A DNA stretch of 64,000 nt from Branchiostoma floridae. Taxonomy: Eukaryota; Chordata; Leptocardii; Amphioxiformes; Branchiostomatidae. The notes under the pieces were generated by a model. It was not told the DNA's origin. It did no database searches and was given only the letters and a program-made list of their open reading frames with translations. Positions within the stretch are counted from its first letter, which is position 1. Each line of letters starts with the position of its first letter. This document shows, one piece after another, positions 1 through 64,000 of the stretch. The DNA lies in the NCBI RefSeq assembly GCF_000003815.2, contig NC_049997.1, positions 8,491,725 to 8,555,724 on the forward strand, written 5' to 3'. The position numbers were made by a program, and so were the translations under genes.

Positions 1-4
1 ATAG

Positions 5-3000
5 GTGAGGGGACCGACGCTGCCAAGGTGACCATATCCGTGCGTTTGTGTCCCGCCATAAAAGATCAGAAGAAACGTCGACAGGACATTGCCTACACCA
101 TGGTTAGTTAGCTAAATATGAATGTAAAGACCCACATGTAGCTCTGCCAAAGAACAACTGTTATATTCTACGTCATATTCTTGTGGCTGTTGGAGTGGTT
201 GCAACCTATCTACATGTACTAGCTACATATACATCTGTGTCTATTTCAGAAAGAATCACAAGATATCGATAAATGTGAAAGATGTAAACAGGCCGTTCCG
301 AAAATAGTTCACTGGATTCCGTTCATGAATACTACATTATTTATACTCTACATTATCATCACGCTATATTGTTTGGTTGTTAATCTGTAGTATACTTCAT
401 TAAGAAAAAGAAGTCAAAGCCGACAGGGGCTATTTTCGAACGATCGCTAGATTTTGTCCGTTTCTGGTCTTTACAGGTTCATCTGTTGGGAGCTCGCATC
501 CGGGACATTCTGAACTTCATCGTCCGTGAGAAGCTGGGAGGGAAGCACCGCTTCGACCTGGATATCCGCTGTTCTCGCGAGAAGATGTGGGGCATTGTGG
601 GAAACTTCAATGACGTCACTTGGATACGCGAAGCTACGCGTGAGTTCACGAGATTTGTGATTTTTTATTTTTATTGTTGCTAACTTGCTACACTATGGGG
701 ACCCATGTTACCGGATACTAAACATATCAACAAACTTTTCGGTAGTACCGTCAACGAAGTGATCTTACATTTGCCTAGATCAACCGTTATATTAGAATCG
801 AGTTATCTTCTCTTAATGGTTTAATATTTGATTGCTTGTTTCCTTGTCTTCTAGACACCGTTGTTGATGGAATCTATCGGACGATCTACTTCACCGAGGA
901 CCGTTCTCTGAAAGTCCGTCTGGCCTGGGCGGACTCCAGCGACTACCTGTTCGTGTATGAAGGAGACAACAGCCCGGACTTTCTGCACTGCAAGTACTAC
1001 AGGGGCAGGGTAAGGAAGAACTTAGTTCTGACAAAAAATACATGCTCTTGGAAGTTTATTGAAATTAAGGTCGCTTGAATTGTGCACAATATATTCTTCC
1101 CAAAGCAACAAATTGCTTGGACTTTTACTTCACTTGGATCCACATGGATAATTATTTCTGTTAGCTCTAATTCTTTCTCTGGTCTTAAACATGAAGTACA
1201 GCAATACAATATCACAGGGCAGACGGGGAACTGCAGAACAATCACACTGAAATAATAATCATAAGCATACCTTAAAAAAGGCAGAAAATACAAGTTCATT
1301 TCAGCAGCTGCCCTGTCATGTGCTGTATTCCAATGATGAGGCATAGATAAAGTATTCCTTATAGTACACTGTTTTTCAGGTTTTGGCAGTTTGATTGAGT
1401 TTGTTGTTATCAACCATCATTGACTTGAAGGTGAGTTGGTTGTACAATGTCACAGTCATACCTTCAAGTACAGCCATGCCTTCAAGTACCAGAGCTACCA
1501 ACCTAGGATTGATGTGTTCAAAAATTCGTATTTTCCCAGAACTTTCGTAGAGTGGAATATGTTATCACCAAGCACAGTGGGGGCATCTTCTCTGGATAGT
1601 TTTAAAGAACGCTTACAGATAGATATGCAGAAGTTAGGTGTGACAAGTCGTTCAGTGTAATATAACCAGCTGCTGCCGCGCCGCGTGCCTGCAAAGCTGG
1701 TCTGTTACGACGAATGGCGGTTATACCGGCCACATCTATATAGATACAGATACAAATGTTTGTCGTTACTCCATCCACAGATTCAGTTCTTCGCTGTGAA
1801 CCCCAACAGGGTCCGTGTGACGTACGACTGCTCCTTCATCCCTGCCAGCGACAGTCCCATGGAAGAGTTCAAGACATGGTTCGTGGGAGCTCTCAGCAGC
1901 CGGATTGAGTGGCTCGAGGTTTGGAAACGATTTCTACATACATTGTACTACTTACATACAAAACAAGGCCTTTCCATTTCATTGTCCTGTGGAAAATAAA
2001 GCCTCAAAGACACTCTACGTTAAGCAATTTGACGAAAATATTTCTTCGTTTGTCTTGGATTCATTTCTTATGCGATTGTTGAATTTTCCGTATAGTCGGA
2101 AGACAACTTTATTTTACTTCACTGCTTACTTTGATTGCTGCTTCGATTTCGTATGAAACTTTAGCAGTTGCCTAATACCAGCTTATTCACTTGACAACTA
2201 TCGTTACCAGACAACCTTCAGCGAGCCAAAGCCAGGCGAGGGAGAACCCGCCGACACTGCTACGGGACCTCCCGCCTTCAAGAAGGGTGCGTACTCCACC
2301 GGTGCCCGTGGGGTCGTCAGGGGGCCTCTGGAGGATGTGTGGAAGGTCTTCCGGCCTTTCGGACGCGTGAGTGTTTGTTATTTGATCGTATTTTTCTGTA
2401 TCTTTCTGTATTCTTCTGCGAGTTGATGGTATAGTTTACATTCGTAAGACACGATAGCTACCAGCGGGCTCTTACACAGTTCTCTGTATGTATCTTTGAG
2501 TAAGCTATAGCTATCCATAACATAGAAACGGGAAAATAGAAGGAGGTTGACCCATTCTTATCTTTTTCTTATCAAATATCAAGACTGAACTTTTCGAATT
2601 AAAGTCCTCAAGACAATGCTACTAGTACTCTTATTTCTTGTCCCCGTGGGATTTAGTTCGCCAGTAGACGAAAGGGTGGAGAAGGAAGTGCACACCCTTC
2701 CTTCACCTCAAAAAGTCACGTGCAGGCCAGGCAGACGGGTCGCCTAACCCACCCTGTCTGCCCGACATTGTCTTCCAAGACAGATGGATGGCAACACAAG
2801 TAATCTCCCGAGCAGAACCATCAACGTCTAACTTCATTAGCTTTCATTGTCTTTCTTTGTCTAACCATTGTAAAACTACGCGGCACGCAGGAATGTATGG
2901 AGTACTGGAAGATCTATGACAGCATGGAGATCGAGGCACCCGGAATGGACGTAGCGGGCTGCATCCGGCTGTTTAAGACATCCAAAACGAAGAGGACAAT

Positions 3001-6000
3001 CCGCGAGAGGCTGGAATGGAGGGACGACGACAACCATGTTGAGGTGACTAAAACATCTTACGGAACTTTTGGTATTTAAAACTATGTAATTTCCAATTCA
3101 TGCTTACTGAGGTATCTGTTTAAGCATTCCGTATCTATCTTTCGCTTCTCTCTAGTACCACCGTATCTCTATCTCCTGTCTCTTTCTCTCTCTCTTTCTG
3201 TCTCTTTCTCTCAATCTCTCTCAATCCTTCTCTGTACATGAACAGAGAATGCCATTGAATTTTGTCCCCCCAAAAAAACATTTTCGTACCTGCAGATCTA
3301 CAGTCTGCTGTCCATGGATCCTCCCCCGCCGGTTGCTATGAGCAACACATACACTACCGTCACCATGACATCACGTAAGTACAAGAAACACAACTACAAC
3401 TGGTTCTATTATACACTGTTACACAAGAGATGTGCGAAAGAAATGCTGCACAAAGTCGAGTGTTTGTAATATACAGATTGACCGATCCAGACTAAGAATA
3501 AATCCATTGAGGTTGCCCGTACAGTCATTTCTCCACAGAACTCATCCAACCAATCAGCTAATAGTATGGCAGAGAAGATGACAATCAATGTAGCATTCTT
3601 TTTCTATTTTGATTTATTACCATCGAAAACAATTGACACAGCAAACTATATCTTTCGTAACTGTTTGGATATGGGCGAATTGTCTTATCACGGACGATAT
3701 AATTAGACGAGGTTGCAGAGATTTATCTTCTTTTCAGTTGGTGAGAAGGAGACCGAAGTGAAGTTCGAGTGCACCTTTGACGTCAGCGTGTCGTTTGCCG
3801 TGTCCCGTATCCAAGACAACCAGAAGGGAGCCTACATGGCGTGCATCAACGGACTCCAGCAGCTCTTCCACTCCGAGGTCGGGACGCTAGAGGTCGTTGT
3901 TGGGAGTGCCGCTGATCTGGCAAGGACTGACGGCTGGTGTAAGTACTCAACGTTACGTCAGCGACATGCTCTTGAAATAAGTAAAGTAAAACTGAATTGC
4001 AGTTCACTTTATGTATCCTAACTACACTGTAGTTAATCAATCGTAAATTCATTAAAGACATATTTCTGTCGTTAGGTAACACCAATAATATCTTTTAGAT
4101 TGTATGTCCCAAATGTTCTGTCATACGTAATTCACTGTGCACAAGGCTATCATATTACATACCGGAGTTAACGTCAATGGTAGCAAATTTAGATACATTA
4201 TGACATGTGATAACCTCTGCATGGTATACATTGTGTGAATATATTAAAGAATATCTAGCTGTTAGAAATCCCTCCAGTGATTGTAAAAGACCATTTTTAT
4301 CCAAAACTATCCACCCTTGTATGAAGTAGATTTGTCTCTTAGAAGTGTAGTTGCCGTAGATGCTATACTTTGTACCTTGTACAACTATTGCGTAATAAAG
4401 CTATATACATTAAATTTTTCTACGATTCTCAGTTGATGCTGACCCTTATGTGGTACTCGCTGTGAATGATGGGAAGCCTGTGACCACCAAGGTGTGCAGT
4501 TCTACCCAGAAACCCATCTGGGACGAGCGGTTTCAGCTGACTGTGACGTCACGGACCAGAAACATCATCTTTACTGTCCTGTAAGTCCGCCTTCTCACTC
4601 TACTAATTACTAACTGATACGTTGTTTTAATTATTCCGTAGAACAAAACCGTTGGCCCTTGTTTCTATAAAAAACCTACTGTCACCAACAACATTAACAG
4701 GAAAGTGCTTAATAATGTCAGAAAGGTTTTCAGCTTATGTCTATGTCTTAAGTATCTACTTTTGTCATTATGCCTCCAACCATCCATGGTAGTATGTCTC
4801 AGAAGAGAAAACTATTGTCTCAATGAGGCATAATAGAATACGTTTACATCATATGATTCGATGGCAATGAAACACACGGCACTCCATACACCAATGAAAA
4901 CCTGCAGCTGATGTAGTCTATTGATTTTATACACAGGGACCGTGACACAGTCGGACAGGACGACATTATGGGTACTGCTAACGTCAACCTGGACGAGCTG
5001 ACGTCAGGCAAGGAGAGGAAGATGACTCTGGACGTGCAAGGGGGAGGGACGCTGAACGTCAGGCTGTACCTGAAGATGCACGACAAGCCCAAGGAGCCGG
5101 AGGAGGGAGACAAGCTCATTACGTCACTCGCCATCCCGTTCCTGGCTCCCGTTGCTCAGAGCGAGCTAGACGCCATCAGGAACGAGTTCACCAACCTCAT
5201 CACGTCGTTCCTTGGACCAGGTATAGTTCCGAAGTTTTCAGATGAAATAAAGAAACAACAGATCAGTCAGGAAGAAAGTTTCACGTTCAAGAGTAGTTGA
5301 TAGTCATATTTTAGCCAATGGCATATATAATACAGCAATCAAGTAAGGGCTCTTGATTCATGATAATTTACGTTTGCTCAACAGAGACAAAATAATATAT
5401 CAAACTTCAAGCTGGAAACTGTTCTATTGTAAAAATTCATCGATAAAAAGTGCCAATGGGTTTTAAGAAGCAAAAATTCAATCAGATCAATGTTATTGGT
5501 TGTTCCATAGGCCAGAAGTATGAGCTGGAATACATGAAACGCCTGCGGACTCACCCTGACGTGCCGCTGGAGGAGTACCCGGCCTCCTGTGTTCCCATGC
5601 CGACACAGGAGATGTTCACTCCCCACAAAGTTGGCCGGCTCATGCAGCGTCTCATGGAGTTCATCGCCTCCCAGGTTATTCCTCCTGTTTTTTGGTAGCG
5701 AACAATAAAGATATTTATTGCATTACGACAGCCATAATACAAAGAATCAATGCTTTTTTGAAACCATTCTAATGAGTTACTGGATGGCCACAGTGCTAGT
5801 GACGAAAGATGCAAAATCACTTTACCCTCCAGGTTTGATGTTAACACCTTGCTTTTGACAGCAAGAGTATTAGGGAAGGTGACTGAATCGCAGGACTGTT
5901 GAATAGCACTGAGTACTGTATATTATGGTAATTTTCTGTTATCTCTTCATAATAGGCCCAGATCATGGTCCGCCTGGCCCAAGTCAAGGGCATCTGGGAT

Positions 6001-8794
6001 CCGTGGAAGGCCAACTTCAGCGGCTACCTTCCTGCCAACGAGAAGCTGATTGAAGAATGGCAGAAAGACGAGGAGTTCTGCCGCCAGTATCTCCAAGGTT
6101 AGTGACAACATTCCCTTGCCACCATAAATAAGAGGGATATGCAATTGCAAAAGAAGAAAATATTTCTCTGCTTTTGCTTTTATTCACACCAAATCTAATA
6201 AGGAAGTAAAATGGTATCACAGGGGGAAAAAAGTAACACAAGCTTCTCAAAATACGACAGAGAATTTAACTTTGAGGCACAATGTCAATGAGAATTCTCT
6301 TGGATGTCCATCAAAGGGTGAGGGTTATTTTCATTAAGATTAATTCGGCACATTATGGTGAAAAGACTGGTTTCTCTCAAATAAAAGCTTATCCAAAAGG
6401 AAAATCAATTGTCTTTTATCCTGTTCAACACCAGGCATCAACCCCATGCTGGTGACTTTGTGTAAGGACCAGAGCCGGATTCCAGCAGAGATGCTCGGTC
6501 TGAAAGGACAAGGCAAGACCACGCTGCAGCTCATGGAAGAGAACAGGCTCTTCATCGTGGACTACGCACCCATGCTCGGCGTTCCTGCTACTCCGGGAAA
6601 ATTCTTCTACGCGCCGATCGTGCTGATGTACAAGGAAGAGCTGGACGGTGGCAAGTCTCGTCTGAACATGCTCGGCATCCAGCTGACCAGGGACAAGGGT
6701 AAGACATATAAGAGAACTCAATTATCTTTCATTTTCTAAGAAAAGTTAACATTTTCAATATCATTAGGTTGTTGTGATGTGTGGAATGTCTCGGGAGCTA
6801 AATCCTGTGATTTTTTTTGTTAAAGGCATAAACGAAGTGTACTCCCCTGAAAGTGCTAAGACTCATCCCAACAAGTACATGTTCGCCAAGATGCACGTGG
6901 TGTCGGCTGACAACAACGTGCACCAGTTCCTGTACCATCTGGGCTACACCCATCTCGGTATGGAGCCGCTAGTGGTCGCCATGCACACCCACCTGCCACC
7001 AGACCACCCCATCCACCGCCTGCTGCTGCCCCACTTCAAGGACACCATCGGCATCAACTACCTGGCCCGCCACTCCCTGGTCTCCAGGATCTTCCCCATC
7101 ACCGACCCGATGTTCGCTACTTCCACCGTGGGAGGGCTCGTCATGTTCCTCAATGAGTGGCGCAAGTACAACTTCATGGACATGGCGTAAGTTTCCCTAT
7201 TTGATACTGAGCTTCAATCTGCCACTCTTAAACAACTGTCACTTTAAAACTTAGGACACATATTTACATTCTATATATCCATGACAGTTGACGATAGTAA
7301 ATGTCTTTTTGTTACCAAAGTTTAACCATTTTGATAACCCGTATCCTATCATTTTTATCAAGTTTCCCTGAAGAGCTGAAACGCCGTGGTTTTGATGAGG
7401 CCGGCACTGATGGACTGGAAGGCTACTTCTACCGTGATGACGGCTTCAAACTGTGGAACGTCTACAAGACGTACGTGACTGGGATGGTCGACCGTGCCTA
7501 CGCTGATGACCAAGCTGTGCAAGCTGACAAAGGTTCGCTGGAAAATATTTCAATAATCTAAATATAAGTTACTATGCTTTCCTTTTTAGTACAACGTTCT
7601 CATTGATATTGGGCAAATGTCTAAATAAGCACAACCATCACTCACAATATTAAGTACTTAGTGTTCAAACTGCAACTATTTTCAGCCCTTCAGGAATTCT
7701 GCAAGATGACCGAAGGTCCCGGACATCTTAATGGATTTCCTCGCGAGATTTCAACTAAGAAGCTGCTCATCGACTGCCTGACCAACATCATCTTCAACGT
7801 GAGCGCGCAGCACTCCGCCATCAACTTCCCACAGTATGACTACTACTCCTTCATACCCAACAGGTGAGAAGGTTATATGTTTTTTTCACGCCATGATAAA
7901 ATCGGGGAATCTAAACTCTAGAATTAACGCTTATTGTAAGGCTAAACTACTCAAGCTAATCGATGGGTATTAGGTGATTGCAAATGCTTCCTGTAACATT
8001 AGTAAAGTCCAAAACCTGTGTCGTGCAAGTGGGCTGCCGTAACTCTTAATGTGTGTAACTATTCCCCAGGCCTGCCCAGCTGTCGTCCCCAATGCCTGAC
8101 GGACCGAACGACATGTTGGAGTCCGCTGTACTGGAGGCCCTGCCTCCTGCACAGTTCACCGCTCTTCAGGTCCTCCTGTCCTACATGCTGTCCATGCCGT
8201 CACAGACTGCTATCACAGGGGTAAGACTGTACATTCGGTTATGATATGACTCTTTTTTTCAATGATGTGCCTATCATATTTGCAATAGTAGATAGTTCAA
8301 CTCCCATGTATATTCAGACACTGTACCTGTTGCAATTGTCGCGCAATAAAGTTCTATTCTATTCTATAAACGTTTCTTATCTATAACATTTGCTTTCATA
8401 ACATTTCTGAATGGCCCATATCCAAAAAAAAAGGTTGAACATTTTTGCTTCTACATATCATATAAGGAGCTGCGTATTGTAGCAAAGATGAATATTGAGC
8501 TTCCCAACCTTGTTTTAGTTTTATCATTGACACGGCTTGAAGCCCGTTTGCTTGGTGATGTCCATTCCTGTAATGATGAAGTGTACAGACGGACAGTTAT
8601 ATTAATTTATTGTGTGTCTCGCATAGGTGGAGGCCATGAAGGAAGTGTATCCTGAGGTCCATGAGAAGTTCCAGACACAGCTCCAGAACCTCTCCAAGGA
8701 GATCAAGGGTCGTAACGAGGGTCTGAAGGCGGAAGGGAAGGTCGCCTACACCTACCTGGACCCCGAGAACGTCGCCATGAGCATCGACATCTAA
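5..8794 (+). CDS. Gene A: SRPBCC-C2-lipoxygenase fusion, 5'-partial (exons 4-21)
   Basis: Predicted lipid dioxygenase of the family described under gene B. Visible exons: 5-102, 477-639, 855-1009, 1781-1918, 2211-2366, 2891-3043, 3296-3374, 3738-3938, 4433-4580, 4937-5220, 5511-5674, 5956-6097, 6435-6698, 6826-7186, 7363-7532, 7686-7863, 8070-8220, 8627-8794, all bounded by AG/GT. They match exons 4-21 of gene B in order, phase and length, except the first, which is 98 nt instead of 99. That loss of one base near position 7-10 would shift the frame into a stop, so either gene A is a pseudogene allele or the contig edge has an error. From exon 5 on the frame is open. LOX iron ligands are present: H-x4-H in exon 17, QHSAIN in exon 19 and a C-terminal SIDI ending in Ile. 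The C2 calcium aspartates (DADPY, DRDTVGQDD) are kept. Visually it is closest to gene B. Exons 1-3 lie outside the window. Confidence 0.88.
1436..1755 (+). mobile_element. LINE 3' fragment in intron 6 of gene A
   Basis: The frame reads RIDVFKNSYFPRTFVEWNML then SLDSFKERLQID, the conserved end of CR1/jockey-like ORF2, and the tail runs up to 25 bp before exon 7. It is orthologous to 24955-25300 in gene B. Gene D has no such insert in this intron. Confidence 0.7.
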
Positions 8795-9870
8795 AGTGCT
8801 CCTACCGGCTGACTACCATCTCGCACAACAACATTCGAGATGTTGCCAAATGAATGCTAGCAATATCAGTGCTAGCAATATCTTACGACACCATTTCTTT
8901 TCAAGATACAAAGAAAAATACTTGGTAAAAGACAATGCTCAGCGTTAATCGATCAAACTGCATTATTTCGATTGATGCCACACATCTACTGCGTTTTAGA
9001 GTGTGTCTGGCACACAGATTAAAATGATCAGAGGGCATTTGTTAACGTTAGATTTGCGTAGATGTATTGTAGCTTGTGGTGGAAGATGCCACATTTCTTC
9101 TATTAACAGAATAACGCTTTGAAAAACTGCTGTTGTGTTTGCTTTTGGGTTAATAAACTGGTGAATGAAAATCGATATCTAAAGTGCTCCTACCAGCTGA
9201 TTACCATCTCGGACAACAACCTCCGAGATTTGTTTTAGCTTTTCTAAATTCACTATTACAATGTGAAATTACTTTTCAAGATACAAGGGAAATATTAGAT
9301 AAAACAATGCCCAGCGTTAATCAACCAAACTGCATTATTTCGATTGATGCCATACGTCTATTGCGCTTAAGAGTGTGTCTGGCACACAGATTGAAATGAT
9401 CAGAGGGCATTTGTTAACGTTAGATTTGCGTAGATGTATTGTAGCCCAAAGTTGTGGTGGAAGATGTCACATTTCTTCTATTAACAGAATAACGCTTTGA
9501 AAAACTGCTGTTGTGTTTGCTTTTGGGTTAATAAACTGGTGAATGAAAATCGACATCTAAAGTGCTCCTACCAGCTGATTACCATCTCGCACAACAACCT
9601 CCGAGATTTTTTTAGCTTTTCTAAATTCACTATTACATTGTGAAATTACTTTTTGAGATAGAAGGGAAATATTAGATTGAAATGATCAATTAGCACAAGT
9701 TGTACTTGTGGAGGGAAGACAGCAGAGGGCTTTTGTTAATGTTAGATTTGCGTAGATGTATTGTATCTTGTGGTGGGGGAAGCCACATTTTTAACATCAA
9801 CAGAATAACACCTTTAAAAACTACTGATGTGTTTGCTTTGGGGTCAATAAACTGGTGAATGAAAATAAAG
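8795..9870 (+). repeat. Gene A 3'UTR: three tandem units, each with a poly(A) signal
   Basis: The sequence beginning ATCGACATCTAAAGTGCTCC (the last codons and stop of the gene) recurs at 8783, 9171 and 9549, giving unit lengths of about 388, 378 and 315 bp. Each unit ends with TTAATAAACTGGTGAATGAA-like sequence, with AATAAA at 9152, 9530 and 9846. The gene therefore has three potential cleavage sites, and later units contain an untranslated copy of the stop region. Confidence 0.8.
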
Positions 9871-10925
9871 TGTGGCTCTATTCTGTACGTTCATAAAGAT
9901 TAGGCATACGTCATTATGTTGTAACCTAATACTAAATGACAATATTCACACACGATAAACGTTTAACTAGATAAGTCCCACAACCTCACACCTTCGCTGA
10001 ATGACATGCGTCTTCTTGAGTGAAGTATCAGAAGTATTTCCAATGATTTCATTTTACTGAAATTGCAACACTATTAGGCAAATAAGATCGTTTGCATACG
10101 TTGAGTCATGCGTTGGTCATCTTCTCTACCTAAATGGGAAAAACTCTACACAGTATGACCTCTATAGAATACACTCTGATACTATACCGGTTGAAGTCAA
10201 TCTATATAAAATTTACAACATAAGATATTGGACTCACCCAAATAATTGATGAATCGACTACAATCTCGATCTCTCATGGAATGGATAATTCACCACTTCT
10301 GTAAAGTCACGTTATGTAGATTGCCCACGTGACTCGGTGACCAGTGGATCATAAGTTGTGTTGGAAACAACAGTTGTACTATATCGAGAATATGTTGTCT
10401 TTGTTCAAAATAAAAAATACTAAATTGATAAGGAGCAAACCGCGAGTTGTCTATACGTTTTAGACAGTTGGCATATCGCCGAGTCCGGAACATGAAAGTG
10501 CTGAGCGTCCTGTATTCATTCCCACAGCAGGAAAGCGCCTTCAAACTGGGATTACTGAGAATCACGTTAGCAAACATGTACAGTACATCAGTCTTTTAGA
10601 CCTAATAATGAAGAAAATACGATCTTGTACAAACCTCTCAAAAACCTCCAAAGTACAACTGACTAATTTCCATTTCAATTTTCGGAACATTCCGTGAGAT
10701 TTTTTCATACTATACATTTTATGGTTTTATTAAAGGTTACACTCTTTTAAACTTTCTTGAATTTTTTCATGATGCGAAAGCGACATCAATCCATATAACA
10801 CGAAATTAATCTTTAAATTTGTACAAATATTTTCATTTCTATGGAACGCCATAATCCTCCCGGACACATCATCAAAATCGATCATTCTTGTTCATATTCA
10901 GTATGCCATATGCAAAGAATTATAC
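9871..10925 (+). repeat. Duplicated 3' flank, copy behind gene A
   Basis: Matches 35020-36262 behind gene B with small indels, for example the shared TAACCTAATACTAAATGAC and the common end near CAGTATGCCATATGCAAAGA. It shows that the tandem duplication included more than 1 kb of flank. An older repeat within it (about 10185-10600, with TATTGGACTCACCCAAA) also resembles 21880-22075 in intron 2 of gene B. No gene is seen here. Confidence 0.7.
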
Positions 10926-11068
10926 GTGTATGCGTTTGTACATTGTGGTTACGTGTGGATGCGCCTGTGTACGTATTTTGGGTATGTGTCTGTTTAAATT
11001 TGCAGGCGTAAAAAAAAGTTTATAACTTATCACACAGTCTCATACCCATCCAGTATGCCTGTAAATGC

Positions 11069-11202
11069 TAATCTCCAATCAGATCCATGGTGGCGTAATA
11101 TAGTATCAAACCATAGGTGCCCATTTGACTCCCTTTGTCCGGCTACACTCCTTGGCCAGCTTTGATACTATCTTATAGCACCGTGGGATCTGCTTGGAGA
11201 TT
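11069..11202. mobile_element. Short TIR element (MITE), about 134 bp
   Basis: Left end TAATCTCCAATCAGATCC and right end reading inward TAATCTCCAAGCAGATCC form imperfect inverted repeats of about 40 bp that also share TAGTATCAAA. A related fragment lies at about 48550-48595 (CAAGCAGATCCTACG, AGTATCAA). Confidence 0.65.
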
Positions 11203-12098
11203 ATGTAAATCCCCGTTGTGTAATGTTAATGTGGTGTAATACATCATAAGTCCGCAAGGCGGCTCCTGGGACTTTGATTCTCGTGACACAGGGGCTGGGA
11301 AGAACACTCAGAATTCGGTGATAAAACATCAACTCCGAGATCTTCCGCGAACGATTATCTGACCCACTGCTCTTCTTTTTAACGTTTGTATACTAACTCT
11401 TAACCTGTGTGATCATACACAGATGTAGCCAGGGTCGTATTTCACAACACTGTCTGTCCTTTCTATGTGCTTCTGTTCGCCATAATGGGATTGCTGAGAA
11501 AGCAGGTATTCAGGTAGAAATGATGATAGCTGGAGGGAAAGCAGTGCGTTCGTGTAACCTCTATCGACATTTCTGGGTTATATAGTTATGAAAATTACTC
11601 TCAATTGTAAGTACAATGTAATGAATTGTGTTGTATTGTCTACTAAGACTATTGGAAAAAATCGGCCAAATACGGTCCGCAACCAAACGACTCTTCGTCC
11701 TACATATCGAATATTAAAGCAGACCTTGGGGTAGACTAGTCTTTTGTATATGTGCCAAGAACATATGTTGAAAATAATTGTCACCGTTTCCTAATAAAGA
11801 CATTGCCGCTTATGAAACACGTGGACACCTGTAACCCACACATGCTACATAACGCTTTTAGTTGTGTAGTTACACGGCTAAAGGCTAGTGTGCACGTTAC
11901 AAGTATGTCCGATGTACACACTCCTTTCACGCGAGTTAACTCAGTTATGTCGCCGAGACAACTCCATAATGCCGCACATCGACGCCAGAGTAAGGTTTGA
12001 GGTGTCAACGGTTCCTTTCAAAGTCAACGCAGTGTTGATGAAGCATTTTTGTGCGTCAGACAGGAGAGCTGGGCGCTGCTTTTTGCTAGTCTGACATT
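11203..12098. other. Intergenic, nothing recognised
   Basis: AT-rich to neutral sequence with only short overlapping ORFs on both strands (for example 11752-12000 and 11781-12008, mirror shadows of each other). I see no conserved motif or repeat boundary. Confidence 0.5.
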
Positions 12099-12149
12099 CA
12101 CTGTAAGTTCAGCTACTTTCGCGGTGGTTTTATTTCGCGGTGTATACGG
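12099..12149. mobile_element. Fragment of the TTCGCGGT TIR family
   Basis: Contains CACTGTAAGTTCAGC and repeated TTTCGCGGTG words, matching the end of the complete element at 43970-44177. Only one end is visible. Confidence 0.4.
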
Positions 12150-12194
12150 TAAGACAGGTTTTCACCATGTCTAATATTAGAAAATTTATTGCCA

Positions 12195-12352
12195 AAGAGA
12201 GCTATTAAAACTTGAAGACAAGCTTCAAACTGCACAATATAATTCATTGGATGAACCAATTAAAAAAGACGAAATTAGACAAGCTATCTCTAACCTGAAA
12301 AACGGAAGAGCTTCAGGTGGTGACCGCATTCGTAATGAGATGTTAAAATGTT
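12195..12352 (+). pseudogene. LINE reverse transcriptase fragment
   Basis: The frame reads LDEPIKKDEIRQAISNLKNG then RASGGDRIRNEMLK and a stop. This is the conserved N-terminal part of non-LTR reverse transcriptases (the I..LKNGKASGPDGI.NEMLK pattern). It is a short, broken remnant. Confidence 0.7.
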
Positions 12353-12852
12353 AAAATATTGGCCGTTGAACAATTCTGCAGTACAATAGTTGCCACACAA
12401 ATGGCCTACTATTTGGCTGGAAGCGCCGTGGCTTTCGGTAATATCAAGCTTACCGAGGCTGATATCATCTATGGAGAGATAACTCGAGGAGCAAAATTGA
12501 AACGAGTGAAACGAGCAGTAATATCAGCCCAACTGAAGATGGGAGTTCTCACACTGGACAGAAAGGCCTCGGTGGCTTCCAGAGTCACTGCTCTAACGTC
12601 AAGAAAAAAAAAAAAAGAAAAAGAAATCAAACAAAGAAACATATCTGCGATGGAGAGGCCATCGCAAAATTGCCGCCAACCACAGCAAAAGATTTACAGT
12701 ATAATTCTCTGACCAAGTTTCCGTTCCATGCTGAGCTGAGACACACTCACTCCCGTCAGTTGATCCCTAATTCCGTACCTAACCAAGCAAACCAACGCTT
12801 TAAGAATATATCTACCGAAACCCACGTGTGGCTAGCAGTATATTACACACGA
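12353..12852. other. Intergenic, unassigned ORF region
   Basis: Holds an open stretch of 117 codons (12359-12712) with a lysine-rich tail encoded by an A-run. I do not recognise a family and the A-run suggests low complexity or a retroposon tail. Confidence 0.3.
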
Positions 12853-13110
12853 AAAGACTGATGGTACCGTGGCCGATATGTACAATGAACACCACACCTG
12901 TAAACCAGCTCAACACACATTAATTAATCAGAACGCGACTAGCAGTGATCTAACGCAAAAAGACTAGTAATACCGTGGCCGATGTGTACAATGAACACCA
13001 CACCTGTAAACCAGCTCAACACACCTCAATCGGTATGCGACTAGCAGTGATCTAACGCGAAAAGACTGATAATACCGTGGCCGAAATGTACAATTAACAC
13101 ACATGTTTAT
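12853..13110. repeat. Tandem repeat, unit about 103 bp, about 2.5 copies
   Basis: Units start at about 12853, 12957 and 13057 with AAAAGACT and then TACCGTGGCCGA, sharing CACCACACCTGTAAACCAGC. Copies differ by a few bases and indels. Confidence 0.75.
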
Positions 13111-14022
13111 CTTCTCAACCTATTTTGTCAGCTCAACAAACTTACTTTGCTCTTAACTTATTCTGTAAATTCTGTAAATACAATGTACACATCTTAGCCA
13201 GCACTGCTTGAACAGAAAAACGTGTTGTTCATGATCAACCCGACTTAGAATAACACGTCTGCTAAGGGCAAAGACAAATATTAAGCAAAATGATCAATCG
13301 TGGTTTGGTTGCCAAGTGATATCTTCATGGGTGACATTCAAACTTGATTGATTTAAAGACACAATGGCGCAATGGCGAACACACGTCAAAACAACATGTC
13401 ATTATTTTGGCTCGCACCAGGCAGTAATTATTCCTGCTTGGTCATCCAAGACTAGGAATGTGTTGTTGTCGTGAGAGGCCTACCTTGTTAGGGTGAAGTT
13501 TACCTCCTAATTATTTCCGCAAGAGGCCGAATTTGTTTGATAGTGTAAAGTTACTTTGAGGGAGAGGCAAAAGAACAGAACAAAGGAGTCAGGTGGTCTT
13601 TTCAGCGCCGTTTCGCCTCACGGGGAATGTCAAATGGAAATCCTTTCGACACAATCGCAGGTGAATGTACCCGGGCATACGGATCTGCGCATCATTTAGC
13701 TAATGGCACAACCCGCCGTACGTGTAATTTGTCCTTAAGTTTTTGCTGAAAACGTGGGGGACGACTGGCAAGAGCAGGGAGGCCAACCTCTGCTTGGAGA
13801 ATAGCCATTTGGGCATTTTATGCGTTTCTTTGCCAGTATTATACGGCCTAATTTTTTTTTCGTTCTATGACCACGGAGAATATCAGCATTAACTTACGGA
13901 TAGTTTATATTTCATATCAACATTGCCGTGTGTTAACCCTAAGGATTCTTTGTTCGAAGTCTTGACTTAAGCCATTTTTGCATTAAATCTGTGCATTACG
14001 TTACTATAATACATATAAAGAA
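13111..14022. other. Intergenic, nothing recognised
   Basis: No ORF of note and no clear repeat ends. A short word (CACAACCCGCCGTAC) at about 13707 recurs near 17220, so part of it is probably a dispersed repeat. Confidence 0.4.
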
Positions 14023-14160
14023 CGCTTGCAGATAGATGCACAAAAGTTAGGTGTGACGGGCCGTTCGGTGTAATGTAACCAGCTGCTGCCGCGCCGCGTG
14101 CCTGCGAAGCTGGCGTGTTACGCCGAACGGCGGTTATACCGACTATATAGATACAAATAC
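14023..14160 (+). mobile_element. LINE 3' end fragment
   Basis: Matches the LINE tail in intron 6 of genes A and B: AGAACGCTTGCAGATAGATG, then CAGCTGCTGCCGCGCCGCGT, and a GATACA-type tail. Only the last codons and the 3'UTR are left. Confidence 0.65.
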
Positions 14161-14469
14161 AGAAACCGATAATGAACTACTTAACTGTGCCTAATTTCAC
14201 CCTAAAGGCATTCTAACACGTTAATGTTTTGACACACGATACTCGCCAGATTACGTCCGACTCGGACTTTAGACTTGGGCACGCGAAAAGTTCCAGTTTG
14301 TACTTGGCTGCTTGTAGCTATAGACAGTTGCCTCAGAACTCTCACCTCGTATCCATCGTGTTCTGTGGAAGCATTATAGCGTTGAACTGTCTTGGTGCGA
14401 ATTCATCGTTAGTATGTAACAGTGGTGTTTAAGTACCGCCTACCGTCCTTGCCCAAGCGCTCTAGAGCT

Positions 14470-14545
14470 TTTGTGGCGACAGCGATAGCGGTCATGGTTT
14501 GTAATCTGCCGCCCCGGGTTCGATCCCGGGTGGGGCCATGTTGTT
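14470..14545 (+). mobile_element. tRNA-like sequence, probably a SINE head
   Basis: Contains a B-box-like GGTTCGATCCCGGG with a T-arm stem and ends GGGGCCA. The D-arm and anticodon regions do not fold as a standard tRNA, so a functional tRNA is unlikely. Confidence 0.35.
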
Positions 14546-14599
14546 TCTTTCTGTTCTACTTGCCCCTCTGGTTGTTTCGAGTACATGTGGCTGTGTATA

Positions 14600-14830
14600 A
14601 TGTATAAGTATACATGAAAAATACATTTTTAGAACCGAAATGAACAATTTTCGTCAAAAATACCTGTCAACAAACGATTGCCATGGCAACACGAAATAAA
14701 ATTGAATTTTTTTAAAAACTCTCACAGTGCCAAGCTAATTGTGGATCAATATTAAGTCTAACTCAAAGAAAACAAGATTTTTTCGGGGGGGGGGGGGGGG
14801 GCAACATTTTTTTCAGCTAAAAAATAGGGT
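14600..14830 (-). mobile_element. Internal fragment related to the TTAA element at 18791
   Basis: The reverse complement shares TCGTGTTGCCATGGCAA, GTTGACAGG, TTTTGACAAAAAT-like and GGTTCTAA words with 18950-19040. It ends in an 18-19 base G-run. No terminal repeats of its own are seen. Confidence 0.5.
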
Positions 14831-15369
14831 CTAATAAGCGTCTAACAAGCCTTCTTTATAGGTTCTTTACTCCCACGGTCATTATGTTATTGAATCCCAC
14901 GGCCGGTGTCCTTTCATTTGTTTGCTTGCCATGAAAAGCGCCCTGTCTACCAGCCTGGGGGATTGTTAGGTTCGGTTTACTGCTAAGACACAATGCAAAC
15001 ACAAGACGGGACAGAGGAAGGGTGTCCTTTGAACCTGTCAGAACACTTACAGTAGCCTCATTATACACAGGATGTTTATCCATTACAGGTCGGCTGGTTC
15101 GTAGAGAAAGAAGAAGACACCGCAAAACGGCTGAACGAAAAATCTCACGGACAGCAAGCAAAAGGCGATTACAATCAAACCTCTTGCTGGCCTGACAAGT
15201 GAACTTGGCTTATAATGCTTTTACTGTTGCATATTTTTACTCTATTGTCACAGCTGTGTTCGCAGGTTAACAGTATTCTAAAAAAATGAAGACTGTTGAA
15301 CATACGTCGGCTAAGCTCCTTGTTGACAAGTTACAAGTGGAAAGTCTAAACTTCATTGGTTACATCAGG

Positions 15370-15715
15370 AAGGTTTGATAAAGTTTATTGCAAATTCTTG
15401 CCCGTGAGCTAATTGTAGGTAACAGGTAAAAACAATATCAAAGATGTCTTGGCAGGTTCACATACATCTGCCGACATCCTGGGGTAAAGGAAACACGTAT
15501 TTAACTTTCTGGTCAAAAACTGTGTCGGTACCGTCGAGCTTGCTTTTGAGCTTCCATGCCCATGCTAACAAGTGAACCATACAATAGTATAGATTCAAAT
15601 ATCACTCTGAAAAAGTTCTCCTTTAGATTATCTGTCAGGTAAGATTTCCATATAACGTTAGATCTTAGGTTGTAAAGTGCAGACCAAGGTGTTGCAGTAC
15701 GGATCAACAAATCTG
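15370..15715 (-). pseudogene. LINE remnant (RT C-terminal part and 3' end)
   Basis: The minus frame reads NFFRVIFESILLYGSLVSMG, the conserved 'R..ESvLLYGs' segment of LINE reverse transcriptases. The downstream 3' end TTTATTGCAAATTC (plus-strand orientation) recurs at about 21008 and 55545. Confidence 0.55.
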
Positions 15716-15762
15716 TGTGTCTGTAGATGAGCTATCACTTCCCAGATGTAAAAGACCTTTTC

Positions 15763-15860
15763 ACAGGTGCTACATCTGCTTGATTACACAGGTGCTACAT
15801 CTGCTTGATTACACAGGTGCTACATCTGCTTGATTACACAGGTGCTACATCTGCTTGATT
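15763..15860. repeat. 25-bp minisatellite, four units
   Basis: Unit ACAGGTGCTACATCTGCTTG plus ATTAC begins at 15763, 15788, 15813 and 15838. Units are identical apart from the edge of the last. Each carries a CAGGTG E-box word. Confidence 0.9.
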
Positions 15861-16333
15861 AAAACAGATGCATTCTGTTTTAATAGTCAGAGTAACACTT
15901 GAAATAATTAAAGCATGTTATTAGGAAGAGGTTTTATGATGTGAAATAAACACCTGTATGAGAATATACGACTTCATGAGTGTATGTGAGGGGGCGTGAT
16001 GCTTGGTGCTTATTGGGGGGTGGGGTGGTAGGTGGTGTGCAATTTCTTTCGGAGAAAAGATGACGTAATTTCCTGTCGACCCAGGTTATATGCCGACGCT
16101 AAGGTGCTGAGATCAGTCGGGCTTAGTTCACACAGAAGGGCACGGCACAGGTGTGGGAAGTTCTGATTAGGTAGGTGTACACTGATCTTTAAAGGAGAGT
16201 ATCGTCAGTTCATAGCTGTATTCTCCTTGATGGGCCTGTAGCATACTCTTGGCTCTAAACGCCGCCATTTGTATTCACCAAGCAGGAGTTGGGTAGCGGA
16301 GATTAGTATTGGTCGCGATTTTTTCCTCTCGTC

Positions 16334-16646
16334 TTGAAGGTGAGTTCGTTCACATGTGCGCATAGATTCAAGTCCGTTTGAGGTCCGCGTGGAAGTCTTA
16401 GCCTCTACCAGGCTTCTCAGCACGCTGAAATAATAGTAGAAATTGGACAAGCATGACCAGATAACACGCCAGAGGTGTTAGCTGGTCGCAAACCATACGC
16501 CCCGGACAGCTAACTCCTCTGGCAGGTTATTTTTCTATATTTGTCCAATTTCTATCTTTTAATGACCTGTGGAAACTGGTAGAGGCTAATAATCCCAAAC
16601 GGACCTTGTACGGACTACGCGTGTCACACGCGTGAGCCCGGCTTTA
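16334..16646. mobile_element. TIR element, family 'CACACGTGCG', copy 1 of 3
   Basis: Long imperfect hairpin: the left arm has TAGCCTCTACCAG, TAGTAGAAATTGGACAA and GTTAGCTG; the right arm carries their complements (CAGCTAAC, TTGTCCAATTTCTA, CTGGTAGAGGCTA). Ends resemble CACATGTGCGCAT and GCGTGTCACACGCGTGAG. Other copies are at 47536-47831 and 57751-58063. Confidence 0.75.
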
Positions 16647-16689
16647 ATAGGCCTTTACACTGAAACCGAATTAGCAGGAATCAAGTAGA

Positions 16690-17220
16690 ACCAGCCGGAA
16701 AAAGGTATTTACCAAATTTGTGCCACATTCGGGGCCATTTTGAGTGGGAATTCCAAATGGACCTTTAATATATCCCCTTCACACGAGAAGGAATCAGCCA
16801 AAATGCCGTCAGAATGAAAAGTGTTTTCTGGTCCTGGGAATTCGTAACGTATTCTAAAAATTCTCACTGCATTCCAGATATTCTTTTGACCACATTCTGG
16901 CAGGATTCGAAGTGGCTTGTTGTTTCGGTTCTCCACCGAATGAGGTAAGAATGTTTCGAGTAATCGGTCATACTGCAATTAGAATAGTTAGAATACACTT
17001 AAAATCCACTTTGAATGCCATTTGATATTTTTCCACTTCGAATGCACCTCGACAGTTTTTAACATGTCAGAAACTTTCGGGCCAGCCAGAAGAACCGGTA
17101 CAAAGAGCTGGAATGCAGTGAGAATTTCTGGAACATCCTACAAATTGCCAGGAACTGTCAGGAATGAAAAGAATTTTCATTCTGACGGCATTCCGGCTGA
17201 TTCTTGCTCTCTTGTGGGGG
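16690..17220. mobile_element. Foldback element
   Basis: Arms at about 16780-16880 and 17110-17215 are inverted copies: both contain CTGGAATGCAGTGAGAAT and TCATTCTGACGGCATT in opposite orientation. The two apparent ORFs here are products of this inverted repeat. Confidence 0.65.
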
Positions 17221-18790
17221 CACAACCCGCCGTACTTGCAACTGCGTGCTGTCTACGTTCAAAAACGTGGGCAATCGTTCGGGATCCGTTAGTAGAAAGT
17301 ACCGACTCCTTACGAAATCTTACGGAATCAAGCGGATTTGGGAGCACGCAGACATGCTGTAGAACTTTACGTGCATGTCGAACTTTCTCTGCCATCGGGT
17401 TGCGGATTCGCCCCTCGTACGAGCAAGTACGGGCGACGCGCGTGCCTGTAGAGCTATTAAGGACACCGTACGTACGCAGAACCAGACTCAAAATGATTTC
17501 TCAAGAATGTCTTGAACATCTGGACATCTGATCTACATGACTGCATACCCCATGGATCATCTTTAATACCTTTAATTTAGTATGCAGCTTGACGAATGTT
17601 TGAGAAGAGGGTGCTGGGGAATGACTTGCGTCAAGCTTGCGTCACTGTGGGGTTCAATCTCAAAGGGGGTGTAAGTGGAGCGCGCCGTCGACTATTTGCA
17701 TTCTTTGTCATTTTGTCGGGCCTGGTGTCTGATGTTGTGTGTACTTTCTGCTACGAACACAGTCAACTAAACGCAATTAACGCTTCCTGTGTGTGTGACA
17801 GGGGTGTGTGGTAGTTGCATGACAACTTTGACAACAACTTTGTTCTCAGATATAATGGTTGGCCAATCGCTAAGAGTTTCGGAGAAGAGGTGACGTGATT
17901 TCCTGTTGACGAACTTCGAGGTTCATATACTTGTAGCATGGCGCTGGAAACTAGCTAGGCTATGTTAACAGACGGAAATGTTACAAAACGCATAGCTCAT
18001 GTGCGGTTAGTGCCACTTGGTGAAATTCAAGATTTTGAATGATCTTTACCACGGAAAAAAAGCACGCAAAAGGTAGAATCAGGGGGAAATAATAAGGATA
18101 TACCGCCTGTTGTAAAGGTTAAAATATGCATCTGGCTGCAAATATATTATAAAAGCAGTGTTCCTGGAGATGTTTGCTTCCCTATATATAAACGCATATA
18201 AAATTGTCTATTAACCGATTAGAACGATCTTAATGACATTCATAACTACGATTGTCTACTATCTTAAATAAAAGAAGCCGTCTTGTGCCCGCCCGTGCCT
18301 AACCGGAGCACTCAGAAAGAAAAACAAAATGACGCATGCGCCCGACCCAACGCTCGGACGACGAAACTTTCCTGCCCAATCCTTTCATTATAAACAATGC
18401 TTCATCTAAAATCCTTTTTTATAGCATGCGGGATCATGAAAGGGAATTTATGATCCATCAATTAACACACAAGCTTAAGGAGCCCAACTGCCTTTTTTGT
18501 TTTTACAACGGTCTCTTTTAGAGGGCACACTCGGAGTAATACAACAAAAAAAACTTCTGGTCTAACGGCTTTTGATGTTTTTGTCACACTGACCTTCGAG
18601 CTACGCACAAATGTCATTAAGTTCACCCGATTTCATGGGGGTCAGACGAATCTTAAACGTGAGTACACGCCTGTCTCAACAATCGGTAGAATAATCTGCA
18701 GACTTAGTTGTGCTGGTAACTTCGCGCTAGCCCATTCCTCCATTACACTTTGGAGAGCGTTTAAAGTGTTCTAAACCATGTCGGTCGGGT
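17221..18790. other. Intergenic, nothing recognised
   Basis: No supported gene. A motif GGAGAAGAGGTGACGTGATT at 17881 resembles GGAGAAAAGATGACGTAATT at 16050, so part is a dispersed or duplicated repeat. Confidence 0.4.
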
Positions 18791-19725
18791 TTAACACTAT
18801 TCAGACCGAGGGGGAGGGGGGGGGGGGGGCTTCTGAGGCCTGCGCCAACTTCCAAGTCCAATAACGCCAGAACGGCCTACGCTAGAGCCACCAAATTTAT
18901 TGGGTTTTCCCAGAATTTAGTTTGAAACAATTTCACAACGTTTGAAAAAAAATTCCATTTTTTCGTGTTGCCATGGCAACTGTCTGTTGACAGGCACATT
19001 TGACAAAAATCGCTACTTTTGGTTCTAACAATGTATTTTTCACTATATTACTGATATTTGCTTACATAAATTACATTTTATGTTATCTAGAATATCTTTC
19101 ATAGTTATCTATGCATATATTATGCCAATATGATGACATCACGGGCCAAAATCTAAGATGGCGGATCGTATGAACAGATCAAGAATAACTAGCTTCTTAT
19201 CCCAAATAAGTTGGTATTTTTTTCATAATAAAACGTTTAAATGAACACTTTCAGTCTATTTCAATGGTCTTTTGGATTATTTATCGCCAAAAATGTATTT
19301 TTGAAAATTCAAGGAGGATATAAGATGGTGGAGCCCAACTGGTATCTTAGATATACATGACGTCATTTTATGACGTCATTTTGACGTAATTGATGTTGTT
19401 ATTGGCAACATAAGTCGTAATAAACATTATTTTTCTATCATCTGCACATGCTGTTACATCTTCGTAGCATACCTAGAAGTCTTCTGAGAATACCCCCTTT
19501 TCACGGTTCCAGCCAATAAAGTCAAATTGATTACGTCATAATTACGTCACCGTTGCATCAAACGTCTAACAATCGTCAAAAGTCATGTCTACATCAGTCT
19601 CAAAAATTTGGTGACCATATGGTGAATTGTTTTAGAGTTACAGATGTCAGAAGGGGCGTGTTTCAAAAGCCACCCCCCTCCCTCGTCCAGGGAAGACCAA
19701 AAAAGCCCGGTCTGAATAGGGTTAA
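18791..19725. mobile_element. Nonautonomous piggyBac-like element, about 935 bp
   Basis: Begins TTAACACTATTCAGACCG and ends CGGTCTGAATAGGGTTAA, i.e. matching terminal repeats directly inside TTAA sites, the hallmark of piggyBac insertion. No transposase ORF is visible. It includes a G-run near the left end. Confidence 0.7.
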
Positions 19726-20417
19726 ATGCTCCTGTCACGTCATATTATGCATACCTGTTCCTGATGAACGTCTACAGTTCAGTCCTACAGTGGTCTTGAA
19801 TTGTGAAGAATTCAACACATTTTAAGCACATAGATTCCACTGAAGGGCTAGAGCTTGGTTCTGTAGGTAATATGAAGTTTCAGTGTAGTGCAGTGATATA
19901 GCTCCACAAGTCGTGGTCACGTACACTCCAGACAGTGGTTAATTGGTTTACGTGTTTTGGTGCGGGAAAAATTGTTAAAATACAAAAGTTAACGCCATAT
20001 AAAAGTTAGTGACAAGTCTACTATAAGTACACATGAATGTGCAGCATATCAGTTTCCCAGCACTGTTATAACGCGGTTAAAAAATTTTGTTCTTCACCCG
20101 GACAGTCCCTTTAAGATATGTAGGCGCGGCGCGCTAAGGTGACCTGGGGTTATTTTTTTCAAACAATGTTTTTACTCAATTTAAATTCACATAAGTACCA
20201 ATGGAACATCGCTAAGTTGTTTCTTTTTTGTACAAGATCTTGCTAAACTCCCAGACTAATGCACACCAACCATCCACCCCCAAACCAAACAAAACACGAA
20301 AACACAAAACACAAAACCCGGCCCAAACAGTTCAGTCGCTGTTTTGGTTTTATGTTGAAACAGGTGTTCTTCATCCCTCAGACCTTATTCTGACGTCACA
20401 ACAACAACCTGACAAAA
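19726..20417. other. Upstream region of gene B
   Basis: Contains the 5'UTR/promoter of gene B. A poly-A-rich C/A stretch lies at about 20270-20325. Apart from the CRE-like site at 20391 I see no clear element. Confidence 0.4.
20391..20398 (+). promoter_or_regulatory. CRE-like palindrome upstream of gene B start
   Basis: A perfect TGACGTCA lies 20 bases before the gene B ATG, probably in the 5'UTR or core promoter. A possible acceptor (GAAACAG) ends near 20362. The gene B transcription start is not clear; I see no good TATA box within 150 bp. Confidence 0.25.
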
Positions 20418-23400
20418 ATGGCGGCTACACTCAAACAAGTCGTGGATGACTGCAAAGTGCCTGGGGGTAAGTGGTCACACCTTGATGCACATGAAAACAC
20501 AGGCTAATCCCTTTCTAACGTTGACAGAATTTCAATTACCACTTGCCTAGCTAGTATGTTAATGAATTTGGTACCGTGGAAAAAGTATATATCACACATG
20601 TAGACCAGTATTGCTCAATAGAAATTTAATAAATTCTCAAAATCATTCTTAGGGTAAACTTTTCTTTATATAGATGAAAAATCTTTTTTGTAGTACATGT
20701 TGGTGTTTGAATCAGAAATTTCACCTAAAACTGTAATACTTCATTGAGTTTCATCCTTAACCTCATACTTACAAATCCTTTGTACTCGTATAGTAGATTA
20801 GTTTGTTTGTTTGTTTGTTTGTTTATTCTTTATTTAACCAGGATAAAGCATGTCGCCTGACGGCGTTTTTCAAAGCCCCCTGGGGGGAGAACCCCGAACA
20901 TTTAACGTAACCGGATTTGTGTGAGTTGCCACACATTTCCACAAACTTACAAATGTTATTTTCCAGATTCTTTGTCCTATTAACGATTCTTTGTAGTAGT
21001 AAGATTTTATTGCAAATTCATGCCCATGGGGCTAAATGCAAGTGAACAAAATCAAATACATGTAGTGATTGAAAACAGGTAAATAATCTTAATTCTAACA
21101 TAGAAAGATTAACTGGTTGTATGTACATATAGATTATCGAATACGATTCTAAACCTACATTACTGGGTTTGACTTCTTTGAAAACAGTTGAAAATGAAAT
21201 GTCCCGCATTTTCTATGATATATATTGCTTCAATGATCTTAGCAGAAAGTGTGTCTTTGTGTTTCTTAACAAAAGAAAAGTTTGGTATGATCTCGGACTC
21301 TTTAAATAGTGTGTTTCTTTCAACATCGAACCGGGGACATTCACAGATGAAATGTGTTTTCATTTTCCACTGCATTCGTCGTGCACTGCTAACAAATTAT
21401 TTCATGAGCACGTAACTATTAGCCTTTAAAAAATTCAATCATTACTTATGTTTGCAGAGTTCCTGTCAGAGGGGGCCGAGGTGTTCCTGACCCACACCGA
21501 GGACATGCCTGTGTCTGCCGATGTCTACTGGTCCGCCTTTCAGGACTTCGTGGAACTGCAGCTACACATGGAAGGGCACGAGAACCTACGAGTCCTGAAA
21601 GGTATGAAATTTAGACCTAGGACAAAAACATTGTATTTAGTAGTACGCTTATCCTACTGACCTTAGCAAAAACCTGCCGACCCCAGCGTTTTTAGTCCTT
21701 TGCTAAAAAAAAGGATAAAGATTTTTCGATCTTACATCTGGGTAATGAAATTCAAAGCTTCCTATATAATCTAAACTGATAGCTTTGAACTGTTGATGCA
21801 AGAATATGTAATAAATATTGTATTTTTTGTTCAATTACTTGACTGTGCTTGTACATAATACACAGAGATATCTGAGTGTGTAGATGGAATTGAATCGAAA
21901 TTGATAATGGGGAATCCACTGCTATTGTAACATCACGTCATGCAGATAGAACACGTGACTCAGTAAGCAGTGGATCGTAGGTTGCAGGAAGTGTCCGCTG
22001 AGTCACTTGTTTGTTCATTCCTTGACAAAGACTGGTGCTGTTCAATCGAAAGTTTGGGTGAGTCCAATTTTTGTTGGACATTACATTTTAACTATTGAAT
22101 AATAATGTTTGCTACTTTCTCCTCTCCCCAGGCTATGGGGAAGTGGGCACGGTGGTGTCGTTCTACTACGACCCGACGGACCTGGCCGAGGGGCAGCGGG
22201 ACATGAAGCTGGTGGAGAAGGACGATACCACTCGTACCTGGAGGGTCCAGGAGGCGGAGCCAAACGAGCTGTACAAGATCTACGAGATGACCATCAAGGT
22301 ACTGGCTATCAAAGTTTGCTGAGAAAGTCTTTGAAACACGCTGAACCTTACTCAAATCGATAGTTCTTTCAGTGATTTGTCACAGAAATTATACCTTTCT
22401 ATATTTTAATTCCTTAGCCTAACTACATCGTGCTCCTAGCACAGACCACTACCCCCCCCCCCCCCCAACACACACACACACCAACTAATGCTACGTTCCA
22501 TGTCCATACTGGCAACTTTCGGAAGCGAAAAGCTTGATATGTAAGACCATAAAATACACAGGACGTAAAATGAGTAGAATACTATTTAGTCATGAGCATA
22601 GTTTGTATAACTGGCTAAAAATTAGCCCCTGGCATAAAAACCGTGAAACGCTACCTCAGGTCACAGGTTTGGTGTAAGTTTTGTGGTAGAAAAACCTTAC
22701 GTATGTACCCACATTATGATAACCACTTTTTATACGCAGTTACTATTGCTGTCTCTAGGTTGAAGGGACCGACGCGGCCAAGGTGACCATATCCGTGCGC
22801 TTCGTGTCTGCCATTAAAAATCAGAAGGAGCGCCGACAGGACATTGCCTACCACATGGTTAGTTAACTAAGAATCACTGTCTAAGAAGCAACTATTATAT
22901 TTCATGTCAGAGTCTTGTGGTTGTGGTAGTGATAATCATTACAACCTGTATATACGTGACTACGTCTGTATTTATTTCTGTAAGAATTACAAGATTTCGA
23001 CATATGTGAGGGATTTAAACAGCTACGTTTCGAATATAATTCCGTTCATCAATACTACTTTATCTATACTCCACATTATCATTTTCTATTGTTTTCTTGC
23101 TAATCCTAAATTATTACACTTTATTTTGGAAAGCAAATCCAAGCTCACAGGTGCTATTTTGCAATTATTGCGAAGCACTGTTCTTTTCTGGCTTTGACAG
23201 GTTCATCTGTTGGGAGCTCGCATCCGGGACATTCTGAACTTCATCGTCCGTGAGAAGTTGGGAGGGAAGCACCGCTTCGAACTGGATATCCCCTGTTCTC
23301 GCGAGAAGATGTGGGGCATTGTGGGAAACTTCGATGACGTCACTTGGATACGCGAAGCTACGCGTGAGTTCACGAGATTTGTGACAGTTTTTTTTATCGT

Positions 23401-26400
23401 AACTACACTATGGGCACTCCTAACAGCTTTTTCTGTTGCCGGATACTAAACATTTTAAATTAACAAGCTTGTTGGTAGTACCACCAACGGAGTGATCTTA
23501 CTTTTGCCTAAATCAAATATTAGAATCAGTCAGATGATATTTCCTTCATTCACGACTTGCACACTTCCAATAATTCACAGTGCCAGGATACGGATGTAGT
23601 GACCCGTGAGGTCATAGGGGGAAACCAACTAACAGCTACAGTGGTTACGTGCTGTCTACTTTATACTTCAGTGACCACAAAACTTGTAAAATTCTCAGCT
23701 CTAATAGTAGTAGTACAACTCATTAGTTTACATGCTTTGCCGCCGTTGTACTAAAGGTTTTAGCTGGTTTCACCCTGGTTTTAAAATTCACAGTGCCAGG
23801 GTTACGGATATGGATGTTACTGCCATTGTCCAGGGTGCGAAACCGGGGTGAAACCAGCTACAACTTTTAGTAAGACGGCGGCAAAGCATATAAACTAATG
23901 CATTGTACGACAAATATAGTACTACTATTATTAGAGCTGAGAATTTTACAAGTTTTGTGGCCAGAAGTATAAAGTAGCCAGCACTAACCACTGTAGCTGT
24001 TGGTTGGTTTCCCCCGATGACCTCACGGGTCACTACATCCGTATCCCTGGCACTGTGAATTATGGGAAGTGTGCAAGTCGTAATATTTGATTGCTTGTTT
24101 CCTTGTCTTCTAGACACCGTTGTTGATGGAATCTATCGGACGATCTACTACACCGAGGACCGTTCTCTGAAAGTCCGTCTGGCCTGGGCGGACTCCAGCG
24201 ACTACCTGTTCGTGTATGAAGGCGACAACAGCCCGGACTTCCTGCACTGCAAGTACTACAGGGGCAGGGTAAGGAAGGAAACATAAAAGACACGCTGTTG
24301 GAAGTTTATTGAAATTACGGCCATTTGAATTGTGCACAATATGTGCTTCTCAAAGCCACAAGTTACTTTGACTTTGACTTCACCTTGATTCACATGGATA
24401 ATTATTTCTGTTAGCTGTAACTCTTCCTCTGGTCCTATACAAAGTCCTTTCCGCGCCTGATGGCGCATATGGCGGCGCCCATCTCCGTTTCAGTAGCCCT
24501 GGGCCACACAACTTGCTGTGCAATCACAACAGCAGGGTGCTAGTCCGCTGGTAGTGGTGTTTGTTCAACTTCCATACTCTTTCCCGAATGCTGAGTGCTA
24601 AGCAGAGAAAGCAGCATGTACCATTCTCGCTCTATGGTATAACTCGGTCGGGGATCGAACTCACGACCTACCGAATGCAAGGCGAACACTCTACCCACTA
24701 GGCCATTGCACCGGACATACATGAAGTACAGCATTACTATATTATATGACAGACGGGAAAACTTCAGAACAATCACACTAAAATACATAACCATAAGCAT
24801 ACCGTAAAAAAAAAACAGAAAATACAAGTTCATATCATCAGCTGCCCTGCCATATTCCGCCCATTGATAAGGCATATATTAATTGTTCCTTTTAGTACAC
24901 TGTTTTTAAGTTTTGGCAGTTTGATGCAGTTTGTTGCTATTAACCATCATTGCCTGGAAAGTGAGTTGGTTGTACAATGTCACAGTCATACCTTCAAGTA
25001 TAGTCATGCCTTTAAGTATAGTCATGCCTTCAAGTACCAGAGTTACCAACCTAGGATTGATGTATTCAAAAATTCGTATTCTCCAGAACTATGATCGTAG
25101 AGTGGAATATGTTATCACCAAGCACAGTGGGGGCATCTTCTCTGGATAGTTTTAAAAAACACTCGCAGATAGATGTGCAAAAGCTAGGTGTGACAAGTCG
25201 TTCAGTGTAATATTACCAGATGCTGCCGCGCCGCGTGCCTGCGAAGCTGGTGTGTTACGCCGAATGGCGGTTATACCGGCCATATCTATAAAGATACAGA
25301 TACAGATGTTTGTCGTTACTCCATCCACAGATCCAGTTCTTCGCTGTAAACCCCAACAGGGTCCGTGTGACGTACGACTGCTCCTTCATCCCTGCCGACA
25401 ACAGTCCCATGAAGAAGTTCAAGACACGGTTCGTGAAAGCTCTCAGCAGCCGTATTGCGTGGCTCGAGGTTTGGAAACAATCTCTTCTTAACGTTGCTTA
25501 TTAATAACCATAAATCTACTTACATACAAAACAAGGATTTTTCTTCATATTTTTCTGTGGGGAATGTAGCCTCAAAATACACTGTGCGTTAAGCAATTTG
25601 TCGAAATGTTTTTTTGCTTTTTTTTTGTCTCGGAGTCTTCTCTGTTGTGGTTGTTAAATACTCAAAGTAATCTGTTTGAAGACAGGTGCATTTTACTCTT
25701 AACTGCTTCCTTTTATTGCTGCTCTCATTGTTTGTTTTTTCTATGAAATTATATCAATTTCTTGGTACCGTTTTATTCATAAAAAAAAACTATAAATACT
25801 CTTTACCAGAAAACCTTCAGCGAGCCAAAGCCAGGTGAGGGAGAATCCACCGACACTGCTGTGGGACCTCCCGCCTTCAAGAAGGGCGCGTACTCCACCA
25901 GTAAAAGTGGGGTCGTCAGGGGGCCTCTGGAGGATGTGTGGAAGGTGTTCCGGCCTTTTGGACGCGTGAGTGTTTGTCGTTTGATTGTATCTTTTTCTAT
26001 CGTTCCGTATTCTTCCGAGTTGATGGTATTTTTTACATCCGTAAGGCACTATATATAGCTAGCGGCGAGCTCTTATTAGAACAGAACTGTGTTTAGATCT
26101 ACACAGAACAGTGTGTACCTTTGTGTAAGCTATCCATAACATTGTTTTAGAAACGGGAAAATGGAAGGCAGTTGAAACCTCATAATTTTCATCCTCTTTC
26201 TTATCAAATATCAAGACTAAACTTTTCGACCGAAAAGTCTTTTTAGACGATGCTACTAGTATTCTTAGTTCTTGTACATTTGGGACTTATTTTGCCAGTA
26301 GACGAAAGGGCGGAGAAGGAAGTGCACATCCCCCCTTCACCTTAAAAAGTCTCGTGTAGGCTAGGCAGGCGGATCGCCTAAACCCACTCTGTTTGACCAC

Positions 26401-29400
26401 CATTGCCTTCCAAAACAGATGAATGCCAACACTAGGACTCTCACGAGCAGAAACCTCAACGTCTTAGCTTGATTAGCTTTGTCTTTCTTTGTCTAACCAT
26501 TGTAAAACTGCGCGGCCCACAGGAATGTATGGAGTACTGGAAGATCTATGACAGCATGGAGATCGAGGCACCCGGCATGGACGTAGCGGGCTGCATCCGG
26601 GTGTCCAAGACATCCAAAACAAAAAGGACAATCCGCGAGAGGCTGGAATGGAGGGACGACGACAATCATGTTGAGGTGACTAAGAGACCCTACTAAACTT
26701 TTGAAAATTTGAAACTATATCATTTCCTGCTTATTGATAATTGTAACTGTCCTGTAACTTTCAATATTGACATATCTGTTTATGCATTCAATATTTTTTT
26801 CTCTCTCTAGTGTCATCGTATCTCCATATCCCTCCTCTCCCTTGCTCTCTGTCTGTCCGCAACTGTCTCTCTGTATATACGTACAGAATCTGTGACTGTC
26901 ATGAATTTTGGTCAGAAAACCATTTCCGTACCTACAGATCTACAGTCTGCTGTCCATGGATCCTCCCCCGCCGGTTGCCATGAGCAATGTATACACTACC
27001 GTCACCATGACATCACGTAAGTACGGAAAATACAGCTACAATATGTTTCTTTGGTTCTCTTAAACTCTAAATACAGAAGTGATATGATAGAATGCGGAAA
27101 TTGTACAACATGAGATGCTTGTAATATACCAGTTGACCAATGCAGACTTAAAATAAATCCATGGCAGTTCCTCGTACAGCCGCTTCTTCTCAGAATCCAT
27201 CTAACAAAGTAGATAGTTTTTATTATTTTTAATTTTTAACACCAAAAACAAGCGAAATTAAGCAAATTACATTTTTTTCAACTGTTGTTGTTGATGATGA
27301 TGATACAAGCCGACGCCCTATCTTGTCAATTACAACTAGATGCTAATGGAAATAAGTGCTGGGCGTCCGGCGTTCGTAAGATACTGGAGGAATGCGGTTT
27401 TGCCTACATATGGAGATCTCAAATATCTCTAGGAACAAACCTATCACCTATAACCAACGCCATCAGCCAACGATTAAAGGATATTTACATTCAAACATTT
27501 AGAACCGAAATACACAATGACAACCGGGACAAATCTTTCGGTAACAAATTACGAACCTATAGATTATTCAAGACTACTTATAAAGAAGAAGAATATCTGA
27601 TGGTGAAAAACATACAGCACAGATTGGCTGTCACTAAACTCCGGATTAGTTGCCACAAGTTACATATCGAAACTGGAAGGCACAACCGCACCCCTCTGCA
27701 GCATAGAGTCTGCCAATTTTGTGATCTACAACATGTAGAAGATGAACAGCATTTTATTTTACACTGTAAATTGTACCATAATGAACGGATTGTGCTTTAT
27801 GAATATATCAGAAAAGAGTTCCCATATTTTGAACATCTTAATGCAACGGATAAATTTCTATTTTTGATGCGCCTAGACAAACCCTGTATATCAAACATTA
27901 TATGTTCTTATATCTACACCTGTACAAAGAAGCGAGAAGATGTCGACCATCCTGTTAGCTTAGTACCTTCAACTAGTTAAATTGTATCCTGTTGTTTTTT
28001 CATATATTTGTTACATGTATTCTGTTATCAGTCATGTCTGTTATCAGTGACCTGTACCTAGCCCGTCGAGGCATGAATGTACAATAAAGGTCTTTCATTC
28101 ATTCATTCATTGATGATATCCTTGCTTATCGTCTATTATTTCGCTAAACGTGGTCACTAGGTGCTAAGTGGCTCTTTGTACAGGAACTTTCTTAATTTTT
28201 TTTATTATTCCGTTCACCGGACTGTTGTTCATCTTCTTTTCAGTTGGTGAGAAAGAGACTGAAGTGAAGTTCGAGGGCACCTTTGACGTCAGCGTGTCGT
28301 TTGCCGTGTCCCGTATCCAAGACAACCAGAAGGGAGTTTACATGGCGTGCATCAACGGACTCCAGCAGCTCTTCCACTCCAAGGTCGGGACGCTAGAGGT
28401 CGTTGTTGGGAGTGCCGCTGATCTGGCAAGGACTGACGGCTGGTGTAAGTACTCAATGTTACGTCAGCGACATACTCTTAAAATGAGTAAAGCTAAGCTT
28501 AACTGCAGTGTGCTTTATGTATGATAACTGCATTGTTGTTGATTAAACAATTAGTCATAAAGATTAAATCTTTCCAATCATGTGTTTCCAACCTTACTTA
28601 GTTGATGCTGACCCTTATGTGGTACTCGCTGTGAACGATGGGAAGCCTGTGACCACCAAGGTGTGCAGTTCTACCCAGAAACCCATCTGGGACGAGCGGT
28701 TCCAGCTGCCTGTGACGTCACGGACCAGAAACATCATCTTTACTGTCCTGTTAGTCCGACATCTCAGTCTACTGATTACTAATACGTTGTTTTTATTATT
28801 CCGTAGAACAAACCCGTTGGCCCTTTTTTTATAGCATACTTCTACTGTTACCAACATTAACATTGCAATATACTCTCACCATTTTTGTCGCTAAATCGTG
28901 CCAGGAAATTTCTTGAAAATAAAACTTTCCCGGTTATGTATATCTCTTGTACAACTCCTTACGTCAGGACGCCCCAGCCCAAAATGGTAATATGTCTCAT
29001 AAGAGAAAACTCTTGTTTCATTGAGGCACAATAGATTACGTTTACATGTATTGGATTCAATAACAAGAGTCCCGACAATGAAAACCTACAGCTGTATTGG
29101 TTTTGTACACAGGGACCGGGACACGGTTGGACAGGACGACATCATGGGTACTGCTAACGTCAACCTGGACGAGCTGACGTCAGGCAAGGAGAGGAAGATG
29201 ACTCTGGACGTGCAGGGGGGAGGGACGCTGAACGTCAGGCTGTACCTGAAGATGCACGACAAGCCCAAGGAGGAGGAGGAGGGAGAGAAGCTCATTAAGT
29301 CACTCGCCATCCCGTTCCTGACTCCCGTCGTTCAGAGCGAGATGGACGACATAAAAAAAGAGTTTACCAACCTTATCATGTCGTTCGTTGGCCAAGGTAG

Positions 29401-32400
29401 AGACTTTGTTGATCAATGTTTAAATTCGGGTGTATATAGCATTTTATACATAATGTCCAAGATGACATTTTCAGAAGAGGCCTTAAAATGAGAAACGTAA
29501 CCCATCCTGTACACAATTAGTTAATCATTAATAATACTAGGCGACTACTTTGTGTCATCCCTGTCAAATACGTCATCGTCATCGGTCGACGTGATCGCAC
29601 ATGTTCGCACATGTTTACACACGACTGGGTTATACCGCCCCTTAGTGTGACATACCCTTTCGCTGGCTAATTACAAGACGGGGATGCGCCAGGTCTCCCG
29701 TCCGGTTAAATGATGTAAATCTCCGTGTGGCTGATACGGTAGCAAATACACAGGCGTTCAATATTCATGTCACGACATTGCTTTGAGTACGTACTCCTAT
29801 GAAAGGTATAATTGACAGATAAAAACGGGTAGGCTTTAAGTATGCAACGCTTTATGTCAATATTCCACAGGCCAGAAGTACGAGCTGGACCACATGAAAC
29901 GCTTGCGGACTCACCCTGACGTGCCTCTGGAGGAGTTCCCTGCCGCCTGTGTTCCCATGCCGACACAGGAGATGTTCACTCCCCGCAAAGTTGGACGACT
30001 CATGGAGCGTCTTATGGAGTTCATCGCCTCCCAGGTTATTCCTCCTGTTGTTTGGTAGCAGACAATAAAGATATTTATCGCATTTCGACAAAAAGATAGT
30101 AATAAAAAGAAATAATGTTTTTTCGAAACTATTCTAATGAGATATTGAATGGCCACAATGGCAAAAGATGCAAAATCATATAGCACTTGACGTTTCATGT
30201 TAAGTTACCAACACCTTGTCTTTTACAGCAAGTATACTGTATTGGGGGAATTGAAAGAACTACTGTTGAAAAACAATGAGTATAAATATTATAGTTATTT
30301 TCTGTTACTTCTTCATAAAAGGGTCAGATCATGGTCCGCCTGGCCGAAGTCAAGGGCATCTGGGATCCGTGGAAGGCCAACTTCAGCGGCTACCTTCCTG
30401 CCAACGAGAAGCTGATTGAAGAATGGCAGAAAGACGAGGAGTTCTGCCGCCAGTATCTCCAAGGTTAATGGACACTATTCCCTTGCCACCATAACTAAGA
30501 GGAACATGTAACTGCAACAGAAAAAATATATTTCTCAGCCTTTAGCTGTTTTCAAAGTAAATCTGATAAAGAAGCAAGATGGTGTTGGAGGGAGAAAGTA
30601 TTATTAACACAGACTGATCAAAAGAATTCAACTTTAAGGCACATTATCATATAGCCAGGCGCCGCGGACCAATCAGAAAGCCCCGTTCAACGTTAATTAT
30701 GACGTCGTAACACATAGATTTCGGCCAGGCCGGTGTGTATCGCTTCTCTGATTGGTCAGAATGAATCGACACCGGCACCAGTGTCGATTCTCTCTGACCA
30801 ATCAAAAGGAGCGACACACACAGGAAAGTAAGGTATATGCAGGCATTGGCCAATAAAAAGGAGCGAAACATATGCCAGAGCAGAGGGAATAAGTACAGAC
30901 TGCAAGGGCGAATGGCACCTTCTGTTAATATTGATTTTGTATTATTGTTCTAAAAAGCCTGCAATGTTTAAAATGTTTTCTGTGGAAATTTTGGTTTCAA
31001 AATGCAATCTGTAATCTCCTTACATATGTATGTACAAACGAACAAATGTGAATTTTTAGAGATTAGACAAAGGAACTCACACGTATAGTACCAAGAGATT
31101 TATGCGTCATACAGGAGTTTGCAAGTTTTGGTAGGCTATATGATAATAACGTTAATGACCCGCCTGTTTCTCGGTGTCAATGGTGTCATAAACTTAAGCC
31201 TGGTCCTTTGCTATAACCACCTCATAAAACTACCTCATTCGCCTCGCTCACATCGGTGGTTTTCATAAGGTGGTTATAGCAAAGGACCAGGCGTTATGAC
31301 ACCATATGCACCCCGGGGCGGGTCATTAACCCTCAAAAGAAATTCTCTTGGATGGCCTTCGAAGGGTAAGGGCGATTTTCATTTAGATGAATTATGGTTA
31401 AAAGACTGTTTTCTCCTGATAAAAGCTTAACCAAGAAAAGCACGATTGTCTTTATGCTTTTAATTTCGAATATCAGGCATCAACCCAATGCTGGTGACTT
31501 TGTGTAAGGACCAGAGCCGGATTCCAGCAGAGATGCTTGGTCTGAAAGGACAAGGCAAGACCACGCTGCAGCTCATGGAAGAGAACAGGCTCTTCATCGT
31601 CGACTACGCACCCATGCTCGGCGTTCCTGCTACTCCGGGAAAATTCTTCTACGCGCCGATCGTGCTGATGTACAAGGAAGAGCTGAATGGCGGCAGGTCT
31701 CGGCTGAACATGCTCGGCATCCAGCTGACCAGGGACAAGGGTAAGACATATGAAGAGAACTCGACTATTTTTCATTTTCTAAGAAAATTGACCATTTTCA
31801 TAATCAATACGTTGCTGTAGTGTGTGGATTTTCTCAAGAGCTAGTTCCTGTTGTTTTTTTTTCGTTATAGGCATGAACGAAGTGTACTCCCCTGAAAGTG
31901 CTAAGACTCATCCCAACAAGTACATGTTCGCCAAGATGCACGTGGTGTCGGCTGACAACAACGTGCACCAGTTCCTGTACCACCTGGGCTACACTCACCT
32001 CGCCATGGAGCCTATCGCAGTGTCCCTGCACACCCACCTGCCACCAGACCACCCCATCCACCGCCTGCTGCTGCCCCACTTCAAGGACACCATCGGCATC
32101 AACTACCTGGCCCGCCACTCCCTGGTCTCCAGGATCTTCCCCATCACCGACCCGATGTTCGCTACTTCCACCGTGGGAGGGCTCGTGATGTTCCTCAATG
32201 AGTGGCGCAAGTACAACTTCATGGACATGGCGTAAGTTTCGCAATTTGTTACTGAGCTCCAATCTGCCACTCTTAGACAACTGTCACTTAAAGAATTAGG
32301 ACACATATTTACATTCTATATATCCTTGACAGTTGACATACAGTTGACATGGTAAAATTCTTTCTGTTACCAAAGTTAAACCAATTTGAAAACCAGTATC

Positions 32401-33940
32401 CAATCATTTTCATCAAGTTTCCCTGAAGAGCTGAAATGCCGTGGTTTTGATGAGGCCGGCACTGATGGACTGGAAGGCTACTTCTACCGTGATGACGGCT
32501 TCAAACTGTGGAACGTCTACAAGACGTACGTGACTGGGATGGTCAACCGTGCCTACGCTGATGACCGAGCTGTGCAAGCTGACAAAGGTTCGCTAGAAAA
32601 CATTTCAATATTATAGATATATGTCTCTATGATTTCGTCTTTAGTACAACATTCTCATTAGAATTGATATTGGGCAAATATCAGAAATTTTCAAACAGAA
32701 AGCACAACACTTATACACAATATCAAGTACTCTGTGTTCAAACAGCAACTTTATTTTCAGCCCTTCAGGAATTCTGCAAGATGACCGAAGGTCCCGGACA
32801 TCTTCACGGATTTCCACGCGAGATTTCCACGAGGAAGCTGCTCATCGACTGCCTGACCAACATCATCTTCAACGTGAGCGCGCAGCACTCCGCCATCAAC
32901 TTCCCGCAGTATGACTACTACTCCTTCATACCCAACAGGTGAGAAGGTTATACGTTGTTTTCACGCCACGACACAACCGGGGAATCTAAATTTCAGAATT
33001 TTCTAAAGCAAATGAATGGGTATTAGTTGATTGCAAATTCTCTCTGTAAAACTTACTAACGCCAAGGAGGTTAAAAAAAGGCGTGTATTCTCGTAGCTGT
33101 CGTATTCGTCTGGGATCTCCCAGTAAGGATTTTGTACCCTATGGTCTTTTAACCTCCTTGGTAACGCATAATTCCCAAACCTGCAAGTGGGCTGTCGTAA
33201 CGCTCAATGTTTCGAACTATTCCCTAGGCCTGCCCAGCTGTCGTCCCCAATGCCTGACGGACCGAACGACATGTTGGAGTCCGCTGTACTGAAGGCCCTG
33301 CCTTCTAAATACAACATCACTCTTCAGGTCCTCCTGTCCTACATGCTGTCCATGCCTTCACAGACTGCCATCACCGGGGTAAGCTTAAGATTGTACTTGA
33401 AAGTTGAAACATTCGGTTATGATGTTACTATGTTTTCATGATGTGCCCATCATATAAAAATTTGTTATCTACAACACTTGCTTTCATAGTCATACCATCT
33501 CCGAATGGCCCATATAAAAAAAAAGAGTTTTATCATTTTGTTCTACATAAATAAGGATACGTTTCGGAGCGTATTGTAGCAGATATACATCTTTAGCGTC
33601 TTGATCTTTTAAATGGTTTAATGCTTATTTGCTTGTCGTCGTCCTTTCCTGCAACGTAGACATAATATTATACGAATGTTGTCTCACATAATATCTTACT
33701 GTTGTTTTCTTGCTTGATGAAGTACACAGATAGAAAGTTCTATCAAAACATTTCGTTTTGTGTCTTACTTAGGTAGAGGCCATGAAGGAAGTGTATCCCG
33801 AGGTACATAAGAAGTTCCAGACACAGCTCCAGAACCTCTCCAAGGAGATCAAGGGTCGTAACGAGGGTCTGAAGGCGGAAGGGAAGGTCGCCTACACCTA
33901 CCTGGACCCCGAGAACGTCGCCATGAGCATCGATATCTAA
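20418..33940 (+). CDS. Gene B: (SRPBCC)3-C2-lipoxygenase fusion protein, complete, 21 exons, 1177 aa
   Basis: Predicted cytosolic, membrane-recruited lipid dioxygenase that adds O2 to polyunsaturated fatty acids. Exons: 20418-20466, 21458-21601, 22132-22298, 22759-22857, 23201-23363, 24114-24268, 25331-25468, 25810-25965, 26523-26675, 26938-27016, 28244-28444, 28602-28749, 29113-29396, 29871-30034, 30322-30463, 31477-31740, 31871-32231, 32418-32587, 32761-32938, 33228-33378, 33773-33940; total 3534 nt, frame closed. The start is the ATG in AAAATGG, matching gene D's MAAT N-terminus. There is no signal peptide or membrane segment. Domains by residue: SRPBCC-like 1 (~18-170), 2 (~172-320), 3 (~335-478), C2 (~481-600), LOX (~640-1177). 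Iron ligands: H868, H873, H1055, N1059 and the C-terminal I1177. Ala916 occupies the stereocontrol ('Coffa') position, predicting S products. C2 loop aspartates 499, 505, 552, 554 and 560 suggest Ca2+ binding. LOX identity is certain; the SRPBCC calls rest on fold-like sequence patterns. Confidence 0.93.
20803..20823 (+). repeat. (GTTT)n microsatellite in intron 1 of gene B
   Basis: Five perfect GTTT units followed by ATTCTTTATTTAACCAGGAT, a combination typical of a retroposon end. Confidence 0.8.
21005..21375 (-). pseudogene. LINE C-terminal remnant in intron 1 of gene B
   Basis: The minus frame reads KTHFICECPRFDVERNTLF, the H..C.C-type zinc segment near the C-terminus of CR1/jockey-like LINEs, followed by a 3' end with an AATAAA-type signal (plus strand TTTATTGCAAATTC at about 21008). 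Confidence 0.6.
21458..22857 (+). other. Gene B exons 2-4: first SRPBCC/START-like module
   Basis: These three exons encode residues 17-153. The pattern is an opening strand with VFLTHTEDMPVSADVYWSAF (a strand followed by a helix, like the start of SRPBCC domains), then a long run of alternating strands (GTVVSFYYDP, RTWRVQEAE, YEMTIKV, AKVTISVRFV), then a charged C-terminal helix starting QKERRQDIAYHM that continues into exon 5. SRPBCC folds (Bet v 1, START, polyketide cyclase) wrap a hydrophobic pocket, so this is probably a lipid-binding cup. The assignment is from pattern, not from a profile search. Genes A (exon 4 only) and D carry the same module; gene C lacks it. Confidence 0.62.
23553..24080. 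mobile_element. Long foldback element in intron 5 of gene B
   Basis: Begins CGACTTGCACACTTCC and ends GGAAGTGTGCAAGTCG. Arms of more than 200 bp carry ACGGATGTAGTGACCCGTGA and its complement, AAACTTGTAAAATTCTCAGC and its complement, and GCTGGTTTCACCC. The corresponding gene A intron (640-854) lacks it, so it inserted after the A/B duplication. No transposase ORF. Confidence 0.85.
24435..24714 (-). mobile_element. tRNA-derived SINE in intron 6 of gene B
   Basis: On the minus strand the head has A-box-like GGCCTAGTGGGTAGAGTG and B-box GAGTTCGATCCCCG, followed by a body shared with 48271-48540 (CTTTCTCTGCT, GAGTATGGAAGTTGAAC, GGCGCCGCC or GGCGCC). Two related copies support a SINE rather than a tRNA gene. 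Confidence 0.75.
24955..25300 (+). mobile_element. LINE 3' fragment in intron 6 of gene B
   Basis: Contains PRIDVFKNSYSP and broken EWN / SLDSFK coding, the C-terminus of a LINE ORF2, and a 3'UTR ending in a CTATA-GATACA tail directly before exon 7. The same insertion with the same end is in gene A intron 6, so it predates the A/B duplication. Confidence 0.7.
25810..28380 (+). other. Gene B exons 8-11: third SRPBCC-like module
   Basis: A proline/glycine-rich linker (GEGESTDTAVGPP) leads into GVVRGPLEDVWKVFRPFGR, the strand-helix opening of an SRPBCC fold. Then come KIYDSMEIEAPG, a cysteine-containing strand, a basic hairpin (KTSKTKRTIRERLEWRDD), strands across exons 9-11 and a final helix (QDNQKGVYMACINGLQQLF) directly before the C2 domain. 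This is the only SRPBCC-like module kept in gene C (43548 to about 42200, minus strand). The pattern supports the call, but a structure prediction is needed to exclude another alpha/beta cup fold. Confidence 0.6.
27290..28112 (+). mobile_element. 5'-truncated LINE in intron 10 of gene B
   Basis: Open frame of 231 codons (27285-27980) with CQFCDLQHVEDEQHFILHC, the CCHC-like zinc segment at the C-terminus of LINE ORF2, then a 3'UTR and a (CATT)n tail. Possible target duplication TTGATGAT at 27290 and 28110. Gene A intron 10 is shorter and lacks it. The tail matches 51160-51262. Confidence 0.75.
28384..29270 (+). other. Gene B exons 11-13: C2 domain (in the usual place of PLAT)
   Basis: Begins VGTLEVVVGSAADLARTDGW and continues DADPYVVLAVND, the classic C2 start with SDPYV-like loop 1. 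KPIWDERFQL (the NPxWNE-like strand) follows, then loop 3 DRDTVGQDDIMG and the ending GGGTLNVRLYL. Calcium ligands expected at loops 1 and 3 are all aspartates, so Ca2+-dependent membrane docking is likely. C2 and PLAT are different beta-sandwich families that do the same membrane-targeting job. No PLAT signature is seen anywhere in the protein. Confidence 0.85.
30640..30900. other. Intron 15 segment of gene B with several CCAAT words
   Basis: Contains GACCAATCAG, TGATTGGTCAG, GACCAATCAAAAGGAGCGAC and GGCCAATAAAAAGGAGCGA, plus an inverted GAATCGACACCGG / CCAGTGTCGATTC pair. Probably a dispersed repeat fragment; an internal promoter is possible but not supported further. Confidence 0.3.
31152..31329. 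mobile_element. TIR element in intron 15 of gene B
   Basis: Near-perfect hairpin beginning TTAATGACCCGCC and ending GGCGGGTCATTAA, with GCCTGGTCCTTTGCTATAAC and its complement inside. Length 178 bp. Gene A lacks it at the matching site. Confidence 0.85.
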
Positions 33941-35020
33941 AGTGCTCCTACCAGCTGATTACCATCTCGCACAAGTTAACAACCTCCGAGATGTTGGCAA
34001 CGCTAGCAATATCAATGCTAGCAATATCGTACGATACCTAACCAAACGTTAGCACGACAACGAGAGAAATATATCTAAAAGTAGTCAATGCTTTTAGAAA
34101 AGGGGTGATTCAAGGAAGGTAGGAAGCTAGATTTTCTAGGTTCACTATTACAATGTGAAATTACTTTTCCAGATACAAGGAAATACTTCAAGTTGGTAAA
34201 AGACAATGCACAGAGTTAATCAACCAAACTGCATCATTTCGAATGATGCCACAGGTCTATTGTGTTTTCGAGTATGCCTGACACACAGATTAGAATGATC
34301 AATTAACACAATACATATCGGTTGAGGGCAAGCTACAGATGACTTTTAATTTTGTTAACGTTAGATTTGCGTAGATGTATTGTAGCTTGTGGTGGAAGAT
34401 GTCACGTTTCTACTATTAACAGAACAACACTTTGAAAACCTGCTGTTTTGTTTGCTTTTGGATTAATAAACTGGTGAATGAAAATCGACATCTTAAGTGC
34501 TCCTACAAGCTGATTACCATCTCGCACAAGTTAACAACCTCCGAGATGTTCCCAATGGTAACAATATCAATGCTAGCAATATCTTACGATACCTAACCAA
34601 ACGATATCACGACAACGTGATAAATATATCTGAATGTAGTCAATGCTCTTAGAAAAGGAGTGATTGAACGAAGGTTAGGAGCTAGACATAAATTTTTCTG
34701 ACGATTTTTTTTCAGATTTTCTAGATTCACTTTTACAATGAGAAATTACTTTTCAAGATACAAGGAAAATAGTTGGTAATAGACAATGCTTAGCGTTAAT
34801 TAACCAAACTGCATTATTTAGATTGATGTCACACGTCTATTGTGTCTGCCTGGCAGACAGATTGAAATGATCAGAGGGCTTTTGCTAACGTTCGATTTGC
34901 GTAGATGTATTGTAGCTTGTGGTGGAAGATGTCACATTTCTACTATTAACAGAATAACGCTTTGAAAAACTGCTGTTGTGTTTGCTTTTGGGTTAATAAA
35001 CTGGTGAATGAAAAAAATAG
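33941..35020 (+). repeat. Gene B 3'UTR: two tandem units, each with a poly(A) signal
   Basis: The stop-region sequence recurs at 33929 and 34484, a 555-bp unit, with AATAAA at 34465 and 34995. The units are longer than those behind gene A (about 380 bp) because they keep extra segments, so copy number or unit length changed independently after duplication. Confidence 0.75.
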
Positions 35021-36262
35021 TGGTTGTATTCTATATGTCCATAACGAGTAGTCATGCGTCATTATATGGTAACCTAATACTAAATGACGAGTTTCACCTA
35101 TAATAAAGTAGATGAGTTCCACAACCGCATGCCTTCACCAAATGGCATGAGTCTTTTTGAGTGAAGTATCAGAAGTATGTCCAACAATATTAGGCAAATA
35201 ATGTCGTTTGGATACGTTAAATCATACATTTAACATCTTCTCTACCCAATTGGGTAAAATTCTTTACAGTATGACCTCTATAAAATACGCTCTGACATTG
35301 CCCAGCACATCATTAGTAATGTCATTAGTGATGGAACCGGGTCACTTGGTGTTTGTGAAATGGCAAACACTCGTATACCCAAAATTAAATTACTTGGCAA
35401 AGGTATTCAATGGTGACGAACAGTTGGAACATATGTAACAATATTTCAAATGTTATAGGACTAAATGTTATTAGTGAACTTATAACAAAGTCTGTTACAA
35501 TAGACATATGAAGGATCTTCTAAGCTATGTCAATCTTGTGCTTAACTTGAAATTTCATCTGAGTTGGTCGAAGTCAATCTGGATAAAATTTTCAACACAA
35601 GATATTGGACTTACCCAAATGTTTGAATAATCGACTACAGTCTCGATCTGCCAAGGAATAGATAATCCACCTCTTCTGTGGCTGTCACGTTATGTAGATA
35701 GCCCACGTGACTCGATGAGCAGTGGATCATAAATTGTGTTGGAAATAACAGTTCAACGATATGCAGAATATGTCATCTTTGTCCAAAATGAAAATACTAC
35801 TAACATTGATACGGAGCAAACCGCGAGTTGTCTATACGTGTAAGACAATTGGCATATCGTTGAGTCCGGGAACATGCATTTCCGACAAGTTAGCGAGCTT
35901 GCACAGTACAGCAGTCTTTTAGCATTAAATCATGAAGAAAATACGATATTGTATTAGATTAAACCTCTCAAAAACCTCTCAAGAACCACTGATCGATTCT
36001 GATTTCCATTTTAGGAACTTTAGGAACATTCTGTGATAAGTTTTCATATAGTCTATACATACATTTTATCGTTTTATGAAAGCTTACACTCTTTTAAACT
36101 TTCTTGAATATTTCTATGGTGAGAAAGCGACACCAATCCATATAACACGAATTTAATTTCTATTATGTCAAAACATTATCATTTCTATGGAACGCCATAT
36201 TCTTCAGTCACATAATCAAAACTGATCATTCTTATTCATATTCAGTATGCCATATGCAAAGA
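35021..36262 (+). repeat. Duplicated 3' flank, copy behind gene B
   Basis: Homologous to 9871-10925. The match ends about 75 bp before the gene C stop codon, so a duplication or inversion breakpoint lies here. It also contains the repeat with TATTGGACTTACCCAAA also seen near 10230 and 22055. Confidence 0.7.
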
Positions 36263-36337
36263 AGTTATCGAAATCACACAGTGCACGCACACATATATAT
36301 TATTCAGATGGAATGAGCAATTTTAAAATGACTCAAT

Positions 36338-36505
36338 TTAGGCATTGATGCTGATAGAGACGTTGTCAGGGTCCAGATATGGATACGGGACCTTCCCCTC
36401 CGCCTCCAGCTGGTTGTTTCTAGCCTTGATCTCCTCTGACAGGCAGGAGATTTCTTTGATGAACTCATCGTGGACGTCCGGATACAAATCTCGAATGGCT
36501 GCCAG
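36338..36505 (-). other. Gene C last exon with altered C-terminus (Ile to Ala)
   Basis: Encodes the C-terminal helix and tail equivalent to exon 21 of genes A, B and D. The other copies end MSIDI followed by a stop; this one ends ISINA followed by TAA. The last residue of almost every LOX is Ile (Val in some fungal enzymes), whose carboxylate binds the metal. Alanine keeps a terminal carboxylate but loses the packing side chain. The 3' side of this exon lies only about 75 bp from the end of the duplicated flank of gene B. Confidence 0.85.
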
Positions 36506-39500
36506 CTAGAAGATAATACAGAAGAAGCCAGTTAATTGCACAACGGATTAACGCACATTTCTGTTAACTGCACGGAATCCCAAAATCCCAAATCAGTGCG
36601 GTCCAGGTAGATAACTTCGCATTATCGCACCAGCCGGATAATTGCACGAAATTTACTGGCAAATAGCCATGCAATTAAGCGGCTTTTACTGTAATGGGTA
36701 AATTTTAGGATAATGTGGCAGATTTCTTTAAAAGTCAAACCAAAAGAACTGCGATTCACAAAGCAAAAATGCGCATCTCGCAAGAAATGAATAAATAATT
36801 TCCTGATACGTTGTTGTGGCCATGTGTCATAAAACAAGTAGCATCAAAGTAGAAAACATACATATAGAGCTCAGCTGGTAACGCTATTTTCACTTTAATA
36901 CGAGCGATCCCTGTTGTTGTTTATACGGGGTATTCGACTGCTGGTGCCAACCAGGACGTCAGTAGATTGGATTAAAATTGATATCTAAATTTGCACACCA
37001 AGTTACTGTTTAATGTGTAAATCAATATTTTGCCAAACACCTGCTTTTCGCCTACCACTACGTCACAGTGACATCATCGCGATCGCTCGTTTAGAACTAC
37101 ATCGTGATCTAATCAAATATGGGAAATTTACAGACACACTAAAGTTTGCATGTTAACAGTATGAACATGTAATGCTTGACCTCCATCAGCGGGCTATCGC
37201 TGGGTACACTTAGAAGGTAGATCAGTACGATTTGTAGGGCAGTCAGGGAAGGTGACGGCAATGCGTCATGTATGGTGGACTCCAACATGTCGTTCGGTCC
37301 ATCTGGCATCCACTGAGACAAAGTAGGCGGCCTGTATAATAATCGTCATAGTTTTAAAGCATATACATGGCAGTATACAAAAGTATAATTTTCTCTGTAC
37401 AGTATATGGAAAATCTTAAGCCTCATTACGCATGCTGATATAGCCTCAAAGCAATACTTGATGCTGAGTACTGCTATCGGAAAGAAGGTGTCTATCTGTT
37501 GTAATAGATGACATTTTTTATTGCATTTCACATGTAAGATATACAGTTCACATGAACAAAACAAAAGGACATGGACAAAAACATAAACCACGGATCCAGC
37601 GAGAAAGTAAAAGACAATGGAGGGTACAAATTATTAATATAGGAAATATAGCCTCAAAGCAATACTTGATGCTTAATACTGCTTGCGGAAAGAAGATGTC
37701 CACCTGTTGCAATAGATCACCTTCTTACCTGTTGGGTATGAAGGAGTAGTAGTCGTATTGGGGTAGGTTGATGGCGGAGTGCTGCGCACTCACTGTAAAG
37801 ATGATGTTGGTCAGGCAGTCGATGAGCAGCCTCTTGGTGGAAATCTCGCGAGGAAACCCGTGAAGCTGTCCGGGACCTTCAATCATCTGACAGAATCGCT
37901 GAAGAGCTGTAATTTGTGTATGCAGACTATATCAGAATATGATAAAAAGGCCAAACAGATTGGAGTAACATACTACTGTACTAGTATACACCAATAGTAC
38001 ATACGTGTAATCTTTAGTCATTGAAACAACATATTCGATGTTAACAATAACCTTGATCAGAAGCGACAGCCTGATCATTGACGTAAATCTTGTCCACTAC
38101 CCCATTCACATATGTTTTGTAGATGTTCCACAGTTTGAAGCCGTCATCACGGTAGAAATAGTCCTGTAATCCATCCGACCCTGACTCGTCAAAGCCACGT
38201 CGCTTCAGCTCTTCAGGAAAACTGAAAAATGTAGAAAAAACAAACATTGAAGTCTTAACGGCATCTGCAATACTTCGAAACCATAAAAAGTGGACAGAAT
38301 ACAATGCCTCCCTGTGCATTAGTGGTTTCTTCCGTTGACCATTTGACCTGCAAACTCCTGTCTGATAAACGAGTAGTTCTGCCACATCCGAACTATACTT
38401 TCCGTCACTCTGACAAGTTTGACCTTTTAAGCTATCTTGGCATTCACTTCCTACCACTCCACTGACAGTGGATCAAATCAAAAACAGATGATGGCAAACG
38501 GAGTCAATAAAAGAAATAGCATAGACATGCGGATATGGTGTTTTGGCAACACTATAACACATTGCTATACTCTTTTTAGTAGCACTCTATACATAACGTT
38601 ATGTACACAATATTACACTGAACTTTCCACCACTTTTGTCTCTTCCTGCCGTCATGTTTTTTTAAATCTTAATTTGCTGTTTTGAGCGATCTGTCATTCA
38701 AATCAGGACTAAGAGGCTATGAAAACAAACAGTCACCAAAATTAGAACCATGTAGAATTATTCCAACAAGAAACTTAATGAACAAAATGTAATATAGAAA
38801 AGTTATCAACACAACCCTTACGCCATATCCATGAGACTGTAGTTGGAATATTCATTGATGATCATCCTGAACGCTCCAGCCGTAGACGCAGCATAAAGAT
38901 GTTCAATGAGTGGAACGATACGAGATACAAGAGTGTGGCGGGCCAGGTAGTTGATGCCGATGGTGTCCTTGAAGTGGGACAGCAGCAGGCGGTGGATGGG
39001 GTGGTCTGGTGGCAGGTGTGTGTGCAGGGATACTGCGATCGGCTCCATGGTGAGATGGGTGAAGCCGAGATGAGTCAGGAACTCATGTACATTGCTGTCT
39101 GCCACCATCACGTGCATCTTGGCGAACATGTACTTGTTGGGATGAGTTTTGGCCGTTTCTGGCGAGTACACCTCGTTCGTGGCTAAATGACGACCAAAAA
39201 GAAATACTGGTCTTTGACACATTTCAAAACATGGTTCATTCATTACACAACGCAAAAGAAAACTTTATTTCTAGCACAACAGTATGAAAATTGTGATCTT
39301 AGCAAACTGTTCAAGCTCCCAATTCTTGTTAAACTAAAAACAAAAAGAATATCCTTACTTTTATCGCTAGTGAGTTGGATGCCAAGTATCTTCAGCCGAC
39401 CGTCTCTGCCTGGTAACTTTTCAGTGTACATTAGCACTATAGGCGCGTAGAAACATTTGCCTGGTGTTTTGGGTGCTGCGAGCATGGGTGCGTAGTCCAC

Positions 39501-42500
39501 GATGAAGAGCCTGTTCTCTTCCATGAGCTGCAATGTGGTCTTGCCTTGTGCCTTGAGATCTAGCATCTCGACTGGTATCCGAGACTTGTCCTTACACACT
39601 GTCAGCATTGTCGGGTTGGTTCCTGTAGTGGCAAACATATCAGCAAGGAGCACTTGTTAGTCCATTATAGACTGCGTACAAGTCTCTAAAATTATGAAAC
39701 CTGCATGCCAAGAAGCTAGTATGAAATGTACATTTATAATACATTGAAGATTTCATCATTGTAGTCATCAAGGGCATGCAACATATGGAGTTCTTTAACG
39801 TAAAAACATTGTCCCCAATGTTGTACTGTCAGTGTCCCACTAAGAAGTTGCTAAAGCTAGAAAAAATACGTTTGTACAAACAATTTTGATAAAAATTTAG
39901 ATGTGGCTACTTCTAGACTTATCACTTCTGCCATAGCAAGTTAATCATTTCATGTCTGTTAAGTATAAATTCCATATAGGAGCTTTACCCTGAAGGTATT
40001 GCCGACAAAACTCTTCGTCAGTCTGCCACTCTTTGATCAGCCTCTCGTTGACTGGCATGTAGCGACCGAGGTAGGCCTTCCAGAGATTCCACATCCCCTT
40101 ACTTTCCATCTGGCGAATAGTCAGCCCAGCCTTTGTTGAGACATAACAGTCCCGAGATAGCTCATATACGACATTTACAACTTTGTTTACAACCTCAGAG
40201 TTACTTGTTATGTTATATTTGTCTCAACAAACGTACAGTGTCTAACGTACTACAATCAGCCATGATAATGACGGAGCGCTTAGAAATAAAACTTTATTTT
40301 TTATTGCATAACAATAATTCTCAATTACTTCAGATAGGACAAAGCCTATTACATGTAATAGCCACTTAACCACATCAAACTTCTCGGCAGAAAACATTAT
40401 AGCTTTCGGTAAAGGCTAACTAAAGGATGCCGTCTTTACATCAGCAGTAGTCACATAACGCTTATAAATATAGATCTGTCATCCACTCCGTGGCAGAGGA
40501 TCTTACCTGGGATTGGAAAAAGTTCATTGTTTTTTCCATAATCAGACCAAACTTCTTGGGAAAAAACATCTCAGCTGTCGGTAAAGGCACACATTCGGCA
40601 GGAAGCTCCTCCATGGCAAGATCAGGATGGCTCTGAATCCGGGCTGGAGGTCTGAGCTCATACTTCTGTCCTGATACAATATTAGTAAAATGACGGCTTA
40701 CAAAATAAATATTGTCAGACTTGCCATTTCCTCAAGTTATTGAGCAATAAAAATGAAACATGGACAAATAGGAAAATAATGTATCTCATCAGGAGGCTTG
40801 CCAGACAATTGACTGCTTCTTTTTCCACCATGAAACCGTCGGCGAATAGATCAGGTATATGCTCACTTTATTTATAAACTTAACATCATCATTTGAAACT
40901 TATAGAAAGAAAGTAAAACAGTAGTATTTACAGTTATTAAACAATAGCGCATATTTCCAAACAACACAATTTACCAGATCCCATGAATCCAATAACGAGG
41001 TTGGCGAACTCTTCCTTAATGGCGCCCAGTTCTTCCTTGAAGACCGGGGTTAGGAACGGGATGGAGATCTGTTTGACGAGTTTGTCATCCTCTTCGACGG
41101 CCTCCTTTGGTTTGCCGTGCATCCTCAGGTACAGCCGGACGTTGAGTGTGCCTCCTCCCTGTACGTCTAGTGACAGTTTCTTCTCTTTGTCTGAGGGGAC
41201 TTCATCCAGGCTGACCATCGCTGTGCCCATGACGCCGTCTTGTCCTACCTTCTTCCGATCCCTAAAAGATTTTAACATTAGGTCACGAAAGAATTAAGTC
41301 ATAAAGATAACATTGAGATGAGCATGAAATTATTCACGATGATTTTATCATGCAAATATGTGAAACGTCTGTGTTCATTCAAATTTTACGGAAAATCAGT
41401 AAAATGTTGTCACATTGGAATGGGAATCTCTACAGGAGATGATAGATAAAAAGGAGATATTTCAAAATAGGAATGATTCATTAAGATTGACAAAGCATTG
41501 GGATTAAAAAAGCCCTAGCGGTTGAATACTTACATTATGGTGAAGACAATAACCCTGGTGCGGGAGGTTATTGGTACGATCAGACGTTCATCCCATGCAG
41601 GGGTTGGGGTGCGGCGGCAGATTTTGGTGGTCACAGGCCTGAAGTCGTTCACAGCAATCACCACATACGGGCTGGCATTAACTAGACATAAAACGAACAC
41701 AATGACTGATTGGTTTGCATAAAGATAACAACGTATTTCGATAACATAAAATGTAGTAGAAAGTGTCTGTATTAAAGTTTGAATGAATATTTTCGTTTGA
41801 CGAGTCATGTAGGAGAGCAGATATCATTAATGTCTATATATTTTCGGGGTCACTGAATTGTTAAAATTTCCCTACATTTCAAACCATTGAAAAGTAAAAT
41901 GGACAGTGAACTACGTACATGTACCCCCATTGACTTATTTAATTATCCAACCCTGGTGTCAATGCCGTCCAAATAACCTGCACCCCCTATCTTGTATTTA
42001 GCATATATACGCGAACAACGCGCACAAAATATACGTACCTAATCATCTACTGAATATCAAAATGGTACATTGATATAAATTGCGCTACAACATTTGACTG
42101 TTTTAGTTTTTAGTAGTGAAAATCACTCACACAAGCTGTTGTTCCTCCGAGCCAGATCTGACGCACTCACAACAACGACCTCTAGCGTCCCGACCTCGGA
42201 GGGGAACAGCTGCTGGAGCCCGTTGATGCACGACATGTACACTTCCTTCTGGCTCTTCTGGACAGCGGACAGGCCTAGAGACGTGCTGAGGTCGAAGGTG
42301 CACTCGAACTTGACTTCAGTGTCCTTCTCCCCAACTGCGAAAAAATGTCGAATGTGACATCTAGCTGGTTACTCCAAATTTTCTTCAAGCAATGACTGTT
42401 TCTAAAGGTAAGGTACATACCTCAAAATTTTCGACGGCTGACAGTCCATTTTGGTCACGGAGAATGACCTAGTCTCGATCTCGCGAGAGAACACGAGAAC

Positions 42501-43548
42501 TAGGTCAGGCTTGCGTGGATCATATGCCCCCCCCCCCCCACACACACACACCACACACAAACCTCCTTCTTCGTGAGCAAGATGGACTGTCAGTCGTCGA
42601 AAATTTTGAGCTATGTGCCTAACCTTTAAAAAAAGTCATTGCTTGAATAAGATTTGGAGTAAAAGTATGCAGATGTGACTGATGAACCTCTTCAACAACG
42701 ACATTAAACGGAATTAATAATATATCTTTAGAATTAATTTGTTTAGGAAATAGAAATGTAATATGCAAATTTTGAAAGTGTCTAGCTGCTCCTTACCTGA
42801 TGTCATGGTAACAGCTGTGTAAGTATTGCTGAGGGAAACCGGCGGTTGGGGCTCCATCGATAAGAGACTGTAAATCTGTGTGGCATTATGGTGTGAAAAG
42901 GTGACGTCATATGTCCTGCTTTGATTGATATCATCAACATGTTGATATACGTATTCAGTAGCAGTTGCTAGAAGCCATGTAGATTGCAGAATTAATGTGA
43001 AACCATCTAAAAGTGCACGTTTGTAAGCAATGTAATGCTTACCTAATCACAATATATTTCATATAAACTGCAGTAACTGATTCACCTCAATGTGATTCTT
43101 ATCGTCCCTCCATTCTAACCTCTCCCTGACTTTTCTCTTGGGCGTTACAATGAGCCGGATGCAGCCCTGTACGTCACTTCCGGGGGCCTCGATCTCGATG
43201 TTGTCGAAGATTTTCCAGAACTTCAAGCATTCCTGCAGACAGAAACAACAGAAAGTGTATTGATAACCACAGCAGGGTTTTTTTTTCTTTCTTTTGATGT
43301 TGTTTTTCACAAACTATGTACTAACAGTGACACAGACTACTTACAGAAAACCGTAGATGAAACAGCAATTTAATCTACATTTTATTTCATCTTACCTTTC
43401 CAAAGGGCCGAAATGCCTTCCACACGTCTTGAACTGGTCCCATTACTTTTCCATTGGCGGTTGTGGAGTACTTGCCTTTGTTGAACACAGGGCGTACAAC
43501 TCTTTCCATTCTGCAAGCCTGCGTATTGATAAAGGCTGGTGAAAAGAC
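36338..43548 (-). CDS. Gene C: diverged paralogue lacking exons 1-7 (SRPBCC3-C2-LOX), 871 codons
   Basis: Exons in transcript order: 43548-43396, 43232-43086, 42875-42797, 42334-42131, 41681-41534, 41261-40975, 40670-40507, 40130-39989, 39622-39359, 39182-38822, 38221-38052, 37906-37729, 37331-37181, 36505-36338. These equal exons 8-21 of gene B with identical phases, sum to 2616 nt and contain no stop. No exon resembling exons 1-7 is visible between 43549 and gene D. The start is unresolved: an in-frame ATG lies just upstream of the acceptor (43569) and another inside the exon (about 43510). LOX His pairs are kept (HEFLTH; QHSAIN) and Ala remains at the stereocontrol site, but the C-terminus reads SINA, so the iron-ligand Ile is Ala. 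C2 calcium ligands are mostly lost (NASPY; DRKKVGQDG). An open frame despite strong divergence argues for selection rather than decay. It could be a lipid-binding or altered-activity homologue. Confidence 0.85.
36538..36700. mobile_element. TIR-element fragment in the last intron of gene C
   Basis: Shares GCATTATCGCAC, GCCGGATAATTGCACG-like, GCTGGCAAAT or ACTGGCAAAT and CAATTAAGCGGCTT with 46705-46805. The reverse complement starts CAGTAAAAGCCGCTTAATTG, like ends of pogo/Tigger-type elements. Confidence 0.5.
42371..42660. mobile_element. Foldback element in intron 10 of gene C
   Basis: Begins ACTCCAAATTTTCTTCAAGC and ends with the complement GCTTGAATAAGATTTGGAGT. Arms of about 80 bp include AAAATTTTCGACG and GGACTGTCAG pairs. 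The loop holds a 15-C run and a CA repeat. Confidence 0.75.
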
Positions 43549-43969
43549 CTGGAGGGATAACAAATTCAAAAACAGAAAATATGTTTCCAGGATTTCATTA
43601 AACTGTTTTATGTAATGTAATTACATGTTCAATGTAATTTTTACATATCTCGGGCTATATGCCTACGGCCCATATTTTTTTTTTCAAATAACAACAACTG
43701 TATGTCTGTTATAAGTAAACCTGGTGTAAGTCATAGATTTGCGAATAGATAGTGAAGTGAACAGCAATCTTGTGGTACTAAGCAATAACAAAATGGTATG
43801 AACATGAAAAACTTCTAACAAGCTACCACCTGACAATTTCTCACCTAATCGTCAACACACGTCTTTCCTATTCCCTCCCGGTTACACTGCCAAACTTAGC
43901 CTTTGGATGAAGCACGTATAGTGTAACGTGACGACAATATTATTAGTATCACCTAGATCCCGGCACGAA

Positions 43970-44177
43970 TACTGTAAATGCATTTAAGTCCTCGGGGATT
44001 TAGTTTCGCGGTAGCGGAAAAGGAATTTTCGCGGTGGATTTAATTTCGCTGTAGCACCAGGCACTGTTACACTGCCATGGAAAAATGTTCGCGGTCACCG
44101 TTTTAAATTCGCGGTAAAGTGGCCACCGCGAAAACCGCGAACATTAAACCACCGCGAAAGTTTCTGCCTTTACAGTA
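43970..44177. mobile_element. TIR element with TA ends, TTCGCGGT family
   Basis: Starts TACTGTAAATGCATTTAAG and ends CTGCCTTTACAGTA; the interior is dominated by inverted TTCGCGGT words. TA-type ends suggest a Tc1/mariner-like MITE. A fragment of the same family is at 12099-12149. Confidence 0.75.
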
Positions 44178-44945
44178 ACAATCAAAACCTTTGAGATTCA
44201 GTCACAATGAGCACTGGTGACTCATGAGCAACAGAGGAAGACTCAAATTGGTCTTTTGGAGCTTTTTCAGATTAAATAAAGGCACACACAACAATAGATG
44301 TCATGGCTACATATCTGTTACTTCTACTGACATTTGTTGCTTACGAGACAAATGTCATCCTCCTAACGCCCGGTCCCCAACGGCATTAGCCTATTGGGGC
44401 CCTGCTATCTCATGCCCTATCAGTGGTTATTATGACTGTCACCACAAACAAGCTGTCAACCAATCAGAGAATAGGCCTTTCTTGGGCTTGTTGTTGTCGC
44501 AAGCTGTCTCGCAAAGGCCGCTGGGAAGCTACCAGCCAATCATGTTACGTCTCACATAGCACCATCCTCCTACACCCGATCCCCAACGGCTAATTGCCCA
44601 TATAAGGGTAAGCTCATTAATATTTATAAGTAGGGCGGTCCCTAACTGGTCTGAGTACACAAGGTAGCAGAGGTAACACAAGGAGTATTGACACGACTGT
44701 GGTTCCTCTGCGTAGGAGAATGGACAAATGTGTATTTCACGATGAATACCATAGGATATACATGTAGATTACTAACTAAAGGTATTCGTTGCAAATATAC
44801 AATATAGTGAGCCTCAATGAATAGTATCCAAGCTACTATCACTACTGTCATTGTTCTTGATTATATGATCTACATATTTACGTTTTATAATGTCCTTGTC
44901 TGTAAAAACGTCATGTTCTTTACATATTATTTTCATTTATTTCAT
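44178..44945. other. Intergenic upstream of gene C, nothing firm
   Basis: The word GGTCCCCAACGGC / GATCCCCAACGGCTAAT occurs twice (about 44372 and 44577), a sign of a repeat. No exon resembling exons 1-7 of the family is visible. Confidence 0.35.
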
Positions 44946-45893
44946 TAACCCTCACCCGACCGTTACATTTTTACGACGAATCTGACCGTATGGGGTCATT
45001 TTTGACCCCATTTTGTTTTGCTCATAGTCATATTTCTGCTGGCTTATTTTGTCATTTCTATGTATTTACTGTTTCACTAATGTATGAAAAGTATTTTGAC
45101 AAGTTTTGGTGTCAATTGTTATTACTCATTATCATAATTTATGCAGAAAATGAGGAGAAACCACATTTGCTCTGAAAATCTACTATACTCAACTTACTTA
45201 AACAATGTTTTGTCTTATCAATTTCTAAACAATAATTGTGATGATACAATAATACTGATAGCATAATAATGTTATTTAACAAGAAAAAATACAATATTTG
45301 TGAAAAGTAACGAATTTATTACTTAATTATGCACGATATTCCGCCATCTAAACACATACATACAATAACTCTTGTCTATTTTCCCGCAAAGATCTTTCTT
45401 GTAGGTTCCTTCTGCACATTCTGTCCATATATTGTTTTTTAATTGATTTGAAACATTTTCACTTTCATTAGCATAGGCAATTAGTGCGTATTATCATAAT
45501 TTATGCAGAATGTCGAAAAACTGTGTTTTACACTAAAATACTACATTTCTTTCAAAATATTCGGTGTTTACTCATCTAAACAACTATAACTTGTTGCTGT
45601 AATAGCAATGATGAGGAATTCTTGTTATTTTATTGAAATGTCTTGATATTCATTTTATTAATGATTCATAATTGGCTGGGGTCATTTTTGACCCCACCGA
45701 ACAAGACACAAACTTTCAAGTATAGCTTATACAATAATGGGCAAAACTCGGTGAAAAATTGGTAGATGTTGTAAGACATGTATACAAACAAATTCATGGA
45801 ATGAATTTTTTCTCTGATGAAAAATGTTGCTATGGCAGATTAAAATATACGCCTGGGGTCAAAAATGACCTCATACGGTCGGATGAGGGTTAA
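44943..45893. mobile_element. Nonautonomous piggyBac-like element, about 950 bp
   Basis: Begins TTAACCCTCACCCGACCGT and ends ACGGTCGGATGAGGGTTAA. Both ends have TTAA followed by CCC, as in piggyBac. An inner inverted pair GGGGTCATTTTTGACCCCA recurs. No intact transposase is seen. Confidence 0.8.
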
Positions 45894-46699
45894 CCGGTAT
45901 CAACAATGTCAACATTACCATTCTGCATGTGTAGGGAGTTTTGAGTTTTGAAATCGGATTTTCATAACTGCAACATTGCCACCAACATCAAATCTCACTC
46001 AACCCTCCGGAAATAAAAATACAGTTACATCCAAAAAACAGACCTTGAAAAGTGCAACAACACATGCATCACCTGCCGGTCACTAAATGGAAGGTACGAA
46101 AATCCTTGCAAAGCTAGCACTAATGACTATACTCCCTGGCATGTTGGACTCACGTACTTGCTGAACAGCCAGGGACACTCCTTCAAACTTCAATCCACAG
46201 ATATCCTAGACGGCGAACCCCGATGGTTTGAAGGGGGAGTTAGAGAGGCTATATATAAAAAAAATGTACTAATACAATCCCATTCTTAACAAGAAAAGGG
46301 GTGTACGTATAGGATTTTCTGCACGTGGAATATAGCGGTCCAACAGCCGCGACAAAACGTTAGTTCCAACAACAGGAGCTAATTTGAATAAACTTCATCG
46401 TGATTTTGTTTCCTATTAGAATCCGAAATCGTTTTGAGTTCCTTTGCATTCATAGTGTATAGAATCAGTTTCTTCCAGATATCTTCAGTGCTATTGACTA
46501 AAGATTTGCTTGATTAACTGCTATTGACGTATCTTATTACTTGGATGTCTAACCTTCATCGACAAGTGATTATGTTTCAGACAAAATATTAAACTAATAT
46601 TTCATGCAACAAGTCCACATTGATAATGTAAGTCATTATCTGTTTAAAATATCTTAAGTAGTATGCAGATACAAACATAGGCAGAACTAGAAACCAGAT
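45894..46699. other. Intergenic, nothing recognised
   Basis: Only short ORFs. The stretch around 46110-46400 resembles a decayed LINE (broken frames), but I cannot name it. Confidence 0.3.
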
Positions 46700-46805
46700 G
46701 TGGTGATGCGGTCCAAATGACCAACTCCGCATTATCGCACACGCCGGATTATTGCACGGAATTCGCTGGCAAATTGGGTGTGCAATTAAGCGGCTTCCGC
46801 TGTAT
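46700..46805. mobile_element. Second copy of the pogo/Tigger-like TIR fragment
   Basis: GCATTATCGCACACGCCGGA and CAATTAAGCGGCTTCCGCTG match the fragment at 36600-36700. Confidence 0.5.
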
Positions 46806-47199
46806 TAATAAATGGTGCCGGAACTTAGTGCTTACAGAATTTTTTTATAGCAGCAAGTAAGGACATGCACAGTCTCCGTTACTATCTGAATAATAAAAGC
46901 TTAGCAACCTTTTTCTGGACGGTCCAAAACTGCTTGATATATAAGTATATAAGTAAATAAACTTATAAATACCTTTTATTTAAGTAGGTCAGTATAGACA
47001 ACGTAACTGTGTAGCCACTGTAAGTAAACCCACTCACAAGGCACACGGGAGCTGAATGCCCAGCAACGAAGGAGATGTCGATTTTATACTGCGTTTTCAA
47101 GAGACAAGCGTAGATACATAAATAATGTAGAGGTGAAAAGGTCATATACTTTAGACGATGTTGTCTGGTCGAAAGTGCGAGTTGTGACCCTGGGGAAAA

Positions 47200-47500
47200 T
47201 AGAAGATTGTAAGCTCTGTTACCAGGGAACTTAGTGACTAGGCTAAGATACCCCTGAAGGATGACAATAAAGTACTAGAGTCAGGAGACAGAGAACTTAA
47301 TGACTAGGAACGTACTTGTTTTTCTCTCAGTGTATAGTTTGCAATGTACATATTATCTTTGTATGTATGTAATGTTGTGCGTTTATTAATGTATGTTATG
47401 TAGACCACTGCAAGAATAGCTGGCAACATAATGTTGTAATAGCTAAAAGTGGATCTGAATAAAGTCAAAGTCAAAGGCTAAGATATCCCTGAAGGATAAC
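47200..47500. repeat. Short local duplication
   Basis: GGCTAAGATACCCCTGAAGG with ATGACAATAAAGTACTAGAG at 47238 recurs as GGCTAAGATATCCCTGAAGG with ATAACAATAAAGTGGTAGAG at about 47477, both followed by TCAGGAGA. The segment between carries a (TGTATG)-rich tail. Confidence 0.55.
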
Positions 47501-47535
47501 AATAAAGTGGTAGAGTCAGGAGAAACACTGTTGCT

Positions 47536-47831
47536 TATTTACCTTCACACGTGCGTATGTATTCAAGTGCGTATGAGATCCGTGTGGAATCCTTAGCCTC
47601 TACCAGTCTTCACAGGTCGCTGGAAAAATAGTAGAAATTGGACAAATATAGACAGATAACTTGCCTTGTCAGCTTTCCAACCAGCTAAGTCCTCTGGCAG
47701 ATATATCTGGCAAGTATATTTCATCCAGTTTGTATTATTTTCCCAACGGCTTGTGGATCCTGGTAGAGGGTAAGACTTCCATACGTTTCTCATACGGAAT
47801 TGAAAACATACGCTCGTGTAGACCCACCTTA
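47536..47831. mobile_element. TIR element, family 'CACACGTGCG', copy 2 of 3
   Basis: Left end CACACGTGCGTATGTATTCA, internal TAGCCTCTACCAG and TAGTAGAAATTGGACAAATA, right arm TGGTAGAGG and end GTAGACCCACC. Same hairpin design as 16334-16646 and 57751-58063. Confidence 0.75.
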
Positions 47832-48270
47832 TGAAATACGAAAGCAAGGATTTTGCACGTGTAGTGCAACGGGACGTATCTTTAGCACAACAAATAACGA
47901 AAAATCACAGGATTTAGGACAGAATGAATGGTCGATTAATGCATCAGATAAAGGTTTCAACTGGCTAGATTAAAGTTTTATAATGATTAAGTCAGGACAC
48001 AAATAAAGGTGCCTTTGTCTGCATAATTTTTGTTGCTATTGACAGTTGTTGCCTACGGAACTAAGTAACAGGTATTATAGTTCACCAAGGATGCAGTATA
48101 ATGTTTCCGTAACGGCATGAGTTGCTGTACGATAGGGAGACTAAAGTTAGCACCCAAGTCACGGTCACTGGATGTAGGAATAGCCCAGTCACGTCCCATT
48201 TGTTCTTTGCGTTCGCTGTAAAAGCATTTCATGAATATTTATTTCAATGTTTTTGTTTCACGCTGACAGG

Positions 48271-48540
48271 CCCGGTACAATGGCCAAGTGTGTAGAGTGT
48301 TCGCCCTGCATTCGGTAGGTCGTGAGTTCGATCCCCGGCAGAGTCATACCAAAGACTTTAAAAAATGGTACATGCTGCTTTCTCTGCTGAGCACTCAGCA
48401 CTCGGGAAAGAGTATGGAAGTTGAACACACACCACTACCAGTGGACTAGCCCCCCGCTTTAGTGATTGCGTTGTGTGTCCCAGGGCTAAGGAAACAGATG
48501 GGCGCCGCCCTATGCGCCATCAGGCGCGGGAAGGGTTTAG
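48271..48540 (+). mobile_element. tRNA-derived SINE, copy 2
   Basis: Head CCCGGTACAATGGCCAAGTG with B-box GAGTTCGATCCCCGG and a body matching 24435-24714 (GCTTTCTCTGCTGAG, GAGTATGGAAGTTGAAC, GGGCGCCGCC, CATCAGGCGCGGGAA). Confidence 0.8.
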
Positions 48541-48649
48541 ATAGGCCCAATGTCCAAGCAGATCCTACGATGGTACAAGACAGTATCAAGAGCTGGCAAA
48601 GTGTAGTCGGCGTACCTCACAAGGACTGCACCTAGTTCTACTTAGGCAT

Positions 48650-49240
48650 CTGCCTTGTTAACAATTATTTTCTAAATTTAGCTATGCCTGGCGTTATACA
48701 GTCCAAGGTGCTTTGTAAACCTACAACGATGAAAAATGTAACACGTTTTGACCTATTCACTAAATGAAGCTCAGTTAAAGAATTGAGGCAGAGCTTACTC
48801 ATTCAAATTAATTTATTTACCCCATAATCAGTTTTTTTTACATTTTCTCTAAGGTGCATATCATTTCATTGCAGTATGGAACAGTACATTTTTTTACGTT
48901 TTAAACGGAAGGACTATCTACACATACTATAATTGCTTAATGTCTTTATTTTTGACTTTAAGAATGAGGCTAGAAACTTCAGTCCAATAGTTATCATAAC
49001 ATTTCAAGTGCAGCGTATACATATAGATAATATTGTAACATTAATTTGTATATAAATATCTATTTAGTGATAATAGGTGGATGGATAATTGTACAAAGTT
49101 TTGACGGTAGCAAGCCACTCTACATCAGAACCGCAATGCATGATAAATCTCAATTGATATAATTCAATCAGCTAATTTCTGTATCAGGTCTCTGGAAAAT
49201 CCTAGTCCTAACATTACTGGCTCTAGATGTGGATACTTTC
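48650..49240. other. Intergenic / distal 3' region of gene D
   Basis: AT-rich with no ORF. A minus-strand AATAAA lies near 48815 and could serve as a distal poly(A) signal for gene D. Confidence 0.3.
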
Positions 49241-49577
49241 AATCTTTGTGTCGGGCACACTCTAAACGCCATAGACGTGTGGCACCATTCGAAATAATGC
49301 ACTTTGATTAACGCTGTTCTTTCCGATCATTTTTCTTTAAACGTAATCTCACGTTGTAACAGCGAATCTCAAAAATCGGAATAAGGCCCATCACAGAATT
49401 TGTGTAATTGATAACTATTTTCAGATATATTTCTCACGTCATCATGCTATCATTTGGTTAGGTGCCGTAGGATTTTGCTACCATGAACAACATTTCAGGT
49501 TTCTGTACTTTAGATGTCGATGCTCATGACAATATCTTAGCGGTTGTGCGAGATGGTAGTCAGCCGGCAGAATCACT
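49241..49577 (-). repeat. Gene D 3'UTR with a relic stop-region copy
   Basis: The minus strand carries ATGAGCATCGACATCTAAAG again at about 49532-49510, a second copy of the codons around the family stop, plus the conserved 3'UTR words GCATTATTTCGAATG and CTAACCAAATGATAGC-like. It indicates 3'UTR unit duplication here as well. Confidence 0.65.
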
Positions 49578-52500
49578 CTAGATATCGATGCTCATGGCGA
49601 CGTTCTCGGGGTCCAGGTAGGTGTAGGCGACCTTCCCTTCCGCCTTCAGCTTGTCGTTACGACCCTTTATCTCCTTGGAGAGGTTCTTGAGCGTCTTGTT
49701 GAACTCCTCGTGAACTTCCGGATAAATATCCTTCATAGCCTCCACCTAAAAGATGATATTGAAGTATGTAAGACGATTGCAATTCAGGAAATAAACAACT
49801 ACAAGATCAATATCAACAAACAATAATAGTAAAGTGCAAAATAAAGCTAGCTAATGTATTTCTAACACAACCTCTAAGTAACCTAAGTTCTCTGGTCCAA
49901 ACGTGTTGTTGTAAATCAACTTATAACAACGCTATTTGGTGATCAATCAGTAAAATATCGTTACGATACGTAAAACAAACCTTTTACCTAAAATTGAATC
50001 AGATTTCTCCCTGTAGCCTTGTCATACTACTCATAAAGTTGTACGCATGTTGTTCTACGTACTACTTACTACATGACTCATTGAATAGAGAGTGGCGAAC
50101 ATGGATCAACTATGCATACCCCGGTGATAGCAGTCTGGGACGGCATGGACAGCATGTAGGACAGGAGGACCTGAAGAGCGGTGAACTGTGGAGGAGGCAG
50201 GGCCTCCAGTACAGCGGACTCCAACATGTCGTTCGGTCCGTCAGGCATTGGGGACGACAGCTGAGCTGGCCTGAAAGAGGAAGGATTGAATATACACATT
50301 GAAGTGATTAAACATTCTACTGTATTACCTTTCTACCTTTACGTATACAAAGAGTAAATTGCCTTGAACAATCTAGATCGTGATTTGCCTCGAAAATCAA
50401 TACAGAAAAGACATCCAATGGCATTCAACAAAGAAATGACTTTTTAACAATATGTGCAACAGTTGTACATCCACGAAAAACTTCACAAGTTAGTAATTGC
50501 CTGTGTCAAGTTCTTTTTCACAACCAGAATACATATATAACAGCCAGAGTTTCGGTGAAACGTTCTGGTATGTTTCACACTCAAATTATGTGGTGTCCTA
50601 ATCGTGGGGTCCTGAGTAAGGTGACAAAACTGAAACATCAACCATTTTAGTCTATCCTTGATAGACTAAAGCTTCAACCTACCTGTTGGGTATGAAGGAG
50701 TAGTAGTCATACTGCGGGAAGTTGATGGCGGAGTGCTGCGCGCTCACGTTGAAGATGATGTTGGTCAGGCAGTCGATGAGCAGCTTCTTGGTGGAAATCT
50801 CGCGAGGAAATCCGTGAAGCTGTCCGGGACCTTCAATCATCTGGCAGAACTTCTGAAGGGCTGTACACGGAAAAATTCAACAACGCGATTTTTTTTAAAG
50901 AACAAGCATTGTTTAATGTACAAAACAGGTTATAGAAATCTTTTAGGAAAGAGTAGACGAAAACTTAAAACTTACAAAGAAGTCATGCCAACGAAGCCTA
51001 GGGGTTTCTAGATACTGTACCAAAGAGTGAAACGAACGCTGCCGTTTATACATTTCAATTCATTATTGTAAGCAAAACGACTGACAAATATTTCTGTTTC
51101 TGCCTGGTTGAAGAAATTGTCAGAAAAGCGAGGATAAGTTGAATCTGTCCAACAATAGTCTCATTTTGTATCTGTTAACTATCTTTTCAACATGTCTTGT
51201 TGTGACCTGTACTTAGCCCGGTGTGGCAAAAATGTGCAATAAAGGTCTTCATTCATTCATTGTTCTAGCTAATTTGCTGACAAACGTTGATCGTTCTTGT
51301 AAGTGCAAGACTAACCTTGATCATCCACAACAGCCTTGTCACTTGTGTACGCCTTGTTGACCATACCAGTCACGTACGTCTTGTAGACGTTCCACAGTTT
51401 GAAGCCGTCATCACGGTAGAAGTAGCTTTTCAGTCCATCAGTGCCGGCCTCATCAAAACCACGGCGTTTCAGCTCTTCGGGGAAACTAAAAAATCAAAAG
51501 AGGGTAAGGTACAGTTAAAATCCTCCTCTGCAAGTATTATAATATTACAATCAATATATACAAAATACAAAAGCAAAACGCAACTGATGAATGATATTTG
51601 TTCAAAATAATTGATTTACAGGTTATAAAGAATCACCTTGCAGAAAAAGTGTAAAACGAATATTTGGTAAAGTTAGCTCAGTCATTGAGTTATACATGCT
51701 ACGACAATCGTTTGAAGATTTTGAGAAGCCCCTGCAAACAAACTTACGCCATGTCCATGAAATTGTACTTTTGCCACTCCTTGAGGAACATGACGAGCCC
51801 TCCCACGGTGGAAGTAGCGAACATCGGGTCGGTGATGGGGAAGATCCTGGAGACCAGGGAGTGGCGGGCCAGGTAGTTGATGCCGATGGTGTCCTTGAAG
51901 TGGGGCAGCAGCAGGCGGTGGATGGGGTGGTCTGGTGGCAGGTGGGTGTGCAGCGACACTGCGATAGGCTCCATGGCGAGGTGAGTGTAGCCCAGGTGGT
52001 ACAGGAACTGGTGCACGTTGTTGTCAGCAGACACCACGTGCATCTTGGCGAACATGTACTTGTTGGGATGAGTTTTAGCAGATTCTGGTGAGAACACCTC
52101 ATTCTCGCCTAGGCAAAAGAGATGGAATCCATATGCATCAGAGACCTTGGTAAATGGTGCTACCACATCCCGTATGCATAACATTGGCTCATATTACAAG
52201 CCTTTTATGGATATCCCTGCATTATAAGTGCAGACTTACAAGGTAACGGTGTATGTAGTCAAGAGTCATTAATTTCTGCCTTTTTTCTACAACATTGGAG
52301 CAGAGCCAAACCAGACATGCAATTCACCAAGTATCCTCATGTACCATTTCCGACTTACATCTCGGCAGAAAGCCCAATTGCGGACACTAGTAAAACATCT
52401 AGCAAACATACCGTCTGAGTTCAATACACCAGTTTTCACTTGGGTACATAAGGGTTTATGATATTCCCTACCCTTTTTCCTTGAAAGCTGGATCCCAAGA

Positions 52501-55500
52501 AGATTGAGACGAGACTTGCCACCGGCCAGCTCTTCCTTGTACATCAGCACGATCGGCGCGTAGAAGAATTTGCCTGGAGTAGCAGGAACGCCGAGCATGG
52601 GTGCGTAGTCCACGATGAAGAGCCTGTTCTCTTCCATGAGCTGCTGGGTGGTCTTGCCTTGTGCCTTTAGCTCCAGCATCTCGGCAGGAATCTGGCTCTG
52701 GTCTTTACACACTGTCAGTAGCATCGGGTTGATGCCTAGGGTTGTGAATCAAATACAATGTAAGACAACGGTTCTGGAGTGTCGTGTTCAAAATGTTGCC
52801 ACCTTTTAGAACAAAATCTAAGTTGTCGCTTTCTAGAAAATGATTCAGGCCTACCCTGGAGATACTGGCGGCAGAACTCCTCGTCTTTCTGCCACTCTTC
52901 AATCAGCTTCTCGTTGGCAGGAAGGTAGCCGCTGAAGTTGGCCTTCCACGGATCCCAGATGCCCTTGACTTGGGCCAGGCGGACCATGATCTGGGCCTAA
53001 AATAATGGAGGTATACATCTCAAAATTAATTTTGGTTTATGACGCATGACTATGCTAAAACGTATTACCACTTCCTAAATTACGTGTTTCAAAACGTATG
53101 GTATTAGTAAGGGATATACAAGACAAACCCTCCTTGGTATAAACTTCTATTACCTTAGACAACTTCTACATCGCTTGTACAGCTTTTTACGAATATGAAC
53201 AAGGCCTTGGTCCAAGAAGGGCATGCTAGAATAAGCTATTATTTCAGTACACGAATGTAACAGTCATATAAATGATATCTGTTGGACTCTTTCGTTCACA
53301 TAACAAAAGCTGCGGTCGGGGGGCAGTATTAGCCGCGATTTCTTCGTTCGCTTTCCTCCTGGTCACTAAAGTTTGCCCCCATCGAAATTTCTGCTTGAAG
53401 AATAGCCCTTCCCAGCATTAGATAGTTACACATCCACTTGTAATCACCTGTGAGCCAATGAACTCCATGAGACGCTGCATGAGCCGTCCGGCCTTGAGGG
53501 GAGTGAACATCTCCTGTGTCGGCATGGGGACACATGCGGCAGGCATCTCCTCCAGAGGCACGTCAGGGTGAGTCCGGAGACGTGTCATGTAGCTCAGCTC
53601 GTACTTCTGGCCTGTAGAGTCACAAAACACCATGTAAAGCAAGCAGCAAGTCGGTTAACGCATTAGCGAATATAAGATGTAAAGTTGAAGGATCCCGAGA
53701 CACAAAGAATACACATGTAACAAGCGTTGTCTAGACGATAAGTCTACGAATCCGGGGAATTCATATTTGGCATTATCCACAAACTATGTTAATTGCACTG
53801 AACGTGCAGTTTAATACATTAACATTTTTATCACCCATCACAGGTTTACTTATACAACAAAGATTACAGCGTTCTAAATATTATATTATCGTCATTACCT
53901 CAACATGTCAGACCCATGCCACGTTCTTTTAGTCACCCAGGTTAATACGCTAAAAAGCAGTTACTCGAGCATTTGGATTTGATTTTGGAAACGGTCAAAC
54001 CTTTCAGGCAACAATCCGGTGTCGTTCTTCAGTGACACTGGAGAGATCTTTGAGTTTTCAAATTAATATAAAATTTTTCTCTAACATTCTCTCCAGTGTC
54101 AATGAGGAACGATTGATACCAGATTGTCTAAAACGTCAGACCGTTTCCTAAATCATATCCAGTTGCTTGAGTAACTTTCTACTTTCAGTAGCTTTTGATA
54201 GATGAAAAAATTATGACTGACCATGTCCTAAAAACGACGTGATGAGGTTGGTGAACTCGTTCCGGATGGCGTCCAGCTCGCTCTGGAAGACCGGCGCCAG
54301 GAAGGGCAAAGTTAGCTGCTTAACCACCTTGTCTCCCTCCTCCGGCTCCTTGGGCTTGTCGTGCATCTTCAGGTACAGCCTGACGTTCAGCGTCCCTCCT
54401 CCCTGCACGTCCAGAGTCATCTTTTTCTCCTTGCCTGACGTCAGCTCGTCCAGGTTGACGTTAGCTGTACCCATGATGTCGTCCTGTCCGACTGTGTCCC
54501 GGTCCCTGTGAATAGAATTAACACAGGTGTTCATTGTTGCCTTGATTTATGTTTTTGTGTTGCATTGCTATTTAATGCTATATATGTAAACGTCTCGCCT
54601 AATACATAATAAAGCATTTGATTTCGCGTGTGCTCAACAGTAAGCAGTTTTACTTGAAACCAAAGACTGTTGCAATAAAACAACACATGCACATACAAGA
54701 ATTTCGATAATCAATTCAACTAAAGCCCCTTAATTCATATGTACATACATGACGGTAAAGACGATGTTTCTTGTGCGTGACGTCACTGGAAGTTCATAAC
54801 GGTCGTCCCAGATGGGATTCTGGGTAGCGCGACAAACCCTGGTGGTCACAGGTTTCCCATCATTCACAGCGAGCACAACGTATGGGTCAGCATCAACTGA
54901 AACATTTGAAAAAAAAAATTCAAAATTGCAGAAAAGGATAAATATTACATCAGACCCGGATGTCAAAAAATAAAAACTACGTTGATCAAAAGTAGGGTAG
55001 ATCATTCACAGCGAGCACAACAAGCGAGTCAGCGTTAATTGAAAAAAAAAAACTTTCAAAAAAGGGACCAGGTAAGTGTTTTATTAAGAACTGACTGAAA
55101 TGATCAAAATTACGCTGGAACCATTTGAGCTTTTTCTTTACAAACTGCTTGAGTTGCTTATAAAAAATACTTACACCAGCCGTCAGTCCTTGCCAGATCA
55201 GCGGCACTCCCAACAACGACCTCTAGCGTCCCGACCTCGGAGTGGAAGAGCTGCTGGAGTCCGTTGATGCACGCCATGTAGGCTCCCTTCTGGTTGTCTT
55301 GGATACGGGACACGGCAAACGACACGCTGACGTCAAAGGTGCACTCGAACTTCACTTCGGTCTCCTTCTCACCAACTGAAAAGGTGTAAATACATCGGCG
55401 TTGGCACCGGATTTTTTTTAAGCAGACAAAGCTTTGCTTAACCTTAGAACCACGGTACTGGTTAAATCAACGAGTCTCAGTGCGCTGTCAACTTAATATA

Positions 55501-58500
55501 TATGTCCATGATATAATTGAATGATACTAGCAGTTTCATGGTTTATTGAAAATTCTTGTCCCAATGCCTAAAGCAGGTAACAAGACAGGAGGCAAAGAAC
55601 AAATGAGTTTACAACAGTATAGACGCGTCTACCCTAGTCTAAAAACTAACCCCTAACTGTAACTAGTATATAGCTTTTTTTTCGCTTACTCATAAGCATT
55701 AAAGCTGTGTGTATGGGAGAAGGGGTATTTTTCCAACCAAAGAATTTGAGGACTGTCTCCAAAAAAATAGATTGACTGCCATGCCTGTATACACTTATAT
55801 CAACATCATGCTTTAAACTGAACAAAGAAGCAAGTTGTAATACGAAGTAGTATCAGGAACTAATCAGATAAAGGTAAGACATGTCTATAGAAAGAAACTT
55901 GCAACTTTATAGACACTGCCTCACCTTCCGTCATCGTAATGGTGGTGTAAACATTGGTCATGGCCACTGGCGGCGGAGGATCCATGGACAAAAGGCTGTA
56001 GATCTTTAGGATAAGACAAACAAAATTCTTAGATACATGATATCAATCATGATATCGAAGACTACCGCGGCATGTTCACTTAATCTTACTTAACGCGAAT
56101 TCTTGCTGCCTTTCAGCAAAAGGGTGCAAGTTGCTGAAGACTTGAAATGTCCTATGTAGCCCAACTGATTGGCATAAAACATACAATCCATTATGATTTC
56201 ACAAGAAAACATACAATACATGTGAATTCCTTAAAGACCAGTGTCAATTAGTCGCTTGGATGTAAAAATGACATTTTCTATATCATGATAATGTAAAAAT
56301 GACAGCCGTTTCTATATAATGATAATTTCATGTAGAAGACATGGATTATAACTCACCTCAACATGCTCCTTATCGTCTCGCCATTCCAGTCTTTCCCTGA
56401 TTTTCCTCTTCGTCTTGGAGGTCACAAAACACCGGATGCAGCCTTGTACGTCATTTCCGGGTTCCTCGATCTCCATGTTGTCATAGATCTTCCAGTATTC
56501 CATGCAGTCCTATCGGGATACAAAGTTTTGACTTAGTATCCACATTAGGGCTGGGTATCGGTACAGCGTACCGGTACAAAACCGGTTTTTCTTATTGGAC
56601 CGGTCCAGAAAAACCGGACCTGAAAAAAGTAGGTGGACCGGATGTTGGACCGATTAGAATATTAACAGTTTATTCTATAAGGCATTCACACGTTTGGCGC
56701 TTGCAGATGGAAGAAAAATAACAAGAGTGAAGTAGAGTAGAGTTTATAGTAATTTCTACCAAGTTTTACAGCCAATCGTACAGGTGCAGTTAGCGTTGTA
56801 AGATTTTAAAACGCCAGTGTAAGTCTAATACTCCACCAAAATGATCTCTTTGTAGTGAAATGGACCATTGGTATGAGTCATACTGCATCAGGTCCAGGTT
56901 CAGGTCCGGACCTGGACCTAATCCTTTGGACCTGAACCGGACCTGGACCTGAATTGTCTGTACCGGTACCCAGCCCTAATCCACATAATACAGTAGTGGT
57001 GCTGTATAGATATTGTATGAAACTTTAACTTAATTCAGGTTGCGACAGTTACAATACATCGTGGACATGCACTTGTCAGCAGGATTGTATCGTGACCAAA
57101 CAATACAAAATGAATATACATCAAGTAACATATCTACATGAAAGGTAGTTAAAGGCAACAAGTTTAGTATTTCTGTTAGATACATGTGTATGCCATAGTG
57201 CCGAAACAGGTACAGAGGAATCAAACGTAGGGTACTGGGGACATAAAACGGTTATGATAAATATTGATTATCAGCATCGAATTCGATCAAACATTAATAT
57301 TCAATGTACTGTAATACATTTTTTTTAAATGCACAACTTCTCGAAACTACTCACGCGTCCAAAAGGCCGGAAGACCTTCCACACATCCTCCAAAGGCCCC
57401 CTGACGACCCCACGGGCACCGGTGGAGTACGCACCCTTCTTGAAGGCGGGAGGTCCCGCAGCAGTGGCGGGCCCTTCAACGTTAACACTGGGCTTTGCTT
57501 CACCAAACGCCTCCTAAATTACGAAAAACAGTTTTGTCAGTGATTATTATACGGATTTAGTTTCTGTTCAGGGTTTCTTCTCCCTCTTATTCGTTTCCAC
57601 ATATTAAGGTTAATGACCTGCACCAGACGGCTGTAACCAGTGGTAAAGTAGAAGACAGTCTGTGGCGTTCTATTACATTTTGTAGCAAGTGGTAGGACAG
57701 AACTGAAGGGTTTGTAACTACGCAAAGTATGTATTACTGTGTTTTGAGTCTTAAGGTGGGGTCACACGTGCGTATATATCTAAGCCCGTATGCGGCGCGC
57801 ATGGGAGTATTTGCCTCCACCAGGCCGAACAGGTCGTTGGAAAAATACTAGAAATTGGACAAACGTAAACAGGTAAATGTCAGACGAGTTAGCTGGGTCG
57901 CTAACCATACTTCTCGGTCAGTTAACTCATCTGACATGTTATGTATCTATATTTGTCCAATCTGTACTATTTTACCCGCGACCTGTGTAGCCTGGTAGAG
58001 ACTAAGATTGTCATACACACCTGAAACGGACTTAATATATACGCATGTGTGACCTCACCTTAAACAGCAGTTGCTCACCAGGCTAGAGACCATGTGAAGG
58101 TAAACATTGTATGTTCGCATAAATGTGTCAACTCTCTAGACTAAGTACATTAACTTTTAAATTCATAAACAAAAATAATTTTTTTCTAACCTTGAGCCAA
58201 CCGATCCTGCTGGCGATAGCAGGGACGAACCATTTGGTGAACTCCTCCACTGGCGCGTCTTTAGCCGGCAGGAAAGTACAGTCGTACACCACTTTTACCT
58301 TCTTGGGGCTGACCGCGAAAAACTGGAGCTATGTACAGAAGAAAAATATGTATTGTTACCACAGTATTCCTGCACCTCAAAGCCAAGTTCGTTATACCTT
58401 AAACAAGTGCCATTAGAAGAAAAGGAGATACTATATATATTTAATACATTGTTTAAACAAATATGACAATATACCCTTTACAAACAGGTGCAATAACTAA

Positions 58501-61500
58501 TTGGGGTATCACTTCAGTGTGTAGGCTTCAGTATGATGACCTCCACTAGAGGGCCGAATTGGCTTTTAAAGGAGAACGAGCAGAAAAAGTTAAGCTCATT
58601 TTTACATATTTTGCAGATTCTACCCTGAACTTTAACATACTCAATTCTTCTTAATCCCCTTTGCAGCTATAGTTTTGAGGCGTCTATCCTCCTCGCTATG
58701 GGGTCCTTAACCATGCGAATCCCCATAGGTTTTCACCTACTATGCCATGCCACCTTATTGCTGGAGTCCTTACCCTGCCCCTGTAGTACTTGCAGTGCAG
58801 AAAGTCCGGGCTGTTGTCTCCTTCGTACACAAACAGGTAGTCGCTGGAGTCCGCCCAGGCCAGACGAACCTCCAGGGAACGGTCCTTGGTGAAGTAGATC
58901 GTCCGACGGATTCCCTTGACGACGGTGTCTAATGACCAAGAAAACAGCAGTTCTGGCGAATGAAATACTTGAAAATTCATAGTGTAAATTGCGTTATAAA
59001 GTATAGCATGCACATTTGTGTAGACTTTATACGGTATATGTAGGGATAATAGATAATTGCAAAACACTACGTTAGTAGCTTCTTCCTGACTTATTCTACC
59101 AGCTCTGACATGTATTTCCTGTCACACTGAATTGTCTGCTGTGGCAATCTTTTTACTCACTAAAACTTTGGACTCACAGCAATCGAGACTAACCCGCACA
59201 CCGAAACCATATACGATTCCGTACACAGTATCAGTGTTTACGTTCTGATGTTTTAAGCAGTTGTAAGATTCTTCCGTGTAGGGTAATACCAATTAAATGG
59301 TCAGTGTCTAGGGACACGGAAAAGCGTTAGTATGCAGCAAGGTATGACAATCGTTATCAAATTCTCTCAAACTTAATCTCCAAGCAGAGGTTGAGTGGCG
59401 GAGATATAGTAGTCGGGAAATTTACCGGCTCACTTCCGACTACTACTATATCTCCGTGACTAAACCTCTGCTTAGAGAAAATTTGGACTCACGCGTGGAT
59501 TCGCGTATCCAACTGACGTCATCAAAGTTCCCCACGGTTCCCCACAACTTCTCGCGAGAGCAATCCACCTCCAGTTCGAAGCGGTGTTTCCCTCCCACCT
59601 TTTCACGGACAACGTAGTTCAGGATGTCCCGGATGCGAGCTCCCAACAGGTGAACCTTGAAAGAAAAAAAAGTATTTAAATTCTTACAATTGCTATACAT
59701 GTGGAGCCATACTGATGTTACACTGTGCTTACTTTTGGCGCTTTGTATGTATAAGGATTTGCAGGTTGTAATAAGAATGTAAAGTAAGTATCTGGAATAG
59801 TAATTTCAAGTTTCAAACGGTAAAAGAAAACTGACATAAGAATGTATTCTACAATTGGTTGGCAAAAAATTTAAATTCTTAATTTAACAACATCTGATTA
59901 TCCAGGTTCCATTCATATTAAGATATTTCCTGACCATGTGGTAGGCGATGTCCTCACGACGCTTCACCGGATCTTTAATGGCGGACACGAATCGCACGGA
60001 TATGGTCACCTTGGCTGCATCGGTCCCTTCAACCTAGAGATGGGGGTATAGGTTTAGCCACGCCAAGTACTTGTTTCTTAACGTTATGTACAATGCTATC
60101 TTAATATATGCCACAGGCCTACTATTCAAAACTAACAAGGAGAATTTGCCACCCCGAAGGGTACCGATATGTGAAATTTTGGGTGATGGCCCTTGGACTA
60201 ATTAGTTTACCAGGGTTGTGCAAAAGGTTTAATAGAAGTTACGTCTTTGGCAACGCCTAGGTGGCATAGAGTGTTAAACAGTATCAAATTAGCTAAAAAA
60301 ACACATTACAAAACTTGTTTTAACCGAAGAAAATGTCTATGCATTTATATGGTATTTGGTATGTGGGTAGTCCGACCTTTAGCGAAACAAATGAGTTCTC
60401 AAGAACAAAACTAACTCAAGCAATGATATATTTGATTTTTTATGCTGGCGATGCTTATTTTCTAGCTTATTTAGATCGTTCCTAAATAGCGCACATGGAT
60501 ATGTGGTTAATTACCTTTATGGTCATCTCATAACTCTTGTACAGATCGTTAGGCTCGGTCTCCTCGACTCTCCAGGTCTTTGTAGAGTCGTCATTCTCTA
60601 CCAGCTTCATCTCCCGCTGCCCCTCGGCCAGGTCCGTCGGGTCGTAGTAAAAGGAGACCACCGTGCCCACCAAGCCAAAACCTCAACAAGGAAACAAATG
60701 CTTTTTAAAAAAGAGCTCTCCGTGGCAAGCTAAAAATAGTGATGAAATGGTGGCATTAGATAGTTTGTAAGTAACAGGTACAAAAAGAACCGCGTTGGCA
60801 CAGAGAAGATTAGGATAAAGCACAACAGAATAATGACAAAATGATTAGAACAATGACGACACATTTAAGTGCTGTACACTTTTTGTACGACGTCACACCC
60901 CTCCCAACCATCCCTCAGAAACATGATTTAACAGGCGAGTGATCCATAGACTGTTTGCATGCAGGAGCGGGCCCTAAAAGTTACGCAAGCGCAAGCAATG
61001 TGGCAAAATAGATGCCGTACATTGCGTGGTTGTATCAAAAGACCAAGAAATAAGCGTACATAACCAATAATCCAGTTTAAGGTGTGATTTGTTTTCAAAG
61101 ACAAAGACTAAGATAAGGTGTACCTTTCCGAAGGCGGATGTTTTCGTGGCCCTCGAACTGCAGCTGCAGTTTCACGAAGTTCCGGAAGGCGGACCAGTAG
61201 ACATCGGCTGACACAGGCATGTCCTCGGTGTGGGTGAGGAACACCTCGGCGCCATCTGGGAGAAAATCTATCGGCGGAAGATATTTAAAAAACTTAGTCA
61301 ATGCCGTTGAAAGAGCTTTCTGATAGATAACAGACGTTTCAGATGTCGTTTCGGCATCTTCTAGTGATTAGATATACAGGAACGTGTTTTTTTTTCCAAA
61401 TCTATGATTTCTGAGTAAAGTACTTGAAATCAGAGACCCAAGATGGATACAAACGTGTGCCTAGTAATATACTATGAATTACATCAGCATTGAAGAGACT

Positions 61501-61787
61501 TCCGTTCAATGTTATATCTAAGGCGTAAAGCTATGTACAGGATTCAACTTTTAAAAAAAGCATCATATTAGCAGCAGTGTTCGTGATAAATATTGTTATC
61601 GACTGATTTTAGTGTTTGCTTCTCATGCAGCACACTTGTTGTTTGAAGTGTTACAAAGAAAGCGATACAAACTGAGCTGGGAAAACTAACGCACGGATAC
61701 GCCACTTTCTTTTTGTGTATCATTCAGCAGTTACTTACTCCCTGGGACGTTACAGTCGGCCACAAGTTTCTTCAATGTCGCAGCCAT
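49578..61787 (-). CDS. Gene D: (SRPBCC)3-C2-lipoxygenase fusion protein, complete, 21 exons, 1178 aa
   Basis: Same predicted role and domain order as gene B. Exons in transcript order: 61787-61739, 61267-61124, 60681-60515, 60033-59935, 59655-59493, 58928-58774, 58328-58191, 57513-57355, 56509-56357, 56003-55925, 55375-55175, 54896-54749, 54505-54222, 53611-53448, 52996-52855, 52735-52472, 52108-51748, 51485-51316, 50860-50683, 50270-50120, 49745-49578; total 3537 nt, frame closed, stop TAG. Only exon 8 differs in length from gene B (+3 nt). The start ATG has a strong context (AACATGG). LOX ligands are intact (HQFLYH, QHSAIN, terminal SIDI) and the C2 aspartates are intact (DADPY, DRDTVGQDD). 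It has a TATA-type promoter and a likely 5'UTR intron upstream. Module 2 differs most from A and B (exon 7 reads LQFFAVSPKKVKVV), which suggests a different ligand preference. Intron 11 holds an exon-12 relic. Confidence 0.92.
51160..51262 (+). mobile_element. LINE 3' tail in intron 18 of gene D
   Basis: GACCTGTACTTAGCCCGGTG and GCAATAAAGGTCTTCATTCA match the tail of the LINE in gene B intron 10 (27290-28112). Confidence 0.6.
53959..54175. mobile_element. Foldback element in intron 13 of gene D
   Basis: Left arm GTTACTCGAG with GGAAACGGTC and GACACTGGAGAG; right arm carries CTCTCCAGTGTC, GACCGTTTCC and CTTGAGTAAC. Total about 217 bp. Confidence 0.7.
55001..55045 (-). pseudogene. Relic of exon 12 (C2 loop 1) in intron 11 of gene D
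   Basis: The minus frame reads INADSLVVLAVND, a copy of the exon 12 start VDADPYVVLAVND, preceded by the same CAATTAACGCTGA-like acceptor context and then broken. The true exon 12 lies at 54896-54749. It is a partial tandem duplication of the exon edge. Confidence 0.7.
55545..55620. mobile_element. LINE 3' end fragment in intron 10 of gene D
   Basis: TTTATTGAAAATTCTTGTCC and GGTAACAAG match the 3' ends near 15378 and 21008. Confidence 0.4.
56546..56978. mobile_element. hAT-type MITE with 8-bp target duplication, in intron 8 of gene D
   Basis: Starts TAGGGCTGGGTATCGGTACA and ends TGTACCGGTACCCAGCCCTA; flanked on both sides by ATCCACAT (56538-56545 and 56979-56986). The 8-bp duplication and TIR type fit hAT. 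The interior is rich in CCGGTCC / GGACCTGGACC words. 433 bp, no ORF. Confidence 0.88.
57751..58063. mobile_element. TIR element, family 'CACACGTGCG', copy 3 of 3, in intron 7 of gene D
   Basis: Starts TTAAGGTGGGGTCACACGTG and ends CATGTGTGACCTCACCTTAA. Best preserved copy, and the ends show TTAA on both sides. The interior forms the same long hairpin as the other two copies. Confidence 0.8.
59385..59480. mobile_element. Small foldback element beside the exon 5 donor of gene D
   Basis: CAAGCAGAGG-TTGAGT-GCGGAGATATAGTAGT faces ACTACTATATCTCCG and CCTCTGCTT. It lies within about 15 bp of the exon 5 donor at 59492. Confidence 0.7.
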
Positions 61788-62077
61788 GTTGTCTTCAATT
61801 CTTGCTGACGGCAGTCTTGATACGGTGAACAACAAGAGTGACTGTTCATATAGAAAAAGGCAAATTAACAAATGTAGAACTCTGAAGCATTATTCACATG
61901 CACGTCCAACCTAAAGGACATTTTCCTCGTCCCTGTTGAATAATCATTGAAAATAAGAAATCACTATCATTACTCCCAAAAAATATCGTTTAAATATATA
62001 AAACAAAAGTGGCACAGCGGTCTAAATTAATGCAGTTTGAGTAGACAACCATCAATAAAAACCCTCAATATACACCG

Positions 62078-62150
62078 ACTTACCACGTGCACGCAGTCTT
62101 GTGCGAGAAGACAGAAAGGAAGCATGCTCTGTTCCCTCGGCTTATATACG
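62078..62150 (-). promoter_or_regulatory. Gene D core promoter (TATA box) and 5'UTR splice donor
   Basis: On the minus strand TATATAA lies at 62148-62142. A start site would be expected near 62115. A consensus donor, GTG followed by GTAAGT, begins at 62083, so a short noncoding first exon of about 30 nt is likely, spliced to an acceptor upstream of the ATG at 61787 (candidates near 61808-61845). A CACGTG E-box overlaps the donor side at about 62084-62089. This is inferred from motif spacing only. Confidence 0.5.
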
Positions 62151-62991
62151 GGTCTTAATGAAGTACGGCAGGTGAGGATGTATTCACGTGGCCTTGTCAA
62201 AACACCTGTTGTGCTGCAGCGACCCCTAGCGACATGTTCTCTCGCTGCATGTTCCTTAATTGGCATAATTACCTTGATTTACAAATAGACGAATTCACCT
62301 TTTACCTTGGTAATGAACTTTTCTGTGGCATAAGCAGCTTTTCCACATCGAAAAAAGACACCATTGCAAACATATAAATGACTTTCGTAGTACAGTCTTC
62401 CTTGTATTGATTACAGGCCTGTAGTCAGCAAATATAAAAAAAGCTAACTACTAGTATTGCTTAGAACAATCTATTATCTTCCCCCATATCTAACAAAAAG
62501 AACGCAGACCGCTGCAATGTTTAAGTTTTCACGTTTCCATTCAATGCCGACGGTAAAATTAATTGTATAATACTATAAAAAAAATGCACACCAGATTGAA
62601 CACCCAAGTTCTCAAAGCATTCTTAACTTCACAGAAATTTGTTGTTTTAATTTACAGCATATAACAATTTACATTGGCGAAACAATTACAAAAGTAAGCG
62701 CTAGCATTCCACCTGTTACATACAAATAAGTCAGTACAAAAAGAGAATTTATGTACGTACATTCTGAGTCTAACGTATCGTTGATACTGGTTCTTAGGTC
62801 TTTTTAAACAGTATCTCTAATCCATGTATACTTATCTGCGCACAGTGTAAAATGGTTCCTAATTAAATGATTGAATTTATCTTACGCTTAATATAACTTG
62901 AAATGTAAAGAATTCTTTTGAGCAAGCGGATACTAAGAATGGTGGGCTGCTTCGAGAGAAAAAAAATCCCATGTTTATTTAACTTCTACAG
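62151..62991. other. Upstream of gene D, nothing recognised
   Basis: AT-rich; no conserved exon or repeat boundary seen. Confidence 0.4.
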
Positions 62992-63261
62992 GATATGAAC
63001 ATGTACTGCATACCAAAGGAAGTTTTCTTCTTGATTAAAATAGCTTCATTTGTATTACCGAGGGATTTGATGACGTCAGCAAACGTCCCAGGCCAAGAGG
63101 TGACCCTTCCCATGGTACAGTGCGACAGGGTGACCTTGTGGTGGTACGTCATACCGGCGAACGTATCGTCTGAAAACGTTTCCTCGCAAAGTTTCCCTCA
63201 GAAAAACTATCTTTACCGCGTTTTGCTCTACAAGAGGTCTTCAAGTTCGTTCAGGAAGAAG
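62992..63261 (+). CDS. Possible single exon of an unidentified gene
   Basis: Open stretch of 90 codons between a good acceptor (polypyrimidine, CTACAG) and a donor (AAGAAG then GTAGGT), length divisible by three. It encodes QEVTLPMVQCDRVTLWWYVI and then NYLYRVLLYKRSSSSF. The alternating hydrophobic strand pattern and the more GC-rich composition against an AT-rich background suggest coding. I do not recognise the family. It could be the edge of a neighbouring gene that continues beyond the window, or a pseudo-exon. Confidence 0.3.
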
Positions 63262-64000
63262 GTAGGTTGGATTTTGCTTTGGCGTTGTACGGAATTCGTC
63301 TTTCATTTGGTGAGGATGAAATATTTTTGTGGGTGGGTTCTGGGTGGGGAGGGGGGCGTGTTTAATCGGAGCCGGTGACTTTGTTTTGTGTTTGCTTTGT
63401 CCCTACACTTTTCGTAGATTTAACAGGATATCAGGATTTTTCGAAACTAACATGGCTATTTAAAGGTTCGGATGAACGTATGGACGGGCGCGTAAAAGGA
63501 CATTAACTGATTGTATGGTATTGTATTCTGTTTTCTACTTAAAATCTATTTTGGATCTTCCATAAACTAACCTCCTTGCATAAACAAGAACTTAAGAAGC
63601 AAAAAAATATAGGAAACAGCCTCTTCTTCAGTTTAGCCCGTCCAAATTCACCAGTGTTTATATATATAGTTCCGTGCTCATATATAGGCATATTTGAATG
63701 ACCTTGCAAATCATCCAGTTCGACCTATGGATGATGAACATTTTTTAATCATATTTTGCCATGTTTTGAACCTTAATTACTAACATTATACCTTAGTCAC
63801 TTGTACATTATTATTTTGAGGATAGACCTCCTCTTATTCAAAGTAAAAATGAAAGTATGGCATAATGTTCATTCTATACTTGGATACTTTATTCCATGAT
63901 TGTGAAGGTATAGCAGTCTTATCATTCTGCTGTAATGAATAATTTAAATTTTAATGAATCAAATTATAGGAAGTGTGGTCAACAAACGATTTTAATCAGT
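63262..64000. other. Window end, nothing recognised
   Basis: AT-rich, no supported feature apart from being a possible intron after the exon candidate ending at 63261. Confidence 0.4.

What the first reader, a model, noticed from the sequence alone, without database searches (positions are those of the whole stretch)
20418..33940. A lipoxygenase fused behind three SRPBCC/START-like lipid pockets and a C2 domain
Hand assembly of 21 exons gives one continuous 1177-aa protein with three SRPBCC-like modules, a C2 domain and a complete LOX catalytic domain; gene D repeats it (1178 aa). I know of no described lipoxygenase with such ligand-binding modules in cis. The best known animal LOX fusion, coral allene oxide synthase-LOX, uses a catalase-like partner. 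The layout suggests a substrate-capture, membrane-docking and dioxygenation machine in one chain.
Basis: partly seen in the sequence, partly recalled or inferred. Interest (0 to 1): 0.93.

Follow-up and report, generated by a model that had tools for sequence, protein, structure and literature searches.

The report
Bacterial-type five-domain lipoxygenase in amphioxus
An amphioxus gene encodes a fat-oxidising enzyme carrying three lipid-pocket-like modules and a calcium-type membrane-docking module; the same five-part protein occurs in some cyanobacteria, which suggests it once crossed between bacteria and our own phylum.

Summary

The fusion is not an animal invention: six bacterial proteins, four named as cyanobacteria, are collinear over all five domains, 38-40% identical, and SRPBCC-LOXs of red algae and Shewanella are published (PMC4319731, PMC11507377). 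The chordate forms (amphioxus, lamprey) group with bacterial SRPBCC-LOXs (100/100), not with 5-LOX-type animal LOXs (AU p 0.004), and gene B shares 0 of 10 and 0 of 8 introns with two amphioxus LOX genes of that type. Transfer between domains of life is likely; its direction is unresolved.

Most likely mechanism: cytosolic S-type PUFA dioxygenase, docked by a Ca2+-binding C2, with SRPBCC modules handling acyl lipid. Activity is untested.

The parts
20418..33940 (+). Gene B, 21 coding exons, 1177 aa (exons 20418-20466, 21458-21601, 22132-22298, 22759-22857, 23201-23363, 24114-24268, 25331-25468, 25810-25965, 26523-26675, 26938-27016, 28244-28444, 28602-28749, 29113-29396, 29871-30034, 30322-30463, 31477-31740, 31871-32231, 32418-32587, 32761-32938, 33228-33378, 33773-33940)
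   Evidence: identical to NCBI LOC118407228
21458..23257 (+). SRPBCC module 1 (about aa 17-172, exons 2-5)
23258..25830 (+). SRPBCC module 2 (about aa 173-312, exons 5-8)
25867..28386 (+). SRPBCC module 3 (about aa 325-482, exons 8-11), the module shared with the bacterial and lamprey relatives
   Evidence: AF2 helix-grip order of strands and helices; PF10604 in P0009 M3, P0026 M3, P0019
28381..29260 (+). C2 domain (aa 481-600, exons 11-13) with five Asp at calcium-site positions D499, D505, D552, D554, D560
   Evidence: PF00168 E 7.5e-19; alignment with synaptotagmin-1 first C2; conservation
29378..33937 (+). Lipoxygenase catalytic domain (about aa 640-1177); iron ligands H873, H878, H1055, N1059, C-terminal I1177; Coffa-position A916
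1..8794 (+). Gene A, 3' part; the complete gene starts upstream of the window (21 exons, 1175 aa, 93% identical to B)
36338..43491 (-). Gene C, M3-C2-LOX only (no M1-M2 found in 34501-47000; 5' end not fixed), calcium ligands lost, last residue Ala; NCBI model P0017
49578..61787 (-). Gene D, 21 exons, 1178 aa, 94% identical to the B. belcheri tsingtauense entry 'Lipoxygenase 1' (P0006)

Best explanation
Gene B is an intact chordate member of a mainly bacterial lipoxygenase family built as SRPBCC(1-3)-C2-LOX. It most likely works as a cytosolic iron dioxygenase that makes S-configured hydroperoxides of polyunsaturated fatty acids. Calcium bound by the five-Asp C2 would dock it on a phospholipid surface. 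The SRPBCC modules would bind acyl lipid and shape access to, or product release from, the LOX pocket. Shown here: gene model, domains, predicted folds, residues, family placement. Inferred: activity, stereochemistry, calcium docking and lipid handling. The gene most likely reached chordates, or left them, by transfer between domains of life before amphioxus and lampreys parted.
For: Exact gene model identical to NCBI's. Iron ligands H,H,H,N,I complete in B; all five are present in 15 of 22 amphioxus entries, 2 of 3 lamprey and 57 of 66 bacterial/other entries, the exceptions being gaps in incomplete entries or a changed last residue. Ala at the Coffa position in 21 of 22 amphioxus (1 gap), 3 of 3 lamprey and 66 of 66 other entries. 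All five calcium-site Asp in 14 of 22 amphioxus entries, aligned in B with the first C2 of synaptotagmin-1. SRPBCC folds. In red-algal PhLOX deletion of the SRPBCC region partly lowers peroxidation; the full deletion abolishes hydroperoxide-lyase output, while deletion of the first barrel alone raised it (section read). Of 8 cyanobacterial loci whose neighbours I looked at (L009, L010, L037, L067-L071, three of them contigs of 5-33 kb), Pfam confirms a patatin phospholipase next to the LOX in 2 (L009, L069), an aldo/keto reductase in 2 (L037, L068) and a fatty-acid desaturase in 1 (L009). A lancelet CYP74-clan enzyme that converts fatty-acid hydroperoxides is published (passages). Tree and AU tests, intron comparison.
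Against: No activity, calcium or ligand data. pTM of the whole-protein model is only 0.55, so domain packing, and any channel between modules, is not predicted. SRPBCC folds also serve as hormone receptors and cyclases, so lipid as the ligand is a guess. The chordate clade has only 94/77 support in the careful tree; in the quick tree of 87 rows the one lamprey row did not join amphioxus (unresolved fork), and the bacterial rows formed their own branch (99). So chordates are not shown to nest inside bacteria, and the direction of transfer is open. Long branches were flagged in both trees. The patatin link rests on 2 of 8 loci.
Confidence: 0.65

Rival explanations
1. Ancient vertical inheritance: an early animal or eukaryote already had an SRPBCC-C2-LOX beside a canonical LOX, and most lineages lost it.
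For: The chordates form their own branch beside, not inside, the bacteria in the best tree. Lampreys and amphioxus both have it.
Against: The only animals returned by three searches were Branchiostoma and lampreys, though each search scored only about 8000 candidates sharing most words with the query and so can miss relatives. Close members lie in bacteria, and the five-domain order is shared with cyanobacteria. This rival needs many losses.
Confidence: 0.27
2. The SRPBCC modules are not substrate carriers but a rigid regulatory or scaffold region, or a receptor that tunes the LOX by binding a small ligand, as in ABA receptors.
For: Among the best structural matches of M1 and M2 are ABA receptors and polyketide cyclases. 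In PhLOX the removal of the region changes products and only partly lowers oxygenation.
Against: The order of domains and the neighbouring patatin genes in 2 of 8 loci fit lipid handling.
Confidence: 0.35
3. Exons 1-11 and 12-21 belong to separate transcripts, and the fusion is an assembly of two genes.
For: One cyanobacterium carries M1-M2 as a separate upstream ORF, so a split form exists in nature, though split at another place.
Against: Single uninterrupted bacterial ORFs carry all five domains. Genes A, B, D and F have the same order, and NCBI's model is identical.
Confidence: 0.03
4. Bacterial contamination of the assembly.
For: Similarity to bacteria.
Against: 21 exons on a 17-Mb contig, nine family loci on four contigs of the assembly (C5, C12, C17, C19), and entries from several Branchiostoma species and three lampreys.
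Confidence: 0.01

Closest known systems
Bacterial 'SRPBCC family / lipoxygenase family protein' with five domains (Trichocoleus P0026, P0038; Coleofasciculus P0027; Tolypothrix P0039; unnamed P0036, P0037 of the same branch)
   Same: SRPBCC x3-C2-LOX collinear with gene B, 38-40% identical over about 1177 residues
   Different: No introns; in the three checked (P0026, P0027, P0039) the first loop-1 calcium Asp and the second loop-3 Asp are absent; I saw no functional study
PhLOX/PhLOX2 of Pyropia haitanensis and SvLOX of Shewanella violacea (PMC11507377, PMC4319731)
   Same: N-terminal SRPBCC domain before a LOX domain; deletion data for PhLOX
   Different: Described with one SRPBCC domain; for PhLOX it is modelled as two barrels, the second of which may be an unrecognised C2, since the Shewanella relative P0031 has PF10604 then C2; their sequences were not compared directly
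Canonical animal lipoxygenases (5-LOX, 15-LOX-2, 12-LOX; coral 8R- and 11R-LOX)
   Different: A PLAT domain (common knowledge) rather than a C2 (no PLAT hit here), no SRPBCC; human 5-LOX and two amphioxus LOXs lie across a 100/100 branch
Coral allene oxide synthase-lipoxygenase (3dy5)
   Same: A natural LOX fusion
   Different: The partner is a catalase-like haem enzyme (common knowledge); no such match here
Di-domain polyketide aromatase/cyclases BexL and StfQ (4xrw, 4xrt)
   Same: Tandem SRPBCC pair, best Foldseek matches of M1-M2 (E 3.3e-16 and 2.2e-13)
   Different: 8-10% identity; act on polyketides; no LOX

Membership tests
Lipoxygenase superfamily (PF00305) | LOX domain match and fold | tested here: met
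Lipoxygenase superfamily (PF00305) | Iron ligands His, His, His, Asn and C-terminal Ile | tested here: met
   H873, H878, H1055, N1059, I1177
Lipoxygenase superfamily (PF00305) | Oxygenates polyunsaturated fatty acids | not testable with these tools
   needs expressed protein
SRPBCC-LOX family (PhLOX/SvLOX type) | SRPBCC domain N-terminal to the LOX domain | tested here: met
SRPBCC-LOX family (PhLOX/SvLOX type) | Shared ancestry of the LOX domain with bacterial SRPBCC-LOXs, a Shewanella one included | tested here: met
   one branch 100/100 holds 41 of 41 family rows, Shewanella sp. P0031 among them
SRPBCC-LOX family (PhLOX/SvLOX type) | Hydroperoxide-lyase or allene-oxide-synthase side activity as in PhLOX | not testable with these tools
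   PhLOX data only
SRPBCC-LOX family (PhLOX/SvLOX type) | Direct sequence similarity to PhLOX or SvLOX themselves | not tested
   their sequences were not in hand
Canonical animal (PLAT) lipoxygenase | N-terminal PLAT domain | tested here: not met
   Pfam at E <= 1 gives C2, no PLAT
Canonical animal (PLAT) lipoxygenase | LOX domain groups with 5-LOX-type animal LOXs | tested here: not met
   AU p 0.003 (amphioxus) and 0.004 (amphioxus plus lamprey) against it; groups named after the trees were seen
SRPBCC / helix-grip fold | Helix-grip fold in M1 and M2 | tested here: met
SRPBCC / helix-grip fold | Same for M3 | tested here: met
   PF10604 8.3e-7 (P0009 M3) and 5.8e-11 (P0026 M3); matching order of strands and helices in the model; not fold-searched alone
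SRPBCC / helix-grip fold | Binds a hydrophobic ligand | not testable with these tools
   needs expressed protein
Calcium-binding C2 domain | Five Asp ligands in loops 1 and 3 (positions recalled from synaptotagmin-1) | tested here: met
   D499, D505, D552, D554, D560 aligned with the first C2 of 2r83
Calcium-binding C2 domain | Calcium-dependent membrane binding | not testable with these tools
   needs expressed protein
Catalase-like AOS-LOX fusion | Catalase-like haem domain | tested here: not met
   no such Pfam match at E <= 1

The most novel reading that the evidence does not exclude
A complete five-domain oxylipin enzyme, lipid-carrier modules included, crossed between bacteria and the chordate line before amphioxus and lampreys parted. 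In amphioxus it gained introns, multiplied to at least nine genes and acquired a full calcium site in its C2, which turned a bacterial phospholipid-oxidation enzyme into a calcium-switched signalling oxygenase working beside an independently inherited LOX set of the 5-LOX type. M1-M2, a separate upstream ORF in one cyanobacterium, would be a detachable acyl carrier for the LOX.
Probability: 0.35. Interest if true: 0.86.

Novelty: new variant of a known kind. Interest (0 to 1): 0.68.

Why it matters
Amphioxus and lampreys stand near the base of the lineage that evolved leukotriene and related signalling. A second, bacterial-type lipoxygenase line there, apart from the 5-LOX type, means that amphioxus oxylipin data cannot be read as ancestral vertebrate chemistry without separating the two. 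The family also offers a natural series (one to five SRPBCC modules, calcium site present or absent, fused or split) in which the role of lipid-pocket modules in steering lipoxygenase catalysis can be tested directly.

Tried and rejected
Pfam and NCBIfam on gene B's own modules gave no SRPBCC match; resolved with homologues and fold. Foldseek and VIA on the whole model listed only LOX structures, so M1-M2 was folded alone. An hhalign comparison of modules gave no output (a format error, seen) and was dropped. Plasmid search: 11 records, 7 ordinary LOX matches, 3 annotated SRPBCC proteins and one unannotated stretch; none covered 80% of the query. Amphioxus plus cyanobacteria without lamprey as one clade was rejected (AU p 0.013); with lamprey it was not (p 0.30). 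The careful tree used 47 rows: 42 of the 87 rows of the quick tree were left out, among them four of its ten outgroup rows (amph_C14, P0086, L038, L039), and P0089 and P0090 were added. Patatin beside the LOX in a third locus (L067, 191-aa ORF) looked right by eye but had no Pfam match and is not counted; nor are two hydrolase-like neighbours (L037, L070) without a Pfam match. Only nine chosen neighbour ORFs were scanned. No paper on an SRPBCC-C2-LOX of animals was seen in nine full-text searches; of most papers listed I saw only the listing, and the library lacks most subscription journals. A 2014 study of arachidonic-acid metabolism in amphioxus (Yuan et al., recalled, not read; six papers holding its title words were listed) may mention these genes.

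Full report
WHAT IS THERE. The window lies on contig C19 of a 513-Mb genome. Gene B is letter-for-letter the database protein P0001, named LOC118407228 of Branchiostoma floridae, so the animal is the Florida amphioxus. I rebuilt gene B from the sequence: 21 exons, 20418-33940 on the plus strand, 20 introns all GT-AG, 1177 aa ending in SIDI. A spliced aligner of my own, given that protein, returned the same exons and then gave gene D as 21 exons and 1178 aa on the minus strand (61787-49578). Both lengths in the finding are exact.

RESIDUES. Iron ligands H873, H878, H1055, N1059 and I1177 are present, and the Coffa position is Ala916, which by general knowledge of the family suggests S products. 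The C2 carries five Asp aligned with the first C2 of synaptotagmin-1 (the role of those positions is recalled). All five occur in 14 of 22 amphioxus entries, 0 of 3 lamprey entries (one lacks the region) and 0 of 66 bacterial or other entries, 60 of which have a gap at the first site. Among the entries aligned, the full calcium site is therefore an amphioxus feature, and gene C has lost it. Gene C also ends in Ala instead of Ile, as does the B. lanceolatum entry P0016.

RELATIVES. A first search found 18 Branchiostoma entries and one environmental protein with SRPBCC, C2 and LOX. Searching with that protein gave 69 proteins, itself included: Myxococcota, cyanobacteria, Shewanella, many unnamed, and a river lamprey. 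Searching with the lamprey protein gave 10, itself included: three lamprey species, one Branchiostoma entry, named cyanobacteria and two unnamed proteins, and no other animal. Each search scored only about 8000 candidates that share most words with the query; the first one missed the lampreys, so absence elsewhere is weak evidence. Six bacterial proteins, four of them named as cyanobacteria, are collinear with gene B over all five domains at 38-40% identity. The lamprey entries scanned have one SRPBCC module. Two genomes of a cyanobacterial order hold the five domains as one ORF of 1154 and 1155 aa. A third, G193, holds M1-M2 as a 323-aa ORF directly upstream of an M3-C2-LOX ORF. In an even sample of the phylum 2 of 386 genomes matched P0026 at E <= 1e-60, one of the two being the centre of the sample itself. 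In a sample of one order 122 of 388 matched at E <= 1e-40, but nearly all of these match only the LOX part at about 30% identity; eight genomes, three of them known beforehand, gave clearly stronger matches, E 1e-120 or below.

AMPHIOXUS FAMILY. Besides A, B, C and D, five more loci carry the family: E (C19; its database model P0005, 1509 aa, has five SRPBCC modules, of which my assembly covered the last three), F (C12, 1179 aa), G (C5, divergent, about 39% identical), H (C19, only its 3' part assembled) and I (C17, P0012). Pfam's LOX model gave 48 exon matches genome-wide, so ordinary LOX genes also exist.

PHYLOGENY. In a careful tree of 47 chosen LOX domains all 41 family members form one branch (100/100) apart from human 5-LOX, two amphioxus LOX genes of that type and three ordinary LOXs of bacterial type. 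Amphioxus (100/99) and lampreys (99/99) join with 94/77. The bacterial side is weakly supported (84/44). In the earlier quick tree of 87 rows lamprey and amphioxus did not join, and the bacterial rows formed a branch at 99. So chordates are not shown to nest within bacteria. Holding the chordate members with canonical animal LOXs is rejected (p 0.004); amphioxus with cyanobacteria but without lamprey is rejected (p 0.013); chordates with cyanobacteria is not rejected (p 0.30). The groups for these tests were named after the trees were seen, and long branches were flagged. Gene B shares 12 of 20 intron positions and phases with divergent gene G, but 0 of 10 and 0 of 8 with two amphioxus LOX genes of the 5-LOX type; the models of G and of those two are approximate. 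Together this supports a separate origin of the family in chordates, most simply by transfer between domains of life; I put this near 0.6, with direction open.

MECHANISM. Shown: a LOX with complete iron ligands, a C2 with a full calcium-site pattern, three predicted SRPBCC folds. Inferred: calcium docking, lipid binding, S-dioxygenation. Indirect support: in red-algal PhLOX removal of the SRPBCC region partly lowers peroxidation; the full removal abolishes volatile products, while removal of the first barrel alone increased them (PMC11507377, section 2.4 read). Of eight cyanobacterial loci whose neighbours I looked at, two have a patatin phospholipase beside the LOX, one of these also a desaturase, and two have an aldo/keto reductase; in the other four none of these was confirmed. 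A lancelet CYP74-clan enzyme that converts fatty-acid hydroperoxides is published (PMC8124189, passages read); whether this LOX feeds it is unknown. So a phospholipase-LOX-CYP74 or reductase route is the most economical picture.

COMPARISON AND NOVELTY. LOXs with an N-terminal SRPBCC domain are in print for Pyropia and Shewanella violacea (PMC4319731 and PMC11507377, passages read). The claim that no such LOX is described is therefore wrong. PhLOX's region was modelled by its authors as two beta barrels; the Shewanella relative P0031 has PF10604 followed by C2, so their second barrel may be a C2, which I could not test on PhLOX itself. I found no paper on the animal members in nine full-text searches, but a B. 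belcheri tsingtauense entry named 'Lipoxygenase 1' exists in UniRef. I rate it a new variant of a known kind.

Noticed in passing
window 36338-43491 (-): Gene C and the B. lanceolatum entry P0016 end in Ala instead of the iron-binding Ile; gene C has also lost calcium-site Asp residues and modules 1-2, which suggests a changed function.
   Followed up: partly
L004, L012-L013 (C19:8432000-8451999): Gene E's database model (P0005, 1509 aa) has an extra M1-M2 pair, giving five SRPBCC modules.
   Followed up: partly
L037:8231-12150 (G193): A cyanobacterium with M1-M2 and M3-C2-LOX as two adjacent same-strand ORFs: a natural split form of the fusion.
   Followed up: partly
window 27240-27980 (+): A 246-aa open frame inside intron 10 of gene B, with a weak match to the zinc-binding tail of a reverse transcriptase (E 0.015, below cut-off): perhaps a LINE remnant.
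   Followed up: partly
window 23552-24081: Large nested inverted repeat in intron 5 of gene B (arms 25-78 nt, 86-97% complementary), like a non-autonomous DNA transposon.
   Followed up: partly
P0029, P0032, P0035, P0052, P0060, P0061: Six members of the cyanobacterial branch end in Thr instead of Ile at the iron-binding C-terminus.
   Followed up: no
L038 (Acaryochloris plasmid pMB04) 2701-7449: An ordinary LOX gene lies just upstream of a Tn3-family transposase gene on a plasmid typed as mobilizable, a possible route for LOX gene mobility.
   Followed up: no
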